Shown here piece after piece: positions 1-64,000 of a stretch of DNA of 64,000 bases. Source of the stretch: Hydrogenophaga sp. BPS33. GTDB lineage: Bacteria > Pseudomonadota > Gammaproteobacteria > Burkholderiales > Burkholderiaceae_C. The stretch lies in assembly GCF_009859475.1 (NCBI RefSeq), contig NZ_CP044549.1, forward strand, positions 992,001-1,056,000. Direction: 5' to 3'. A program made the position numbers and the translations under genes. The notes under the pieces were generated by a model that saw only the letters and a program-made list of their open reading frames with translations, was not told the origin of the DNA and searched no databases. Position 1 is the first letter of the stretch, and each line of letters starts with the position of its first letter.

Positions 1-1
1 G

Positions 2-721
2 GTTGCGGGTGTGAACAGTCCGGTGCAGTTGGCCGAGCTGGAGCGCGCCTACCAGCAGCGTCTGGCGCGCGCCTTGATGGAGCAGGGCGTGCGCCTGGCC
101 GACCCGGCGCGGCTGGACGTGCGGGGTGAGTTGATGTGCGGACAGGACGTGGAGATCGATGTGAACTGCGTGTTCGAAGGCCGCGTGAAACTGGGCGACG
201 GCGTGCGCATCGGCGCGAACTGCGTGATCGCCAACGCGGCCATCGACGCCAACGCGGTGATTCTTCCCTTCACGCACATCGAAGGCGAGACGCTGGGTGT
301 GTCGATCGGTCGCGGTGCGCTGATTGGCCCCTTCGCGCGACTGCGCCCCGGCGCGCAGTTGGGCGAAGAAGTGCACATCGGCAACTTCGTCGAAGTGAAG
401 AACAGCAAGCTGGCTGCGCGCGCCAAGGCCAACCACCTGGCCTATCTGGGCGACGCCACCGTGGGCGAGCGCGTCAACTACGGCGCGGGCAGCATCACGG
501 CGAACTACGACGGCGCCAACAAGCACCGCACCGTGATCGAAGCCGATGTGCACGTGGGCAGCAACTGCGTGCTGGTGGCGCCGGTGACCATTGGTGCGGG
601 CGGCACGGTGGGCGCGGGCTCCACCATCACCAAGAACACGGCGCCGGGCGCGCTTTCGGTTGCCAGGGGCAAGCAGGTGGCGCTGGAGAATTGGCAGCGC
701 CCCGTGAAGAAAAAGCCCTGA
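2..721 (+). CDS. glmU: GlmU C-terminal part (glucosamine-1-phosphate acetyltransferase), 5' end outside window
   Basis: The frame is open from the window edge and gives 239 residues of the C-terminal half of bifunctional GlmU, which acetylates glucosamine-1-phosphate and uridylylates the product to UDP-GlcNAc for peptidoglycan and LPS. Only the left-handed beta-helix acetyltransferase domain is present, seen as repeated hexapeptide-type units ([24 protein letters not shown]). The typical GlmU active-site stretch around [17 protein letters not shown] and [11 protein letters not shown] is intact. The N-terminal uridylyltransferase domain should lie upstream. A GTG at position 11 is internal, not the true start. 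GlmS, the first enzyme of the same pathway, is encoded 1.6 kb downstream. Confidence 0.96.
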
Positions 722-739
722 GAGAACCCGCCCGGCCCA

Positions 740-1528
740 CTACCCCCCGCGCACGTCCAGTGAACTGCCGTCGAAACGGCTGTTGCGGTGGGAGCGGCTG
801 TCGTCGAACGAGCCGCCGCTGCTGGCCCGGGTGCGAGATCCGCTGGCACCGCTGCGGCGTTGGCCAAATTCGTCGAGATCCATGAGCCTGCTCATGCCCA
901 TCACTTCCGAGTCGCGGTAGCCGTTGTTGTGGCTGCTGTGCAGCGAATCGAAGGACGAGAACTGGCTCTCCAGCTGTTGCAGTGCGCTTTCCCGGGCTTC
1001 TTCCTTGGCCTTCGGCTTGGGCAGCTCGGCCAGGTTGAGCTGCGCACGGAAGTCGGCCGGGGATGGCATGCGGTGAATGCCGTTTTTCAGGAACACGAAG
1101 CGCACCCCCGCAGTTTTCAGGATGCGGTTTTTCATGACCGCCTTGTGCGCTTTTGCCTTGGCGTCGCTCAGGTGGTACTGCTCGACGTCGAATGCGAAGC
1201 TGGGTCGGCCATCCTGGCCGCACACCACGAAGTCGACACGGTAGTCCTTGAGGCGGTTGGCCGCACGCTGGCGGTCGGCCGCGCGGCGCACGGTCAGCAG
1301 GCGGGACAGACTCATATTGGGCAGCACGATCTGGCCGGGGAACGTGTCCTGCAGATAGTCCAACATGTGCGTTTGTTCGGGCGTGAGGATGCGTTCCGGC
1401 GAGTACCGGTCGTCGCGGCCCGACGAGGCGCTGGCACGTCGGCGCCGTACCAGCCAGAGGGCCAGCAGCACGGGCACCACCACCGAGGTGACGGCGATGG
1501 CCACGAGCGTGATCGTCATGGATTCCAT
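740..1528 (-). CDS. Membrane-anchored DUF2726 family protein
   Basis: 262 residues. Residues about 5-27 form one hydrophobic segment followed by Arg-rich residues (VRRRR), so the protein is probably an inner-membrane anchor with a cytoplasmic body. Residues about 45-165 look like the DUF2726 domain: a VDFVVC strand, then an FDVE strand, then a basic helix. That order recalls PD-(D/E)XK nuclease folds, but the catalytic set is not convincing and I assign no activity. The C-terminal 70 residues are Ser/Arg/Gly-rich and probably disordered. It converges on glmU, whose stop is 18 bases away. Function unknown. Confidence 0.75.
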   Translation of the reverse strand: MESMTITLVAIAVTSVVVPVLLALWLVRRRRASASSGRDDRYSPERILTPEQTHMLDYLQDTFPGQIVLPNMSLSRLLTVRRAADRQRAANRLKDYRVDFVVCGQDGRPSFAFDVEQYHLSDAKAKAHKAVMKNRILKTAGVRFVFLKNGIHRMPSPADFRAQLNLAELPKPKAKEEARESALQQLESQFSSFDSLHSSHNNGYRDSEVMGMSRLMDLDEFGQRRSGASGSRTRASSGGSFDDSRSHRNSRFDGSSLDVRGG

Positions 1529-1682
1529 AAAAACTCCTTGCGCCCGACCGTTGCAGTCGTCAAAGGCGTGAGTGTAAGAGCGTGTTACACATGGTCCAAG
1601 CCGTCAACCGTTCGGCTCGGCGGCGTGGCCAGTATCTGTGCTTTTTGCATCAAATACGGTCTTCCCATGCGGTCCAAGGTAT

Positions 1683-2189
1683 TCAGGCGATGGCGCTGGG
1701 TGCCGTGCGGTGCAGGGGAAGCCGAGGGTCGAACTTCGCCTGTTTGAGGCTGAAGAACGCCTTGATGTTGCGCACGTTGGCGTCGCTCGTGAACAGCCGG
1801 CGGGCCAGTTCGAGGTAGGCGGGCATGTCGCTGCAATGGACCACCAGCATGAAGTCCGGCCCCGGGCTCACGCGGTAGCACTGTTGCACCTCGGGCGCGG
1901 GTACCACGCGCGCCTCGAACGCGTCTTGCTGTTCCGTGCCCTGGCGCTCCAACGTCACTTCCACCAGCGCCGTCAACCCATGGCCCAGCAGCGGTGCGAG
2001 CTTGTCGCGGCTCAACAATGCCACTTGTCGCTCGATCAAGCCCAGTTGGCGCAGGCGCTTGACGCGGCGCAAGCTGGTGGGGGGCGAAAGATGCGCCCGT
2101 TCGGCCAGGACCTGGTTGCTGAGCGAGGCGTCGGTTTGCAACAAATCCAGCAGCCGGAGGTCGGCTTCGTCGATGGTGATTGATTCCAT
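1683..2189 (-). CDS. Lrp/AsnC family transcriptional regulator
   Basis: 168 residues. The N-terminal helix-turn-helix (residues about 5-60, with DEADLRLLDLLQTDASLSNQ and LSPPTSLRRVKRL) is followed by a RAM ligand-sensing domain (about 70-150). Family members form octamers that respond to amino acids. The gene is divergent from glmS across a 134-base AT-rich gap that contains an Lrp-consensus-like site, so autoregulation is likely and an effect on glmS is possible. The ligand cannot be read from sequence. Confidence 0.93.
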   Translation of the reverse strand: MESITIDEADLRLLDLLQTDASLSNQVLAERAHLSPPTSLRRVKRLRQLGLIERQVALLSRDKLAPLLGHGLTALVEVTLERQGTEQQDAFEARVVPAPEVQQCYRVSPGPDFMLVVHCSDMPAYLELARRLFTSDANVRNIKAFFSLKQAKFDPRLPLHRTAPSAIA

Positions 2190-2230
2190 GATTTCTGCTT
2201 GTGTGAAATATTTTGCGGTGCTGATGGCGG

Positions 2231-2262
2231 TAAGAAATTTTCCTATGATTTGGTGAAAATTT
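2231..2262. promoter_or_regulatory. Candidate Lrp-type operator in the lrp-glmS divergent region
   Basis: TAAGAAATTTTCCTA at 2231-2245 agrees with 12 of 15 positions of the classical Lrp consensus YAGHAWATTWTDCTR. Overlapping it is a perfect 8-base inverted repeat, AAATTTTC (2235-2242) and GAAAATTT (2255-2262). It lies 42 bases before the regulator start and about 60 before glmS. Binding by the adjacent Lrp-type protein is inferred. Confidence 0.5.
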
Positions 2263-2323
2263 TGTCCATTAATTTCATATTGCCGTGATTAGCATCGTGC
2301 CCATTGCAAATCAGGAGCACAAC

Positions 2324-4180
<1,857 letters not shown>

Positions 4181-4396
4181 TGAGCCGCGCCTGGCGTTGG
4201 CGAGAACAAATAAAGTTCGTCAGGTCGGATTAAAGTCCGTCGGAGCGGCAGCTGTTAGGAAGGACTGATGTGCAGCAGTGGACGTCCAGCGTGTTGTCGT
4301 CAGCGAGTGCTGCTGGACGTAAAGCGGACCCTCGAGAAGGCCAGTATTGGCGACGATGCGGCGAAGCCTCTCGAACCCCGCTGCGCTCACCCACTC

Positions 4397-4672
4397 CTAC
4401 TCGAGAACCACGTAGAACGGATCGCTCGCTGCGATGTTCGCCTCGTTCATGTAGATGTGGACGTGCGCGTCGATGAGGCCGGGCATGACGGTCAAACCCG
4501 TCACATCGACGAGGGTGACATTCCCGGGCAATTCGCCCTGAGGATCCAAGGCGCGGATGCGCCCTTCTTGGACGAGGATGTCCGTGGGACCGCCGAGCAC
4601 ATCCTTGCGCGGATCCAGCAGGCGTCCCCCTTTGAAAAAGACGCTGGGGTGGGTGCTTGCAGCGGGGTTCAT
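4397..4672 (-). pseudogene. Truncated amidohydrolase N-terminus
   Basis: This frame encodes 91 residues matching the start of a metal-dependent amidohydrolase: the beta-sandwich opening (FFKGGRLLDPRKDVL, ILVQEGRIRAL) and the GLTVMPGLIDAHVHI segment with its HxH metal pair. It stops after about 90 residues, where intact relatives have 400 or more. Nothing similar continues in any frame down to 4200. GGAG lies before the ATG, so the stub could still be translated. It sits between glmS and putA next to short imperfect repeats, which suggests a deletion or rearrangement. The original substrate is unknown. Confidence 0.7.
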
Positions 4673-4820
4673 GAGGATGGCTCCATTCTGGTGGCGGCGC
4701 TGCCAAATAGGGCTCTGAATTCCGAACCGTTTCCCGCAGGGTTTACGGCGATCCGCCGATGGGCATATTCCAAAGTCTCATGAGTGGAGCAACGCCTCTT
4801 CGGCGCGATCTCGTTGTGGA

Positions 4821-7800
4821 TCAGCCGATGGTCATGAGCGACGCATTGCCACCCGCCGCAGCAGTGTTGATGCTGAGCGCGCGCTCCATCACCAGGCGCT
4901 CCAGGGGCACGTCGCATTTTCCGGGCTCCAGACGCTCCACGCTGATGACGGGACCGTCCCGCTGCGCCAACTGCTGCTGGATCTCGGCGAGCTGGGGCAG
5001 GTCGCCGTGCAGAAGGACCGCATCGAACGCCACCGACGGACTGAAGGGCTGGTGGGCCAAGCGCACGCTGCTGTGCAATTCCGCGGGCAAGCGTTCCAGC
5101 AGTTCCTGCGCCTGCATGGGCCATATCGCGCGGCTGCCCACTGCCAGCACGGCCGCCAGCTGCACCAGACGGTCCTGAGGGTCATCGGCGATGCTCAGCA
5201 CAGCGGCACGCGGCACCAGCGAGTAGAGGTTGCTCTCGCCGGTGGGCCCTGGCAGTTCCAGCGTGTGGCGCGCGGGCATGCTCTGTCGAAAGGTCTCACA
5301 TACCTCGGCCAAGCGGTGGTTGCTCTGCGCGATCGCCCAGTTCCTCAGGTGCTGCAGACCGGTGCCCGGCGAATGCCCATCTCTGGTGGGCGCGGCGTTC
5401 CCGGCTTCAGGGGTCTCCAACGCCCGCGTCAACACCGCATTCGGCCGCGCTGCCAATAGGCGGTACAGGTAGAGCGGTCCACCCGCTTTGGGGCCAGTGC
5501 CGGACAATCCTTCGCCGCCAAAGGGTTGCACGCCCACCACCGCACCCACCATGTTCCTGTTCACGTACAGATTGCCAGCGTGCGACGCGTTGACCACGCG
5601 GGCAATCGTCTCGTCGATGCGTGTGTGCAGGCCCATCGTCAAGCCATAGCCCGTGCCGTTGATCTGGGCCATGAGTCCATCGAGTTCCTCGCGTTGGTAG
5701 CGCACGAAATGCAGCACCGGGCCGAACACCTCGCGCTGCAGCACCGCCAGGTTGTCGATTTCAATCAGGGCCGGCAAGACAAAAGTTCCCCTGTCGAGCG
5801 CGTCTTCGCTGTGCCCGGCGATCTGGTGCACGCGGTGGCCTTTGGCGCGCATGGCGTGGATGTGCCGATCGATGTTGGCCTTGGCCTCGGCGTCGATCAC
5901 GGGCCCCACGTCGGTGGCCAGGCGCGAGGGATCGCCCACGCGCAATTCCGCCATCGCACCCAGCAACATCTCCAGCACCCGGTCGGCGGCATCGTCCTGC
6001 ACACACAGCACCCGCAGCGCGGAGCAGCGCTGGCCAGCACTGTCGAACGCCGAGGCCACCACATCGCCCACGACCTGTTCGACCAATGCAGACGAGTCCA
6101 CGACCATGGCGTTCTGCCCACCCGTCTCCGCGATGAGCGCCACGGCCTGGCCGCGCGTGTTGACCCGGCCCGCCAGCTGGGCTTGCAGCAGCCGCGCGAC
6201 TTCTGTGGACCCGGTGAAGAGCACCCCCTGCACCCGCAGGTCACTCACCAGCGCTGCGCCTACCTCGGCACCCGAGCCGGGGAGCCATTGCACCGCGTCG
6301 CGGGGGATGCCCGACGCCCACAGCGCTTTCACGGCCTCTGCCGCGATCAGCGGCGTTTGTTCTGCGGGTTTGGCCAGGACGACATTGCCGGCGGCCAGAG
6401 CAGCCGCGATCTGGCCGACGAAGATGGCCAGCGGAAAGTTCCAGGGACTGATGCACACCACCGGGCCCAATGGCACATGGGTGGCGTTGTCAAAGTGCGT
6501 GCGCACCTGCTGTGCGTAGTAGCGCAGAAAGTCGACTGCCTCGCGCACCTCGGCCACCGCGTTGGCCGCGGTCTTGCCAGCCTCGCGGATCAGGATGCCC
6601 ATGAGTCGGGGCATGTCGCCTTGGAGATGGGCGGCGGTGAGCTCGAGCAAGCGCGCGCGTTCTTGTGGGCTCGTGCTCGCCCAGCGATAAGCGCCGTGCG
6701 TGGCCGAGTGCAGAGCGAGCTCGATGTCCGCGCGCGAGCTCGAGCGTACGGCGCCAACCTTGTCCGCGTGGTTGGCTGGATTGAGCAGTGCCTGCGATCC
6801 GGCGCCGGCGGCCTCTTCTGCCAGCAGAGGATCTGCGACAGCAAGGTCGTCCCTGAAGTCGCGGAAGGTGGCCGCCAGTTGTTGCAGCTGCACATCGTTG
6901 GCGAGATCCATACCCGACGAATTGCGCCGCCGCGAACCAAACAGCTCGTTGGGCAGGGGAATCAACGGATGCGGCAAACCGACGCCGCCTTCTGTTCGTG
7001 CGAAGGCCTCGATGGTGTTGACCGGATCGTCCACGAGCGTGTCGATGTCGATGCGTGGGTCCGCGATCTGGTTCACGAACGAGGTGTTGGCGCCGTTCTC
7101 CAGCAAGCGCCGAACGAGATAGGCCAGCAAGGTCTCGTGCGTGCCGACGGGCGCGTAGATGCGGCAAGATCGTCCCAGCTTGCCCTGCGCCGCATCGCCC
7201 ACCACCTGTTCGTACAGGGGCTCACCCATGCCATGCAGGCATTGAAACTCGTACTGCTGTGGCGTGTAGCGCGACGGGTCGGCCAGTTCATAGATCGTGG
7301 CGAGGGTCTGCGCGTTGTGCGTCGCGAACTGCGGGTAGACGGCGTCGGGCGCGGCCAGCAGCTGGCGTGCGCAAGCGATGTAGGCCGCATCGGTGTACGG
7401 CTTGCGGGTGTAGACCGGATAGCCGTCCATGCCATCGACCTGGGCGCGCTTGATCTCGGTGTCCCAGTAGGCGCCCTTGACCAGGCGGACCATGAGCCGG
7501 CGCTGGCTGCGGCGGGCAAGGTCGATGATGTAGTCGATCACGAAGGGGCAGCGCTTTTGGTAGGCCTGAACGACGAAGCCCAGGCCGTTCCAGTGCTGCA
7601 ACTGGGGTTCAAAGGCGAGCTTCTCCAGCAGATCGAGCGAGAGTTCTAGCCGGTCGGCCTCTTCGGCGTCGATGTTCAGGCCGATGTCGTGGCGCTTGGC
7701 CATGGCGCACAGGCGAACCAGCACGGGATAGAGCTCGGCGATCACGCGCTCGTATTGCGCACGGCTGTACCGCGGGTGCAAGGCCGAGAGTTTGATGGAG

Positions 7801-8573
7801 ATGCCGGGTCCCTCATACACGCCCTTGCCCGCCGACGCCTTGCCGATGGCCTGGATGGCGTGTTCGTATTCGCGCAAGTACTTCTGCGCGTCGCGCGCGG
7901 TCAGCGCGGCTTCGCCCAGCATGTCGTAGGAGTATCGGAACCCCTCCTGTTCCCGAGCACGCGCGTTGCGCAAGGCTTCTTCGATGGTTTCGCCAGTGAC
8001 GAACTGTTCACCCATCATCCGCATGGCCATGTCCACGCCCTTGCGGATCAAGGGCTCCCCGCCAAGACCGACGAGGCGGCCCAACGCCGACGACAGGCCC
8101 GACTCGCTGTGCGTGGCCACCAGCTTGCCGGTGATGAGCAAGCCCCATGTGGCGGCGTTGACGAACAGGGAAGGGCTTCGGCCCAGGTGCGAATGCCATT
8201 GCCCACGCGCGATCTTGTCGCGGATCAGATCGTCGCGCGTGGCCTTGTCGGGAATGCGCAGCAAGGCCTCGGCCAGGCACATCAAGGCAATGCCTTCCTG
8301 CGAAGACAGGGCGTATTGCTGCAGGAGGTTCTGCACCAGACCCGCGCGGCTGAAGCTGGCCTTGCGTGTGCGCAAGGTGCCGGCGATGCGCGATGCCAGC
8401 GCCTTGACGCGCGAAGCGGCGTCTGGCGCGAGCCGTGCCGCCTGTAACGCATGGGCCACTGCGGCGGGCTCAGGTGCGCGCCAAGCGGCCGTGATGGCCT
8501 GGCGCAGCAGGGTGGAGCCGAAAGGGGAAGGTCGAAAGAACGTCTCGGAAATGCGTGTGGAAGCTGTGTGCAT
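4821..8573 (-). CDS. putA: Bifunctional proline dehydrogenase / pyrroline-5-carboxylate dehydrogenase
   Basis: 1250 residues. It oxidises proline to glutamate in two steps, with FAD in the first domain and NAD in the second. The start at 8573 (MHTAST) follows AAGGTG. The proline dehydrogenase barrel spans about 130-480, with ISIKLSALHPRY, RLVKGAYWD and FATHN. The dehydrogenase domain spans about 560-1010, with Glu816 in AETGGQN and Cys850 in SAGQRCSAL. A PutA-type C-terminal domain follows (about 1010-1250). The N-terminal ribbon-helix-helix DNA-binding domain of trifunctional PutA is absent, so control probably falls to the divergent Lrp-type gene. Confidence 0.96.
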   Translation of the reverse strand: MHTASTRISETFFRPSPFGSTLLRQAITAAWRAPEPAAVAHALQAARLAPDAASRVKALASRIAGTLRTRKASFSRAGLVQNLLQQYALSSQEGIALMCLAEALLRIPDKATRDDLIRDKIARGQWHSHLGRSPSLFVNAATWGLLITGKLVATHSESGLSSALGRLVGLGGEPLIRKGVDMAMRMMGEQFVTGETIEEALRNARAREQEGFRYSYDMLGEAALTARDAQKYLREYEHAIQAIGKASAGKGVYEGPGISIKLSALHPRYSRAQYERVIAELYPVLVRLCAMAKRHDIGLNIDAEEADRLELSLDLLEKLAFEPQLQHWNGLGFVVQAYQKRCPFVIDYIIDLARRSQRRLMVRLVKGAYWDTEIKRAQVDGMDGYPVYTRKPYTDAAYIACARQLLAAPDAVYPQFATHNAQTLATIYELADPSRYTPQQYEFQCLHGMGEPLYEQVVGDAAQGKLGRSCRIYAPVGTHETLLAYLVRRLLENGANTSFVNQIADPRIDIDTLVDDPVNTIEAFARTEGGVGLPHPLIPLPNELFGSRRRNSSGMDLANDVQLQQLAATFRDFRDDLAVADPLLAEEAAGAGSQALLNPANHADKVGAVRSSSRADIELALHSATHGAYRWASTSPQERARLLELTAAHLQGDMPRLMGILIREAGKTAANAVAEVREAVDFLRYYAQQVRTHFDNATHVPLGPVVCISPWNFPLAIFVGQIAAALAAGNVVLAKPAEQTPLIAAEAVKALWASGIPRDAVQWLPGSGAEVGAALVSDLRVQGVLFTGSTEVARLLQAQLAGRVNTRGQAVALIAETGGQNAMVVDSSALVEQVVGDVVASAFDSAGQRCSALRVLCVQDDAADRVLEMLLGAMAELRVGDPSRLATDVGPVIDAEAKANIDRHIHAMRAKGHRVHQIAGHSEDALDRGTFVLPALIEIDNLAVLQREVFGPVLHFVRYQREELDGLMAQINGTGYGLTMGLHTRIDETIARVVNASHAGNLYVNRNMVGAVVGVQPFGGEGLSGTGPKAGGPLYLYRLLAARPNAVLTRALETPEAGNAAPTRDGHSPGTGLQHLRNWAIAQSNHRLAEVCETFRQSMPARHTLELPGPTGESNLYSLVPRAAVLSIADDPQDRLVQLAAVLAVGSRAIWPMQAQELLERLPAELHSSVRLAHQPFSPSVAFDAVLLHGDLPQLAEIQQQLAQRDGPVISVERLEPGKCDVPLERLVMERALSINTAAAGGNASLMTIG

Positions 8574-8583
8574 GCAGAACACC

Positions 8584-8660
8584 TTTCGAAGTGATTGCTG
8601 CAATGGTCCTCATTTCTTATGGCATATTGTTTCGAATTTTCAAATGTTCCTGGAGTTATT
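8584..8660. promoter_or_regulatory. putA-Lrp divergent promoter region
   Basis: The 91 bases between the divergent starts are AT-rich compared with the flanks. TTTCGAA occurs twice, at 8584-8590 and 8630-8636. GGAG at 8652-8655 serves the rightward gene. I cannot assign -10 and -35 boxes with confidence. Lrp-type activators of putA usually bind in this position. Confidence 0.35.
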
Positions 8661-8664
8661 CACT

Positions 8665-9144
8665 ATGAACGAGCTTCCCGAACTGGATCGGATCGACTGG
8701 CGCATTCTGCAGAACCTGCAGGACGATGGCCGCATGTCGAACTTGAAGTTGGCCGAGGCCGTGGCGCTCTCGCCCACCGCCGTGCTGGCGCGGGTCCAGC
8801 GCCTCACACGGGACGGTTTCATCGAAGGCTACGAAGCGCGTTTGAACCCGCGGTTGATCGGCGTGGGCATGCTGGTGTTCGTGGAGGTGCTGCTCGACCG
8901 CACCACGCCCAATGTGTTCGACCAGTTCCGCGCGGCCGTGCAGGTCCATCCGGAGATCCTGGAATGCCACATGGTCGCGGGGGGCTTCGACTACCTGATC
9001 AAGACCCGTGTGGCCGACATGAATGCCTACCGCCTGTTTGCCGGCACGGTGCTCTGGCAACTGCCGGGCGTGCGGGAGACCCGCACCTACGCGGTGATGG
9101 AAGAGGTCAAAAACTCGACAAAGTTGCCACTCGCCTTGAGCTAG
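8665..9144 (+). CDS. Lrp/AsnC family regulator, probable proline-responsive activator of putA
   Basis: 159 residues from the ATG at 8665, preceded by GGAG. The helix-turn-helix lies at about 8-60 (LDRIDWRILQNLQDDGRMSN, ALSPTAVLARVQRL) and the RAM domain at about 70-150 (HMVAGGFDYLIKTRVADMNAY). It is divergent from a putA that lacks its own DNA-binding domain, the arrangement seen for PutR/Lrp-type activators of proline use in alpha- and betaproteobacteria. The proline response is inferred from that context. Confidence 0.9.
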   Translation: MNELPELDRIDWRILQNLQDDGRMSNLKLAEAVALSPTAVLARVQRLTRDGFIEGYEARLNPRLIGVGMLVFVEVLLDRTTPNVFDQFRAAVQVHPEILECHMVAGGFDYLIKTRVADMNAYRLFAGTVLWQLPGVRETRTYAVMEEVKNSTKLPLALS

Positions 9145-9400
9145 CGGCGACGCTGGACACACCACATTCGCCGTGCGGGTTCCATCAGCGCCCAGCAGCT
9201 GGGCCCAACCATGTTGGAAGACATTAGCAAGGCAGGCGGCACGTTGATCCGCGCCGAACTGAAAGGTGTGGTGATCGGCCAGCCTTTCCAACTGGAGCTG
9301 GCGGGGGAGTCCGGCGCCACGACCATCCACGCCGAGCGCAGCTCCCCCCCCTCATGGCCGTCCGACGCGCTTTATTCCCGGAGGTCAGTTCCTCCGTGGC

Positions 9401-9997
9401 CTACGCCCGCCTTGGCATCGTCACGATGCCACCCAGTGTCGCGTAGAGCGGCCCACCCAGCCGGCAAATCGGGTCGAGCTCGGCCGTGCGGATCTTGCCG
9501 TTCACCAGCAGGCCGTCTCGAACATGGAAGCGCAGCACCTCACCCACCATGAGGCGGCTGGGCTGTTCGCCGAAGTCGATGCAGCTGTGCAGCCGACATT
9601 CGAGGCTTACGGGGACATCCGCGAGACGGGGTGTTTGAACCACCGTACCGGCACAGGTCGCGAGGCCCAGTGTGTCCACTTCGCTGACCTCGGGTGGATA
9701 TTCGACCGAGCTTGCGTTGACCGCCTCAAGAAACGACTGGTCGGCCACATTCACCACGAACTCCTTCGTGGCCAGAATGTTGTGGCCGGTGTCCTTCATC
9801 CCGCTGGCCTTCACTCCCACGCTGATGGCCACCATGGGTGGGCGGTGTGAGACGAACGTGAATGCGGAGAACGGCGCCAGGTTCACGCGCCCACTGGCGT
9901 TCAGCGTCGTGACCCACGCAATGGGACGTGGCACGATGATGCCCGTCAACAACTTGTAGGCCTGCTCCACGCTCAATCCGGCGGCATCGATTTCCAT
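9401..9997 (-). CDS. Flavin reductase-like (FMN-binding split barrel) protein
   Basis: 198 residues of the flavin reductase-like family: PRPIAWVTTLN near the start, NLAPFSAFTFVSHRPPMVAIS, then KDTGHNI and EFVVNVAD. Members reduce FMN or FAD with NAD(P)H for a two-component oxygenase, or act on their own as flavoproteins. The gene follows the LysR gene on the same strand by 75 bases and may share its transcript. No partner monooxygenase lies next to it, so its role in the neighbouring cluster is unclear. Confidence 0.85.
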   Translation of the reverse strand: MEIDAAGLSVEQAYKLLTGIIVPRPIAWVTTLNASGRVNLAPFSAFTFVSHRPPMVAISVGVKASGMKDTGHNILATKEFVVNVADQSFLEAVNASSVEYPPEVSEVDTLGLATCAGTVVQTPRLADVPVSLECRLHSCIDFGEQPSRLMVGEVLRFHVRDGLLVNGKIRTAELDPICRLGGPLYATLGGIVTMPRRA

Positions 9998-10072
9998 GGC
10001 CGCATCCTACGAGGTGCGATTCAAAAGGAAAAGTGAATTGTTCTTGGGCTGAGATCAATATTTCCTGGAGCC

Positions 10073-10984
10073 TCAAGAGCCCATTTCAAGCTCGCGCAGA
10101 TGGCCCGACTTTTTCTTGGAAACGGTGGTGGCCAGGATCTCGCTCAGCGCCGAGACCAGGGCCGGGTGGCCTTGGTCGACGCGGTGCACAAGGCCGATCT
10201 GCCGAGTGATCTGGGGCTCCGTGAGCAACCAGAACTGCACCTTCTTTTCCAGCGCCCACAGGTAGCCCGACAGCGGCAGTATGGAGATGCCAAAGCCCCG
10301 CACCACCATGCCCGCGATCGCCTCGAGCGAGTTGAGTTCCATGACCTCGTTGGTCTTCAGGCGGTGGCGTCTGAAGGCGCTGTGGGTGAGTTGGCCCGTC
10401 CATGAGGTGCGGCTGATGCCGATGAACGGGTGGGCGGTCAACGCCGCCGACAAACTCTTCACCCGCACATCAGGGGGCGCCACGAGCACCAATGGCTCGC
10501 CAACCAGCGGATGCCAGGCAACGCTCTGCGGCAACCGGAAGGGCGGCTCGGACACGATCGCAGCGTCGAGCTCGCCTTGCTCGACCTTGCGCATCAGCTC
10601 GTCCGACACACCGTTGCACACCTGCACCACGATGCCGGGATGCAATTGCCGCATCAGCAGCAAGGCGTCGGGCAACAGCTTGGCAAACGTGTGGTGGATG
10701 GCGCCCAGCGCGAGCGTGCCGCCCAACTGCCGGTTGTCCAGGCCGTTGCCGATGTTGTCGTAGAGATCGACCAAGGCCGGCACGCGCAAAGCGAGCTCAC
10801 GGCCCGCGGTGTTGAGGGTGGCGGTGCGCGCGCTGCGGTCGAACAACTGGGTTCGCAGCTTCTCTTCCAGGCCAGTCATCTGAATGCTGACCGCGGCCTG
10901 CGTCAGCCCGATCTTCTGCGCGGCGGCGGCAAAACTGCCCGTGCGCGATACCACCAAAAACGTCTTGAACCAGCGCATGGACAT
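10073..10984 (-). CDS. LysR family transcriptional regulator
   Basis: 303 residues. The N-terminal winged helix-turn-helix (residues about 1-62: FLVVSRTGSFAAAAQKIGL, TQAAVSIQM, LFDRSARTATLNTAG) is followed by a periplasmic-binding-like effector domain (about 90-290). It is divergent from the acyl-CoA cluster starting at 11135 and is its most likely regulator, probably responding to a CoA ester or the free acid. The effector is not predictable. Confidence 0.93.
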   Translation of the reverse strand: MSMRWFKTFLVVSRTGSFAAAAQKIGLTQAAVSIQMTGLEEKLRTQLFDRSARTATLNTAGRELALRVPALVDLYDNIGNGLDNRQLGGTLALGAIHHTFAKLLPDALLLMRQLHPGIVVQVCNGVSDELMRKVEQGELDAAIVSEPPFRLPQSVAWHPLVGEPLVLVAPPDVRVKSLSAALTAHPFIGISRTSWTGQLTHSAFRRHRLKTNEVMELNSLEAIAGMVVRGFGISILPLSGYLWALEKKVQFWLLTEPQITRQIGLVHRVDQGHPALVSALSEILATTVSKKKSGHLRELEMGS

Positions 10985-11013
10985 GGGATGGGCTCTTTTT
11001 GAAAAGACAAATA

Positions 11014-11042
11014 TTAATTGTGCTCAGCGAAAAATCAATTAA
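11014..11042. promoter_or_regulatory. Candidate LysR box between the LysR gene and the acyl-CoA cluster
   Basis: TTAATTG (11014-11020) and CAATTAA (11036-11042) form a perfect 7-base inverted repeat with a 15-base spacer in an AT-rich 150-base divergent region. It is 29 bases upstream of the LysR start and about 93 upstream of the carboxyltransferase start, a normal place for a LysR recognition site. The spacer is longer than the classical T-N11-A pattern, so the assignment is tentative. Confidence 0.4.
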
Positions 11043-11134
11043 CTTTTATTTTTATCTTATCGCTCATAGGATCGCCCATATCCCGTTCACCAGTGGACCA
11101 GGACTTGGCCACCGCCCCGGAGAAGGAACACCTG

Positions 11135-12694
11135 ATGAGTTGGCAGCCGGAAGCAGACGACATTGCGCAACGCAGAGCCTGGTCGCGCGAGCACGGCGAC
11201 GCGGACGTGCTGGCGCGCTACAAAGCCAACGGTTGGAAGACGGTGCGCGAGCGCATCGACCTGCTGGCGGACCCGGATTCGTTTCAGGAAATCGGCCAGC
11301 TTGCGGGAGCTGCCACCTACGACGGAGATCGCGTGGTGGGTGTGACGCCCTCGGGGTTCAAGATGGGCCTTGCCGACATCGACGGCCGGCCAGTGGTGGT
11401 GGGGGGTGACGACTTCTCCGTGCGCGGTGGATCCAGCGCCGGCCACCGCCCCAAGGGTGGACACAACGGCTTCTCGGGCGATCTGGCATTCGAGTACCGC
11501 ATTCCACTGGTCAACCTGTACCACGGTGCCGGCGGCAGCGTGGCGGGCGTGCGCAGCCGTGGCTACGCACTCTATCCCGGGTCGAATTCTTCGCGCCATT
11601 TTGCCGAGCTGCTGGGACACGTGCCGGTTGTGAGCGCTGTGATGGGCACGTCCGCGGGTGGGCCGGCCGGCCGGGCTGTGTTGTCGCACTTCTCGGTCAT
11701 GGTGCGCGGCACCAGCCAGCTCTTTGCATCCGGCCCTCCCGTCGTCAAACGCGCACTCAATGTCGACATTTCAAAAGAAGATCTGGGCGGTGCCAAGGTG
11801 GCGGTTGACAAGGCAGGCACCATCGACAACGCGGTCGACAGCGAAGAAGAATGCCTGGCGACCATCCGGCGGTTCCTGAGCTACATGCCGCAGAACGTGT
11901 GGGAACTGCCCCCGCGGGTGGAGACGGACGACCCGAAAAACCGACGCGAAGAGGCGCTTCTGAGCATCGTGCCCCGCAACCGCCGCATGCCTTACGACAT
12001 GAAGAAGCTGCTCAAGCTGGTGGTCGACCGCGACTCGTTCTTCGAGATCCAGCCCACCTTTGGCCGCTCCGTCATCGCCGGGCTTGCCCGGCTGGATGGC
12101 TATGTGGTGGGCATCATCGCCAACACGCCCATGTTCAATGGCGGCGCCATCGATGGCGCCGCGGCGCGCAAGCAGACACGCATGATCGATTTGTGCGACA
12201 CCTTCCACATTCCCATCGTGTTCATGGTCGACGCGCCCGGTTTCGCCATTGGACCGGATGCCGAACAAGCGGGCGCCTTGCGCGAGGGCATGCGCTGCAT
12301 GCAGGCGCGCATGCAGGCCACGGTGCCCATCATCAGCGTGGTCGTGCGGCGCTGCTTCGGGTTCGGGGGCATGGTCACGCGCGACAACCTGGGTCTGGAC
12401 TTCAAAGTGGCATGGCCGTCCGCGCAGATCGGGTCCTTGCCCTTGGAAGGTGGCGTGCTCGCGGCTTACCGCCGCGAGATCGAGAGCGCCGATGACCCGC
12501 AAGCCAAGCAGCGCGAGATCGAACAAGAGTTGCTGCACAAGAGTTCGCCGTTTTCGATGGCAGAAGCCTTTGCCATCGAAGACCTGATCGATCCGCGTGA
12601 GACCCGACCCTACCTGTGCCGGTTCATCCGGGCCATGCAGAGCCGGCTACGCGTGGACCTCGGCCCCAAAGGGCGCATCGGCCCGCGGGTGTAG
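11135..12694 (+). CDS. Acyl-CoA carboxylase carboxyltransferase subunit (PccB/MmdA family)
   Basis: 519 residues; the ATG at 11135 follows AGAAGGA. Both crotonase-like carboxyltransferase halves are present. The N-terminal half has DDFSVRGGSSAGHRPKGGH and a GTSAGGPAGRAV loop; the C-terminal half has IANTPMFNGGAIDGAAARK, VFMVDAPGFAIG and CFGFGGM. Such subunits move CO2 between biotin and an acyl-CoA, or decarboxylate in sodium-pumping enzymes. No biotin carboxylase or biotin carrier gene lies nearby, so partners must be encoded elsewhere or the protein acts differently. First gene of the rightward LysR-linked cluster. Confidence 0.88.
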   Translation: MSWQPEADDIAQRRAWSREHGDADVLARYKANGWKTVRERIDLLADPDSFQEIGQLAGAATYDGDRVVGVTPSGFKMGLADIDGRPVVVGGDDFSVRGGSSAGHRPKGGHNGFSGDLAFEYRIPLVNLYHGAGGSVAGVRSRGYALYPGSNSSRHFAELLGHVPVVSAVMGTSAGGPAGRAVLSHFSVMVRGTSQLFASGPPVVKRALNVDISKEDLGGAKVAVDKAGTIDNAVDSEEECLATIRRFLSYMPQNVWELPPRVETDDPKNRREEALLSIVPRNRRMPYDMKKLLKLVVDRDSFFEIQPTFGRSVIAGLARLDGYVVGIIANTPMFNGGAIDGAAARKQTRMIDLCDTFHIPIVFMVDAPGFAIGPDAEQAGALREGMRCMQARMQATVPIISVVVRRCFGFGGMVTRDNLGLDFKVAWPSAQIGSLPLEGGVLAAYRREIESADDPQAKQREIEQELLHKSSPFSMAEAFAIEDLIDPRETRPYLCRFIRAMQSRLRVDLGPKGRIGPRV

Positions 12695-12761
12695 AGCACA
12701 CGGTGCAGGGATGCGCTTTGCGCAAGCGTTTTGTTGACGTCGAAAAGAAAGAGAGACAAGC

Positions 12762-13766
12762 ATGAAACGTTTCGAATCCGACACATCGGCGCCACGCCGG
12801 TCATTTCTTTCGCGCACCCCCACGGCGCTCGCCTTGTTGGGATTGGGGCACCCAAAGGTCTTCGCGCAGGCCTACCCCGCCAAGCCCCTGCGCATCATCG
12901 TGGCCGTCGCGCCCGGTGGCCCCACGGACCATCTCGCGCGCCTCATCGGGCAGAAACTCGCGCAGGCATGGGGCCAACCGGTGACCATCGACAACCGGCC
13001 CGGCGCGGGCCAGCTCATTGGCACGGCGGCGGCGGCCAAGGCGCCCGCCGATGGCTACACGCTGCTGATGACCACCAACGTCTTCCCGGTGAACACCTTC
13101 CTGTATGCGAAGTTGCCGTACGACCCGCAGAAAGACTTTGTGCCGGTCTCGCTCGTGGCATCGGCCAGTCTCACGCTGGTGGTGAATCCGGAGTTGAAGG
13201 TGTCCACGTTGAGCGAACTGATCGCCTACGCGAAGCAGAACCCGGGCAAGCTGAATTTCGGCTCCAGCGGCGTGAGTTCCTCCTTGCGCTTCGCGGTGGA
13301 GCTTCTCAAATCGATGGCCGGCATCGAGATGACGCACGTGCCCTTCAGCGGCGCAGCGCCCATGATGACCGCGCTGCTGGGCAATGTGGTGCAACTCGCA
13401 ATCGTCGATTCGAAAGTGGCCAAGGTGCCCATCGATGCCGGCCGGGTGCGGGCATTGGCGGTCACGAGCGCGGCCCGCTCGCCGAACATGCCCAATGTGC
13501 CCACCATCAGCGAAGAAGGTCTGCGTGGCTACGCGGCCGGCTCGTGGTTCGGGTTGCTCGCGCCGGCCGGCACGCCGGCGCCCGTGGTCGAGAAGATCCA
13601 GGCCGAGGTGGCCAGGATTCTGAAGATGCCCGACGTGGCACAGAACCTGGCCGACCACGACGAAGTCCCCATCGGCAGCACGCCCGCCGAGTTCGCGGCG
13701 TACATCAACGCCGAGTCCGAGAAGTGGGGAAAGATCATCAAGGACAACAACATCACGGCGCAATAG
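12762..13766 (+). CDS. Bug/TctC family periplasmic solute-binding protein
   Basis: 334 residues. The N-terminus has a twin-arginine-like signal (RRSFLSR, then a hydrophobic stretch ending AQA near residue 34). The body has the Bug pattern: PLRIIVAVAPGGPTDHLAR, IDNRPGAGQLIGT and ADGYTLLMTTN. Bug proteins bind carboxylates in the periplasm. No TctA/TctB membrane genes are in the window, so it either feeds an unlinked transporter or acts as a sensor. Its place between carboxyltransferase and CaiB suggests that it binds the substrate of this cluster. Confidence 0.92.
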   Translation: MKRFESDTSAPRRSFLSRTPTALALLGLGHPKVFAQAYPAKPLRIIVAVAPGGPTDHLARLIGQKLAQAWGQPVTIDNRPGAGQLIGTAAAAKAPADGYTLLMTTNVFPVNTFLYAKLPYDPQKDFVPVSLVASASLTLVVNPELKVSTLSELIAYAKQNPGKLNFGSSGVSSSLRFAVELLKSMAGIEMTHVPFSGAAPMMTALLGNVVQLAIVDSKVAKVPIDAGRVRALAVTSAARSPNMPNVPTISEEGLRGYAAGSWFGLLAPAGTPAPVVEKIQAEVARILKMPDVAQNLADHDEVPIGSTPAEFAAYINAESEKWGKIIKDNNITAQ

Positions 13767-13803
13767 CGCCCGCGTGAATGCTCGCGATCAAGGAAGGAAT
13801 CGA

Positions 13804-15042
13804 ATGACAAAACCCGTGCCTAGCGGTCCGCTGTTGGGATACCGCGTGCTGGAACTCTGCAGCACCATTGCCGGTCCCGCGTGCGCACGCCTGATGGCCG
13901 ACTTCGGTGCCGAGGTCATCAAGGTCGAGCCATTCGAAGGCGATTCGGTGCGCAACCTCGGGTACCACGAGGGCGACACTTCCTTGTATGCCAGCTCGAT
14001 TCTGCGCAACAAGAAGGCGGTGTCGATCGATTTGAAAACGGCACGCGGGGTGGAGATCGTGCGTGCGTTGGCGAAGCGGTGTGACGTCGTTGTCGAGAAC
14101 TTTCGCCCGGGCACGCTGGAGCGCCTCGGCCTGGGTTACGACGTGCTGCAGCGCGACAACCCCGGTCTTGTGCTGGTGCGCATCAGCGGGTATGGACAGA
14201 CCGGGCCTTACAGTGCCAAGGCAGGCTATGGCGCGATCTGCGAAGCGACCGCGGGCGTTCGCCACATGACGGGCGATCCCGACCGGCCACCCTCTCGCGT
14301 CGGCCTCGCCACCACCGACTACCTGGGCTCGGTGTACGCCGCCTATGGCGCGGCGCTGGCCTTGTTGCAACGCGAGAAAACGGGCCGGGGCCAGGTGGTG
14401 GATGCGGCGCTGTACGAAGCCGCGTTCAGCATGATGGAATCCATCGTGCCGGCCTACGATCGCCTGAAGGTGGTGCCCAGCCGCACCGGCTCGCGCTTGC
14501 AGAGCACGGCACCCAACAACCTCTACGTGGGCAACGACGGCGCCTACGTGCTCATCACCGCCAACAACGACAAACTGTTCCGGGAACTGGCCGTGGCCAT
14601 GGGTTCGCCCCATCTGGTCGACGATGCGCGTTTCGCAACGGTGCGGGCACGCGCCGAACACGCTGACGAGGTGGACGCCGCGCTCGCCGCCTGGGTGTCC
14701 GGGCACAGCGCGCAAGAGGTGCAGACGCTGCTGGATGCCGCAGGCATTCCCGTGTCGCTGGTCTACACCGTGCAGGACATCTTCCAGGACCCGCACTTCC
14801 GGGCGCGCGACATGCTGGTGTCGGTGGACCATCCTGCGCTGCATGCAGTGACGATGACGGGTGTGGTGCCCAAGCTGTCGGACACGCCCGGTGGCATCCA
14901 CCGCGCTGGCCCGTCGCTGGGCGAAGACACCTCGGCCGTGCTGCGCGGCTTGCTCGGGCTCGATGCGCAAGCGCTGAGCGAGCTGGAAGCGCAAGGTGTG
15001 GTGCGCATGGCGCAGGCGCAAACCGAAGGCATGGGCGCATGA
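13804..15042 (+). CDS. CaiB/BaiF (class III) CoA-transferase
   Basis: 412 residues from the ATG at 13804, preceded by AAGGAAGG. Class III CoA-transferases move CoA from a donor thioester to a carboxylic acid through an enzyme aspartyl intermediate. Typical segments are visible: ADFGAEVIKVEPF, VENFRPGTLERLGLGYDV and ISGYGQTGPYS, with the likely catalytic Asp in LATTDYLGS. It probably activates the acid captured by the neighbouring Bug protein. The stop overlaps the next start by four bases, which implies translational coupling. Confidence 0.93.
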   Translation: MTKPVPSGPLLGYRVLELCSTIAGPACARLMADFGAEVIKVEPFEGDSVRNLGYHEGDTSLYASSILRNKKAVSIDLKTARGVEIVRALAKRCDVVVENFRPGTLERLGLGYDVLQRDNPGLVLVRISGYGQTGPYSAKAGYGAICEATAGVRHMTGDPDRPPSRVGLATTDYLGSVYAAYGAALALLQREKTGRGQVVDAALYEAAFSMMESIVPAYDRLKVVPSRTGSRLQSTAPNNLYVGNDGAYVLITANNDKLFRELAVAMGSPHLVDDARFATVRARAEHADEVDAALAAWVSGHSAQEVQTLLDAAGIPVSLVYTVQDIFQDPHFRARDMLVSVDHPALHAVTMTGVVPKLSDTPGGIHRAGPSLGEDTSAVLRGLLGLDAQALSELEAQGVVRMAQAQTEGMGA

Positions 15043-16526
15043 ACCGAGCGGACGCGGGCTGGCAAGCCCACACGCCCGTGCTCGTGGGGTTCGGCACGTC
15101 AAGCCGGCGTGAGCAAGCGTTTCAAGACGCACTGGAACCGATGGACCTCATGCAGGAGGCGGTGGCCGCTGCAGGTGCCGACAGCCAGGCGCCCCACATG
15201 CTCGAAGAGATCGAACACATTGCCGTTCCACGCGGCCGCTGGTCCTATGCCAATCCGGCGGGGGAAATTGCGCGCAAGACCGGCGCACGGGATGCCACCA
15301 CGGTGCTGGCCACGGTCGGTGTGTTGCAGCAAACGCTGGTGGGCGATGCCTGCGCGCGCATCGCTCGCGGCGAGATCGCATCGGCCTTGGTGGCGGGCGC
15401 CGATGCGGGCCACCGGCTGCTGCGTGCACAGCTGGAACAACAGGCGGTCGTGAACCGCGAGCAGCACGACCGTCCGGACATTTTCATGGAGCCTGCGGAG
15501 GACCTGCGCCACCCGGTAGAACGGCGCGCGGGCATGCAGATGCCGGTGGGCCTGTATGCCATTCTCGAATCGGCGTACCGCGCGAAACAAGGACTTGGCG
15601 TCGCCCAGCACCGCGATCGCATCGCAGCGCTTTGGAGCCGCTTCAGCCACATCGCTGCGAAGAACCCACACGCCTGGAACGCCCATCCGTTCTCGCCGAG
15701 CGACATTCGCGAGGTGTCGGCGCACAACCCCATGCAGGCGTTTCCGTACACGCGCCGGCACTGCTCCAACTGGAATGTGGACCAGGGCGCTGCCTTGCTG
15801 CTGTGCTCCGCGTCGCGCGCGCAGGCCTTGGGCATTCCTCGATCGCGCTGGATCTACGCGCGGGCCAGCGCCGAGTCCAACCACATGGTGCCGGTGTCGG
15901 CGCGGGCCAACCTTGCCGATTGTGTCGGTGCGGGCATCGCCGGGCGAGCTGTTCTGGACGCGGGCGGCATCGACGCAGGGCAGCTGGATCTGATTGATTT
16001 CTACAGCTGCTTTCCCATTGCCGTTCAGGCCTATGCCGAGGCACTGGGCCTTCCGCTGGAGCGCGACCTCAGCTTGACCGGCGGCATGGCTTTCGCGGGT
16101 GGTCCCTACAACAACTACTTCCTTCAGGCGACCTGCAGGGCCGCCGAGTTGATGCGGGCCGGCAAGGGGCGCAACGCCTTGCTGTCGTGCGTGTCGGGTG
16201 TGTTGACCAAGCAGGGGTTCGGGCTCTGGTCGGTGGATGCACCCACGGCCCCCTTCGTGCACGCGGATCTCACCGACACGGTCGCGGCCCGAACGCCCAT
16301 CCACCAGGTGCTTGACGACTTCAGCGGCGACGCCACGGTGGTCGGCGTCACCGTGCTGTACGGGCGCGACCACCCACCCAGAGGCATCGCCTTGCTCGAT
16401 ACGCCCAGCGCCGAGCGCGCCTTGGCCACCACCGAAGACGCGGCCTTGATTTCGATCGTGCAAGAGCGCGAACTGGTGGGCGAGCGCGTGCGCGTGCGCG
16501 CGAACCAGATCGCCCAAGTGCTCTGA
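15039..16526 (+). CDS. Thiolase-fold protein, TLP1 type, lacking the N-terminal nucleophilic Cys
   Basis: 495 residues. A thiolase superfamily body is followed by about 75 extra residues resembling the additional C-terminal domain of type 1 thiolase-like proteins. Where thiolases carry CxS or CGSG, this protein has TVLATVGVLQQTLV (about residues 90-104), with no Cys. Condensation through a Cys-acyl intermediate is therefore unlikely. It may be an aldolase-like or scaffold enzyme on CoA esters. It starts inside the stop of the CaiB gene, in operon with the MaoC-type genes that follow. Confidence 0.82.
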   Translation: MNRADAGWQAHTPVLVGFGTSSRREQAFQDALEPMDLMQEAVAAAGADSQAPHMLEEIEHIAVPRGRWSYANPAGEIARKTGARDATTVLATVGVLQQTLVGDACARIARGEIASALVAGADAGHRLLRAQLEQQAVVNREQHDRPDIFMEPAEDLRHPVERRAGMQMPVGLYAILESAYRAKQGLGVAQHRDRIAALWSRFSHIAAKNPHAWNAHPFSPSDIREVSAHNPMQAFPYTRRHCSNWNVDQGAALLLCSASRAQALGIPRSRWIYARASAESNHMVPVSARANLADCVGAGIAGRAVLDAGGIDAGQLDLIDFYSCFPIAVQAYAEALGLPLERDLSLTGGMAFAGGPYNNYFLQATCRAAELMRAGKGRNALLSCVSGVLTKQGFGLWSVDAPTAPFVHADLTDTVAARTPIHQVLDDFSGDATVVGVTVLYGRDHPPRGIALLDTPSAERALATTEDAALISIVQERELVGERVRVRANQIAQVL

Positions 16527-16570
16527 CCTGCGCGCTACGCCCCCATTCATCCACGCACACAGGAACACGT

Positions 16571-17029
16571 ATGACAGCGGTTTATGCCCACGAATTGCAA
16601 GCAGGAGATCGGTACGAAGATTTTGAGTTCAAGGTCAGCGCCGACCTGAACCAGCAGTGGTTGTTTGCGGTGGAAGACTTCAACCCGCTGTACCTGCATG
16701 GGCAGAACGGCGAGCCGCCGCTGGTGCACCCGGTCGTCCTGATGCAGATGAGCCCGCGCACCCGAAGCCCTTCGTTTCGGCAGGCACCCCATCTCGGCTC
16801 TGCGTTGGCCCGCGACTGCACCACGTTTCTCAAACCGGTTCGCGTGGGCACCCGGTTGCGCGTGCAGTGGGTGGTGACCAAGACCTACGAGCAGCGCAAC
16901 AAGATCTACCAGGACTATGTGGCGACCCTCTTTGACGAGAGCAACGAGGAGGTGATGCGGCGCGAAATTTCATCCACCTTCTTCTCGCTCGACACGGCCA
17001 GGCGCACAGCGCTGGAGGAAAAATCATGA
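16571..17029 (+). CDS. MaoC-like N-terminal (FAS1-type) dehydratase subunit
   Basis: 152 residues with a hot-dog fold pattern: DRYEDFEFKVSADLNQQWLFAVEDFNPLY, then GEPPLVHPVVL and CTTFLKPVRVGTRLRVQW. It resembles the substrate-binding half of two-subunit enoyl-CoA hydratases, in which catalytic residues sit in the partner. The next gene, overlapping by four bases, encodes a second hot-dog protein, so a heteromeric hydratase is likely. Substrate unknown. Confidence 0.8.
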   Translation: MTAVYAHELQAGDRYEDFEFKVSADLNQQWLFAVEDFNPLYLHGQNGEPPLVHPVVLMQMSPRTRSPSFRQAPHLGSALARDCTTFLKPVRVGTRLRVQWVVTKTYEQRNKIYQDYVATLFDESNEEVMRREISSTFFSLDTARRTALEEKS

Positions 17030-17484
17030 ACCTTCCCATCCTCTCCATGAAACCGGGCGACATCCGGAGCAGCGCCGTGCGCACGATCACGCTCTCGCGC
17101 GTGCTGGCCTTGTCCGGCGGTCCGCTGGACAAGCCCGGCTGGCCCGACAAGAACCTGCACACGGACGAGAAAGCGGCGGCTGCCGCCGGTCTTCCCCACA
17201 TCGTGGCGTCGGGCACGCAGTGGGAGGGCCACATGGCAGGACTGATGGTCGACACCATGGGCCTGGCCTGGTTCAGCGGCGGCAGCATGAACGTGAAGAT
17301 TCCGCGCAGCGTCCAGATCGGCGACAGCCTGGTGTCCAAGCTGCAGCTCGATGCCATCGTGCAGCGGGACGACGACCGCGCGGTCGCCGAGTTCACCGTG
17401 TGGTGCGAGAACGCGCAGGCTCAGCAGGTGCTGGTGGGTACCGCCACTTGCCCCATGCCGCAAGACGGGGGACAACAGCCGTGA
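17026..17484 (+). CDS. MaoC-like dehydratase subunit, partner of the preceding gene
   Basis: 152 residues of hot-dog type. PGWPDKNLHTDEKAAAAAGLPHIVASGTQWEGH corresponds to the hydratase-2 region, though its Asp/His pair is less canonical than in (R)-specific hydratases. The gene overlaps its upstream neighbour by four bases and the following CoA ligase gene by four bases. This spacing points to a stoichiometric pair acting on an enoyl-CoA or 3-hydroxyacyl-CoA in the same pathway. Confidence 0.78.
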   Translation: MNLPILSMKPGDIRSSAVRTITLSRVLALSGGPLDKPGWPDKNLHTDEKAAAAAGLPHIVASGTQWEGHMAGLMVDTMGLAWFSGGSMNVKIPRSVQIGDSLVSKLQLDAIVQRDDDRAVAEFTVWCENAQAQQVLVGTATCPMPQDGGQQP

Positions 17485-18686
17485 TCCGTCTGAACGAAGC
17501 CACCACCAAACAATGGCTGCGCGACCAGGGCTTGCCCGTGCCCTGGGGTGTGGCGGCGCAGTCGCCCGAAGCCGCGCGCGCCACCGTGCGGGATTTCTCC
17601 GGCGCCACCGTCGTCAAGGCCATGGTGCCCACGGGCCGCCGCGGCAAGGCCGGCGCCGTTCTCATGGCCGACGACGCCGAGCAGCGCGCCAGTGCAACGG
17701 ACAGCTTGATCGGTCGCACGGTCAACGGTTACGCGGTGAAAGCGGTCTACGTGGAAGAACGCATGGCCATCGAAGCCGAGTACTACCTCGCATTCCTTCT
17801 CAGCGGCGCCATGCCGCGGATTCTCCTGAGCCGGCGAGGCGGCGTCGACATTGAAGACGTCACGCGCGAAGACCCCGATGCGATCGTGCAGGCCGACATT
17901 GATCCCCTCACCGGTCTCACCCCCTGGGCGGCCAGCGAGTTGTGGCTGAGGGCCGGTGTGACAGGGCCCGCCCTGGGTGCGCTCGCGGACCTCAGCAGCC
18001 GGCTGTACCAAGCCTTCTGCGCGGCCGATGGCCTGATGCTGGAGATCAACCCACTGGCCATCGGTTCCGGCGGACGCCTCTGCCTGGTCGGCGCAATGAT
18101 GGGTGTCGACCCGCATGCGATGTTCCGGCATCCCGAATGGAGCGCGTCGGCCGATCCCCTGCCCGACAACCCACGCGAACGTGCCGTGGCACTGGCCAAC
18201 CGATTGCCCAGCGGTGGCGAGTGCCAATACGTGGAGCTCGCGGGCGACATCGGCCTGCTGGTCGGCGGCGGCGGTGCAGGGCTCTACCAGCACGACCTGG
18301 TGCTGTCGTTCGGCGGGGCCCCCGCCAACCACTGCGTGACGCCCCCCACATCGGCCGACACCACGAAGCTCAGGGCGGTGTTGACGGCGATTCTCGACAA
18401 CCCGGCGTTGCGCGGTCTGCTCGTGGGCTTCAATTTTGCGCAGATGGCGCGCACCGACATTCGGGTGCGCACGCTGGTCGAAGTGCTGGACGAAAAGCAG
18501 ATCGACACGCGGCAACTGCCCATCGTGATCCGCCTCTTCGGCGCGGGCGAAGAAGCGTCGCGCGCCATGATCGCGGGCCGACCCAACATCCACTACGTGC
18601 CGCGCGGCACCACACTGAAGGAGGCGGCCCGCATGGTGGTCGAGCTCACTGCCGCCCACCGCGTGGTGGAGGAGGCAGCGCCATGA
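17481..18686 (+). CDS. SucC-like acyl-CoA ligase beta subunit (ATP-grasp)
   Basis: 401 residues from a GTG start at 17481 inside the previous stop; the protein begins VIRLNEATTKQWLRDQG, the usual opening of an ATP-grasp CoA ligase. LMLEINPLAI (about 185-195) is the conserved nucleotide/Mg segment of succinyl-CoA synthetase beta, and GLLVGGGGAGLY follows in the ligase domain. With the adjacent alpha subunit it should form an acid-CoA ligase. It is too diverged for an ordinary SucC and lies in a catabolic cluster, so a substrate other than succinate is likely. Confidence 0.85.
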   Translation: MIRLNEATTKQWLRDQGLPVPWGVAAQSPEAARATVRDFSGATVVKAMVPTGRRGKAGAVLMADDAEQRASATDSLIGRTVNGYAVKAVYVEERMAIEAEYYLAFLLSGAMPRILLSRRGGVDIEDVTREDPDAIVQADIDPLTGLTPWAASELWLRAGVTGPALGALADLSSRLYQAFCAADGLMLEINPLAIGSGGRLCLVGAMMGVDPHAMFRHPEWSASADPLPDNPRERAVALANRLPSGGECQYVELAGDIGLLVGGGGAGLYQHDLVLSFGGAPANHCVTPPTSADTTKLRAVLTAILDNPALRGLLVGFNFAQMARTDIRVRTLVEVLDEKQIDTRQLPIVIRLFGAGEEASRAMIAGRPNIHYVPRGTTLKEAARMVVELTAAHRVVEEAAP

Positions 18687-19576
18687 GCATCCTTCTGGAT
18701 TCCTCTACCCACGCCATTGTGCAAGGCATCACCGGTGCACAGGCCCGCTTCGACACGGAATGGTGCTTGCGCTATGGCACGCGCATCGTGGCCGGCGTGA
18801 CGCCGGGCCGCGGTGGCGAGAAGGTGCACGGCGTGGAGGTCTTCGACACGGTGCGCCGCGCCACCGAAGGACGCCGTGTGGACGCGTCCGTGCTCTACGT
18901 GCCGCCGGCGGCCGTGAAGCCGGCAGTGCTGGAAGCCATCGATGCGCAGATCCGCCTCATCGTCGTCACCGCCGAGTACGTGCCACAGCACGACGTGGTC
19001 GCGGTGGTGGCCGCGGCGCGCCGCGCGGGCGTCCATCTGGTGGGCTGCAACACCAATGGGGTGATTTCACCGGGACACAGCAAGCTCGGGGGCATCGGCG
19101 GCATGAACCCGGCGGAGATATTCCTGCCAGGATCGATTGGCGTGGTCTCGCGCTCGGGCGGCATGGTGGCCGAGATCGGCCTCGCGCTGAAAGCTGGGGG
19201 GTACGGCATCTCGTCCGCGATCGGCATGGGGGGAGACGCGGTCACCGGCATGCGCATGGCCGACTACCTGCGCCTGTTCGAGGAGGACGTCGCCACGCAA
19301 GCGGTCGTGCTCTTCGGCGAACCCGGCACGGACAACGAACAGGAAGTGGCGGCACTCGTGGCCAGCGGGGCCACGCGAAAACCGGTGATCGGCATGGTCG
19401 CGGGCGAGTTCCAGGAGCGCTATCCACCGGGCATCAGCTTTGGGCATGCGGCGGCCATGATCACCGACGTGGCCCAGAGCGCGTCGGCCAAGCGAGAGCT
19501 CTTGCGCAAGGCAGGGGTGCATGTCGTGTTGTCGCTGGAAGAAATCTCGCCGCTGCTGGGAAGTTTGCTTCGTTGA
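18683..19576 (+). CDS. SucD-like acyl-CoA ligase alpha subunit
   Basis: 297 residues overlapping the beta gene by four bases. The Rossmann CoA-binding domain starts VQGITGAQARFDTEWCLRYG and continues with VAGVTPGRGGEKVHGVEVFDTV. The phosphorylated active-site His appears as His255 in SFGHAAAMI, corresponding to GHAGAI in SucD. Retention of this His supports a real NTP-driven ligase through phospho-His. Together with CaiB this cluster has two routes to CoA activation, perhaps for the starting acid and for a dicarboxylate product. Confidence 0.88.
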   Translation: MSILLDSSTHAIVQGITGAQARFDTEWCLRYGTRIVAGVTPGRGGEKVHGVEVFDTVRRATEGRRVDASVLYVPPAAVKPAVLEAIDAQIRLIVVTAEYVPQHDVVAVVAAARRAGVHLVGCNTNGVISPGHSKLGGIGGMNPAEIFLPGSIGVVSRSGGMVAEIGLALKAGGYGISSAIGMGGDAVTGMRMADYLRLFEEDVATQAVVLFGEPGTDNEQEVAALVASGATRKPVIGMVAGEFQERYPPGISFGHAAAMITDVAQSASAKRELLRKAGVHVVLSLEEISPLLGSLLR

Positions 19577-19632
19577 TGTTGTCTACCACCCAGGCCGCAT
19601 CACAACGGCGGCCGCACTCTAGGGGAATGCAA

Positions 19633-20622
19633 ATGCACACGTTCGCGCAACGCATGTTTCACGGAGCTCTGAGCGCACTGGTGGCGCTGGGGCTGCTCAC
19701 GGCAACCGCCGCATCGGCGGCGGATCCGTACCCCACCGGCCCCATCAAGCTGGTGCTGGGTGTGACGCCGGGGGGCGGCACCGATGTGATCGCCCGCGCG
19801 CTGGCGCAAAAGCTCACCGTCTCCCTGGGCCAATCGGTGATCGTCGACAACCGACCCGGTGCGGGCCAGACGATTGGTGCCGCGTTTGTGGCCCGCGCGC
19901 CTGCCGACGGGCACACCCTGCTGTTCGGCACCCAGACTTTCGCCGCGAACCCCAGCATCTACCCGAACCTGCCGTTCGATTCGGAGAAGGACTTCGTGCC
20001 CGTCGCCTTCATCACGCGGCTGCCGTATGCGATCTTCATCAACGGCCAGCTGCCCGCGAAAAACCTGCAGGAGTTCATTGCGCTGGCCAAGAGCAAACCG
20101 GGCGACATGAACTTCGCGTCGGCAGGCGCGAGTTCGCTGCCGCGCATCGCGGGCGAGCTCTTCAAGTTGCGCACCGGGACCGACCTCGTGCACGTACCTT
20201 TCAACGGCACGGCACCCGCCGTCATGAGCGTGGTGGCAGGGCAGACGCAGATGTGGATCGGCAATTTTTTGACGATGGAGCCGCACCTGGTCAGCGGCAA
20301 GCTGCGCGCGCTGGCGGTCGCTTCAGAACAGCGCTACCCCAACGCACCCACGGTGCCGACCGTGGCGGAAGCGGGCCTGCCCGGATTGCATCTGGCGGCC
20401 TGGTATGGCGTGATGGCGCGCACCGGAACACCGCCCGCCATCGTCGAGCGCCTGAACCGCGAATTCAACAAAGCCCTGGCCGATCCCGAGATCAAGCAAT
20501 TGCTGGTGCGCGATGGCGCGGAGCCCGGTGGTGGCCAGACGCCCCAGCAGTTCGGTGAATTCCTCAAAGCCCAGATGAAGGAGTTTCAGGATGTCGCGCG
20601 CAAAGCCAACATCGTTCCATGA
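19633..20622 (+). CDS. Bug/TctC family periplasmic solute-binding protein
   Basis: 329 residues from the ATG at 19633 (MHTFAQ), 7 bases after AGGGG; an ATG at 19627 abuts that ribosome-binding site. A Sec signal ends near TAASAAD (about residue 30). Bug motifs: IKLVLGVTPGGGTDVIARAL, VDNRPGAGQTIGA and ADGHTLLFGTQ. It is the second receptor of this cluster, and its stop overlaps the next thiolase-like gene by four bases. No membrane partners are encoded nearby. Confidence 0.92.
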   Translation: MHTFAQRMFHGALSALVALGLLTATAASAADPYPTGPIKLVLGVTPGGGTDVIARALAQKLTVSLGQSVIVDNRPGAGQTIGAAFVARAPADGHTLLFGTQTFAANPSIYPNLPFDSEKDFVPVAFITRLPYAIFINGQLPAKNLQEFIALAKSKPGDMNFASAGASSLPRIAGELFKLRTGTDLVHVPFNGTAPAVMSVVAGQTQMWIGNFLTMEPHLVSGKLRALAVASEQRYPNAPTVPTVAEAGLPGLHLAAWYGVMARTGTPPAIVERLNREFNKALADPEIKQLLVRDGAEPGGGQTPQQFGEFLKAQMKEFQDVARKANIVP

Positions 20623-21761
20623 CCAGGGCGTTCATCACAGGCGTGGGCAACACGGCCTTCGGGCGCATCCCTAACCGCAGTGCGCTCGACCTCATGGCGC
20701 AGGCGGCGCGCTCGGCACTGGACGAGGCTCAACTCGATCACCGCCAGATCGATGGGGTGCTGTGCGGCTACGCCACCACCTTCCCGCATCTGATGCTCTC
20801 CACGCTCTTCTGCGAAAAGTTTGCCTTGACGCCGGCCTATGCCCACAGCCTTCAACTGGGCGGTGCCACGGGAGGCGCCATGATCATGCTGGCGCGCGAA
20901 CTGGTGCGCAACCAGACCTGCCGCAACGTGTTGGTGGTGGCCGGTGAGAACCGGTTGAGCGGGCAGACGCGCGACATGTCGATCCAGACCCTCGCCCAGG
21001 TCGGCGACGCCGAATTCGAAGTGCCCAATGGCGGCTCGGTGCCGGCTTACTACGCGCTCATGGCCTCGCGCTACATGCACGAGACCGGGCTGACGGAGCG
21101 TGATCTCGCCGCGTTCGCGGTGCAGATGCGCCAGCAAGCGGCGAAGCATCCCGATGCCCACTTGCGAGACCCCTTGACGCTGGAAGACGTGCTCGCTTCG
21201 AAGCCCATTTCCTCACCGCTCAAGCTGGCGGACTGCTGCCCGATCTCTGACGGCGCGGTGGCGTTGGTGGTGTCGGCCGACGCGCCCGATGCGGCGCGCG
21301 TGGAAATCATCGGCGCAGGACAGGCCCATCGGCACCAGCACATATCGGCCTGGCGCGATATCCGCCACTGCGGTGCCGCCGACGCCGCACAACGCGCGCT
21401 GGACAGCGCTGGCTTGCAGCGGTCCGACATTCACTACCTGGCCATCTACGACTCGTTCACCATCACGCTGGCCATGCTGCTGGAGGAAACCGGCTTTGCG
21501 CCCGTGGGCGGGTCGTCCCGCTTGCTGCGAGAGGGCGCCTTTTCGAGCGACGGGCGTTGGCCGCTCAACACGCACGGAGGGTTGCTGTCGTTCGGCCACT
21601 GCGGCGTGGCCGGTGGCATGGCGCACGCGGTGGAGGCGTATCGCCAATTGGCGCAAACCGCGGGCCCGCGGCAGGTGTCGCGTGCAAGCCGTGCGTTTGT
21701 CCACGCTGACGGTGGCGTCATGTCATCGCATGTCAGTCTCATCCTTTCGCGGGAGGCCTGA
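20619..21761 (+). CDS. Thiolase-fold (Ltp2/SCP2-like) protein lacking the nucleophilic Cys
   Basis: 380 residues. The N-terminal thiolase half begins FITGVGNTAFGR; the C-terminal half has GGLLSFGHCGVAGGMAHAVEAY. At the expected nucleophile position the sequence is SLQLGGATGGAMI (about residues 77-89), so the Cys is absent. This fits Ltp2-type retro-aldolases, which use a thiolase fold without thiolase chemistry and need a DUF35 partner. A DUF35 gene follows directly, then a MaoC gene. Aldol cleavage of a branched 3-hydroxyacyl-CoA is the favoured inference. Confidence 0.82.
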   Translation: MTRAFITGVGNTAFGRIPNRSALDLMAQAARSALDEAQLDHRQIDGVLCGYATTFPHLMLSTLFCEKFALTPAYAHSLQLGGATGGAMIMLARELVRNQTCRNVLVVAGENRLSGQTRDMSIQTLAQVGDAEFEVPNGGSVPAYYALMASRYMHETGLTERDLAAFAVQMRQQAAKHPDAHLRDPLTLEDVLASKPISSPLKLADCCPISDGAVALVVSADAPDAARVEIIGAGQAHRHQHISAWRDIRHCGAADAAQRALDSAGLQRSDIHYLAIYDSFTITLAMLLEETGFAPVGGSSRLLREGAFSSDGRWPLNTHGGLLSFGHCGVAGGMAHAVEAYRQLAQTAGPRQVSRASRAFVHADGGVMSSHVSLILSREA

Positions 21762-22142
21762 GTGGACGACGACAAGACACCCAGCTGCCCCTACACCGAA
21801 GGCCTGCGCAACCGCATCGTGCGGTACCAGCGCTGCACCGTCTGCGGCACCGCGCAAACGCTGGCGCGCTATGCGTGCACCGGCTGCGGGAGCGCATCTC
21901 TTGCATGGCATGAAGCCACCGGGCGCGGCACGGTGGTCGCGGTCACCGTCGTGGCGCGTGCGCCTTCCGATGCATTCCGCGCCCTGGTGCCCTACACGCT
22001 CGTGCTCGTCGACCTGGACGAGGGGCCACGCCTCATGGCCCACGCCGAACCCGGGGTGGCCATCGGCACGCGTGTCATGGCCCATTTCTTCGTGCACGAA
22101 GGGCAACCGCTGCTGCGTTTTTCGCCCGCGACACCTGACTGA
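21762..22142 (+). CDS. DUF35 zinc-ribbon / OB-fold protein
   Basis: 126 residues from a GTG start directly after the thiolase-like gene stop. Four Cys (25, 28, 39, 42) form a rubredoxin-like zinc ribbon; a Thr/Val-rich OB fold follows (about 50-120, with YTLVLVDLDEGPRLM). DUF35 proteins bind acyl-CoA and activate thiolase-fold partners, as in ChsH2 with Ltp2 or in HMG-CoA synthase/thiolase channels. It is the natural partner of the preceding Cys-less thiolase. Confidence 0.9.
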   Translation: MDDDKTPSCPYTEGLRNRIVRYQRCTVCGTAQTLARYACTGCGSASLAWHEATGRGTVVAVTVVARAPSDAFRALVPYTLVLVDLDEGPRLMAHAEPGVAIGTRVMAHFFVHEGQPLLRFSPATPD

Positions 22143-22177
22143 CCCCTCATCGCCATCGCACTCTGCAAGGAACTCGA

Positions 22178-23053
22178 TTGATCCACTACCGCAAGCTCAT
22201 GGACTGGAAGTTCGAAGACATCGAACACCACTACACCTCGGACTTCAGCATGCTCTACGCCTTGAGCATCGGCGTCGGGGCGGACCCCTTGGACGAACGG
22301 CAGCTCCGGTTCGTCAACGACGTGGAAGAGGGCACACCGCTGGCGATGCCCACCCTGTCCACGGTGATCGGCTTTCCAGGTACGTGGATGCGGCACCCCG
22401 ACACCGGCATCGATGTGCTCAAGATGGTGCATGGTGAGGAGCACATTGCCCTGCACGCGCCCATGCCGGCCGCTGGGCGCGTGATCGCGCGGCACCGCGT
22501 CACCCGCATCGTCGACAAGGGCGAGGGGCGTGGCGCTACGGTGACCTATGAAAAGCTGTTGTTCGACGCGCAGACCCAGGCAAAACTGGCCACGGTCACG
22601 CACACCACCTTCTGCCGTGGCAATGGCGGGTTCTCTGCGCACGATGGCCTGACCGACACGCCGGCGGCGCCACCCGCGAAGGTGCCTGACGGGCCACCCG
22701 ACCAGATCTTCGATGTGGCGACTTTGGCCCAGCAAGCGTTGCTGTACCGGTTGCTGGCCGACCGCAACCCCTTGCACTCGGTGCCCGCCGTCGCGCGAGC
22801 CGCCGGTTTCGAGAAGCCGATTCTTCATGGGCTTTGCACCTACGGCATCGCCGGGTACGCGCTGGTCGCCGCGTATGGCGACTACGACCCCAGCCGGCTC
22901 AAGACGCTGTTCACGCGCTTCACGGCACCGGTCATGCCGGGAGAAACGGTCCGGATGGAGATGTACCGCCAAGCGACAGGCGTCGCCTTTCGCGCGCGCG
23001 TGCTGGAGAGGAACACCGTGGTGCTGGATTCGGGCTACGCCGAATTCCAGTGA
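22178..23053 (+). CDS. MaoC family (double hot-dog) enoyl-CoA hydratase
   Basis: 291 residues, resembling the C-terminal hydratase part of peroxisomal multifunctional enzyme type 2. The catalytic region DRNPLHSVPAVARAAGFEKPILHGLCTYGIAG (about 203-233) carries the Asp-Asn-Pro-Leu-His hydratase-2 motif. The N-terminal hot-dog (about 10-150) binds substrate. The TTG at 22178 follows AAGGA and fits the family start; an ATG at 22199 is the alternative. It ends the LysR-linked cluster and may hydrate the enoyl-CoA before aldol cleavage. Confidence 0.9.
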   Translation: MIHYRKLMDWKFEDIEHHYTSDFSMLYALSIGVGADPLDERQLRFVNDVEEGTPLAMPTLSTVIGFPGTWMRHPDTGIDVLKMVHGEEHIALHAPMPAAGRVIARHRVTRIVDKGEGRGATVTYEKLLFDAQTQAKLATVTHTTFCRGNGGFSAHDGLTDTPAAPPAKVPDGPPDQIFDVATLAQQALLYRLLADRNPLHSVPAVARAAGFEKPILHGLCTYGIAGYALVAAYGDYDPSRLKTLFTRFTAPVMPGETVRMEMYRQATGVAFRARVLERNTVVLDSGYAEFQ

Positions 23054-23107
23054 GCTTCTCCGAGGTCGGCTCCAAGGACCTGCGGGAGCAGGGCAGCTCG
23101 ACAGCCT

Positions 23108-24019
23108 TCAAAACACCGACAACCCGGTGCGCGCCGTGAACAGTTCCAGCGCCTTCATCCCCAGCAGTGAATTCCCCGTCGCATCCAGCGCGGGAGACCA
23201 CACGCACAGGCTCAGCTGGTCGGGCACCACGGCGACAATGCCGCCGCCCACCCCGCTCTTGCACGGCAGGCCGATGCGAAAGGCGAACTCGCCCGCCGCG
23301 TCGTAGGTGCCGCAGGTCAGCATCAGCGCGTTGATGCGGCGCGTCTGGCGCTCGGTCAGCATTTGTTCGCCGTTGAAAGGATTGAGACCATCGCGGCTCA
23401 GGAAGCTCGTGGCGCGCGCCAGTTGCAGGCAGCTCATGCGCACCGCGCAATGGTGGAAGTAGGCATCGAGCACCGTGGCCACCCCGTTGTCGATCTTGCC
23501 GAAGCTCTTCATGAAGTTGCCCAGCGCGATGTTGCGAAAGCCCGTTGCCGCTTCCGAGGCTGCTACCTCCTCGTCGAAATACACCGTTTCGCCGCACAGG
23601 CCGGACACCAGCTCCAGCATGCCCGCCTTGGCGTCGCCCCGGCTCACCAGCCGGTCGGTGACGGCGATCGCACCGGCATTGATGAAGGGATTGCGCGGTG
23701 TGCCTTGCTCGGCTTCCAGTTGCACCAGCGAGTTGAACGGGTTGCCCGAGGGCTCGCGGCCGATGCGTTGCCACAGGTCTTCGCCCATGGCGCGCATGCC
23801 CATGGCCAAGGCGAAGACCTTGGAGATGCTCTGGATCGAGAACGGCGTGGCGCTGTCGCCGGCTTGCGCTTCCTGGCCGTCGCAGGTGCGCAGCGCCATG
23901 CCGAACTGTTCCGCCGGCACGCGCGCCAGCGCGGGGATGTAATCGGCCACGCGGCCTTCCTGCCCCAGTTCAGGGCGCAGGGTCTGGACGATGTCTTCGA
24001 GAATGGATTGGAATGGCAT
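23108..24019 (-). CDS. glsA: Glutaminase (serine-dependent beta-lactamase-related)
   Basis: 303 residues, close to the 308 of E. coli GlsA1. It hydrolyses glutamine to glutamate and ammonia. The Ser-x-x-Lys nucleophile motif is visible in FSIQSISKVFALAMG (about residues 62-76), with NPFINAGAIAV and FGKIDNGVA further on. The start at 24019 gives MPFQSIL; a longer frame exists upstream but reads as low-complexity sequence. It converges on the MaoC gene and is divergent from the MarR gene. Confidence 0.95.
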   Translation of the reverse strand: MPFQSILEDIVQTLRPELGQEGRVADYIPALARVPAEQFGMALRTCDGQEAQAGDSATPFSIQSISKVFALAMGMRAMGEDLWQRIGREPSGNPFNSLVQLEAEQGTPRNPFINAGAIAVTDRLVSRGDAKAGMLELVSGLCGETVYFDEEVAASEAATGFRNIALGNFMKSFGKIDNGVATVLDAYFHHCAVRMSCLQLARATSFLSRDGLNPFNGEQMLTERQTRRINALMLTCGTYDAAGEFAFRIGLPCKSGVGGGIVAVVPDQLSLCVWSPALDATGNSLLGMKALELFTARTGLSVF

Positions 24020-24101
24020 GGCCCGATTGTGCTGGGTGGGGGATCCGATTTCGATTGGTCCAGAATGCGGCGTCAGCACCACCCCTCGCGCCACCCCCTC
24101 C

Positions 24102-24584
24102 ATGTCCACCTCCACCCGAACCCGCCGTCCCGCCAGTTCCGCAACGCCTGCCGCGGGCAACCCCGAGGCCACCCTGGGCCTGCACGAACCCGGCCATCTG
24201 TTCCGGCGCGCCCATCAGCACTCGGTGTCGTGCTTCAACGAGGTGTTTGGCCGTGCCATCACGCCCTTGCAATACGCCGCGATGCGCATCCTGCAGGAAC
24301 ATCCGGGCATTGACCAGGTGACGCTGGCCGCCGCGATCGCGCTGGACACCTCCACCACGGCCGAGATTGCCGTGCGGCTGGAGCGCGACGGCTGGATCGT
24401 GCGCGAAGTCGGCGCGCGCCGCCAGCGTCGCCTGGAGCTGACCGAGGAGGGGCAGCGCGTGATTGCGCAGATGCTGCGTTCCGAAGCCGTGCTGGCCGAT
24501 CGCATCCTGCATGCCCTCGACGCCGCCGAGCGCGACGTGCTCATGCGGCTGATGCACAAACTGCTGAACCAGCCCCTCATCTGA
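24102..24584 (+). CDS. MarR family transcriptional regulator
   Basis: 160 residues from the ATG at 24102. The winged helix region is clear: ITPLQYAAMRILQEHPGIDQVTLA, ALDTSTTAEIAVRLERDGWI, then RRQRRLELTEEGQRVI. MarR dimers usually repress neighbouring genes and release DNA on binding an aromatic compound. The next gene, 70 bases downstream, encodes a Rieske oxygenase, and a perfect palindrome lies between them, so this protein probably represses the oxygenase gene. Confidence 0.92.
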   Translation: MSTSTRTRRPASSATPAAGNPEATLGLHEPGHLFRRAHQHSVSCFNEVFGRAITPLQYAAMRILQEHPGIDQVTLAAAIALDTSTTAEIAVRLERDGWIVREVGARRQRRLELTEEGQRVIAQMLRSEAVLADRILHALDAAERDVLMRLMHKLLNQPLI

Positions 24585-24618
24585 ATCCGGTTGACGGTCG
24601 TTTCTGACTTGGCTACAT

Positions 24619-24640
24619 TTCATTCAGTGTACTGAATGAA
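24619..24640. promoter_or_regulatory. Perfect palindromic operator before the Rieske oxygenase gene
   Basis: TTCATTCAGT (24619-24628) and ACTGAATGAA (24631-24640) are exact reverse complements separated by two bases. This 22-base palindrome is of the size and symmetry of MarR operators. It ends just before the ribosome-binding site GTAAGGAG (24641-24648), so a bound repressor would block transcription of the oxygenase gene. Binding by the adjacent MarR protein is inferred. Confidence 0.75.
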
Positions 24641-24654
24641 GTAAGGAGACTGCC

Positions 24655-25698
24655 ATGAGCTGGATACGCAATGCCTGGTATGTGGGGGCCACCTCGGCGG
24701 AAGTGGGCGACGCTCCGTTGGGCCGGCGCCTGCTGGGCGAGCGGATGGTTTTCTTTCGCGATGCGCAAGGCCGTGTGCAGGCGGTGGAAGATTTTTGCCC
24801 GCACCGGGGTGCTGCACTCTCGCTCGGGCGCGTGTGCAAAGGTGAACTGGTGTGCGGCTACCACGGCCTGGCCATGGGCGGCGATGGCGTGACGCGCTCG
24901 ATGCCGGGCCAGCGCGTGGGCGCCTTCCCGCGCATCCAGCGCTTTGCCGTGGAGGAGCGGTATGGCTTTGTCTGGGTCTGGGCGGGAGAGGCCGATGGTG
25001 CCGACACCTCGGCCATTCCGGTGCTCGAATGGCATGGCAACCCGGCCTGGGCCTATGGCGGCGGCCTCTACCACATCAAGGCCGACTACCGGCTCATGAT
25101 CGACAACCTGATGGATCTCACGCACGAGACCTATGTGCATGCCACCAGCATCGGCCAGGAGGAAATCGACGAAACGCCGTGCACCACGCGCCGCGAGGGC
25201 GCAACGGTGGTCACGAGCCGCTTCATGGAGCGCATTGACGCGCCACCGTTCTGGCGCGATGCCCTGGCGGCCATCGGCGTGCCTGAGGACACCAAAGTGG
25301 ACCGCTGGCAGATCTGCCGCTTCTCACCGCCCAGCCATGTGCTGATCGAAGTGGGTGTGGCGGTGGCAGGGCTCGGTGGTGTGGATGCGCCCGATGACCA
25401 GAAGGCCTACAGCATCGTGACCGACTTCATCACACCCGAAGCCGATGGGTCGATGTGGTACTTCTGGGGCATGGCGCGCCGCTTCCGGCCGCAGGATGCT
25501 GCGCTCACCGAGCGCATCCGCGACGGGCAGGGCCGCATCTTCGCGGAAGACATGGCCGTGCTCGAACACCAGCAGCGCAACCTGGATGACTTTGCGCAGC
25601 GCAAGCTCCTCAAGCTCAACATCGATGCCGGCGGTGTGCAGTCCCGCCGCATGATCGACGAGCTCCTCGCGAAGGAAGCCTGCGCTCAAGTCGTTTGA
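24655..25698 (+). CDS. Rieske non-heme iron oxygenase, vanillate O-demethylase (VanA)-like
   Basis: 347 residues. The N-terminal Rieske domain binds a [2Fe-2S] cluster through Cys48, His50, Cys67 and His70 (FCPHRG, VCGYHG). The C-terminal catalytic domain has NLMDLTHETYVH, supplying the mononuclear iron ligands. The WIRNAWYVG opening is typical of VanA-type demethylases of methoxylated aromatics. No VanB-type reductase is adjacent, so electrons must come from an unlinked reductase. The exact substrate is uncertain. Its 3' end overlaps the convergent stress-protein gene by 13 bases. Confidence 0.88.
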   Translation: MSWIRNAWYVGATSAEVGDAPLGRRLLGERMVFFRDAQGRVQAVEDFCPHRGAALSLGRVCKGELVCGYHGLAMGGDGVTRSMPGQRVGAFPRIQRFAVEERYGFVWVWAGEADGADTSAIPVLEWHGNPAWAYGGGLYHIKADYRLMIDNLMDLTHETYVHATSIGQEEIDETPCTTRREGATVVTSRFMERIDAPPFWRDALAAIGVPEDTKVDRWQICRFSPPSHVLIEVGVAVAGLGGVDAPDDQKAYSIVTDFITPEADGSMWYFWGMARRFRPQDAALTERIRDGQGRIFAEDMAVLEHQQRNLDDFAQRKLLKLNIDAGGVQSRRMIDELLAKEACAQVV

Positions 25699-26528
25699 AA
25701 GCGTTCGAACGGCGTGACCAGCACATCGCCGTCGGCCCACTTGACGAGGCGTTGCGCCACACTGCCGGTCACGATCCGCTCCCATGCCGAGAGGCGGCGC
25801 TTGCCCACTACGATCAGTTCAGCCCGTGTGGCATGTTGCTGCAGCGCCGCCGAGTAGGCCGGGTCACCGTGGCCGACGTCGTACGTGACCGGGCGATCTC
25901 GCCGCTCCAGGCTGTCGACGAGTGTGGCAAGGCGTTCCTTCGCGTTTTGCCGAGAACTCACGCGGTAGGACTGGATGGCCTGCTGTGACGCATCGGCCGA
26001 ACGCAGCTTGGTTTCGCCGACCGTGTCGATGGCATGGAACAGGCGCAACTGAGAGGGCTGGCACAAGCGATGGCCGATGTCGATCAAGGTGGAAGACTGG
26101 GGCGACAGATCGATCGACACCAGAACGCGTTCGTACATCCGCGCGGCCTGGCGCCTGACCACCAGCAGCGGGCAGGTGCTGCCGTGCACGGCCTGATCCA
26201 GGGTCGTTCCCTTGTGGAACCGCTTCCAATGCCGGTGGGTCAGTGGCCCCATGACGAGAAGATCGACAGACTTCGCTTCTTCCAGGAGCTCGTCGATCGA
26301 ACAGATCTTCTGCACGGTGTGCACGACCAGGTTGTAGCGCCGGCCGAGTTGGCGGGCGCGCTGCTCCAGGCGCGCGACGGGATGGGCCAGGTAGGGGTGG
26401 CGGTCTTCGGTGTGGAATGCCAGGCGCAAGGTGGCCTGGTGTTGCTGCGCGAGCAACGCGGCACGCTCCAAGGCGTGTTCGGAGTTCACGGTGAAGTCGG
26501 AGACGGCGAGAATCGAATCGAAGTTCAT
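25686..26528 (-). CDS. Universal stress protein, tandem UspA domains
   Basis: 280 residues from the ATG at 26528. Domain one (about 1-140) opens MNFDSILAVSDFTVNSEHALERA; domain two (about 145-275) opens YERVLVSIDLSPQSSTLIDIG and has GHGDPAYSAALQQHATRAELIVVGKR, ending in a nucleotide-loop-like GSVAQRLVKWADGDVLVTP. The two-domain form resembles UspE. It probably assists survival under stress by an ATP-linked mechanism. The downstream-read Rnk-like gene on the same strand lies 78 bases upstream. Confidence 0.9.
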   Translation of the reverse strand: MNFDSILAVSDFTVNSEHALERAALLAQQHQATLRLAFHTEDRHPYLAHPVARLEQRARQLGRRYNLVVHTVQKICSIDELLEEAKSVDLLVMGPLTHRHWKRFHKGTTLDQAVHGSTCPLLVVRRQAARMYERVLVSIDLSPQSSTLIDIGHRLCQPSQLRLFHAIDTVGETKLRSADASQQAIQSYRVSSRQNAKERLATLVDSLERRDRPVTYDVGHGDPAYSAALQQHATRAELIVVGKRRLSAWERIVTGSVAQRLVKWADGDVLVTPFERFQTT

Positions 26529-26605
26529 GGAAGTCCTGACGTACGAAAGCCCGCCCTGTGGCGCACAGCCTGCAGGGACGCGATGGATGAAGATCGAAGC
26601 GCGGC

Positions 26606-27007
26606 TTAGGTGGTGTAGTCGCCGCTGGCTTCGGGCTGGAACAACAGCTCGACGACTTCCGCCGCGCACTGGTCGCCATTGGGCGTCTGCCAACGCGCGA
26701 TGGCACCCACGCGCTGCCCGATGAGGCTCGCGCCCACTGGCGACAGCACCGAGATGAAGCCCACGTGGGGTTCCGCGTCGGCGGGGTAGCACAGGGTGAG
26801 CTTTTGCTGCTTGCCCGTCTGCAGATCGGCGACCATCACCTGCGAATACATCGTGACGACGTCTGCGGGAATCGACTGCGAGGGCACCTGTTCCAACGAT
26901 TCCAGGGTGTCGAGCAGGTCGGTTGAGACCTGCGCGGCAGGCAGGTTTTTCAGGCGGGCGAAATCGAGCTCGGTGAGCATGCGTTCGCTGTCCAGGACTT
27001 TTTGCAT
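26606..27007 (-). CDS. GreA/GreB-Rnk family C-terminal domain protein
   Basis: 133 residues; the start at 27007 (MQKVLDSER) is preceded by GGAG. The C-terminal FKBP-like fold of GreA and Rnk is visible (about 55-125: MYSQVMVADLQTG, KLTLCYPADAEP, ISVLSPVGASLIGQRVG). The long coiled-coil of GreA is missing, so it is closer to Rnk, which binds RNA polymerase without stimulating transcript cleavage. It is likely a stress-linked transcription modulator, in line with the neighbouring stress-protein gene. Confidence 0.88.
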   Translation of the reverse strand: MQKVLDSERMLTELDFARLKNLPAAQVSTDLLDTLESLEQVPSQSIPADVVTMYSQVMVADLQTGKQQKLTLCYPADAEPHVGFISVLSPVGASLIGQRVGAIARWQTPNGDQCAAEVVELLFQPEASGDYTT

Positions 27008-27608
27008 GTGCAACTCCATTGGGGGCGGCCCGACGCCCACAAGGCGGCGGCCGCGATCGCGCTGAGCTGTGGGCCCGGCGATAGATGGATTGCGCAAGAA
27101 GGTGAGGAGGGGTATCGCCGGGCTTAGGAATGTGCGGCGGGCTGGCGCAGTCCTGCCGCGCCCATTCGCGCGTGCTGCGCGGTAGGGGTCGTCGTTGCGA
27201 TGGAGCAGGGGAGGGCCATGGGTGGCATTGTAGGCAGCCTCGGCCGCTGGTGTTCTTGCGTGGCGAGTGACGCACCGCCGCAGTGCGGTATTGCGATCGC
27301 GCATTGCGCGCATGGGCACGCAGGCATGCCGATCTTGAGGGGACGGGTTGCATCGATCGGCGTATCGGGTTAACCTAAAAAAGGACGAGGCGCAAAGCCC
27401 TTGTCCCTCTGGCTCCCGATGCGGCACGCGTGTCGCCTCTCTTCTGTGGGCCGGTGATCGTTCAACGGCCAGCCGGTCGCTTGAGTTTTTTTGTAGGTCC
27501 GCAGGAGCGGGCCGGCCAGCCGCGGTGCCCGCCCATGTGGCGTTGACGCGGTGTGGCACGTTCGGGTGCGAAAGGCGCACGGAACGTGTCACCAAGACAA
27601 CCCATTGC
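27008..27608. promoter_or_regulatory. 600-base gene-free divergent region before ectA, with one candidate promoter
   Basis: No frame here has protein-like composition. It separates the leftward Rnk-like gene from the ectABCD operon, so it should hold both promoters. On the + strand TTGCAT (27348-27353), a 17-base spacer and TAACCT (27371-27376) form a weak sigma70-like pair, 233 bases before ectA, which would leave a long leader. A T7 run at 27486-27492 follows a short CGGC/GCCG hairpin (27466-27475). The MarR-type regulator EctR, often next to ect genes, is absent. Confidence 0.35.
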
Positions 27609-28148
27609 ATGACCCTTAAGACCGTCGAGAACCCGACCTCCGCTTCCGTTCCCCTTCAATTTCGCGCAGCCCGTCCCACCGACGGTGCATCCCTGTGGCA
27701 GATCGCCAGGGCCACCGGCACGCTGGAGGTGAATTCGGCTTACTTCTACCTGCTGTTCGCGACCGACTTTGGTCGCACCTGCCTGGTGGCCGAGCAAGAA
27801 GGCAGGCCCATTGGCATGGTCATCGGTTACCGCGTGCCCGACGATCCGGACGCGGCCTTCGTGTGGCAGGTGGGCGTGCTGCCGGGCCTTCAAGGCCGAG
27901 GCCTGGGCATGCAGTTGCTGGAGCACTGGCGCGCATTGCCGGCACTGGCGACGTGCCGGTATGTGAGCGCCACCGTCGCAGACGACAACCCGGCATCGCA
28001 AAAGCTGTTTCGCCGGTTCGCGCGCGCCCATGACGTGGCTTGCGAGGAGCGAACCCATTTCACGGCCGACATGTTCCCCCACGACCATGCACCCGAACCC
28101 TTGTTTCGGATCGGTCCCTTGTCGCACGGCACCTCGCCGCGCGCCTGA
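27609..28148 (+). CDS. ectA: L-2,4-diaminobutyrate N-gamma-acetyltransferase
   Basis: 179 residues, GNAT family, normal EctA length. It transfers acetyl from acetyl-CoA to diaminobutyrate in ectoine synthesis. Visible features: FRAARPTDGASLWQIARATGTLEVNSAYFYLL near residues 17-48, the acetyl-CoA-binding VGVLPGLQGRGLGMQLL, and VADDNPASQKLFRRFAR. The order ectA-ectB-ectC-ectD fixes the assignment. The ATG at 27609 has only a weak ribosome-binding site. Confidence 0.95.
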   Translation: MTLKTVENPTSASVPLQFRAARPTDGASLWQIARATGTLEVNSAYFYLLFATDFGRTCLVAEQEGRPIGMVIGYRVPDDPDAAFVWQVGVLPGLQGRGLGMQLLEHWRALPALATCRYVSATVADDNPASQKLFRRFARAHDVACEERTHFTADMFPHDHAPEPLFRIGPLSHGTSPRA

Positions 28149-28238
28149 CGCCGGACGCCTGCGGGCGCCCGTTCCCAGCGCGTGTCGAGCACGGGCTATC
28201 CGCCCCGACCGCGCGCCAACATTTCAGAAGGAAGAGAC

Positions 28239-29534
28239 ATGAACATCTTTGAACAATTCGAATCCGAAGTGCGCGGCTACTGCCGCAGCTTCCCCACCGT
28301 CTTCAGCAGCGCCAAGGGCTCCTGGATGACCAACACGGCAGGAGAGCGCTACCTCGACTTCTTCGCCGGCGCGGGCGTGCTGAACTACGGCCACAACCCC
28401 GACAAGATCAAGCAAGCCTTGCTGGGCTATCTCATGCGCGACGGCATCACCCACACGCTGGACATGTACAGCCAGGCCAAGCAGCGCTTCATCGAGCGCT
28501 TCCACGAAGTCATCCTGCAGCCGCGCGGCTTGCACTACAAGTTCCAGTTCCCGGGACCGACCGGCACCAATGCGGTGGAGGCTGCGCTCAAGCTCGCGCG
28601 CAAGGTCACCGGGCGCGAGCAGGTGGTGGGCTTCACCAATGCCTTCCACGGCATGACGCTGGGCGCACTCGCCGTCACAGGCAACAGTTTCAAGCGCGCG
28701 GGCGCCGGCGTGCCGCTGGGTCACACCGCTTCCGTGCCGTTCGACGGCTACATGGGCCAGGACATCGATACCCTGAACTACTTCGAAGCCATGCTGCACG
28801 ACAACGGCAGCGGCATGGACACACCGGCGGCGGTGATCGTGGAGACGGTGCAGGCCGAGGGCGGTGTCAACGTGGCCAGCGTCGAGTGGCTGCGCCGCCT
28901 GCGCCAGATCACGCAAGCGCACGGCATCGTGCTGATCGTGGACGACATCCAGGTCGGGTGCGGGCGCACCGGCAGCTTCTTCAGTTTCGAGGAAGCCGGC
29001 ATCGTGCCGGACATCGTCACGCTGTCGAAATCGCTCTCGGGCTATGGCCTGCCGCTGGCGCTGGTGCTCATCAAGCCGGAACTCGACCAATGGGCGCCGG
29101 GTGAACACAACGGCACCTTCCGGGGCCATTGCCCTGCGTTCGTCACCGCCACCGCCGCGCTCACCTTCTGGGAAGACGGGCGGCTGCAGCAAGCGGTGGC
29201 CAAGAAAGAGCGCATGGTGCAGAAGCAACTGCAGAAGATGGTGGCGAAGCACGTGCCCGGCGCGCAGGTGCGGGGTCGCGGCCTGATCTGGGGTGTCGAG
29301 TTCGGCGATGCGGGCCTTGCCGCCCGCGTGTCCAAGGCGTGTTTCGAGCGCGGTCTCATCATCGAAACCGCGGGCATCGACGACCAGGTGCTCAAGCTCC
29401 TGCCGAGCCTGACCATCACCGAAGAAGAGTTGCAGCACGGGCTCGGCGTGATCGAGTCCAGCCTGGTGGCCGTGTTGACGGGCAAGGACGGCGCACCCAC
29501 GGGCGAAGCGCATGCCTTGGCGGAAGCCGCCTGA
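28239..29534 (+). CDS. ectB: Diaminobutyrate-2-oxoglutarate transaminase
   Basis: 431 residues, class III PLP-dependent aminotransferase, converting aspartate semialdehyde and glutamate to 2,4-diaminobutyrate. The ATG at 28239 follows AGAAGGAAGAG. PLP contacts are visible in GPTGTNAVEAALKLAR and IVDDIQVGCGRTG, with Lys264 in TLSKSLSG as the Schiff-base lysine. It is second in the ect operon, 90 bases after ectA. No dedicated aspartokinase gene (ask_ect) or asd is present, so the precursor comes from general metabolism. Confidence 0.96.
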   Translation: MNIFEQFESEVRGYCRSFPTVFSSAKGSWMTNTAGERYLDFFAGAGVLNYGHNPDKIKQALLGYLMRDGITHTLDMYSQAKQRFIERFHEVILQPRGLHYKFQFPGPTGTNAVEAALKLARKVTGREQVVGFTNAFHGMTLGALAVTGNSFKRAGAGVPLGHTASVPFDGYMGQDIDTLNYFEAMLHDNGSGMDTPAAVIVETVQAEGGVNVASVEWLRRLRQITQAHGIVLIVDDIQVGCGRTGSFFSFEEAGIVPDIVTLSKSLSGYGLPLALVLIKPELDQWAPGEHNGTFRGHCPAFVTATAALTFWEDGRLQQAVAKKERMVQKQLQKMVAKHVPGAQVRGRGLIWGVEFGDAGLAARVSKACFERGLIIETAGIDDQVLKLLPSLTITEEELQHGLGVIESSLVAVLTGKDGAPTGEAHALAEAA

Positions 29535-29576
29535 GCCCATCCAAGCCTCTTCACCACCGAACAAAGGAATCCCACC

Positions 29577-29966
<390 letters not shown>

Positions 29967-29979
29967 GGAGGGCACGCGC

Positions 29980-30915
29980 ATGATGAGCATGACCGGCATG
30001 GGCGCGGCCGCCCGACCCGTTCTCGCCCAGCCCCGCGAAGACGACCGCTACCCCTCGCGCTTCGGCGCACGGGGTCAGATCAAGAAGCGGCTCGACCCGG
30101 TGGTATGGGGCACGCCCGAACAAGGCAGCCTGAGCAACAGCCAACTGATGTTCTACGAGGACAACGGCTACCTCAACTTCGACCAGCTGCTCACGCCCGA
30201 CGAGGTGCTGACCTGCCTGGAAGAGCTGCAGCGCCTGCGCGCGAGCGAGGCGGTCAAGCGTGCCGACGAAGCGGTGGTCGAACCGGGCAGCCGCGAGTTG
30301 CGCTCGCTGTTTGCCGTGCACCAGAGCAGCGCCGTTCTCAAGTCGCTGTGCCAGCACCCCAAGCTGGTGGCCATCGCGCGCCAGTTGCTCGGCAGCGAGG
30401 TGTACATCCACCAGTCGCGCATCAACTACAAGGGCGGGTTTCGCGGCAAGGAGTTCTACTGGCATTCGGACTTCGAGACCTGGCACATGGAAGACGGCGT
30501 GCCCGCCATGCGCCTGTTGAGCTGTTCGATCGCGCTCACCGCGAACACACCGTACAACGGACCGCTGATGATCGTGCCGGGTTCGCACCAGCGCTACGTG
30601 AGCTGCGTGGGTGCGACACCCGAAGAGCACTACAAGGCCTCGCTCCAGCAACAGGAAGTGGGGGTACCCGACGACGCCAGCCTCACGCGCCTGGTGCAGG
30701 ACTTCGGTATCACGGCACCGACGGGCCTGGCCGGTTCGGTCACGTTCTTCGACTGCAATGTGATGCACGGTTCGAGCTCGAACATCACCCCGCTGGCGCG
30801 CAGCAACGTCTTCGTGGTCTACAACAGCGTGCACAACGCGCCGACCGATCCGTTCTGCGGGCTTCCCCCGCGTCCCAATTTCATTGCCGAGCGGCGGGAT
30901 TTCACGCCCGTTTGA
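29980..30915 (+). CDS. ectD: Ectoine 5-hydroxylase
   Basis: 311 residues, Fe(II)/2-oxoglutarate dioxygenase of the PhyH type. It converts ectoine to 5-hydroxyectoine with O2 and 2-oxoglutarate. The iron triad is visible: His162 and Asp164 in FYWHSDFETWH and His263 in VMHGSSSN. The EctD signature region around KGGFRGKEFYWHSDFETWH is intact, which separates it from other PhyH proteins. The start is inside MMSMTGMGAAARP; any of the three Met is possible, and GGAGG lies before the first. Confidence 0.96.
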   Translation: MMSMTGMGAAARPVLAQPREDDRYPSRFGARGQIKKRLDPVVWGTPEQGSLSNSQLMFYEDNGYLNFDQLLTPDEVLTCLEELQRLRASEAVKRADEAVVEPGSRELRSLFAVHQSSAVLKSLCQHPKLVAIARQLLGSEVYIHQSRINYKGGFRGKEFYWHSDFETWHMEDGVPAMRLLSCSIALTANTPYNGPLMIVPGSHQRYVSCVGATPEEHYKASLQQQEVGVPDDASLTRLVQDFGITAPTGLAGSVTFFDCNVMHGSSSNITPLARSNVFVVYNSVHNAPTDPFCGLPPRPNFIAERRDFTPV

Positions 30916-30948
30916 GCGCCATGGCGCGTGTATTCAAGGAGAACCTTC

Positions 30949-31806
30949 ATGAAAAAAACCTCTGTGTTGCGCCGAACGGCCCTTGGCCTGCTGGGTGCCG
31001 TGGTGTGGTCCACCGCCGGTCTGGCCAGTGCCCAGACCACGTTGGAAAGAATCCGGGAGCAAGGCTTCATCCGCGTGGGTTTCGCCAACGAGGCGCCCTT
31101 TGCGTTTGCCAATGCATCGGGCAAGCTCACGGGCGAGTCGCCCGCCGTGTTCGAGCATGTGATGAAACAACTCGGCGTCAAGGAGGTCGACGGCGTGCTG
31201 ACCGAGTGGGGCTCGTTGATTCCTGGCCTGAAGGCGGGCCGCTTTGACGCCATCGTGGCATCCATGTACATCACGCCCAAGCGCTGCGAGCAGATCGTCT
31301 TCGCCGAGCCCACCTATGGCGTGGGCGAGGCGCTGATCGTGAAGACCGGCAACCCCGATGGGCTGACGCGGTACAAGGATGCCGTGGCCAGCGGCAAGAA
31401 GGTCGCCTTCGTGGCCGGCACGGCCGAGATCGAGCACGGCAAGCTGGCGGGCATGAAACGGCAGCAGCAAATGGTGGTGCCCAACATCGCGGCCGCCGTG
31501 GCGGCCGTGAAGTCGGGCCGCGCGTCGGCCGCCGCCTTCACGTCGCTCACCGCCAAGGGGCTGGCCGACAAGGACGGTTCGATCGTCCGTGCCGAGCCCT
31601 TCACCTTCACCCACAACGGCAAGATCTACAAGGGCGAAGGCTCGTTCGGTTTCCGCCCGGACGACACCAGCCTGCGCGATGCGGTCAACGCCGAGCTGGC
31701 CAAGTTCATTGGCACGCCCGAGCACCTGGCCATGACCGCGGAGTTCGGGTTCGACAAATCCAACCTGCCGGAGAAGACCACCGCGCAACACTGCGCCGGT
31801 GAATGA
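30949..31806 (+). CDS. ehuB: Ectoine/hydroxyectoine ABC transporter substrate-binding protein, EhuB-like
   Basis: 285 residues from the ATG at 30949, after AAGGAG. A Sec signal (KKTSVLRRTALGLLGAVVWSTAGLASA) ends near residue 27. The mature part is a class II polar amino-acid-binding fold: LERIREQGFIRVGFANEAPFAF, then TEWGSLIPGLKAGRFDAIVASMYITPKRC. Direct linkage downstream of ectD, and the EhuBCDA gene order, indicate ectoine/hydroxyectoine as ligand. That ligand is an inference from context plus family likeness. Confidence 0.9.
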   Translation: MKKTSVLRRTALGLLGAVVWSTAGLASAQTTLERIREQGFIRVGFANEAPFAFANASGKLTGESPAVFEHVMKQLGVKEVDGVLTEWGSLIPGLKAGRFDAIVASMYITPKRCEQIVFAEPTYGVGEALIVKTGNPDGLTRYKDAVASGKKVAFVAGTAEIEHGKLAGMKRQQQMVVPNIAAAVAAVKSGRASAAAFTSLTAKGLADKDGSIVRAEPFTFTHNGKIYKGEGSFGFRPDDTSLRDAVNAELAKFIGTPEHLAMTAEFGFDKSNLPEKTTAQHCAGE

Positions 31807-32456
31807 TTGAACTGCTGCCCGAACTGCTGAAGGGTCTCCGGGTCACGGTGACCGTGGCGGCCGGTGGCGCGCTGCTGGCCAGCACGGTGGCGGTGCTGGC
31901 CGGCCTGGCCAAGCTGTATGGACCGAGGCCCGTGCGCGGGTTGGCGGTGGTGTATATCGAAACCTTTCGCGGCACCTCGGCACTCGTGCAGTTGTTCTGG
32001 CTGTTCTTCGTGCTGCCGCATTTCGGCATCACGCTGGAGCCGATGGCGGTGGGTATCGTGGCGCTGGGCCTGAACATCGGCGCCTATGGGGCCGAGGTGG
32101 TGCGCGGCGCGGTCCAGTCGATGCCGCGCGGCCAGTGGGAAGCCTGCACGGCGCTGAACTTCAGCCGCACCGAAGCCTTGCGCCACGTCATTCTTCCGCA
32201 GGCCTTCGTGGCCATGATTCCGCCCTGGGGCAATCTCTTGATCGAGTTGCTCAAGGCAACGTCGCTGGTGTCGCTCATCACCTTGTCGGACCTGAGCTTC
32301 AAGGCGCAGCAGATCAACCAGAACACCCTGCGCACGTTGGAAGTGTTTTCGCTGGTGCTGCTGCTCTACCTGGGGCTCTCCATGTTGATCACGCTGGGCG
32401 TGAGGACGCTGGAGAAGCACGCCGCGCGCGGTTTGCGCCGGGGGAGGGTGGCCTGA
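31803..32456 (+). CDS. ehuC: Ectoine/hydroxyectoine ABC transporter permease, EhuC-like
   Basis: 217 residues with four or five hydrophobic segments. The HisMQ-type permease loop (GAYGAEVVRGAVQSMPRGQWEACTALNFSRTEALRHVILPQA) contains the EAA motif that contacts the ATPase. The start overlaps the ehuB stop by four bases and the stop overlaps ehuD. With ehuD it forms the membrane channel of a polar amino-acid type importer. Confidence 0.9.
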   Translation: MIELLPELLKGLRVTVTVAAGGALLASTVAVLAGLAKLYGPRPVRGLAVVYIETFRGTSALVQLFWLFFVLPHFGITLEPMAVGIVALGLNIGAYGAEVVRGAVQSMPRGQWEACTALNFSRTEALRHVILPQAFVAMIPPWGNLLIELLKATSLVSLITLSDLSFKAQQINQNTLRTLEVFSLVLLLYLGLSMLITLGVRTLEKHAARGLRRGRVA

Positions 32457-33130
32457 TGGCACCGGTCTGGGACTGGGACTACGCCTGGGAAGTGCTGCCC
32501 ATCCTGGCCGAGGCCTCGGTGGTCACGGTCAAGGCCACGCTGCTGGGCTTTGCCCTGGCATTGGGGGTGGGCCTTGTGTTCGCCATCGGCCGCATGGCGG
32601 GGCCGAAGGCGCTGCGGCTGGCGGTAGGTGCCGTCGTCGAATTCGTGCGGTCCACGCCGCTGCTGATCCAGATCTTCTTTCTGTACTACGTGATGCCGGA
32701 GTTCGGCATCACGATGGATGCCATGCTCACGGGCGTGCTCGCGCTCGGCTTGCACTACGGCGCCTACTGTTCCGAGGTGTACCGCGCGGGCCTGGACAAC
32801 GTCTCCAAGGGCCAATGGGAAGCCTGCGTGGCGCTGAACCTCTCACCCTGGACCACCTTCAAGGACGTGATCCTGCCCCAGGCGATTCCGCCCGTGGTGC
32901 CCGCGCTGGGCAACTACCTGGTCGCGCTGTTCAAGGAGACACCCCTGTTGTCCGTGATCGCCTTGATGGAGCTGATGCAGACCGCCAAGATCCTCGGCTC
33001 CGAGAGCTTTCAATACACCGAGCCCATCACGCTGGTGGGCTTGTTCTTCCTCGCGTTCAGCCTCATCGCTGCCGCGCTGATCCGCCAACTGGAACAACAC
33101 CTGCAACGCCGCAGAAAGACCCGGTCATGA
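32456..33130 (+). CDS. ehuD: Ectoine/hydroxyectoine ABC transporter permease, EhuD-like
   Basis: 224 residues. The ATG at 32456 shares one base with the ehuC stop (TGATG). It has the same permease architecture as EhuC, with the EAA loop GAYCSEVYRAGLDNVSKGQWEACVALNL and DVILPQAIPPVVPALGNYL. The pair EhuC/EhuD is presumably heterodimeric. The stop overlaps the ATPase gene by four bases. Confidence 0.9.
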   Translation: MAPVWDWDYAWEVLPILAEASVVTVKATLLGFALALGVGLVFAIGRMAGPKALRLAVGAVVEFVRSTPLLIQIFFLYYVMPEFGITMDAMLTGVLALGLHYGAYCSEVYRAGLDNVSKGQWEACVALNLSPWTTFKDVILPQAIPPVVPALGNYLVALFKETPLLSVIALMELMQTAKILGSESFQYTEPITLVGLFFLAFSLIAAALIRQLEQHLQRRRKTRS

Positions 33131-33927
33131 ACCCCGTGCCGTCCTCCACTTCCGCCGTGCCCATGGTGCGGTTCGCCGCCGTGACCAAGCGCTACGGCGC
33201 GCTCACCGTGCTGGATCGGCTGGACCTGGACGTCGCTGCCCATGAGAAGGTCGCGATCATCGGCCCATCGGGCTCGGGCAAGACCACCGTGTTGCGCATG
33301 TTGATGACGCTGGAGACCATCGATGCGGGCGTGATCTGGATCGACGGCGAACCCCTCACCCACATGCCGCGCGGTCAGTCGCTGGTCCGTGCCGACGCCA
33401 CCCACCTGCGCCGCATGCGCGCCCAGGTGGGCATGGTGTTCCAGCAGTTCAACCTCTTTCCGCACATGACGGCGCTGAAGAACTGCATGCAGGCGCCCAT
33501 GACCGTGCTCAAGCTGAGCGCCGACGAGGCGCGCGAGCGCGCGGGCGAATTGCTGCGCATGGTGGGGTTGGGCGACAAGCTCGACCACTACCCGGCCCAG
33601 CTCTCGGGTGGCCAGCAGCAGCGCGTGGCGATTGCCCGTGCGCTGGCCATGCGACCGCGCGTGATGCTGTTCGACGAAGTCACCTCGGCGCTCGACCCGG
33701 AGCTCTGTGGCGAGGTGCTGGGCGTGATCCGCGAACTCGGCCAGGCGCACGATCTGACCATGCTGATGGTCACCCACCAGATGGGCTTTGCCAAGGAGTT
33801 CGCCGACCGCGTCTGCTTCTTTGACCAGGGGCGTATTGCCGAACAGGGACCGGCGGACGCGTTCTTCGAGAACCCGAAGCAGGAACGCACGAAGCAATTC
33901 CTGCGGGCGGTGATGGATGCGGTGTAA
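33127..33927 (+). CDS. ehuA: Ectoine/hydroxyectoine ABC transporter ATPase, EhuA-like
   Basis: 266 residues. Walker A GPSGSGKTT starts at residue 46; VGMVFQQFNLFPHMT is the Q-loop; LSGGQQQRVAIARAL is the signature; VMLFDEVTSALDPE is Walker B; VTHQ is the switch His. It is of the HisP/GlnQ class, matching the permeases. This is the last gene of the ect-ehu unit and converges on the SrkA-like gene 12 bases away, with no clear terminator between them. Confidence 0.92.
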   Translation: MNPVPSSTSAVPMVRFAAVTKRYGALTVLDRLDLDVAAHEKVAIIGPSGSGKTTVLRMLMTLETIDAGVIWIDGEPLTHMPRGQSLVRADATHLRRMRAQVGMVFQQFNLFPHMTALKNCMQAPMTVLKLSADEARERAGELLRMVGLGDKLDHYPAQLSGGQQQRVAIARALAMRPRVMLFDEVTSALDPELCGEVLGVIRELGQAHDLTMLMVTHQMGFAKEFADRVCFFDQGRIAEQGPADAFFENPKQERTKQFLRAVMDAV

Positions 33928-33938
33928 CGCAACTGGGG

Positions 33939-34997
33939 TCACGCCACGAGCGGCTCGCCCTGCATTTCCTCGATCTGCTCCACCAGCATGTCGACCTGGC
34001 CCTGCCAGTAGTCGCGGCTGCCGAACCAGGGGAAGTTGATCGGAAACGCGGGGTCGTCCCAGCGGCGCGCGATCCAGGCGCTGTAGTGGATCAGGCGCAG
34101 CGTGCGCAGCGGCTCGATCAGCGCCAGCTCGCGCCGGTCGAAGGGGCGGAACTGCTCGTAGCCGTCGACCAGCGCACCGAGTTGCTGCGTCTGCTGGCGG
34201 CGATCGCCCGACAGCAGCATCCACAGGTCCTGCACGGCCGGGCCGGTGCGCGCGTCGTCCAGGTCCACGAAATGCGGACCCGCGCCGGGCTGCCCCTCGG
34301 GTGTCCAGAGGATGTTGCCCGGGTGGCAATCGCCGTGCAGGCGGATGCACTGGATGCCGTCTTCCAGGTTCTGCGCCGCGGCACCGCTGCGCAACACCGG
34401 GTGCGCTTCGATCAGCGCCAGGGCTTCTTCGAGCGCCTCGGCCCAGGCGCTGCGCACCTCGGGCGCGATGGCATGGTGTTCCAGCAGCCAGTCGCGCGGC
34501 TCGTGCGCGAAGGCCGCCGCATCCAGCGCCGGCCTTGCAACGAAGGGCCGTGCCGCACCCACCGTGTGGATGCGCGCGAGAAACCGGCCGATCCATTCGA
34601 GCACCTCGAAGTTGTCCAGCTCAGGGCGGCGTCCGCCGCGGCGTGGGCTGACCGCGAAGGCGAAGCCGCCGAAGTGGTGCAGCGTTCGGCCTTGCACACG
34701 CAACGGCGGCACGGCCGGGATTTCCGCGGCGGCGAGTTCCTCGGCAAAGGCATGTTCTTCGGCGATCTGCGCATCGCTCCAACGCCCGGGGCGGTAGAAC
34801 TTGGCCACCACCTGGTCCACCCCGTCCAGGGGCGATTCGAGGTGGATCTGGTAGACGCGGTTCTCGAAGCTGTTGAGCGCGCTCATGCGCCCGTCGCCCC
34901 ACAGTCCGATGTGGCCGAGCGCATCCTGCACCACATCCGGGGTGAGGGCGCTGTAGGGATGGGTTGGGCGGGCGGTGTCGTCGGCGGGCAAAGTCAT
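33939..34997 (-). CDS. srkA: SrkA/YihE-type stress response Ser/Thr kinase
   Basis: 352 residues, protein-kinase-like fold of the YihE/RdoA type. ALNSFENRVYQIHLE (about 40-54) is the nucleotide-loop equivalent; the catalytic loop IRLHGDCHPGNILW (about 216-229) and the metal-binding HFVDLDDARTGPAVQDLWMLL follow. The C-terminal RLIHYSAWIARRWDDPAF is a strong SrkA signature. In E. coli, SrkA counters stress-induced death. It converges on ehuA; a link to osmotic stress is possible but unproven. Confidence 0.93.
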   Translation of the reverse strand: MTLPADDTARPTHPYSALTPDVVQDALGHIGLWGDGRMSALNSFENRVYQIHLESPLDGVDQVVAKFYRPGRWSDAQIAEEHAFAEELAAAEIPAVPPLRVQGRTLHHFGGFAFAVSPRRGGRRPELDNFEVLEWIGRFLARIHTVGAARPFVARPALDAAAFAHEPRDWLLEHHAIAPEVRSAWAEALEEALALIEAHPVLRSGAAAQNLEDGIQCIRLHGDCHPGNILWTPEGQPGAGPHFVDLDDARTGPAVQDLWMLLSGDRRQQTQQLGALVDGYEQFRPFDRRELALIEPLRTLRLIHYSAWIARRWDDPAFPINFPWFGSRDYWQGQVDMLVEQIEEMQGEPLVA

Positions 34998-35018
34998 GCG
35001 CGATTGTCGCCGTTGGCT

Positions 35019-35813
35019 TCACCCGGTTCGCAAGGCGGTCTGGATGGCCTTGGCGGCTTCGGCCACCCGGGGGCCCACGCGTTTTTCCAGCCGTGCCTTG
35101 CTCAATTGCTGTGAAGGTGCCGCGCAGGACAGCACGAAGATCTCCGAGCCGCTGGAGACGATGGGCACCGCGGCCGCGCTCAGCACGCCCCCGCGCACGC
35201 GGCGTGACACCACGAACCCCAGGCGCTTGTACTCGGCATGCACCCGCTCCACATCGGCGCGGTAGCTCGGCCAGTCCACCGAGGACACGCGCTGCAGCTC
35301 CTTCAGAATGGCCGCGCGCTCCCGGGTCGGCGAGGCGACCAGGTAGGCCAGGCCGAGCGAGGTCGTCTCCATGGCCAGCAGGTCGCCCACTTGCTTGTTG
35401 ATCGTGACGGAGCAGATCGGCGGGCGCACGATGTCCAGCAGCAGCATGCGCGAGTGCTCGCGGGTGGCGAGCAGCACGCTCACATCCAGTTCGTCGGCCA
35501 GTTGCTGCATGAACGGCGCGGAGACACGCTGGATGCCGTGCTTCTGCATGGTGATCGATCCCAGGTTGAGCACCCGGCCGCCCACGCGGTACTTGCGTTG
35601 CTTCTCGTCGAAGCGCAGGTAGCCCAGCTTCTCCAGTGTGCCGGTGAAGCGCGAGACGGTCGCCTTCGGCATGCCGGTGAGGTCCACGAGTTCCTGGTTG
35701 CCCAGCACGTCGGCATGCTCGAAGGCCGAGAGGATGGACAGGCCCTTGGCCAGCGAGGCCACGAAGTCGCGGTCGTGGGTGGGAATGGCGGCCATGTGCA
35801 GGGTGGGGGTCAT
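35019..35813 (-). CDS. IclR family transcriptional regulator
   Basis: 264 residues from the ATG at 35813, after AGGAA. Helix-turn-helix at about 18-80 (SLAKGLSILSAFEHADVLGNQELVDL, MPKATVSRFTGTLEKLGYL) and an IclR effector domain at about 95-260. It is divergent from the hydrolase/carotenoid-oxygenase operon that starts at 35930, across 116 bases, and is its likely controller. IclR proteins of Burkholderiales often sense aromatic or carboxylic acids; the ligand is not known here. Confidence 0.92.
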   Translation of the reverse strand: MTPTLHMAAIPTHDRDFVASLAKGLSILSAFEHADVLGNQELVDLTGMPKATVSRFTGTLEKLGYLRFDEKQRKYRVGGRVLNLGSITMQKHGIQRVSAPFMQQLADELDVSVLLATREHSRMLLLDIVRPPICSVTINKQVGDLLAMETTSLGLAYLVASPTRERAAILKELQRVSSVDWPSYRADVERVHAEYKRLGFVVSRRVRGGVLSAAAVPIVSSGSEIFVLSCAAPSQQLSKARLEKRVGPRVAEAAKAIQTALRTG

Positions 35814-35929
35814 GGGATGTTCCTGGCCAGGCAAAGGGGGCGCGAGAGGAAGTTTCGCAAGTTCCGGAATGCGGAACTGTGCCACATAGCCCTCGCCGCG
35901 GCGAGCCCCGCTGCCTAGAGTTGCACCGC

Positions 35930-36730
35930 ATGAACACATACCGATTTCCCGACTACGAGGTGGCCGGCGACGCCGATACCACAGTCTTCCTGCTGCACGG
36001 TGCGTACGGCAGCCGCGCCTACTTCCGCCCGCTCATCGAGACGCTGGTGCTGGCCGGCTACCGGGTGGTGGCCTGGGACGCGCCGGGCTATGGCATGAGC
36101 CCCTTGCCCGAAGGGGGCCTGTCCATCGAAGGCCTGGCCGAGGCCGCCGCGCGCCTGATCGAGCGCGAAGGCACGCGGGTCAATGTGGTGGTGGGCCACA
36201 GCATGGGCGGCATCGTCGCGCCGCTGGCCTCGCTGCTGGCGAAGGAGCGGGTGCACGGCATCGTGGTCTCGGCCACCGTGGCCACGTTCTCGCGCAAGAC
36301 GGCGCAGGACAAGGCCACGTTCGCCGAAGAGCGCATCGGTCCGATCCGCCGCGGGCTGCCGTTCAAGGAAGCAGCCTTGCCGGTCATCCGCGGCATGCTG
36401 GCGCCGACGTCCTGCGGGCCGCAGGTGGACCTGGTGGTCGACGTGGCCTCGGGCATGCGGGCGGAGACCTTTTGCGCCGCCATCGAAGCCATCGTCGGCT
36501 ACGACGGTGAAGAGAACCTGAAGGCCGTGAGCGTGCCCACGCTGCTGATCGCGGGCGCGCAGGACAAGGTCGGACGGCCCGACGGCATGCGCTCGTTGAC
36601 CGGCTTGATCCCACACGCGCGCTTTGTCTGCATCGACGGCGCCGCGCACTACGCCTTCGCCGAACAGGCCGATGCATTCAATGCTGCGCTGCTGGCGTTT
36701 CTCGCCGCGCTGCCAGCCCAGAGCGATTGA
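35930..36730 (+). CDS. Alpha/beta hydrolase
   Basis: 266 residues. LLHGAYGSRAYFRPLIETL gives the oxyanion HG region, VVGHSMGGIVAPLA the nucleophile Ser in GHSMG (about residue 90), and HYAFAEQ (about 243) the catalytic His; the Asp is probably in LIAGAQDKVG. The fold is that of carboxylesterases and C-C bond hydrolases. It is the first gene of the IclR-linked operon, 24 bases before the carotenoid-oxygenase gene. Substrate unknown. Confidence 0.87.
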   Translation: MNTYRFPDYEVAGDADTTVFLLHGAYGSRAYFRPLIETLVLAGYRVVAWDAPGYGMSPLPEGGLSIEGLAEAAARLIEREGTRVNVVVGHSMGGIVAPLASLLAKERVHGIVVSATVATFSRKTAQDKATFAEERIGPIRRGLPFKEAALPVIRGMLAPTSCGPQVDLVVDVASGMRAETFCAAIEAIVGYDGEENLKAVSVPTLLIAGAQDKVGRPDGMRSLTGLIPHARFVCIDGAAHYAFAEQADAFNAALLAFLAALPAQSD

Positions 36731-36754
36731 ACAGAACCGAGAGGAGCCACGATC

Positions 36755-38260
36755 ATGAGCACCGTCGTCAACACCGTCCACAGCACACTCAAGCCCACCG
36801 ACAACCCGTTTCTGAACGGCGCGTTCACGCCCAACTTCAACGAGCACGTCGCACACGCGGGCAGCCTGAAGGTCATCGGGGAGATTCCCCAGGACCTCGA
36901 TGGCATCTACATCCGCAACACGCACAACCAGGTGCACGAGCCCATGGGCGTGTACCACCCCTTCGATGGCGATGGCCTGCTGCATGCCATGCATTTCCAG
37001 AACGGCCAGGCCACCTACCGCAGCCGCTTCGTGCGCACCACCGGCTTTCTGGCGGAACAGGCGGCACAAGCGTCGCTGTGGACCGGCATCATGGAGCCCG
37101 ACAAGGGTGCGCGGCGCGGTTGGGGCGCGATGGGGTCGATGAAGGACAACGCGGGCACCGACATCATCTGCCACGCGGGCCGTTTGCTGGCCACAATGTC
37201 GCAAGGCAGCGAGCCCTGGCGCCTGGATCCGGTTTCGCTGGACACGCTGGGGCCCGATGCGAACTGGGCCCGGCACGTCATGCCGCACGGTATCGGATCG
37301 CACTACAAGGTCGACCCCGAGACCGGCGAGATGATGTTCTTCAACTACCCGGAAGTCTGGCCCTACATGCACTACGGCGTGGTGGACCGCGACAACCAGC
37401 TGGTGCACTACGTGCCGGTGGAGCTGCCCGGCGCGCGCTGGCCGCACGACCTGGGCATCACGAAGAACTACACCATCCTGCACGACACGCCGCAGTTCTT
37501 CGACCCCGAACTGTTGAAGAAAGGCGTGCGCAAGCTGGCGTTCCACCCCGAGGTGCCGGCGCGTTTCGGCGTCATCCCGCGCCGTGGCGCTGGGTCCGAG
37601 GTGCGGTGGTTCGAAGCCACGCCCTGCCACATCCTGCACCTGTCGAACTGCTACGAGGATGGCGAGGAGATCGTCATGGACGGCTGCATCATGCCCAAGC
37701 CCGTGATGCATCCCGTGGGCAAGACCGAGGGAGGCGATGTGTACGCCCGCATGAAGGCGCGTCTGGACAAGCACAACAACCCGACCATGATGCACCGCTG
37801 GCGCTTCAACCTGCGCACCGGGCAGACCACCGAGCAGTACCTGGACGACGAGATCACCGAGTTCCCCATCGTCAGCAACGACTACGTGGGCCGCCCCTAC
37901 CGCTACAGCTACAACATCCTGTACCAGCCGGGCGAGTGGCTCTTCTGCGGGCTGAAGAAGTTCGACCTGCAGACCGGCGCCACGCAGCGCTACGAGTACG
38001 GGCCTGGCCGCTACGGCAGCGAGCCGCAGATGGCGCGCCGCGTGGGCGCGAGCGGCGAGGACGATGGCTACCTGTTGGTCTACGTCACGGACATGGTGCA
38101 GGACCGCTCCGAAGCGCTGGTGTTCGACGCCACCGACATCGCGCGCGGCCCTCTGGCCACCGTGATCCTGCCCGAACGCATCTCGGCAGGCGTGCACGCC
38201 TGTTGGGTCGAAGGCGACCGCATTCGCGGTGAAAACCGCGACCGCCGCATGCTGCCCTGA
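36755..38260 (+). CDS. Carotenoid-cleavage / lignostilbene dioxygenase family protein
   Basis: 501 residues, seven-bladed propeller family (RPE65/CCO). GAGG lies before the ATG at 36755. The four iron-binding His are in the expected places: His183 (GIGSHYKVDPETGE), His231 (RWPHDLGITKNY), His295 (CHILHLSNCYED) and His481 (GVHACWVEGD). Such enzymes cleave a C=C bond with O2 in apocarotenoids or stilbenes. Soil relatives act on lignin-derived stilbenes, so an aromatic or isoprenoid substrate is possible. Neighbouring hydrolases could process the product. Confidence 0.9.
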   Translation: MSTVVNTVHSTLKPTDNPFLNGAFTPNFNEHVAHAGSLKVIGEIPQDLDGIYIRNTHNQVHEPMGVYHPFDGDGLLHAMHFQNGQATYRSRFVRTTGFLAEQAAQASLWTGIMEPDKGARRGWGAMGSMKDNAGTDIICHAGRLLATMSQGSEPWRLDPVSLDTLGPDANWARHVMPHGIGSHYKVDPETGEMMFFNYPEVWPYMHYGVVDRDNQLVHYVPVELPGARWPHDLGITKNYTILHDTPQFFDPELLKKGVRKLAFHPEVPARFGVIPRRGAGSEVRWFEATPCHILHLSNCYEDGEEIVMDGCIMPKPVMHPVGKTEGGDVYARMKARLDKHNNPTMMHRWRFNLRTGQTTEQYLDDEITEFPIVSNDYVGRPYRYSYNILYQPGEWLFCGLKKFDLQTGATQRYEYGPGRYGSEPQMARRVGASGEDDGYLLVYVTDMVQDRSEALVFDATDIARGPLATVILPERISAGVHACWVEGDRIRGENRDRRMLP

Positions 38261-38269
38261 GAAGACACC

Positions 38270-38959
38270 ATGGACATCGTTTTTCTCCCCGGACTGAACA
38301 ACACGGGTGACGTTTTCCGGGACGTCGCCGCCGCACTGCCGCCCCAGACCCGCAGCCATTGCCCAGACCTGCCGCCGCTGGACAGCGTGGAGGCCTTGGC
38401 CGACGCGGTGCTGGCCAATGCGCCGCCAAGCTTCGTGCTTGCCGGGTATTCCTTTGGTGGCTATGTCGCCATGGCTGTGCTGGAAAAAGCCCGCGATCGG
38501 TTGAACGGCCTGTGCCTCATGGGCTCGAGCGCCCGCGCCGACTCCGAAGAGCAGAAGGCCAAACGTCAGCAGACGCTGCAGGCGTTCGACAGCGCGACTT
38601 ACGTGGACACCGCGTCGTCGTCCCTGGCCCCGTTCCATCCGGACAACCGCGCGCGGCCCGACCTGGTGGCGCGCCGGCGCGCGTTGGCGAGCGCCTATGG
38701 TGCGCAGCGCTATGTGGCCCACGTGCGCGCCACGATGGACCGCAAGGACCGCTCGCACCTGCTGGATGGCGCGGTGCCCACGCTGTGGCTGGCGGGCTCG
38801 CACGACGCGGTGGTGCCGGTGCAGCGGCAAGCCGAAGAGGCCGCCAAGGCCCGGCACTGCGAATGGGTCGAGATTTCGGGCGCGGGCCATTTGCTGCCGC
38901 TGGAGCAGCCCTCGGCGGTGGCCCTGGCGCTCTCCACCTGGATGGGACGCTTGCGATGA
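38270..38959 (+). CDS. Small alpha/beta hydrolase
   Basis: 229 residues. IVFLPGLNNTGDVFRDVAAAL opens the fold, AGYSFGGYVAMAVL carries the nucleophile Ser near residue 64, LWLAGSHDAVVPV the acid and GAGHLLPLEQP the His. It lies 9 bases after the oxygenase gene and overlaps the following CaiB gene by four bases, so it belongs to the same operon. It may be an esterase or thioesterase on the cleavage product. Confidence 0.87.
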   Translation: MDIVFLPGLNNTGDVFRDVAAALPPQTRSHCPDLPPLDSVEALADAVLANAPPSFVLAGYSFGGYVAMAVLEKARDRLNGLCLMGSSARADSEEQKAKRQQTLQAFDSATYVDTASSSLAPFHPDNRARPDLVARRRALASAYGAQRYVAHVRATMDRKDRSHLLDGAVPTLWLAGSHDAVVPVQRQAEEAAKARHCEWVEISGAGHLLPLEQPSAVALALSTWMGRLR

Positions 38960-40140
38960 GCCCCACCCCATTGGCCATGGACGGCATCCGCGTGTTCGAT
39001 CTCACGCAAGGCATTGCCGGCCCTTACAGCACCATGCTCATGGCGGCGCACGGCGCCGAAGTGATCAAGGTCGAACCGCCCGGCGGGGACTGGATTCGCC
39101 ACGCGCGCAACCAGATCCGAGGCCACGCACCGGCCGCGATCGCGGTCAACGTCGGTAAGAAAAGTATCCAGCTCGATCTGAAGAACGCCGACGATCTCGC
39201 CACCGCGCAAAGCATTGCGCGCACCTGCGACGTGGTGGTGGAGAGCTACCGGCCCGGCGTGGTCGAGCGCCTGGGGCTGGGTGCAGCGCAACTGCGCGCG
39301 GACAGTCCCGCGCTGATCTACTGCTCGGTGACGGGTTTCGGGCGTGACAGCCGGCTCTGTGACAGGCCTGTCATCGACCACATCGCCCAGGCGTATTCGG
39401 GCTGGATGCACATCAACGCGGACGAGAGTGGCGCACCCCAGCGCACGCGCAACGTGGTATTGGCCGACCAGATCACCGGCCTGTACGCCTACCAGGCCAT
39501 CGCCAGCGCCTTGCTGCGCCGCTTCCGCTTTGGCACCGGCGGAGCGCTGGAGGTGACCTTGGCCGGTTCCATGGCGGCGTTTCTCGCGCCGCGCATCATT
39601 TCCAGCGCGCTGAGCGACGGCAAGGTCGGCAACGCCGAGTTCACCGCCCCCACCGGCGACTACCCGACACGGCAGGGCGTGCTGGTGGTGGCGGTGCAGA
39701 AGCCAGCCGACGTGCAGCGCCTGTTCGCGATGCTGGAGCGTGCCGATGTCTTGCAGGACGCGCGTTTCGCCACGCCCCAGGCGCGTGCGCAGAACGCCGA
39801 CGCGCTGCGGCGCGAACTCGCCACCATCCTGCAAGACAGGACCGCGGCGCAATGGGAAGAACAGCTCGCGCCACACGGCGTGATGGTTTGCGAGGCGCGC
39901 GACATTGCGCAGTTTATGGCCGCCCAGCGCAGTGACGGGGTCGACGTGATCGAGACCCTGGACCTGCCTGGCGTCGGGCCATGCCCGCTGGTCAAGGTGC
40001 CGGGCGCGCCGCCCTGGCAAGGGCGGCGCAGTGCCCCGCGTTTTCCGCAGGTCGGTGAAGACCTGCAACACATCCTGGATCAGCTGGGCCGCTCACCACG
40101 CCCTGCGTCCGCCATTGCCACAGAGCACCACAACCCATGA
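38956..40140 (+). CDS. CaiB/BaiF (class III) CoA-transferase
   Basis: 394 residues. IRVFDLTQGIAGPYSTMLMAAHGAEVIKVEPP opens the family fold; VESYRPGVVERLGLGAAQL follows; the catalytic Asp is probably in VLADQITGLYAYQA. It overlaps the hydrolase before it and the nitronate monooxygenase gene after it by four bases each. It likely adds CoA to an acid formed by the upstream oxygenase and hydrolase steps. Confidence 0.92.
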   Translation: MSPTPLAMDGIRVFDLTQGIAGPYSTMLMAAHGAEVIKVEPPGGDWIRHARNQIRGHAPAAIAVNVGKKSIQLDLKNADDLATAQSIARTCDVVVESYRPGVVERLGLGAAQLRADSPALIYCSVTGFGRDSRLCDRPVIDHIAQAYSGWMHINADESGAPQRTRNVVLADQITGLYAYQAIASALLRRFRFGTGGALEVTLAGSMAAFLAPRIISSALSDGKVGNAEFTAPTGDYPTRQGVLVVAVQKPADVQRLFAMLERADVLQDARFATPQARAQNADALRRELATILQDRTAAQWEEQLAPHGVMVCEARDIAQFMAAQRSDGVDVIETLDLPGVGPCPLVKVPGAPPWQGRRSAPRFPQVGEDLQHILDQLGRSPRPASAIATEHHNP

Positions 40141-41132
40141 AACCCGGTACCGTCGCATCCTTTTTTGAACGCACCCCGCTGCGCCTGCCGGTGGTGGCCG
40201 CGCCCATGTTCCTCGTCTCGGGGCCGGACATGGTGCTCGCCGCTTGCAAGGCCGGCATCGTGGGCGCGTTCCCCACCCCGAACGCGCGCCCCATCGAGGC
40301 ACTGGAATCGTGGCTGCTCACGATCACCGAAGGCCTGCGCGAGTACCGGCAGGCCAACCCCGATGCGATCGTGGGTCCTTGGGCGGCCAACGTCGTCACC
40401 CATTCGTCCAACGCCCGCCTGGCGCAGGACCTCGCGCTGATCGAGAAGTACCAGCCCCCCATCGTCATCACGGCGCTGGGCAGTCCCAAGCCCGCGCTGG
40501 ACGTGGTGCACGGCTACGGCGGCATCGTGTTGGCCGACGTGGTCAATCTGAAGCTGGCCCGCAAGGCGGCCGACGCGGGGGTGGACGGCATGGCCTGCGT
40601 CAGCGCGGGCGCGGGTGGGCACACCGGCTGGATGTCGCCCTTCGCCTTCGTGCGCGCACTGCGCGAATTTTTCGATGGCCTCGTCGTCATCGGCGGCGGC
40701 ATCGCCGACGGCCACAGCGTGGCCGGCGCCACCATGGCCGGCGCGGATCTGGTCTACATGGGCACGCGCTTCATACCCACGGTGGAGAGCATGGCCTCGC
40801 CCACCTACAAGCAGATGCTCATCGACGCCACCGCAGAAGACCTCGTCATCAGCAGCGGCCTCACCGGCACACCGGCGAGCTGGCTCAAGCCCTCCTTGCG
40901 GGCGGCCGGCCTGGACCCCGACGACCTCCCTCCCACGCCGCCGCGCAACTACGACAGCAACCGCTCGCTCAAACAACGCAAGTGGGTAGACACCTGGACC
41001 GCTGGCCAGGGCGTGGGCGCCATCAAGCGCATCAGCCCGGTGGCCGAGGTGGTGGAGGAGCTCGAGCGCGAGTACACGCGCGCCATTCGGCAATGGCGCC
41101 GGTTCGACCAGCCACAGTGGGAAACCGCTTGA
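40137..41132 (+). CDS. Nitronate monooxygenase / 2-nitropropane dioxygenase-type FMN protein
   Basis: 331 residues, TIM-barrel FMN family. APMFLVSGPDMVLAACKAGIVGAFPT is the conserved opening; GAGGHTGWMSPFAF holds the catalytic His; GGGIADGHSVAGATMAGADLVYMGTRFIPTVES is the FMN-phosphate region. Many members are not true nitronate oxidases; some are enoyl reductases of FabK type. In this operon it may oxidise or reduce an unsaturated CoA ester. Substrate open. Confidence 0.87.
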   Translation: MKPGTVASFFERTPLRLPVVAAPMFLVSGPDMVLAACKAGIVGAFPTPNARPIEALESWLLTITEGLREYRQANPDAIVGPWAANVVTHSSNARLAQDLALIEKYQPPIVITALGSPKPALDVVHGYGGIVLADVVNLKLARKAADAGVDGMACVSAGAGGHTGWMSPFAFVRALREFFDGLVVIGGGIADGHSVAGATMAGADLVYMGTRFIPTVESMASPTYKQMLIDATAEDLVISSGLTGTPASWLKPSLRAAGLDPDDLPPTPPRNYDSNRSLKQRKWVDTWTAGQGVGAIKRISPVAEVVEELEREYTRAIRQWRRFDQPQWETA

Positions 41133-41181
41133 CGGCCGTGCGGCATATGGATGAGATGTTTGACAACCTAGGAGATACGAC

Positions 41182-42144
41182 ATGACTTACTTGAAAAAAG
41201 CGCTGGCGGTGCTGGCATTGGCGGTGGCGGGTTCGGCTTCGGCGGCCTGGCCCGAGAAGCCCATCACCCTGCTCATTCCGTTCCCGCCCGGCGGCCTGGC
41301 CGACGCGGTCAGCCGTTCGCTCGCCGAAGAGGTGGGCCGCACGCTGGGCCAACCGCTGATCCTGGAGAACCGGCCGGGCGCCAATGGCCGCATCGGCCTG
41401 GAGCAGATGGCCCGCGCGCCCAAGGACGGCTACACCATTGCCGCCACGGTGCCCGGCATGCTGATCTTCCAGCCCCTCACGGAGAAGACCTACAAGTTCG
41501 ACCCACTGAAGGACTTCGAACCCATCACCATCGCGGTCGACACCTACAACGTGCTGGTCACCAACCCGCGCGTGTCCGCCACCGGGGACCTGCGCGAACT
41601 GGTCGCCAAGGCCAAGGCCCAGCCGGGTGCGATGAACTACGGCACGCCCGGCAGCGGCAGCAGTTTCCACTTCAACACGGTGGTGCTGCTCGACAAGCTG
41701 GGCATCAAGGCCACGCACGTCTCGTACAAGGGCGAAGCGCCGGCGCTGATCGACCTGGCCGGCGGATCGATCGAGTTCATGCTCGCCGGGCAGTCCGCGC
41801 GCCCTTACATCCAGGACGGCAAGATCAAGCCGATCGCCGTCACGTCCCGACAGCGCGTGGGCATCCTGCCCAACGTGCCGACCTTGTCCGAGCTCGGTGT
41901 GGACTTCAAGACCGATGGCTGGGTCGGCTTCATCGCGCCTGCCGGCGTTCCCAAGGCCGTGCTGGACCGACTGAGCGAGGCCTTTCGCGCCGCCATCAAA
42001 CTGCCCAAGGTGCGCGAGCAGATCGCCACGATGGGCTATGAGCCGGTGGGCAATTCCCGCGAGGAGTTCCGAAGCCTGGTCAAGGACCGCCTGGAACATT
42101 ACCGAGCGCTGATCCGCTCGGGATCGGTCAAGCTCGAGGAGTGA
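41182..42144 (+). CDS. Bug/TctC family periplasmic solute-binding protein
   Basis: 320 residues with a Sec signal (KKALAVLALAVAGSASA, cleaved near residue 22). Bug motifs: ITLLIPFPPGGLADAVSRSL, LENRPGANGRIG and KDGYTIAATVPG. It closes the IclR-linked operon, 49 bases after the monooxygenase gene, and may capture the operon's substrate. There is no TctA/TctB gene nearby. Confidence 0.92.
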   Translation: MTYLKKALAVLALAVAGSASAAWPEKPITLLIPFPPGGLADAVSRSLAEEVGRTLGQPLILENRPGANGRIGLEQMARAPKDGYTIAATVPGMLIFQPLTEKTYKFDPLKDFEPITIAVDTYNVLVTNPRVSATGDLRELVAKAKAQPGAMNYGTPGSGSSFHFNTVVLLDKLGIKATHVSYKGEAPALIDLAGGSIEFMLAGQSARPYIQDGKIKPIAVTSRQRVGILPNVPTLSELGVDFKTDGWVGFIAPAGVPKAVLDRLSEAFRAAIKLPKVREQIATMGYEPVGNSREEFRSLVKDRLEHYRALIRSGSVKLEE

Positions 42145-42183
42145 GCGGGAGCCCCGGGGCGGGCGCGCGCCTATGATCGGCGC

Positions 42184-43059
42184 ATGCCCAAACACAAGAC
42201 CCCGGCGGGTCCGAAACCCACCTTGCAGGAACAACTGCCCGAGCTGCGGCCCGGGCAGTCCATCGCCTTGCTGCAGGAGCTGCACATCCTCACGCGCGAA
42301 GGCAAGCTCAACCAGGACACGCGGCGCAAGCTCAAGCAGGTCTACCACCTGGTGCAGTTCATCGAACCCTTGCTGGCCGAGGTGCTCGCCGCGCGCGGCG
42401 ACGTGACGCTGGCCGACCACGGCGCGGGCAAGTCCTACCTCGGTTTCATCCTGTACGACCTGTTCTTCAAGGACAAGCCGGTCGGCCGTGTGACCGGGGT
42501 GGAAACCCGCGCGGAACTGGTGGAGAAGTCCAAGGCCCTGGCGACCCAGCTGGGTTTCGCGCGCATGGACTTCCTGGCCACCACGGTGCAGCAGGCGCTC
42601 ACCGATCCCGCCTTGCCTGCCACCGTCGACGTGGTGACCGCTCTGCACGCCTGCGATACCGCCACCGACGACGCCATTCAATTCGGCCTGGCCAAGCAGG
42701 CGCACCACATGGTGCTCGTGCCCTGCTGCCAGGCCGAAGTGGCCGGCGTGATGCGCCAGCACAAGGCCCTGAGCCTGTCGCGCACGCCGCTGGCCGAGCT
42801 GTGGCGGCACCCGCTGCACACGCGCGAGTTCGGCAGCCAGATCACCAACGTGCTGCGCTGCCTGCAGCTCGAAGCGCATGGCTACAGTGTGACGGTGACC
42901 GAGCTCGTGGGCTGGGAACATTCGATGAAGAATGAGCTGATCCTGGCCCGTAGAATGGACCACGATCGCCATGGCGCTCGCGAGCGGGCCCGGCAGCGGT
43001 TGCAGCAGGTGCTCGACGAACTTCATCTGAACGATCTCGCGCAGCGCTTCGCGGTCTGA
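42184..43059 (+). CDS. SAM-dependent methyltransferase (Methyltransf_32-like)
   Basis: 291 residues. The SAM-binding motif I is LADHGAGKSYLGFILYD (about 79-95), followed by VTGVETRAELVEK (acidic loop) and VDVVTALHACDTATDDAI. LVPCCQAEVAG (about 179-189) is a conserved Cys-Cys segment of this family, which occurs in bacteria and eukaryotes (GSTCD-like) with no well-defined substrate; RNA modification is a common guess. The first 60 residues are basic and helical. Confidence 0.82.
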   Translation: MPKHKTPAGPKPTLQEQLPELRPGQSIALLQELHILTREGKLNQDTRRKLKQVYHLVQFIEPLLAEVLAARGDVTLADHGAGKSYLGFILYDLFFKDKPVGRVTGVETRAELVEKSKALATQLGFARMDFLATTVQQALTDPALPATVDVVTALHACDTATDDAIQFGLAKQAHHMVLVPCCQAEVAGVMRQHKALSLSRTPLAELWRHPLHTREFGSQITNVLRCLQLEAHGYSVTVTELVGWEHSMKNELILARRMDHDRHGARERARQRLQQVLDELHLNDLAQRFAV

Positions 43060-43215
43060 CCCCTCGGGCACGCTGTTTGCCCATGTGTCCATTTGCGTTT
43101 CCCCGGTGTTTCAATCAGCGTTCTTCGCTGATGCCGGTTTGCCAGGTGGTGTCACGGGCGCTTCGTGCCCCGGGCTGAGCGCCTTTCCACAAGCCCCATC
43201 CAGGAGTTCCTGCCC

Positions 43216-44403
43216 ATGGTCACCGATTACAGTTTTCTGCTCCAGTCCATTGCGTGGCCACTGGTGCTGATGTTCGCCTGGTTCATCAGCGAGCGCGCCT
43301 ATGAGCTGTGGCACATCCCGAGGGTGACGACCTACGTCGCGGTAGGGCTCGTGGGCGGGCTGATCAACCTGCCCGGCCTGACCACCGATGTGCCGGGCCT
43401 GCCCTTTCTGGCCAACGTGGCGCTCTCGCTGGTCCTGTTCGAGCTGGGCTACCGCATCAACCTGCGCTGGTTCCGCCACAACCCCTGGGTGCTGCTGCTG
43501 GGCGCGATCGAGTCCATCGTCACGTTCTGCGTCGTGTACTGGGTCAGCGGCTGGTTCGACCTCGCGGTGGACGTGCGGCTCATCATCGCGGCGCTCTCCA
43601 TTTCGGCCTCGCCCGCGGGCATCGTGCGCGTGGCCAACGAGTTGCGCAGCGCCGGTCAGGTGACCGAGCGTGTGCTGCACCTGTGCGCCATCAACTGCAT
43701 GGTCTCGGTGCTCGTGCTCAAGCTGGTGGTGGGCTACTGGTACCTGAGCACCTCGGGCGATCTGGTGATGGCGGCCTTCGGCAGCATCCACCAGGTGGGC
43801 ACGTCCCTGGCCGTGGGCGGCCTGCTGGGCGTGGCCGTGCCCTGGCTGCTGCGCTTGCGCAGCACGAACGAGCGCGGCGTGACGGTGGTGTTCGCACTCG
43901 CCGTCCTGCTGCTCACCACGGCGGCCTATGGCCTGAAGATATCGCCCCTGCTGGCCGCGCTCACTTTCGGCGTCGTGGCGCGCGAGCGCCGCGTGCACCT
44001 GACCAATGCACAGCGCGATTTCGGTACCGCCGGCGATCTGCTGTCGATCTTTCTCTTCGTCTACATCGCCTCGCTGCTCGATTGGGCCGATGTGGGGGCC
44101 GGCATGTTCCTCGGCATTCTGCTGATCCTGGCCCGCACCGCCTCCAAAGTCGGCTGCAACCTGGTCGCGGCTCGCCTCTCGGGCATTACCGAGCGCAAGG
44201 GCCTGCTCACGGGCCTGGCGCTCACGCCCATGTCGGCCTTTGCCATTCTGCTGATCGAGCAAAGCCGCCTCTATGGCTTCGCGCCGGCCGAGCAAGTGCT
44301 GTCCATCGCCGCCGGGATGATGTTGATACAGGAGCTGTTCGGGCCGGTGGTCACACAGCGTGCGCTGATGGCCGCGCAGGAAACCCACGTGACCAAGGGA
44401 TAA
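43216..44403 (+). CDS. Cation:proton antiporter (CPA family) membrane protein
   Basis: 395 residues with about 11-12 hydrophobic segments. The ATG at 43216 follows CAGGAG. IPRVTTYVAVGLVGGLI and LFELGYRINLRWFR resemble the core of KefB/NhaP-type exchangers; ISPLLAALTFGVVARERR is another family-like stretch. No cytoplasmic TrkA-N domain is attached, so it is a bare transporter core. It exchanges Na+ or K+ for protons, by inference. The YbdK-type gene begins three bases after its stop. Confidence 0.85.
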   Translation: MVTDYSFLLQSIAWPLVLMFAWFISERAYELWHIPRVTTYVAVGLVGGLINLPGLTTDVPGLPFLANVALSLVLFELGYRINLRWFRHNPWVLLLGAIESIVTFCVVYWVSGWFDLAVDVRLIIAALSISASPAGIVRVANELRSAGQVTERVLHLCAINCMVSVLVLKLVVGYWYLSTSGDLVMAAFGSIHQVGTSLAVGGLLGVAVPWLLRLRSTNERGVTVVFALAVLLLTTAAYGLKISPLLAALTFGVVARERRVHLTNAQRDFGTAGDLLSIFLFVYIASLLDWADVGAGMFLGILLILARTASKVGCNLVAARLSGITERKGLLTGLALTPMSAFAILLIEQSRLYGFAPAEQVLSIAAGMMLIQELFGPVVTQRALMAAQETHVTKG

Positions 44404-44406
44404 GCC

Positions 44407-45534
44407 ATGCCACTCGAAACCTTCAAGGCCTCCGACTCGCTGACCATGGGCGTGGAGCTCGAACTGCAACTGGTCAACACCTACGACCTCGACCTCTCCA
44501 GCAGTGCCAACGACCTGCTCGAACTGCTGCGGCGCAAACCGTTTCCCGGTGTGGTCACGCCCGAGATGACGCAGAGCATGATCGAGATCGCCACCGACGT
44601 GCAGCGCGAACACGGCCCACTGCTCACCCAGTTGCAGCAGATCCGCGACACGCTGGTGAGCGCGGGCGACCGGCTCAACATCGAACTCGCCGGTGGCGGC
44701 ACGCATCCGTTCCAGCGCTGGTTCGAGCAACGCATCTTCTCCAAACCGCGTTTCGAGCAACTCTCGGGCCTGTACGGTTACCTCGCCAAGCAGTTCACCG
44801 TGTTCGGGCAACACGTGCACATCGGCTGCGCGAGCGCGGACGAGGCGCTGTTCCTGCTGCATTCCCTCAACCGCTACGTGCCGCACTTCATCGCCTTGTC
44901 GGCTTCGTCGCCGTTCTCCCAAGGGGTGGACACGCTGTTCGATTCGGCGCGGCTGAACTCGGTGTTCGCCTTCCCGCTCAGCGGGCGCGCACCCTTCGTG
45001 CTGAGCTGGGAGGAGTTTGCCAACGTCTACTTCACCAAGATGGAGAGCACGGGCGTGGTCAAGTCCATGAAGGACTTCTACTGGGACATCCGGCCCAAGC
45101 CCGAGTACGGCACGATCGAACTGCGCGTGTGCGACACGCCGCTCACGGTGGAGCGCGCGGCCGGCCTGGCCTGTTACCTGCAGGCCCTGTGCCGCCACCT
45201 GCTGGAGCGGCGCGAAGCCGCTCCCGAGGAAGACGACTACCTGGTCTACACCTACAACCGCTTCCAGGCCTGCCGCTTTGGCCTGGACGGCATGATGGTC
45301 AACCCCAAGACGCGCGAGCAGATCAGCATCCGCGAAGACATCCTGGCCACGCTGCGGCACCTCACGCCACACGGGGTGGCGCTCAACTCGCTGGCCGCGC
45401 TGGACGAGATCGAACGCACCGCAGGCCGCGTGGGCAACCACGCCACCTACCTGCGCAACCAGTTCAAGGGCAGTGGCAGCGTGCAGTCGGTGGTGCGCGC
45501 TAGCGTGGAAGCTTTGCGCCTGGGCCGTTCGTGA
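44407..45534 (+). CDS. ybdK: YbdK-type carboxylate-amine ligase (GCS2 family)
   Basis: 375 residues. [20 protein letters not shown] (about 12-31) carries the acidic metal-binding residues of the glutamate-cysteine ligase 2 fold; [19 protein letters not shown] and [11 protein letters not shown] follow. E. coli YbdK has weak gamma-glutamylcysteine ligase activity, and its physiological role is unsettled. Three bases separate it from the antiporter gene, so the two are probably co-transcribed; this could tie thiol or amide synthesis to ion balance. Confidence 0.9.
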
Positions 45535-45622
45535 CGCTGTTCACGAATGGCCTGTAGGGGAGCGGAACCGCTTGTCAGGCAACTTCTTACAGTGCGAATG
45601 GACGGGCGCCGACTTAACGTTC

Positions 45623-45650
45623 TGAAACATACCCCATACAGTTTGTTTCA
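45623..45650. promoter_or_regulatory. Inverted repeat upstream of the 85-residue orphan gene
   Basis: TGAAACA (45623-45629) and TGTTTCA (45644-45650) are exact reverse complements with a 14-base spacer, in a region less GC-rich than its surroundings and 47 bases before the ATG at 45697. It could be an operator for an unlinked regulator. No regulator gene is next to it. Confidence 0.35.
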
Positions 45651-45696
45651 TCGACAGCACGTTTGTCCCCCCTCAAATTCTTCGCAGGAAACCGCC

Positions 45697-45954
45697 ATGT
45701 CCACCACCGCCACCCGCCTCAATCCCTTCGTCCTGATGCTCGATCCCGAAGCCGTGATCAGCGCCATGGAAACCAGCGCCACGCTGAGCAGCCTGCGCCA
45801 GCACATCTGCCGCCCGCTGGACAAGCCCCTGATCCCGAAGATCCGCGACGCCGCCACCCGCGCGTTCGACGCGGTGATCGACGCCGACGGGTTCATGGAC
45901 ACCGGCAGCGAGCTGTACCGCGACGCACAACCCGCATTGGGCGCCGTTCACTGA
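45697..45954 (+). CDS. Small protein of unknown function
   Basis: 85 residues from the ATG at 45697, after CAGGAA. It reads as a soluble, mainly helical protein: NPFVLMLDPEAVISAMETSATLSSL, then HICRPLDKPLIPKIRDAATRAFDAVIDADG. I do not recognise a family. Codon use resembles its neighbours, and the ribosome-binding site plus upstream inverted repeat support a real gene. It stands alone between ybdK and pncB. Confidence 0.65.
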   Translation: MSTTATRLNPFVLMLDPEAVISAMETSATLSSLRQHICRPLDKPLIPKIRDAATRAFDAVIDADGFMDTGSELYRDAQPALGAVH

Positions 45955-45967
45955 TTCATCGTTTTGA

Positions 45968-46023
45968 CCAGCGGGTGTGTTGACCCCGCTGGAAGGTCTT
46001 GGACGGCCCGCAGGCCGCCGTCC
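45968..46023. other. Two strong stem-loops between the small gene and pncB
   Basis: CCAGCGGG (45968-45975) pairs with CCCGCTGG (45985-45992) over a 9-base loop, and GGACGGC (46001-46007) pairs with GCCGTCC (46017-46023) over a 9-base loop. Neither has a clear T run, so they may be a rho-independent-like or attenuating structure before pncB, or the terminator of the small gene. Confidence 0.4.
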
Positions 46024-46111
46024 ACAGAACCGGGCCCGAACTCCGGCACACTGGGTGCCCCGAACCCGCTTCTGATTTCTCGTGTTGCACAACGCAGAAA
46101 GACCGCCTGCC

Positions 46112-47311
46112 ATGAGCCCTGTCATCCACAGCCTGCTCGACACCGATCTCTACAAGTTCACGATGTGGCAGACCATGCTGCATCGGCACCCGCAGACCCA
46201 GGCGATGTTCACCTTCGTCTGCCGCAACGGCAGCGTGTACCCCTTGGCCGATCTGGTGGACGCGGTGCGCGAGGAGATCGACCACTTGTGCCGCCTGCGC
46301 TTTCGCGAGGACGAGCTGGCCTTCTTGCGTGGCCTGCGTTTCATCAAGTCGGACTTCGTCGACTTCCTGCGCATCTTCCGGTTCCAGCGCGCGTTCATCG
46401 ACGTGCGCGCCAACGGCGATCGCCTGGAGATCGTCGCGCGCGGTCCACTGGTGCATGTGACGGGCTTCGAGATCCATGTGCTCTCCATCGTCAACGAGCT
46501 GTATTTCCGGGGGCTGAAGGCCGAAGGCGCGGAGGTGGAAGGCCGTCGCCGGCTGCAGCAGAAGATCGACGCATTTCACGGTTTTTCGACCGAACCGGCG
46601 AGGCGGCACCCGTTCGAATTCTTCGACTTCGGTTTGCGCCGGCGCTACTCGGCCGATTGGCAGCGTGAAGTCGTGGGCACGCTCAACGCCGCGCTGCCCC
46701 GCTACTTCAAAGGCACCTCCAACGTGCTGCTGGCGCGCGACCTGGGGCTGGTGCCCATTGGCACGATGGCGCACGAATACCTGCAGACCTACCAGGCGCT
46801 GGGCGTGCGCCTGCGCGACCACCAGAAGGCCGCGCTCGAAGACTGGGTGCAGGAGTACCGCGGCGACCTGGGGGTGGCGCTGACCGACGTGATCGGCATG
46901 GACGCCTTTCTGGCGGACTTCGATCTGTATTTCGCCAAGCTCTTCGATGGACTGCGGCACGACTCGGGCGACCCCGTGGTGTGGGGCGAAAAAGCCCTGG
47001 CGCATTACGAGAAGCTGCGCATCGACGCACACACCAAGCGGCTGGTGTTCTCCGATGGGCTGGACGTGCCGCGTGCACTGTCGCTTTATCGGCATTTCGC
47101 GGATCGGGCGCAACTGGGCTTTGGCATCGGTACGAACCTCACCAACGATCTCGGCCCGACGCCTTTGAACATCGTGATGAAACTGACCGAGTGCAACGGC
47201 CAGCCGGTGGCCAAGCTCTCCGACAGCCCGGGCAAGACGCTGTGCGACGACCAGACTTTTCTGGCGTACCTGAAGCAGGTGTTCGGTGTGACAGATGCCT
47301 CTATGCGCTGA
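46112..47311 (+). CDS. pncB: Nicotinate phosphoribosyltransferase
   Basis: 399 residues, normal length. It makes nicotinate mononucleotide from nicotinate and PRPP in NAD salvage. [27 protein letters not shown] and [24 protein letters not shown] are typical; the active-site region [16 protein letters not shown] is present, as is LVFSDGLDV. The ATG at 46112 is chosen over an upstream GTG (46082). It converges on the SDR gene, 22 bases away. Confidence 0.96.
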
Positions 47312-47333
47312 GCGCCGATGGACCAACGCCCGC

Positions 47334-48053
47334 CTAGACCATTCCGCCGTTCGGTTGCACCACTTGACCCTGAACCCACGAGGCCCGCTCCGACGCCAGA
47401 AAGCCCACCACTTGCGCAATCTCCTCGGGGCGTCCAACGCGTCCCAGCGGGCTCATCGCAGCGGACCTTGCCAATGCCTCGGGCGACTTGCCCGCGCGGA
47501 ACAGATCGGTATCGACCGGCCCTGGAGCCACTGCGTTCACTCGGACTCCGCGGGCCGAGAGTTCGCATGCCATCGCACGCACCAAAGACTCCACCGCTGC
47601 CTTGGTGGCGCTGTATGGGCCGAGACCGGGCGCTGCGCGGCGGACCAGCGATGTGCTCAGGGCGATGATGCTGCCGCCGTCGGCCACCTGGCGGGCCGCT
47701 TCGGCCAGAACGTTGAATGCGCCAACGATGTTGGCTTCCACCAGTTGGCGAAAGCGCTCTGGGTCGAAATCAGCCAATGGCGCGGGCGGCACATTGATGC
47801 CTGCGTTCGCCACGACACACTGAATGTGGCCAGCGAAGTCGCGTCTTGTGAACTCGAACACTTTTCGAACGTCGGCCATTTCTCGGATGTCCGCCTGGTA
47901 GCAGCGCACCGTGCCTTCTGAAGTGCCCGATACGGGCGCACCGGACACACTGGTGTACCCCACGCCGAAGCCATCCGCCGCCAACACCTGCACACAGGCA
48001 CGGCCAATGCCGCGCGAGCCACCGAAGACGATAGCGGTCATTGTTTTGCTCAT
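47334..48053 (-). CDS. Short-chain dehydrogenase/reductase (FabG-like)
   Basis: 239 residues. GGSRGIGRA is the cofactor loop, VANAGIN the NAG motif, ALSTSL the catalytic Ser and YSATKAAVESL the Tyr-x-x-x-Lys pair (about 155-159). AAGGA precedes the ATG at 48053. It is the last gene of the leftward operon led by the flavoprotein; it could oxidise or reduce a hydroxy intermediate released by the ThDP enzyme. Confidence 0.93.
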   Translation of the reverse strand: MSKTMTAIVFGGSRGIGRACVQVLAADGFGVGYTSVSGAPVSGTSEGTVRCYQADIREMADVRKVFEFTRRDFAGHIQCVVANAGINVPPAPLADFDPERFRQLVEANIVGAFNVLAEAARQVADGGSIIALSTSLVRRAAPGLGPYSATKAAVESLVRAMACELSARGVRVNAVAPGPVDTDLFRAGKSPEALARSAAMSPLGRVGRPEEIAQVVGFLASERASWVQGQVVQPNGGMV

Positions 48054-48074
48054 GGTATGTGTCCTTCGGTTCGT

Positions 48075-49853
48075 TCACGCCCGCCATGGCTTTCCATAGA
48101 CGGGTTCCTTGAAAGGAATGGGCGGGAGCTGCCAGGTTCCGGTCGCGGGGGGGCGAATCTCGGCATCGACGTGCACATCGATGAGGCAAGGTCTGCGGTT
48201 CTTCAAGGCTTGCTGGACCGCCGCCGCGAGATCCTGCGGCCGCTTGACGGTGACGCCGTCCGCGCCACACGCGCGCGCCCAAGCAGCGAAGTCTGGGTTG
48301 TAGCGCTCGCCGCTGTGCCCTTTGTAAAAAGCAGTGCCGATCTCGCGGCCGTCGAACATTCCGTATTGGATGTCTCGAATGGCGCCCCAGGCGAAGTTGT
48401 TCCAGACAATCCAGACGACCGGCAGATCGAGTTCCACCGCTGTGCACAACACATAGGGTGCCATCGTGAAGCCGCCATCACCCACCACGGCCACGCACGC
48501 CCGATCCGGCGCGGCGAGTTGGGCACCCAGCACACCACACACACCGAAGCCCATGCTGGAATAGCCCCAGCTGTTCAACATGCTCTGCGGCCTGTTGGCA
48601 CGCCAGAACTGCATGAACCAGTTGTGGTGAACGCCGGAGTCGAGCGAGAGGATCACGTCGTGGGGCAGCATTTTCTGCAGCGTGCCCACGACAAACTCTG
48701 GGCGCAGTGGACTGGTGTGATCCTCGAAGTGCGGTTGAACGAAGCGCTCCCATTCCTGCTGCCAGCCCCGTACTTGCTCCCGCCATGGCGCGAACCGCTT
48801 GGCGGAGATGTCGGGGTGCGCTTCGAGTTCCTGCAGCAACTGCTGGGTAAACACCTTGATGTCTGCGATGACGCCAAGGTCTGGCGCATAGTTGCGTCCC
48901 AGCTCCTGGGGATCTATGTCAACGTGAATCAACCGTGTCGTCGGGAAGTTCCAGGAGTATCCCGGTTGCCAGCTGGAGGCGCTGCGATCGTCGAACCGCG
49001 TGCCGAGCGTCAGTACAAGGTCGGAACGCCGCCCTGCCTCATTGGCGGGGTAGCTGCCATTGCGTCCAATGAAGCCCAGTGCCAAGGGGTGTGAACCAGG
49101 GATACATCCCATGCCATTGGGCGACGTGATCACGGGAATGCCCAAGAGATCGGCCAGTGCTGTGATCTCTGCACCTGCCTCAGAGAGCGTGGCGCCATGC
49201 CCGATGAAGACGACGGGGCGGCGGGCGTCCGCCAGGAGCATGAGCGTTGCCTTCAGGTCTTCCCGACTGGCTCCGGGACGGTGCGTGAGATGCACATGGG
49301 AAGAGGGGGGAATTTCCACCTCGTCTTCCTCCTGGTACACGTTGTAGGGGATGTCGAGATTGACCGGGCCCGGTCGACCCGTGACCATCGTGTCCATGGC
49401 CTGGCGCAGGGCAAGAGGCAGCATGTCGACGCGCGAAGGCTGAAAGGCCCGTTTCACGACAGGGCGCAGAACTTGCGCCAAATCGGCCTGGTTGTGTTTG
49501 TACAGTTCCTGGAATGGCCCGCGGTTGTGCTGCGACGTGGGCACGTTCGACGTGATGGCCAGGAATGCCGACGAGTCGGACAGGGCGGTGGCCAGCGACA
49601 TCACCATGTTGGCCGAGCCAGGTCCCGTCGAGGTGAGCGTGGCGACCGGTTTGTGCTTGACGCGGAAATAGGCGTCGGCCATATGGCCCGCGCATTGTTC
49701 GTGCCGTGGCGAGATCAGGCGAATCTGGTCACGCCGCTCGTACAGCGCATCCAGCATCCCTACGTTGCCGTGTCCGCAGATGCCGAATACATAGGGGACT
49801 TTCTCTTGAATAAGATAGTCCGCGATCAGTGCGCTACCCTTCATTCTTGGCAT
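48075..49853 (-). CDS. Thiamine diphosphate-dependent enzyme, acetolactate synthase-like
   Basis: 592 residues with the three usual ThDP domains. The cofactor-activating Glu is Glu52 in SPRHEQCAGHMAD. The ThDP/Mg motif is GDGGFTMAPYVLCTAVELDL followed by WNNFAWG. It is not an ordinary IlvB: the gene sits in a catabolic operon with no small subunit. Relatives include sulfoacetaldehyde acetyltransferase and 2-hydroxyacyl-CoA or oxalyl-CoA lyases. A C-C lyase releasing an aldehyde for the adjacent aldehyde dehydrogenase is plausible, but not shown. Confidence 0.85.
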   Translation of the reverse strand: MPRMKGSALIADYLIQEKVPYVFGICGHGNVGMLDALYERRDQIRLISPRHEQCAGHMADAYFRVKHKPVATLTSTGPGSANMVMSLATALSDSSAFLAITSNVPTSQHNRGPFQELYKHNQADLAQVLRPVVKRAFQPSRVDMLPLALRQAMDTMVTGRPGPVNLDIPYNVYQEEDEVEIPPSSHVHLTHRPGASREDLKATLMLLADARRPVVFIGHGATLSEAGAEITALADLLGIPVITSPNGMGCIPGSHPLALGFIGRNGSYPANEAGRRSDLVLTLGTRFDDRSASSWQPGYSWNFPTTRLIHVDIDPQELGRNYAPDLGVIADIKVFTQQLLQELEAHPDISAKRFAPWREQVRGWQQEWERFVQPHFEDHTSPLRPEFVVGTLQKMLPHDVILSLDSGVHHNWFMQFWRANRPQSMLNSWGYSSMGFGVCGVLGAQLAAPDRACVAVVGDGGFTMAPYVLCTAVELDLPVVWIVWNNFAWGAIRDIQYGMFDGREIGTAFYKGHSGERYNPDFAAWARACGADGVTVKRPQDLAAAVQQALKNRRPCLIDVHVDAEIRPPATGTWQLPPIPFKEPVYGKPWRA

Positions 49854-49876
49854 GGCTTGTTCCTGGCGATGATGGC

Positions 49877-51295
49877 TTAGCTGGAGATGGTGACCACACG
49901 CTCTTCGCTCATTTCACGAATGGCGTAGTGCGGCCCTTCGCGTCCGAAGCCGCTGCTTTTCGATCCTCCGTAGGGCATCAAGTCCACTCTGGAGCTGGAG
50001 GTCTCGTTGACATGGACCCCGCCTACCTGCAGCCGACGCGCGGCAAGAAGCGCATCACTCAGCCGATGGGTGAATATGCCGGTCGCGAGGCCGTAAGGTG
50101 TGGCGTTGACCCGGTCGAATGCATCTTCCAGACTGTCAAAAGGCACCAGGCACATGACGGGGCCGAACACTTCCTGGCAGCCCACCTTCATCCGCGCGTC
50201 CACATTGGCAAGCAGCGTGGGGGGCACGACGGATCCCACCCTGTCACCGCCTGCCAGGCGCCGGGCTCCGAGAGCGAGCGCCTCGGTGATCCAGCCTCCG
50301 ACGCGTTGTGCCGCCTCCTCGCTGATGAGCGGACCCACCACGGTGTGCTCGTTGGAGGGATCTCCGAAGGCAAGATCGCGCACCCGACGCGACAGCTCTT
50401 GCTCCACGCGTTGCGCGATCTGTGACTGGACCAGCAGAAGCTGGATGGAAGTGCAAACCTGACCCGCCTTGCGGTAGGCAGCATTGACGATCTTCGGCAG
50501 AGCGCGGTCGAGATCCGCATCGGCACAGACGATGGTGCAGGCTATCGACCCGAGTTCCATCTGCGTGCGCCGCAATCCGGCGGCCTGCTGGATGATGCGT
50601 CCTACCTCGGTGCTGCCCGTGAAGGCGAAGAAGCGCACCGATTCCTGCGATTGCAGGGTCTGCACGGTATCGGCACCGCCGTGCAGCACCGACAAGAATC
50701 CACGCGGGATGCCTGCCTGGACGAGGAGTTCGCCCAGCAGACAGGCTGTCATCGGCGTGTGCGTCGAAGGCTTCAGAACGACGGCATTGCCCGCCGCAAA
50801 CGCCGGACCTATCTTGTGTGCAACGGTGTTCATCGGAGAATTGAACGGTGTGATGGCCGCCACGACCCCCAGTGGCACGCGAAGGGTGAAGCCCATGCGC
50901 TCCCCTTGGTCCGGCGCGCCCTCCAATGGCAGCACGTCGCCACAAAAGCGACGCGCTTCTTCAGCCGAGAGCCGCAGTGTCTCCATGCAACGCCGAACTT
51001 CACCTAGCGCGTCGCTGCGGGGGAAGCCGGCTTCTTGCCGCATCAAGCCGACAAACTCTTCGGCCCGGTCTCCGACAAGGCGTGAAGCCTCCTGCAGAAT
51101 GTGTCCACGCAGATGCGCCACCGGGGCGCCGGCCGCGAACGCCGCATGCGCCATCGCAACAGCCGCTTCGACCTGACGCGTGCCCGCATTCCTGAAGGTG
51201 GCCACGGGAACGCCCCTGAACTTGTCGAGAACCGGGTGCTCCATGCCGTCTCCAGGAACCCATTCGCCTCCGATCAGATGGCGCACTTCCTTCAT
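49877..51295 (-). CDS. Aldehyde dehydrogenase family protein
   Basis: 472 residues. TPFNSPMNTVAHK holds the substrate-orienting Asn, FTGSTEVGR the NAD loop, MELGS the general-base Glu and KAGQVCTSIQ the nucleophilic Cys. The family's ELGG is ELGS here, a mild change. The start overlaps the cupin stop by four bases, and the ThDP gene starts 23 bases downstream of its stop, so these are co-expressed. Aldehyde substrate unknown. Confidence 0.93.
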   Translation of the reverse strand: MKEVRHLIGGEWVPGDGMEHPVLDKFRGVPVATFRNAGTRQVEAAVAMAHAAFAAGAPVAHLRGHILQEASRLVGDRAEEFVGLMRQEAGFPRSDALGEVRRCMETLRLSAEEARRFCGDVLPLEGAPDQGERMGFTLRVPLGVVAAITPFNSPMNTVAHKIGPAFAAGNAVVLKPSTHTPMTACLLGELLVQAGIPRGFLSVLHGGADTVQTLQSQESVRFFAFTGSTEVGRIIQQAAGLRRTQMELGSIACTIVCADADLDRALPKIVNAAYRKAGQVCTSIQLLLVQSQIAQRVEQELSRRVRDLAFGDPSNEHTVVGPLISEEAAQRVGGWITEALALGARRLAGGDRVGSVVPPTLLANVDARMKVGCQEVFGPVMCLVPFDSLEDAFDRVNATPYGLATGIFTHRLSDALLAARRLQVGGVHVNETSSSRVDLMPYGGSKSSGFGREGPHYAIREMSEERVVTISS

Positions 51296-51696
51296 GGGGT
51301 GGTCTCGCTGTCTTCGAACGGTGTGGTGATGACGAAAAACACGAGACCCGATATACCGGTGTTGGCGAACCCGTGCCGCACGCCAGGAGGGATGTATACG
51401 TAGTCATGCGGTCGCATCAGATATGGGTTGTCGTCCAGCGTCAGCACCCCTTCGCCCTCCAGCACGTAGTAGATCTGCTCCTGGACTTTGTGCACGTGGT
51501 CTTCGACGTAGGCAGCGGGCGCGTACCGTGAGATGCGAAAGTCGATGCGGCGCGTGCCGGCGTTGTCCAGACCCACCAGTGCCTTTGAGAGGGCACCGCC
51601 GAAGTGCCCTGGAAACTCTTTCCAGGGCAGATTGGCCATGGTGTGCACGCGTGCCATGTCGCCTTGCGACCGCGATGTGTTTTCGATGGGACTCAT
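51292..51696 (-). CDS. Small cupin-domain protein
   Basis: 134 residues from the ATG at 51696. A single cupin barrel: AAYVEDHVHKVQEQIYYVLEGEG supplies the motif 1 His pair and Glu; PPGVRHGFANTG supplies the motif 2 His. Small cupins of this kind can be isomerases, dioxygenases or lyases on small acids. It lies between the flavoprotein and aldehyde dehydrogenase genes, overlapping the latter by four bases. Confidence 0.85.
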   Translation of the reverse strand: MSPIENTSRSQGDMARVHTMANLPWKEFPGHFGGALSKALVGLDNAGTRRIDFRISRYAPAAYVEDHVHKVQEQIYYVLEGEGVLTLDDNPYLMRPHDYVYIPPGVRHGFANTGISGLVFFVITTPFEDSETTP

Positions 51697-51706
51697 GACA
51701 GTTTCC

Positions 51707-53422
51707 TCAGGCTGGTGCGGCCGAAGCCGGGTGGGTTGATGTCCATGGAGGTCGTTGCGCCACATGGCGACCGGCGAGATAGGCGAAGGTGATCGCGGGA
51801 CCCAAGGTAATTCCGGGCGCAGGGTAGGCCCCTTCCATGACAGAGGCCATGTCGTTGCCACACGCATACAAGCCGTCAATCGCCGCGCCGTCCGCGGTGA
51901 GCACCCGGCCCCTCTGATCCGTGCGAATTCCCGTGGCCATTCCAAGATCCGCCGGCCACACCGCCACTGCGTAGAACGGCGCGCGCAGGATCGGCGCCAC
52001 GCACGGATTGGGTTTGTGGTCACCGTCGCCCATGTGGCGTTGATAGGCATCGCCGCCACGCCCAAAGGCAGGGTCAAGGCCCTCGCGCGCCCCGCTGTTG
52101 TATTGCGCCACGGTATGTGCAAGCGCTGGCGGCGGAACCCCGATGGCTTGCGCGAGCCCTTCCATCGTTCGCGAGCGCTTGAGATAGCCGGACGCTAACT
52201 GACTGTGCAAGGACACCGTGAATGGCTTCACGCATCCGAGACCGTACTTCCACAAGAATCGGCTGTCGCAAACGAGCCATGCCGGAATGGCCCGACCGTC
52301 CTGGCGAAGCTGGCTTTTGACGAACTCGTGGTAGGAGCGCGATTCATTGGTGAAGCGGGCTCCCGCGCTGTTCACGGCGATCAGACCGGGCTTGCCGCGA
52401 TCGGTGACGGTGTGCGGAAAGAGGCCGACGGTGCCGTCTGCACGGACGAAGCGCGACACAGGTACCCAGAACGCACCTTGATCCAGGCCCCGCGACAGCG
52501 TCGCCCCTGCTTCGAGTGCAAGCTTTGCACCCCGTGGGGCACGTCCAGGCGCCGCGCCGGCGGAGAACGTACCCGCGTTGGATGGAACGCTCCGCGCCCG
52601 AAGTTCACCGGCATGGGACAGCCCGCCGCTGGCCAGTACCACGCCGCGCAACGCGCCGAGCCGTTCAACCGTGTCTGCACGGCCTGCCACGCACACCCCG
52701 CGCACGCGTCCCTCTGACAAGTCCAGTTGCAGTGCTGCCGTTCCGGTACGGATCGTCACACCGAGTCGCATGGCGGATTCGTACAGCCGGGCTGCGAGCG
52801 CATTGCCCAGGTACAAGGTCGTGCCACGTGGCCATGCAAGCCGCTGTCGACCGTACCTCAGTAGAAGCTTGGCAACGTGCACAGCCGAGGTCATCGAAGT
52901 CGACGCACGGCGGAGGTGGGGAATGTCCTGCCGGCTGACCATCATTCCGCCGAACAGCATGAACTCGGGCAAGGGTGCTCGCAGCGACTTGAAGTGCGCA
53001 CCCAATGCGGTCGCGTCATACGGTTCAGGTTCCAGAACGCGACCGCCCGTGGTTGCGCCGGGCAAGTCGGGGTAGTAGTCGGGGTAAACCGCCACCGGGC
53101 GCATGCGCAGTTGGGTGTGCTTCTCCATGTACCGCAGGGCTTCGTTGCAATGCGAGAGAAAGGCCTCCAACCTGTCTCTGTCGGTACCAGGAACCGCGTG
53201 CGACAAGTAGGTACGCGCTGCGCAAATGGTGTCTTGCACGCCTGTCTTTTGCATGTGGAAGTTCGCCGGCATCCACACCATGCCGCCCGAGATGGCCGTC
53301 GTTCCCCCCACCTGTTCGGCCTGCTCCAACACCAGCACGGACGCGCCTTCGGCGGCGGCAACACATGCGGCGCTGAGCCCGGCGACTCCGGACCCGACAA
53401 CGATCACGTCCCATTCATCCAT
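51707..53422 (-). CDS. FAD-dependent oxidoreductase, 3-ketosteroid delta-1-dehydrogenase-like
   Basis: 571 residues. VVGSGVAGLSAACVAAAEGA is the FAD dinucleotide loop near residue 10, and GGTTAISGGMVWMP the second FAD contact. The C-terminal YACGNDMASVMEGAYPAPGITLGPAITFAY matches the FAD/substrate region of KstD-type dehydrogenases (GND...YPGPG). These introduce a C=C bond next to a carbonyl, not only in steroids. First gene of the leftward operon; divergent from the CaiB gene across an AT-rich region with the shared TATCTAAT element. Confidence 0.88.
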   Translation of the reverse strand: MDEWDVIVVGSGVAGLSAACVAAAEGASVLVLEQAEQVGGTTAISGGMVWMPANFHMQKTGVQDTICAARTYLSHAVPGTDRDRLEAFLSHCNEALRYMEKHTQLRMRPVAVYPDYYPDLPGATTGGRVLEPEPYDATALGAHFKSLRAPLPEFMLFGGMMVSRQDIPHLRRASTSMTSAVHVAKLLLRYGRQRLAWPRGTTLYLGNALAARLYESAMRLGVTIRTGTAALQLDLSEGRVRGVCVAGRADTVERLGALRGVVLASGGLSHAGELRARSVPSNAGTFSAGAAPGRAPRGAKLALEAGATLSRGLDQGAFWVPVSRFVRADGTVGLFPHTVTDRGKPGLIAVNSAGARFTNESRSYHEFVKSQLRQDGRAIPAWLVCDSRFLWKYGLGCVKPFTVSLHSQLASGYLKRSRTMEGLAQAIGVPPPALAHTVAQYNSGAREGLDPAFGRGGDAYQRHMGDGDHKPNPCVAPILRAPFYAVAVWPADLGMATGIRTDQRGRVLTADGAAIDGLYACGNDMASVMEGAYPAPGITLGPAITFAYLAGRHVAQRPPWTSTHPASAAPA

Positions 53423-53482
53423 GCCTTGCGTTTCTTGTGTATGGGTGTAGCTGAAATCAAATTATCTCGTTAAACTATAACA

Positions 53483-53498
53483 GATATCTAATCTATAG
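53483..53498. promoter_or_regulatory. Shared element, copy A (flavoprotein/CaiB divergent region)
   Basis: GATATCTAATCTATAG, read on the + strand, lies 61 bases before the flavoprotein ATG and 17 before the CaiB GTG. The 93-base divergent region is strongly AT-rich. The core TATCTAAT recurs, exactly or as TATCGAAT, before three other transcription units of the island (copies B to D). Confidence 0.5.
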
Positions 53499-53514
53499 AA
53501 ACAGGAGCAAGTGC

Positions 53515-54720
53515 GTGACCGTCCAACATCAAGGGCCCCTCGCGGGCATCAAGGTAGTCGAACTCGGATCCATGATTGCGGGTCCCTTTTCCGCCACGCT
53601 GCTGGCCGATTTCGGGGCCGAGGTGATCAAGGTTGAACAGCCTGGAACAGGTGACCCAATGCGGCAGATCGGGCCTTTCACCGAAGGTGAAAGCCTCTGG
53701 TGGAACGTGGAGGCGCGCAACAAGCGCTCCATCACGCTGGATCTGCATGCGCAAGAGGGTCAAGAGTTGCTGCGTGACCTGGTTGGGCAGGTGGATGTGC
53801 TGATTGAGAACTTTCGCCCTGGCACCATGGAACGCTGGGGCTTGGGCTGGGAGCGGCTCTCTGGCATCAATCCGAAACTCATCATGGCCAGCATCTCGGG
53901 ATACGGACAAAGTGGCCCGTATTCGCAGCGACCCGCATACGACCGAATGGCGCAAGCGTTCGCCGGCATCCTGAACATGACCGGCTTTCCGGACCGCCCG
54001 CCCGTGCGCCCGGGCGTGGCCATAGCCGACTACGGCACGGCGGTGTTCGCGGCCTTTGCCATCATGATGGCGCTGTACCACCGCGACGCGCGCGGCGGGC
54101 AGGGACAGCAGATCGATGCAGCGATGTTCGAGGCCATGTTCAGGCTGACCGACAACATGGTCACTTGCTACGACCAGCTTGGCGCGACGCGTTCGCGCTC
54201 GGGCAATCTGAACCGCAATGCAGCACCCGGCGATCACTTCGTGACCAAGGACAATCGCTATCTGGTCGTCACCGTGTCCAGCGACGCCTTGTTCGCCAGA
54301 CTCTGCACCTGCATGGACCGCGTGGATCTCATCACCGATGAGCGATTCTCCTCCCACGACGCGCGCGCGGCGCGCCTGCCGGAAATCAATGGCATCGTGG
54401 GCGACTGGGTGCGGTCCATGACGGCCCAGGAAGCATGCGAGAAGCTGGATGGCGGGCAACAGCCGAATTCGTTGATCTACGGCGTCGAAGAGATCATGGC
54501 GGATCCGCACTACGCGTTCCGGGGTTCGATCGCCACCGTGCAACATCCGCGCATTGGGCCGATCAAGATGCAAGGTGTGTCGCCGCGTCTGCTGGGAACG
54601 CCCGCGCCAGAGATCCGCCCCGCGCCGACATTGGGGGACGCGACCGAGGATGTGATCGTCAATCTCCTCGGACGCAGTGCCGAAGAGTTGGCGCATCTGC
54701 GCAGCATTGGCGTGGTGTAA
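53515..54720 (+). CDS. CaiB/BaiF (class III) CoA-transferase
   Basis: 401 residues from a GTG at 53515, after ACAGGAG. IKVVELGSMIAGPFSATLLADFGAEVIKVEQP, ENFRPGTMERWGLGWERL and ISGYGQSGPYS are family segments; the catalytic Asp is probably in VAIADYGTAVFAA. It is the only rightward gene of the island and should start catabolism by making a CoA ester. Two hairpins follow its stop. Confidence 0.93.
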   Translation: MTVQHQGPLAGIKVVELGSMIAGPFSATLLADFGAEVIKVEQPGTGDPMRQIGPFTEGESLWWNVEARNKRSITLDLHAQEGQELLRDLVGQVDVLIENFRPGTMERWGLGWERLSGINPKLIMASISGYGQSGPYSQRPAYDRMAQAFAGILNMTGFPDRPPVRPGVAIADYGTAVFAAFAIMMALYHRDARGGQGQQIDAAMFEAMFRLTDNMVTCYDQLGATRSRSGNLNRNAAPGDHFVTKDNRYLVVTVSSDALFARLCTCMDRVDLITDERFSSHDARAARLPEINGIVGDWVRSMTAQEACEKLDGGQQPNSLIYGVEEIMADPHYAFRGSIATVQHPRIGPIKMQGVSPRLLGTPAPEIRPAPTLGDATEDVIVNLLGRSAEELAHLRSIGVV

Positions 54721-54727
54721 AAGAAAT

Positions 54728-54785
54728 CGGCGCCAAGATGGCGCCGCCTGCAAGTGCGCAAGGGCCCGCTGCTGCGGGGCCCTTG
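54728..54785. terminator. Paired hairpins between the convergent CaiB and surE genes
   Basis: CGGCGCC (54728-54734) pairs with GGCGCCG (54740-54746), and on the - strand it is followed by a T-rich tract, so it can end surE transcription. CAAGGGCCCGC (54759-54769) pairs with GCGGGGCCCTTG (54774-54785) with one bulge, followed on the + strand by TGCTTTCT. Together they look like a bidirectional terminator. Confidence 0.65.
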
Positions 54786-54799
54786 TGCTTTCTACGACT

Positions 54800-55612
54800 T
54801 CAAAATGCCGCAGGCGCGCCGTCATGCGCCGTCGATGTGAGCCGCAGACGCGATCCGATGTCCGCGCACAGGCGGCTGTTGCCGGGTGCCACCTCCTGAA
54901 ACCGCCCGTTGTGAACCGTGATGGACACAAAACCGTTCATGACCGCATGCGAGTCGTGCTGCGCGGACGCGCCGGACACCGGGCGCTCCAGCTTCATCCG
55001 GAGTTCGCCGTTCACCATCTCCACGCCGACGTCGACCAGGCCTTCGGGCGCGATCTCGGCGTGCTGCACGCCCTTGAGTGCTCCGGCGCTGCAGTTGGGC
55101 ATGTTGATGTTCAGCGCCAGGGGTGGTCCATCTGCCTGTTGCAGAAGTTCGATGGCGCTGACCACCACATCCGCGGCCATTTGCAAATTGCTCTGCGATG
55201 CATCCTTGGCGCAACTGATGGCCACGGCGTTCAGCCCTGACGCGCACGCGGTCAGTGCGGCCCCCACGGTGCCTGAGTGGAGGATGGACGCACCGGCGTT
55301 CCAGCCGTAGTTGATTCCGGAGACGACGACCTCGGGCTCCCAGTCGAACACGCCGCTGCGCACGGCCTTGACTGAGAATGCAGGTGGTCCATCAATCACC
55401 AACACGCGCATGCCCGGCAGCGCTTCGCGGGTGACTTCGCGCCACGCCACTTGGGCGCCGTGTTCCACCGGACCGAGCGACGCGCTGCCGCCGCTTTGCT
55501 GCTCCTGCGGCGCGGCGACCATCACCTCGTGGCCCGCCGCAGCCAACCGCTGGGCCATTATCGCCAGGCCCACCGCGGTGTAGCCGTCGTCATTGGTGAC
55601 CAGCACTTTCAT
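54800..55612 (-). CDS. surE: SurE-type 5'/3'-nucleotidase (phosphatase)
   Basis: 270 residues. The metal-binding Asp pair is in VTNDDGYTAVG (residues 8-9), the Ser in QQSGGSASL and the Asn in VSGINYGWNAGASI, all as in SurE. SurE proteins are Mn/Mg-dependent phosphatases of nucleotides and small phosphoesters. This one is not in the usual surE-pcm-nlpD setting: its ATG overlaps the stop of a helical-protein gene that itself follows an APH-type kinase gene, so a role in a small-molecule phosphorylation cycle is suspected. Confidence 0.9.
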   Translation of the reverse strand: MKVLVTNDDGYTAVGLAIMAQRLAAAGHEVMVAAPQEQQSGGSASLGPVEHGAQVAWREVTREALPGMRVLVIDGPPAFSVKAVRSGVFDWEPEVVVSGINYGWNAGASILHSGTVGAALTACASGLNAVAISCAKDASQSNLQMAADVVVSAIELLQQADGPPLALNINMPNCSAGALKGVQHAEIAPEGLVDVGVEMVNGELRMKLERPVSGASAQHDSHAVMNGFVSITVHNGRFQEVAPGNSRLCADIGSRLRLTSTAHDGAPAAF

Positions 55613-56151
55613 GAACGCATTCCTTGGTTGTATGCAGCGACGTTGAGGTACGTGCTGTAGTGTGGCAAGGCGCCCATGTCCACATCGACGGCCAGTGGCT
55701 CGTACCAAGAGCGTTCAAACGCGAGCAACTCGGCGGAGCGTTCGATCACCGCCCGTTCCACGCGCGCGCGCAGGCCAGACTTGTCCGAGGCCAGTTGGCG
55801 AACCAACTCGTCCACCGCTTCGGCAATAGCGCGGGATGCCTGGCGCAAATCGTCTGCTGAGCTCTTGCCGCAGTGCACGTCTCGTACCGCTGAAACGGCT
55901 TTCGCCAACGCCTGACCGCGCGGCGCGTCCACGATATCCAGCGCGGCATGCGCCAGGGCTCGGTTCTGATCGAGCTCGTACTCCAGCTGTGGCATCACCA
56001 AATCCAGCCGCTCGCGCAAGAAGGCAAGAAATTCGATCGCCAGACCGAGCTGTTCCTTGGCAATGGGGTCGGCGGGATCGATCGCGGGCATCACCACGTC
56101 GCTCAGCGACTTGATGACGGAACCCAGTCCGTTGTCCATGTGATTCGCCAT
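55609..56151 (-). CDS. Small all-helical protein of unknown function, partner of the kinase gene
   Basis: 180 residues, predicted mostly helical: DPIAKEQLGLAIEFLAFLRERLDLVMPQLEYELDQNRALAHAALDI, then several further amphipathic helices ending YSTYLNVAAYNQGMR. No signal peptide or membrane segment. I do not recognise a family with confidence. Its ATG at 56151 overlaps the kinase stop by one base, and GGAG lies before it. The arrangement recalls LvaA/LvaB, where a small protein is needed for hydroxyacyl-CoA kinase activity; the likeness is in gene order, not in shown homology. Confidence 0.7.
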   Translation of the reverse strand: MANHMDNGLGSVIKSLSDVVMPAIDPADPIAKEQLGLAIEFLAFLRERLDLVMPQLEYELDQNRALAHAALDIVDAPRGQALAKAVSAVRDVHCGKSSADDLRQASRAIAEAVDELVRQLASDKSGLRARVERAVIERSAELLAFERSWYEPLAVDVDMGALPHYSTYLNVAAYNQGMRS

Positions 56152-57389
56152 CAGAGTCTCTCCTTGAGCAAGGTCGCCAAGGTGTTCAGGTTCGACGGCA
56201 CCATGGCTCTCAGCCGCGCGAGCAACACGTCCTGGTGCGAGCGCCCGAGGCGTGTCACCCGGTACGAGGTGGCAAGCAGCGTGGCCACGAGCTGGTAGGC
56301 GTTGAGCACGCGGTAGTAGTGCAGAGTGTCTTCGTTCACCGACAGGCCCGAGACGGCCTCGTACTCGCGGTAGAACGTGTTCATGGGCACGAGGCCGCAG
56401 ACCATGTAGGTTTTGCCATCCGTATCGAGATGGCCGAACATGCGTTGGGTGGTCCACGCAAGATCGCGGTGCCGGTCGCCGAGATATCCGCGCTCCCAGT
56501 CCAGCCAGGCTGTGAACTGAAAACTCACGGGGTCATACAGAAAGTTGCCGCTGCGGTAGTCGCCGTGCACCACGCTGACCTTGTCGAGCTTGGGCAGGTT
56601 TCTCTCCAGCCAGTTCGCCGCCACCGCCATCAATGGTGCGCTGTCGCCAGCGTCTTCCTCCCACACGCGGTGGGCGCGGTTGAGTTGGAGCACGGCGGAC
56701 TCGGTCGAGTCGACGCGGGGTGCGTCCATGCTCTTGAAGTCGTACTGGGTGTGGTCGAAGGTGTGGATCTTGGCGAGATAGCCCAAGAACTGCGGCGCGA
56801 GTTGGGCACGCAGCTCGGGCCCGAAATCGGTGCCCATGCCCGCGATCTTTCCGCTGTGCGTTGCGGGTGGCTTGGTCACGCCATTGGCGAACGAGTAGAT
56901 CAGCGCGGGCTCCGGAAACCAGTCGCCGTGCTCGTCGAGGAAATAAACGTCCGGCACAGGCACCACACCCTTGAACGCTTGCAAGAGCTCGTACTCGCGC
57001 AGCCGGCTGTTGGAGTTCAGCGCCTCTGCCGGTTCCATGCGCAGCACCAGCGCTTCTTTACGGGGTTTGCCCGCGCCTTCGGTCCAGGCCAGGTCGAAAG
57101 CCACTTGCAGTTTGGATGCGCCGCCGTTGAGCCAGCGCACATGGGACACCTCGAACGTGCCGTCGAGCTTGTCGGCGAGGAAGTTCGAGAGATATCCGCT
57201 GAGTGTTTCCAGGCTGGGGCGGCTGAACTGGCCCTGGTTGCGTCTCTCCATCTTGCGGGCCAGTGACTTCTCGATCTCTCTCTCGACCGGATACTGGCGC
57301 GTCAGCTGCGCGATGAAGTCCTGCGTGGGTCTGTCGCGCAATGTGTCGTCTTGGGTGAGCACGGTGACCTCCCTCTCAATGACGCGCAT
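56151..57389 (-). CDS. APH/choline-kinase-fold phosphotransferase
   Basis: 412 residues. VVHGDYRSGNFLYD (His275, Asp277, Asn282) is the catalytic loop and TAWLDWERGYLGDRHRDLAW the metal-binding Asp region. LSGYLSNFLADKLDG and VRWLNGGASKLQVAFDL mark an N-lobe like that of ACAD10/LvaA-related kinases. These phosphorylate hydroxy groups of small acids or CoA esters. It overlaps the preceding DUF gene by 14 bases and the helical-protein gene by one base. Substrate unknown. Confidence 0.85.
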   Translation of the reverse strand: MRVIEREVTVLTQDDTLRDRPTQDFIAQLTRQYPVEREIEKSLARKMERRNQGQFSRPSLETLSGYLSNFLADKLDGTFEVSHVRWLNGGASKLQVAFDLAWTEGAGKPRKEALVLRMEPAEALNSNSRLREYELLQAFKGVVPVPDVYFLDEHGDWFPEPALIYSFANGVTKPPATHSGKIAGMGTDFGPELRAQLAPQFLGYLAKIHTFDHTQYDFKSMDAPRVDSTESAVLQLNRAHRVWEEDAGDSAPLMAVAANWLERNLPKLDKVSVVHGDYRSGNFLYDPVSFQFTAWLDWERGYLGDRHRDLAWTTQRMFGHLDTDGKTYMVCGLVPMNTFYREYEAVSGLSVNEDTLHYYRVLNAYQLVATLLATSYRVTRLGRSHQDVLLARLRAMVPSNLNTLATLLKERL

Positions 57390-58371
57390 GCCGAGACATA
57401 CGGTCGGCGATGTAATCGGTGCCGAAGATATCGCCCGTCTGCCCGTAGCCGATGCGGCCTCGGTATTCGTACCGATACAGCGACTGGAACATCACGTAAG
57501 CGGGGTTGAAGGTGCTGTAGGGGTAGCCGGCGATCGCAGTGCCTTCAAGCACGTGTTCCTGCCCCCGCACATCGATGGCGCGGATGATCTGTCGCATGCC
57601 GATCATGTTGTCGCGTTCCGGCGTTTCCACGGTCGCTTCCACGATGCCGTAGATCTTGCCGCTCTCGACCACGAAGCCGAAACGTGCCGGGTCGCTGGAG
57701 ACGCGGCCGCGCTCGATCTTCAAGGGCACCGAAAGTTGCATGCCGAAGTCCTCGCCGAAGGCCACCGAGAGGTACGATTCAGCCCGCGCGCTGACCTCTG
57801 CGCGTGGTCCCCAGCTGTGGTCCGTGCCGTCGTAACAATCCACCTTGTACTTCTTGCCCCGCAGCTCAAGCGTGCCGGTAATGTGGCCCTTGAGTTCGAA
57901 GTGCCCGTTCTTCCACGGGTCGCCGAAGCGTGCGTCGGTCGGGTTGGACGTGCTCGACTTGGCCATCAGCACGTTTTCCTCGGGGTCGTGGATGTCGAAG
58001 GGTTGGTGCAGGCCACGGAAGTTGAGATCGAATCTGCACGAGCCCAACGCGTGTTCGTATGTGAAGTGGAAGTCCCGCGGTGGCTTGGTGGCTTTCACCG
58101 ACAAGCCGTTCTCGAGTGTGAAATCGCTCAGATCTTTTGGCGCCGTGAGGTGCATCTGGGAGTCAAGAAAGTCGATCTCGTGCACGTTCCTGCAGATGCC
58201 CTTGGCAATCGCGATCGAGGAGATCGCGGCGCCCAGGTTGGGTCTGGTGAGAACGTATGCAATGCCGCAGATCTGCTCTTCGGGAATGTTGAAGAGGATG
58301 GGCATGGTCTCGACCCACGTGCGGATGCTCGGGTCCCGATCGTGGTACTTGACGTCTTCCGGTTTGATCAT
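57376..58371 (-). CDS. Uncharacterised beta-rich protein (DUF7064/7065-like)
   Basis: 331 residues. It has an alternating beta-strand pattern with many aromatics: NGHFELKGHITGTLELRGKKYKVDCYDGTDHSWGPR, then YLSVAFGEDFGMQLS and YGIVEATVETPERDNM. The DHSWG motif occurs in lipocalin-like AttH/CrtC-type proteins that bind or hydrate hydrophobic ligands. Relatives are often annotated DUF7064/DUF7065 and sit next to APH-type kinases, but I rely on memory for that. Second in the operon led by the Bug gene. Confidence 0.65.
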   Translation of the reverse strand: MIKPEDVKYHDRDPSIRTWVETMPILFNIPEEQICGIAYVLTRPNLGAAISSIAIAKGICRNVHEIDFLDSQMHLTAPKDLSDFTLENGLSVKATKPPRDFHFTYEHALGSCRFDLNFRGLHQPFDIHDPEENVLMAKSSTSNPTDARFGDPWKNGHFELKGHITGTLELRGKKYKVDCYDGTDHSWGPRAEVSARAESYLSVAFGEDFGMQLSVPLKIERGRVSSDPARFGFVVESGKIYGIVEATVETPERDNMIGMRQIIRAIDVRGQEHVLEGTAIAGYPYSTFNPAYVMFQSLYRYEYRGRIGYGQTGDIFGTDYIADRMSRHARH

Positions 58372-58429
58372 CGTGTCGCCTTGTTTCTGCTGAAGTTGGG
58401 AAATGGGGATGAAGGGCCGCGCCGAGCGA

Positions 58430-59425
58430 TCACGTGTCGGCCTTGATGTTGAGTTCCTTCACGAGCGCGGGGAACACCTGCAGCTCTCCCTGGATCATCG
58501 AATTGAAGTCTGGGGTGTTCAGGTAAATGCCTTCGGCGCTGGCGCCCGCAAATTTCTCCATCACCGCAGGGGTGTTGACGGTTTTGGAGAGCACGTCGGA
58601 GATGCGCGCCATGGCGGCGGCCGGGGTGCCGATCGGTGCATACACGCCCACCCAGGAATAAAAGTCCATCTTCGGCAAGCCCGCTTCCTTCATCATGGGC
58701 ACCTCTGGAAATTGCGGAATGCGCTTGCTGCCTGCGGTGGCCAGCAGCAGCAGCTTGCCGCTGCGCACATGCGGGAAGGCCACGCCGGGATCGATCACGA
58801 AATCCACCTCGCCGGTGAGCATGGCTTGCAGCGCCGGACCGGAGCCCTTGTAGGGCACGTGCGTCGCGCGGATGCCGGCCTGCTTCAGCATTGCTTCGGC
58901 CACCAGATGCGGCACGGTGCCGGAGCCGGTGGAGGCAAAGCTCATCTTGTCCGGATTGGCGCGGCCATACGCCAGGAACTCCTGGAAGGTCTTGAACGGC
59001 AGACCCGTGCGCGACACCAGGTGCAGCGGGTAGCGACCCACCGAGGCGATCGGAATCAGGTCTTTCGCGGGGTCGATTGCCATCTTGAAGATGTGCGGAC
59101 TGGTCGTGATTTGCGTGGTGGGCGCGAACAACAACGTGTAGCCATCGGCCGGTGCGCGCGCCACGTCCACGGTGGCGATGTTGCCGCTGGCACCGGGCCG
59201 GTTTTCGACGATGACGGGCTGGCCCAGCAGGTCGCTCATCGGCTGGGAGAGCACGCGCGCCATCACGTCGGACCCGCCACCGGGTGCGAAACCGAGGACG
59301 AGGCGCACCGGCTTGGTCGGCCATGCGGCAGTCTGCGCGTGCAGCGAAGGCAGCACCGCTGTGGCGGCCGCACCAGCGGTCAAGGCAGCGAACTGGCGGC
59401 GGTTGGGGCGAAACGGAGTGGTCAT
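58430..59425 (-). CDS. Bug/TctC family periplasmic solute-binding protein
   Basis: 331 residues from the ATG at 59425 (MTTPFRPNRRQFAAL), after AAAGGTG. The signal is twin-arginine-like (NRRQFAAL) and ends near LHAQ. Bug motifs: RLVLGFAPGGGSDVMARVL, VENRPGASGNIAT and ADGYTLLFAPTTQ. It is closely similar to the Bug protein at 61849-62835, suggesting duplication inside the island. It heads the operon with the DUF, kinase, helical and surE genes, so its ligand may be their substrate. Confidence 0.92.
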   Translation of the reverse strand: MTTPFRPNRRQFAALTAGAAATAVLPSLHAQTAAWPTKPVRLVLGFAPGGGSDVMARVLSQPMSDLLGQPVIVENRPGASGNIATVDVARAPADGYTLLFAPTTQITTSPHIFKMAIDPAKDLIPIASVGRYPLHLVSRTGLPFKTFQEFLAYGRANPDKMSFASTGSGTVPHLVAEAMLKQAGIRATHVPYKGSGPALQAMLTGEVDFVIDPGVAFPHVRSGKLLLLATAGSKRIPQFPEVPMMKEAGLPKMDFYSWVGVYAPIGTPAAAMARISDVLSKTVNTPAVMEKFAGASAEGIYLNTPDFNSMIQGELQVFPALVKELNIKADT

Positions 59426-59474
59426 GAACATCACCTTTCAGAACGGAAACTGAGGAATGGGATTTTCTGTGCGA

Positions 59475-59501
59475 ACTATCTAATTTATGCAAATCAGATA
59501 G
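59475..59501. promoter_or_regulatory. Shared element, copy B, within a near-perfect inverted repeat
   Basis: CTATCTAATTT (59476-59486) and AAATCAGATAG (59491-59501) form an inverted repeat matching at 10 of 11 pairs around ATGC. The site is 50 bases before the Bug gene starting at 59425. The left arm contains the island's shared TATCTAAT core. Symmetry suggests a dimeric repressor or activator. Confidence 0.55.
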
Positions 59502-59586
59502 CTAGTTTAGGCATACTAAAGAAAATCAGGCACCGGGGTTTACCACTACCGACGGCACCGCTTCGCAGCAGCGTTGAGCGCAAAGA

Positions 59587-59616
59587 AAAAGGCCCGGTCT
59601 AGTGACCGGGCCTTTT
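59587..59616 (-). terminator. Rho-independent terminator after the MmgE/PrpD gene
   Basis: AAAAGGCCCGGTC (59587-59599) pairs perfectly with GACCGGGCCTTTT (59604-59616) around a TAGT loop, followed on the - strand by a T-rich tract. It lies 20 bases beyond the MmgE/PrpD stop, so it ends that leftward operon and separates it from the Bug-kinase operon. Confidence 0.9.
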
Positions 59617-59635
59617 CCATCGGGTGATCAGCCGT

Positions 59636-60982
59636 TCAGGGGTGCGTGAGGATCTCCATGAGCGGCTTCACGTTGGGCATCGTGTCCAGCGCGAACAACA
59701 TGTCGGCGCCTTCGTTGGCGCGTGCCAACGGCAGGATGCCGTCGGTGCAAGAGAGGTACTTGCCACGCACCTCCTCGTCGGTCAACGGATCTTCGGGATC
59801 GCCATGCGACACCACACAAAGCTTTTGGTATTCGCGGCCATCGCGCGTGCGCACGGTCAGGGGGTTGGACTCGCCCAGAATGGCGCGGGGCCAATCGTGG
59901 CGAACGACCAGCTCGGTCTTGCTCCACTGCGCTTGCAGGTGCGATTCCTTGACGCCTTCGTCGGTGAACGTGCGGATCGAGATCTCTTCCCCGCTGATCG
60001 CGGCCGCCACGCAGTGGTGCATGCTGAAGCGCGACTCTTCACCGTTGCGCGGCGCGGGAAACTTGATGATCTCCAGGAAGGTCGGATTCACTTCGATCGA
60101 GACCTTCTCCACGTCATTCGCGGTGAGCTGGTTTTGCTGCACGATCTCGATCACGCCGTCGACGATGCGCTGCATCAGGTAGCAAGCGGTGTATTTCTTG
60201 AAGCCGACCTCCATCACGCGCAGATCGCTTCCCCGGCCCAACGGAAACTCCAGGTCGGGCATGCCGGCCAGCATGTCGAAGTAGCCGCGCCGGCCTTCGA
60301 ACACATTTTCTTCACCGGTCAATCCCAGCTTGGCGAGCTTGGCGGCGCTGATGCCGTTGCGCCCGGCCACGCCCGCCTCGTACAGATGCGCACCCGTGCC
60401 CATCTGTCGCGTGGAGCCGCTGGCTTGTGACACCGCCAGGCTGAGCGCCATGCGAGTCTCTTCCCTGCTGAGTTTGAGCAACTTGGCCGCCGCTCCTGCG
60501 ACCCCGATGGCGCCTAGGCTCGGTGCCGTCAGAATGCCACGGTCGTTGGCGCCGCCGTTGGTGAGCACCATGCCGGGCCGCGCCTGGATCTCGTAGCCCA
60601 AGATGAAGGCTTCGAGAATCTCTTTGCCGGAAGAACCCAGCTCCTCGCCGAGTGCGAACACCGCAGGAATGATGTGGCAGGTGTACATGGACTCCGGCCA
60701 GCTGTCGTCCTCCAGCTCGGTGCTGTGGGCTGCGGTGGCGTTGACCAGCGCGGCCATTTCGGCCGTGGTGCTGAAGCCTGCACCGATCACGCCGCTGCGC
60801 GGCGTGCCCCCGGCGTCGCGTGCATAGCGTGCGAGCACCTCGCCCGCGTGGATGCGCGAGCCCGCAACGGCCATGCCCAGCGCGCTCACTGAGAGCGTCT
60901 TGGCCTTGTGGTGGACATCAGGGTGGAAGTCATCCCAGCCGGTTTTGAAGAGATAGTCGGCGACCCGTTCCGTAGCGTTCAT
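59636..60982 (-). CDS. MmgE/PrpD family protein
   Basis: 448 residues. TAAHSTELEDDSWPESMYTCHIIPAVFALGEELG is the family's helical core (about 85-118), and KKYTACYLMQRIVDG its later signature. Members include 2-methylcitrate dehydratase, cis-aconitate decarboxylase and amide or epimerase-like enzymes, so a dehydratase or decarboxylase of a polycarboxylate-like substrate is probable. AGGAA precedes the ATG at 60982. Downstream in the same operon as the dehydrogenase and Bug genes. Confidence 0.9.
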   Translation of the reverse strand: MNATERVADYLFKTGWDDFHPDVHHKAKTLSVSALGMAVAGSRIHAGEVLARYARDAGGTPRSGVIGAGFSTTAEMAALVNATAAHSTELEDDSWPESMYTCHIIPAVFALGEELGSSGKEILEAFILGYEIQARPGMVLTNGGANDRGILTAPSLGAIGVAGAAAKLLKLSREETRMALSLAVSQASGSTRQMGTGAHLYEAGVAGRNGISAAKLAKLGLTGEENVFEGRRGYFDMLAGMPDLEFPLGRGSDLRVMEVGFKKYTACYLMQRIVDGVIEIVQQNQLTANDVEKVSIEVNPTFLEIIKFPAPRNGEESRFSMHHCVAAAISGEEISIRTFTDEGVKESHLQAQWSKTELVVRHDWPRAILGESNPLTVRTRDGREYQKLCVVSHGDPEDPLTDEEVRGKYLSCTDGILPLARANEGADMLFALDTMPNVKPLMEILTHP

Positions 60983-61003
60983 TCTGGTTCCTGTGTGAAA
61001 TTC

Positions 61004-61852
61004 TCAGCCGCGTTCGCGCAAGATCGATTTGCGCTCTTCGGCCAGGCGCGGTCCGGCCAAGGCGACCAGACCGGAAATCGTGAGTTCGACGCCCTTTTGC
61101 TTGCCCGCCTCGACAGCCTCCCAGAGGTCTTTGTAGAACACGTCGGGCTGCGGGTGGGTGGTGAGCAGGTTGTCGAAGAACCCCTCGTTCTCGATGAACC
61201 ACGAATTGCCCGTGCTCACCCTGGCGCATTCGACAATGGCTTCCTCACAGATGCCGTAGGCGCTCGCGAGCTTCTTTGCCTCGGACACCACGAAGGCATT
61301 GCACAGCGCCATCATGTTGTTGCACAGCTTGGCAATGGAGCCGGCGCCCGGTGCGTCTCCGATGTGGAAGATGTTTTTGCCCACGGCCTTCAAATAGCCG
61401 TCGCAGCGCCGCACCGCCTCGGTGTCGCCGCCCACCATCAGCGTCAACGTGCCGGCCACCGAGCCCGCGCGGCCGCCGCTGACGGGAGCATCCACCAGAT
61501 CCCAACCGCGGGCGGCACAGTCTGCGGCAAGGCGCTGCACCATCTGGGGGGTGATCGTGCTGTGGATCAACACCGTGCGCGCCGTGGCCTGGCTGGCGAA
61601 GAGACCGCGATCGCCGTAGAAGCAGTCGAGCAGCTGCGTCTCGCTCCACACGCACAGGCCGATCAACTCGCTCGTGTCGGCGAGCGCCCGCAAGCTGTCT
61701 GCGAGGTGCGCGCCTTTGTCCTTGGCCACGGCCAGTGGCTCGCTGCGCACATCGAACACGGTCAGGTGAAAGCCCTTGCCCACCAGGTTGTGGGCCATGG
61801 GCTCGCCCATGTCACCCAGCCCCACGAATCCTACGCGCTGTTGAATGCTCAC
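61004..61852 (-). CDS. 3-hydroxyisobutyrate dehydrogenase-family NAD(P)-dependent oxidoreductase
   Basis: 282 residues. VGLGDMGEPMAHNLVGKG is the Rossmann loop (about 9-26), DAPVSGGRAGSVAGTLTLMVGG the substrate-binding region, and SIAKLCNNMM supplies the catalytic Lys. Family members oxidise beta-hydroxy acids or reduce tartronate semialdehyde. The start overlaps the Bug stop by four bases, and MmgE/PrpD follows after 21 bases, forming one operon. Confidence 0.92.
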   Translation of the reverse strand: MSIQQRVGFVGLGDMGEPMAHNLVGKGFHLTVFDVRSEPLAVAKDKGAHLADSLRALADTSELIGLCVWSETQLLDCFYGDRGLFASQATARTVLIHSTITPQMVQRLAADCAARGWDLVDAPVSGGRAGSVAGTLTLMVGGDTEAVRRCDGYLKAVGKNIFHIGDAPGAGSIAKLCNNMMALCNAFVVSEAKKLASAYGICEEAIVECARVSTGNSWFIENEGFFDNLLTTHPQPDVFYKDLWEAVEAGKQKGVELTISGLVALAGPRLAEERKSILRERG

Positions 61853-62835
61853 GAGTCTGCCTTGATGTTGAGGTCCCGAACCAGGCGGGAGAATACTTGC
61901 GTCTCGCGCTTGATGAGTGCCTGGAAATCGCTGGCGTTCAGGTAGATCACCTCGGCGCCCGCCGTCAGGAATTTGTCGATCACCACCGGGTTCGTCACGG
62001 CCTTGGACAACACCTCAGAGACCCGGGCGTTGACGGCGGCGGGCGTGCCGGCCGGCGAGAACATGCCGACCCATGAGTAGAAATCCATCTGCGGAAGGCC
62101 TGCCTCTTTCATGGTGGGCACATCGGGGAATGCCGCGATGCGCTTGTTGCCCGCCGTGGCCAGCAGTGCGAGCTTGCCATTGCGCACATGTGGGAAGGCG
62201 ATGCCCGGATCGATCACGAAATCAGCCTCGCCCGTGAGCATGGCTTGCAGCGCGGGCCCCGACCCTTTGTACGGAACATGCACCGCCTGAATGCCGGCTT
62301 GCTGCAGCATCGCCGCGGCCACCAGGTGCGGTGTGGTGCCGGGACCGGCGGACGCGTAGGTCAGCTTGTTGGGGTTGGCGCGGCCGTGGTCCAGGAACTC
62401 CTTGAATGTCTTGAACGGCAGGCCCAGCCGCGTCACCAGGTGGAGTGGGTAGCGGCCCACGGCGGCCACCGGCACGAGGTCTTTCTCCGGGTCCACCGGC
62501 ATCTTGAAGATGTAGGGGTTTGCGGTGAGTTGCGTGGTCGGTGCGAACAGCAGCGTGTAGCCGTCGGCCGTGGCGCGCGCCGCTTCCACCGTGGCGATGT
62601 TGCCGCTGGCACCCGGCTTGTTGTCGACGATGACGGGCTGGCCCAGCGCGTCGATCATGGGCTGGGAGAGCACGCGCGCCATCACGTCGGAGCCGCCGCC
62701 GGGGGCGTAACCCAGCACCAGGCGCACAGGCCGCGCAGGCCAGTTGCCTTGCGCGCGCAGCGAGGGCGATAGGGCGGCGGCCGCTAGTGCCGCGGACAGG
62801 GCGGTGAAACGCCGTCGATTGAGGGGGGGAGACAT
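61849..62835 (-). CDS. Bug/TctC family periplasmic solute-binding protein
   Basis: 328 residues from the ATG at 62835 (MSPPLNRRRFTAL), after AAAGGTG. Twin-arginine-like signal ending near LRAQ. The mature sequence runs parallel to the Bug protein at 58430-59425 over its whole length, for example VRLVLGYAPGGGSDVMARVL and HVPYKGSGPALQAMLTGE; I estimate roughly 70 per cent identity by eye. It heads the operon with the hydroxyacid dehydrogenase and MmgE/PrpD genes. Confidence 0.92.
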   Translation of the reverse strand: MSPPLNRRRFTALSAALAAAALSPSLRAQGNWPARPVRLVLGYAPGGGSDVMARVLSQPMIDALGQPVIVDNKPGASGNIATVEAARATADGYTLLFAPTTQLTANPYIFKMPVDPEKDLVPVAAVGRYPLHLVTRLGLPFKTFKEFLDHGRANPNKLTYASAGPGTTPHLVAAAMLQQAGIQAVHVPYKGSGPALQAMLTGEADFVIDPGIAFPHVRNGKLALLATAGNKRIAAFPDVPTMKEAGLPQMDFYSWVGMFSPAGTPAAVNARVSEVLSKAVTNPVVIDKFLTAGAEVIYLNASDFQALIKRETQVFSRLVRDLNIKADS

Positions 62836-62896
62836 CGATGCACCTTTCCGGCTTGAAACCGTTAGCAAAAAAGAAGTGGGGTTGTATGCAATATCA

Positions 62897-62910
62897 GAAT
62901 ATTAGATATC
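62897..62910. promoter_or_regulatory. Shared element, copy C
   Basis: On the - strand this reads GATATCTAATATTC, 62 bases before the Bug ATG at 62835. It shares the ten bases GATATCTAAT with copy A, in an AT-rich stretch. The surroundings hold short inverted repeats (ATATC and GATAT arms), consistent with a dimeric DNA-binding protein. Confidence 0.5.
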
Positions 62911-62962
62911 GATCTTATGTATGCTCTCGCCTGTGAATCGCTCGGGTTAACCCCGATCGGCA

Positions 62963-63937
62963 TCAGTTTTTTGCCCGCGGGCGCAGGATGGCTCTCCATT
63001 GTTCAAGGTCCTTCTGCTGCTGGTCCGCCAGTTGCCGCGAGTTCATGATCCAGGGTTCGTAGCCCAACTTTTCCAGGGCCGTCAGATACGCCTGCGACTG
63101 TTGCACCTTGGCCATCTCCGCGCCGATGCGGCCCACGATCTCGGGCGGCATGCCGGCCGGCCCGTACAAGCCAAACCAGCCGACGTGGTCGTATCCGGGC
63201 ACCGTTTCGCTCACCAGTGGCACTTCGGGGAACGCAGGATGCCGCTTGGAGCCGCTCATGGCAATCGGAATCAGCTTGCCGGAACGGATGAGCGCGATGG
63301 AACCGCCCACCGGGTCGGCCACGAAATCGACGTGTCCGCCCATCAGGTCGGCCAGCGCGGGCGCGCCGCCTTTGTAGGGCACGTCGGTGAACTTGGTGCC
63401 GGTCTTCTCGGCCAGCAAGATGCCGGCGAGGTGGCTGCCGGTGCCCAGACCTGATGAGCCGAAGCTCACCTTGCCTGGCGTGGCGCGGGCCTTGGCGATC
63501 AGATCGGCCACGCTTTTCATACCCGAGGCGGGAGCCACGTTCAGCACATATTGAAAGTTCGCAATGCCTGCGAGTGGCGTGAAGCTCTTGATGGTGTCGA
63601 AGGGCAGGGGAGCCTCGGACTGGTGTGGCATGACGGCTTGCACGCTGTTGGCGCTGGTGCCGATCGTATAGCCGTCCGCGGGGCTTCTGGAGAGCCGATC
63701 CACCCCCACGGCGCCGGCGGCCCCCGTGACGTTCTCGACCACGATGGATTGCCCCAGCGCCTGTCCAAGCTGCTCGGCAGCGAGGCGCGAAACGATGTCG
63801 GTGGCGCCGCCGGCCGGGAACGGAACGATCCAGCGGATCGGCCGCGCGCTGGGCCAGGTGCCCTGTGCCGTGGCCGCGGTACTGAGCACGGCCAATCCGC
63901 CTGCCAGACCCAAAAGAAACGAAGCCCTTCGCAACAT
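62963..63937 (-). CDS. Bug/TctC family periplasmic solute-binding protein
   Basis: 324 residues from the ATG at 63937, after CAGGAG. Sec signal (RRASFLLGLAGGLAVLSTAATAQ). Bug motifs: IRWIVPFPAGGATDIVSRLA, VENVTGAAGAVGVDRL and ADGYTIGTSANS. It differs clearly from the other two island receptors, so it probably binds another ligand. It stands alone: the next gene to the left has its own promoter element. Confidence 0.91.
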   Translation of the reverse strand: MLRRASFLLGLAGGLAVLSTAATAQGTWPSARPIRWIVPFPAGGATDIVSRLAAEQLGQALGQSIVVENVTGAAGAVGVDRLSRSPADGYTIGTSANSVQAVMPHQSEAPLPFDTIKSFTPLAGIANFQYVLNVAPASGMKSVADLIAKARATPGKVSFGSSGLGTGSHLAGILLAEKTGTKFTDVPYKGGAPALADLMGGHVDFVADPVGGSIALIRSGKLIPIAMSGSKRHPAFPEVPLVSETVPGYDHVGWFGLYGPAGMPPEIVGRIGAEMAKVQQSQAYLTALEKLGYEPWIMNSRQLADQQQKDLEQWRAILRPRAKN

Positions 63938-63982
63938 GTCGTGTCTCCTGTTAGTGATGCAAACGCCGAAAAGCAAATCGAA

Positions 63983-63996
63983 ATATATTCGATATC
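63983..63996. promoter_or_regulatory. Shared element, copy D
   Basis: On the - strand this reads GATATCGAATATAT, 46 bases before the Bug ATG at 63937 and close to the window edge. It keeps the GATATC-AAT frame of copies A and C with one base changed in the core (TATCGAAT). An imperfect palindrome, TCGAA and TTCGA arms, overlaps it. Confidence 0.45.
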
Positions 63997-64000
63997 TGTT

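Follow-up and report, generated by a model that had tools for sequence, protein, structure and literature searches.

The window, which is the whole 64,000-nucleotide stretch of Hydrogenophaga sp. BPS33 DNA analyzed in this study, carries four consecutive genes for a DUF7064/7065 protein, an APH-fold kinase, a small helper protein and a SurE-family phosphatase. ORFs and Pfam domains place all four on the minus strand where the original prediction had put them, and the Bug receptor gene that it had named in front of them is also found, ending 58 nt upstream of the DUF7065 gene. The features are listed in Table 1.

Table 1. Genes and signals of the cassette region in the window.
Feature	Position	Strand	Evidence or remark
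DUF7065/DUF7064 protein, 331 aa	57376..58371	-	PF23213 33.9 bits (cut-off 27), PF23212 34.1 bits (cut-off 24.7)
APH-fold small-molecule kinase; 403 aa, start GTG 57362	56151..57362	-	PF01636 63.3 bits
180-aa helper, putative kinase partner	55609..56151	-	TGATG junction; family-less in Pfam/NCBIfam
Non-canonical SurE-family phosphatase (putative), 270 aa	54800..55612	-	PF01975 141 bits (cut-off 22.1); ATGA junction with helper
Bug/TctC solute receptor	58430..59434	-	PF03401 243.7 bits
MmgE/PrpD-family protein	59636..60982	-	PF03972/PF19305
3-hydroxyisobutyrate-dehydrogenase-type (HIBADH-type) oxidoreductase	61004..61852	-	PF03446/PF14833
Terminator-like hairpin 3' of SurE	54728..54746	-	One of 6 such sites in 53400-64000

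An overlap of the four genes from end to end had been predicted. It holds for the kinase and helper genes, which share one base at the kinase stop (56151), and for the helper and SurE genes, which share four, but the DUF7065 gene is probably separated from the kinase gene by 13 nt. This gap results from the kinase start GTG 57362, which is preceded by the RBS-like GAGAGGGAGG and is exactly the position where the near relatives P0013 and P0014 (403 aa) start; the alternative ATG 57389 would add 9 aa and overlap the DUF7065 gene by 14 nt. The Bug/TctC receptor gene probably belongs to the same operon, and TctC genes are present in 11 of 34 core loci. The hairpin possibly marks the end of the operon; it carries little weight on its own, because the six terminator-like sites found in its region compare with 8.2 expected by chance. 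An Rfam search of the window gave no match.

The HGDYRSGN and DWE motifs of the kinase are invariant among 16 aligned kinase sequences. The protein scores far below the cut-offs of the seven NCBIfam kinase models that it matched, and ACAD11 scores 39-43 bits with the kinase profile and so does not exceed 3ats (57.7 bits), which we take to be Rv3168 of M. tuberculosis. A plasmid search with the kinase returned seven records with a best identity of 50.8%. The helper matches no Pfam family at E 0.1 and no NCBIfam family at E 0.01, and its best matches in the PDB have E 0.52 or worse. We infer from sequence context that it acts as a partner of the kinase. LvaB is presumably a DUF6285 protein, and the helper was also considered as a DUF6285 homologue; this was discarded, as 21 helpers had no match to DUF6285 in Pfam and hhalign of the helper profile with one DUF6285 protein found nothing. 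The module had been likened to LvaAB, and this comparison stands for the APH-fold kinase with its invariant motifs but is not supported as homology, since the helper matches neither DUF6285 nor another known family in these searches.

Both DUF7064/7065 profiles score above their cut-offs and match all 13 alignment members, the window protein included. Comparison of the DUF7065 profile with CrtC/AttH (PF07143) gave a score of 35.8, against at most 21.2 for 12 controls, with a probability of 30% over 57 aligned columns in which DHSWG of DUF7065 and DHEWS of CrtC/AttH stand in register. The Trp of the His-x-Trp in this motif, which is catalytic in CrtC/AttH, is kept in 78 of 83 rows and the His in 54, with Arg or Lys replacing it in 29. 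The similarity is weak: PF07143 had no match among the DUF7065 alignment members (Pfam, E 1), and a PDB profile search with the alignment yielded no AttH structure at E 10 and a single chance match at E 0.17. The NF053593 model of the Rv3169 family reached 19.9 bits on the DUF7065 protein against a cut-off of 150. It is possible that the DUF7065 protein is a CrtC/AttH-like enzyme and a candidate for the absent step after the kinase. CrtC adds water to an alkene to form a tertiary alcohol, according to the available text of its report (PMC4717167), which is the reverse type of chemistry to the proposed phosphate-eliminating DUF7065 step. The DUF7065 protein is about as fixed in the cassette as the helper, a near-constant membership that the original prediction overlooked.

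None of the 13 NCBIfam SurE models listed reaches its cut-off with the cassette SurE (best 129 against 271; TIGR00087 118.7 against 135.1), and the protein is not assigned to an equivalog. The metal-site and DD-motif residues D8, D9, S40 and N101 are kept, and the metal site is likewise preserved in 15/15 clade-A and 4/4 clade-B rows. The canonical SurE of the genome is located at C1:3961596, with genes for PCMT and for a LysM-M23 (NlpD-like) protein coming after it, which agrees with the earlier description of the cassette SurE as lying outside the pcm/nlpD setting.

Phylogenetic trees were constructed for SurE from 58 rows (window, P0132-P0179, P0183, P0191, P0200, five locus SurEs and the canonical SurE of the genome) and for the kinase from 65 rows (window, L013, P0013-P0025 and the loci whose kinase exceeds 320 bits); L014 was left out of the trees. 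Holding the attached SurEs as one clade gave p-AU 0.003 in a post hoc test, and a single SurE lineage inherited with the cassette is rejected. By this phylogeny two distinct SurE lineages are attached to the cassette, which argues against a single frozen accident as the origin of the pairing. Joining the two SurE-bearing groups in the kinase tree is acceptable (p-AU 0.216), so a single gain of SurE with a later SurE replacement is possible. The two changes of SurE status on the kinase tree leave out eight P rows with no SurE status assigned (all but P0013, P0016, P0019, P0021 and P0025). Of these eight, P0024 has a kinase with zero distance to that of L017 and is therefore in fact SurE-linked. 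A plasmid search with an actinobacterial SurE found none.

Conservation was assessed in 77 loci, the best 77 of 229 confirmed relatives, with SurE counted from a six-frame search; the protein matches listed were 120 of 1780 and 120 of 5848. The helper lies 3' of the kinase in 48 of these 77 loci, all within the 51 closest, and DUF7065-kinase-helper was found in Alpha- and Betaproteobacteria and Actinomycetota. As judged from gene order, it is an unnamed cassette. SurE follows directly 3' of the helper in five of the best 77 loci (L017, L032, L039, L042 and L052). The predicted four-gene order is thus conserved beyond this genome, and a refutation on the ground of non-conservation fails. The SurE-bearing cassette is rare: 72 of these 77 loci showed no SurE, some of them ending just after the kinase, and SurE would thus be dispensable for the core reaction. 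Among close SurE relatives, 8 of 13 lie on a contig equal in size to one with a kinase/helper match, against 1 of 104 other SurEs (rows P0145-P0250, with 104 of 106 entering the comparison).

Neighbors in the loci are of catabolic kinds, including CoA-transferase, SDR, ECH, ACAD and receptors, and an SDR gene stands immediately 3' of SurE in 4/4 clade-B loci. Within the core loci, with up to 10 kb fetched on each side, ACAD genes occur in 2/5 SurE-bearing and 16/29 SurE-free ones; this is no difference, and ACAD loss as a mark of SurE-bearing loci is rejected. AMP-forming ligases were found in 0/5 SurE-bearing against 20/29 other loci (p 0.007) and LivF-type ABC genes in 4/5 against 6/29 (p 0.019), both being among 14 uncorrected tests and kept as weak, with four of the five SurE-bearing loci closely related.

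The MmgE/PrpD protein of the window shares 63% identity over 446 aa with its counterpart by the same cassette in L017, a Sphingomonadaceae MAG whose kinase is 61-62% identical to that of the window. Among solved structures, the MmgE/PrpD protein comes closest to chains that bear the names IDS-epimerase and IRG1/cis-aconitate decarboxylase. It is probably an extra member of the clade-A module, and this likely membership had been overlooked before. A HIBADH-type gene is also found by the cassette in L017, but it was not counted as conserved because the two copies share 32% identity over 218 columns.

We tentatively propose, with somewhat less than even confidence, a catabolic hydroxyl-phosphorylation cassette with processing by the DUF7065 protein and SurE as a relief phosphatase. 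The kinase and its helper would transfer phosphate from ATP to an otherwise unreactive hydroxyl, secondary or tertiary, on a compound taken up by the cell, perhaps a carboxylic or terpenoid-like one. The DUF7065/7064 protein would act on the resulting phosphoester, in the simplest case by eliminating phosphate to leave an alkene. SurE may be dedicated to dephosphorylating phosphoesters of this kind, clearing stalled, misplaced or excess product against build-up. A kinase-plus-phosphatase module is supported, at the level of sequence, by the conserved order, the linked SurE relatives, the two SurE lineages and the kept metal site. What remains of the original prediction of a phosphorylation module with SurE is the kinase, its near-constant partner and SurE, which stay together as a unit in further genomes and in metagenomes, with LvaAB as an analogy only.

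The phosphate might instead be kept while the DUF7065 protein and/or MmgE/PrpD alter the phosphorylated molecule, with its removal by SurE as the obligatory last step. The position of SurE as last of the four genes, with one gene between it and the kinase, would suit this order of events, as would the SDR of the clade-B loci as a possible enzyme for the alcohol once freed, and an MmgE/PrpD whose conservation between the window and L017 matches that of the kinase. However, most loci show the cassette with no SurE in view (some being incomplete), and the added genes differ between clade A and clade B, which leaves this scheme rather unlikely. The unchanged metal-site residues also fit an ordinary nucleotidase that handles nucleotides (AMP, salvage) unlinked to the kinase product, and characterized SurE enzymes are 5'/3'-nucleotidases and exopolyphosphatases as far as the available text goes (PMC8475336). 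We consider such a role unlikely, since the genome already possesses a canonical SurE by its PCMT and NlpD-like genes, the same cassette has been joined by SurEs of two lineages, and AMP-forming ligases were not found in the SurE-bearing loci, with the caveats given above.

A true Lva-type pathway, where a 4-hydroxyacyl-CoA is the substrate of kinase and helper and the phosphate is then eliminated by an ACAD encoded elsewhere, could draw on the ACAD genes near many core loci or on an ACAD11-like enzyme of the same genome (C1:77.4-78.6 kb). Yet the latter is part of a separate set in which an APH kinase, a DUF6285 partner and an enoyl-CoA hydratase accompany it (C1:77.0-80.4 kb), the helper here showed no relation to DUF6285 in Pfam or in hhalign with one DUF6285 protein, and no ACAD is found among the 15 genes annotated at 47.3-63.9 kb, as had been stated for the LvaC type; we regard this pathway as improbable. 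Detoxification or self-resistance, with the kinase inactivating an antibiotic-like molecule that SurE reactivates or clears, would be in line with the APH fold, and a peptide antibiotic is reportedly inactivated by a kinase in one study (PMC10996006). It is very improbable given the catabolic neighbors and the distance of the kinase from the seven NCBIfam models.

Phosphorylation of a hydroxyl followed by elimination of the phosphate is a route for compounds beyond ordinary beta-oxidation, and the eliminating enzymes identified so far are of the ACAD type in the available text of two reports (PMC11342911, PMC12440821). The recurring kinase with a near-constant DUF7065 protein, often without an ACAD, offers a direct candidate for the eliminating step. 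If true, the link between SurE and a catabolic kinase in two lineages would be a new kind of role for a family described as nucleotidases; a literature search, judged by title and covering few subscription papers, found no paper on such a kinase-SurE arrangement among those listed. In a bolder form of the proposal, which is quite unlikely, DUF7064/7065 would be a new phosphate-eliminating lyase class of CrtC-like fold replacing LvaC/ACAD11, with SurE recruited twice as a proofreading phosphatase. In that case, this family should be searched for the missing 25-phosphosteroid lyase, whose gene is given as unknown (PMC8449060) or putative (PMC11061730) in the portions available.

LvaA/LvaB/LvaC of Pseudomonas putida and ACAD10/ACAD11 likewise employ an APH-fold kinase to activate a hydroxyl in catabolism, and phosphate elimination follows the kinase step in LvaA/LvaC and ACAD10/11 (PMC11342911, PMC12440821, in their available parts). 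LvaB, as the original prediction has it, is a small partner by its kinase, and the helper here is also small and adjoins the kinase; however, our cassette possesses a DUF7065 protein in place of an ACAD, and its helper shows no relationship to DUF6285 by sequence. The HAD domain of ACAD10, described in the same parts as restraining its kinase and as having no full DxD motif (PMC11342911, PMC12440821), is a precedent for a phosphatase-fold brake on a kinase, whereas SurE is free-standing with an intact metal site. By reaction, the cassette may be likened to the 25-hydroxysteroid kinase and 25-phosphosteroid lyase of Sterolibacterium denitrificans, where a kinase step and phosphate elimination follow the same logic of ATP-dependent dehydration (PMC8449060). 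By analogy, unwanted phosphoesters might arise here too, since that kinase also phosphorylates 26-alcohols, described by the authors of the study as rather problematic for the cell (PMC8449060); unlike the kinase proposed here to act with a helper, it is a monomer with no lyase candidate near its gene (PMC8449060). Kinase-like Rv3168 and Rv3169 share one operon in Mycobacterium tuberculosis, and the available part of that account mentions no helper or SurE (PMC5340868); the kinase profile matches 3ats, and the Rv3169 model matches the DUF7065 protein weakly, far below the family cut-off. With the SurE 5'/3'-nucleotidase UmpG, the cassette SurE has in common the fold family, the DD motif, the metal-binding Asn and the conserved Ser, but it lies in a catabolic operon rather than by pcm/nlpD and below the NCBIfam SurE cut-offs listed, and it differs from the canonical SurE of its own genome in having PPA for TPA and HSGT for YSGT.

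The original prediction of four genes on the - strand, a DUF7065/7064 protein, an APH-fold kinase, a 180-residue helical protein (the helper) and SurE, was confirmed. It had also described the genes as overlapping end to end; kinase and helper do overlap by 1 nt, and helper and SurE by 4 nt, but the claim probably does not hold at the start of the kinase. The most likely start is the GTG listed in the table; GAGAGGGAGG precedes it, and the near relatives P0013 and P0014 (public protein matches) begin at the same residue.

Features of the window and related gene sets on C1, the contig of the same genome (L013 and L099 are DNA stretches fetched from it)
Feature	Position or size	Strand	Remark
Four-gene cassette	54800-58371	-	
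DUF7065/7064 protein	331 aa	-	Above both Pfam cut-offs
APH-fold kinase	Start most likely GTG 57362	-	Start preceded by GAGAGGGAGG
Helper	180 aa	-	Zero matches in Pfam and NCBIfam
SurE		-	141 bits in Pfam, above cut-off; under the cut-offs of all 13 NCBIfam SurE models listed
Bug/TctC receptor	58430-59434, 58 nt upstream of cassette	-	
MmgE/PrpD protein	Upstream of cassette	-	
3-Hydroxyisobutyrate-dehydrogenase-type protein	Upstream of cassette	-	
Two further TctC receptors	Upstream of cassette	-	
CoA-transferase III gene	Converging on cassette from the opposite side		
SDR, ThDP enzyme, aldehyde dehydrogenase, cupin, 3-ketosteroid-dehydrogenase-like FAD oxidoreductase	47334-53422	-	May be part of the cassette's pathway or of another
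Second DUF7065-kinase-helper cassette	C1:5651.2-5653.9 kb (L013:9173-11873)		Without SurE
Other SurE gene	C1:3961596		Followed by PCMT gene and LysM-M23 gene
DUF6285 protein, acyl-CoA dehydrogenase (ACAD), APH kinase, enoyl-CoA hydratase, in a row	C1:77.0-80.4 kb (L099:7012-10416)		

The kinase alignment was scanned against one genome per species (84,980 species); 229 relatives were confirmed, and gene order was counted by a simple adjacency rule at the best 77 of these loci. Among these best 77 of 229, the helper lies directly after the kinase at 48 loci, a DUF7065 gene directly before it at 52, and both at 33. Kinases of at least 300 bits are followed by the helper in 48 of 51 cases and preceded by the DUF7065 gene in 34 of 51; for those under 300 bits, mostly from Gammaproteobacteria, the counts are 0/26 and 18/26. 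Protein clustering placed the DUF7065 family in 71 of 79 stretches, including the window and L013. The closer loci belong to Alpha- and Betaproteobacteria and Actinomycetota. At five more distant loci (L067, L069, L071, L076 and L081) a weak helper match precedes the kinase rather than following it, and four of the five carry two or more tandem kinase matches.

The complete four-gene order, whose conservation the original prediction had proposed to check, does extend beyond this genome: SurE directly follows the helper in L017, L032, L039, L042 and L052, that is 5 of the best 77 of 229 loci, its absence being uncertain at several others because those stretches end just past the kinase. The SurE-bearing relatives are metagenome bins or contigs with doubtful species labels; L042, titled Bordetella parapertussis, is metagenome bin HRSG-H13-bin-83.

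Two SurE lineages are attached to the cassette. Clade A comprises the window, P0132-P0144 and L017, and clade B L032, L039, L042 and L052. All four clade B loci share the order DUF7065-kinase-helper-SurE-SDR, and all four also have a divergent SDR and LivF-type ABC genes. Forcing both clades into one costs 29.7 log units (p-AU 0.003), for groups named after inspection of the tree. The kinase tree requires two changes of SurE status, and a single SurE-bearing kinase clade stays allowed (p-AU 0.216). Taken together, the two trees leave either two gains of SurE or one replacement, and on either history a functional tie of SurE to the cassette is likely. D8, D9, S40 and N101 are kept by SurE in both clades, S40 being what we take to be the conserved metal-site Ser. 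Of these sites, a review (PMC8475336) backs the DD motif and the metal-binding Asn.

Linkage was also apparent in public proteins. Among the 13 closest SurE relatives, 8 have a longest contig equal in size to that of a kinase or helper match, compared with 1 of 104 further SurE matches; on contigs of at least 5 kb this holds for 7/8 and 0/39, respectively, all among the matches listed. Equal sizes are indirect evidence, not proof, that both proteins lie on the same contig. P0145-P0250 (e.g. P0153, P0169 and P0176) form a big set of non-canonical SurE proteins, whose few named hosts include Rhodococcus, Nocardioides and Dactylosporangium. Most of the 38 placed in the tree carry the PPA and HSGT changes, relative to TPA and YSGT in the canonical SurE of the genome.

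In L017, from an uncultured Sphingomonadaceae genome, an MmgE/PrpD gene adjoins the cassette. Its product and the window's MmgE/PrpD protein share 63% identity across 446 residues, on a par with the kinases (61-62%); the dehydrogenases are just 32% identical. The four clade B stretches gave no MmgE/PrpD match at E 1e-15. In sampled genomes, with samples overlapping between searches, the module is almost limited to its own genome. SurE at E 1e-33 was found in 1/399 order and 1/398 phylum genomes, the kinase at E 1e-70 in 1/398 phylum genomes and MmgE/PrpD at E 1e-100 in 1/369 class genomes, each time in its own genome; the helper was found in 2/250 family genomes, the second by merely a 63-residue match (E 8e-4). 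The GC content of the window is 0.618-0.642 from 48 kb onward versus 0.629-0.674 before. The cassette is sporadic and was probably moved horizontally.

The second cassette of the genome resembles that of the window at 38% identity for the helper and 55-56% for the kinase. Genes clustering with TctC receptors flank it, and two ACADs, an enoyl-CoA hydratase and an ATP-grasp CoA ligase lie nearby. The set at C1:77.0-80.4 kb is separate from the cassette and looks like an ordinary 4-hydroxyacyl-CoA kinase/lyase set. At E 1e-60 the solved relatives of its ACAD are ACAD11-named chains, the best at E 4.4e-70, plus a single chain described as a putative acyl-CoA dehydrogenase. Chemistry like that of the Pseudomonas levulinate enzymes LvaA and LvaB, with which the original prediction compared the window cassette, is more likely performed by this set, with its DUF6285 protein, ACAD11-like ACAD and APH kinase.

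A 13-member DUF7065 alignment scored 31.8 against 12 CrtC/AttH (PF07143) proteins, with four controls at most 19.3. A wider 83-member set scored 35.8 (E 5e-4, probability 30%, 57 columns). As controls, the reversed alignment reached 20.5, three unrelated alignments gave 21.2, 14.7 and 16.7, and eight shuffles stayed at or below 18.9. A Pfam search at E 1 linked none of the 13 members to PF07143, and a PDB profile search at E 10 gave no AttH entry among the matches listed. The match centers on DHSWG against DHEWS, where the His position is His in 54 of 83 DUF7065 proteins and Arg or Lys in 29, and the Trp position is Trp in 78. These residues may correspond to His239 and Trp241, described as essential in a study of CrtC (PMC4717167). 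Since CrtC, in the same account, hydrates an isolated alkene to a tertiary alcohol, a phosphate-eliminating role for the DUF7065 protein is attractive; such a CrtC-like enzyme is a lead, not a result.

Reading every enzymatic step from the genes, we infer that the kinase would phosphorylate a hydroxyl, with the DUF7065 protein as eliminating candidate, and that SurE may deal with stalled or wrong phosphoesters. Published work describes LvaA and the ACAD10/11 kinase domains as phosphorylating 4-hydroxyacyl-CoAs before ACAD-type elimination (PMC11342911, PMC12440821). A Sterolibacterium study reports a kinase that phosphorylates the tertiary C25 alcohol and no candidate for the 25-phosphosteroid lyase near the kinase gene, and it calls side phosphorylation of 26-alcohols rather problematic, though largely prevented in vivo (PMC8449060). 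The cassette would follow the same logic as these systems but with a different eliminating candidate. Its SurE has an intact metal site. The ACAD10 HAD domain restrains its kinase, though its own phosphatase activity was negligible (PMC11342911, PMC12440821).
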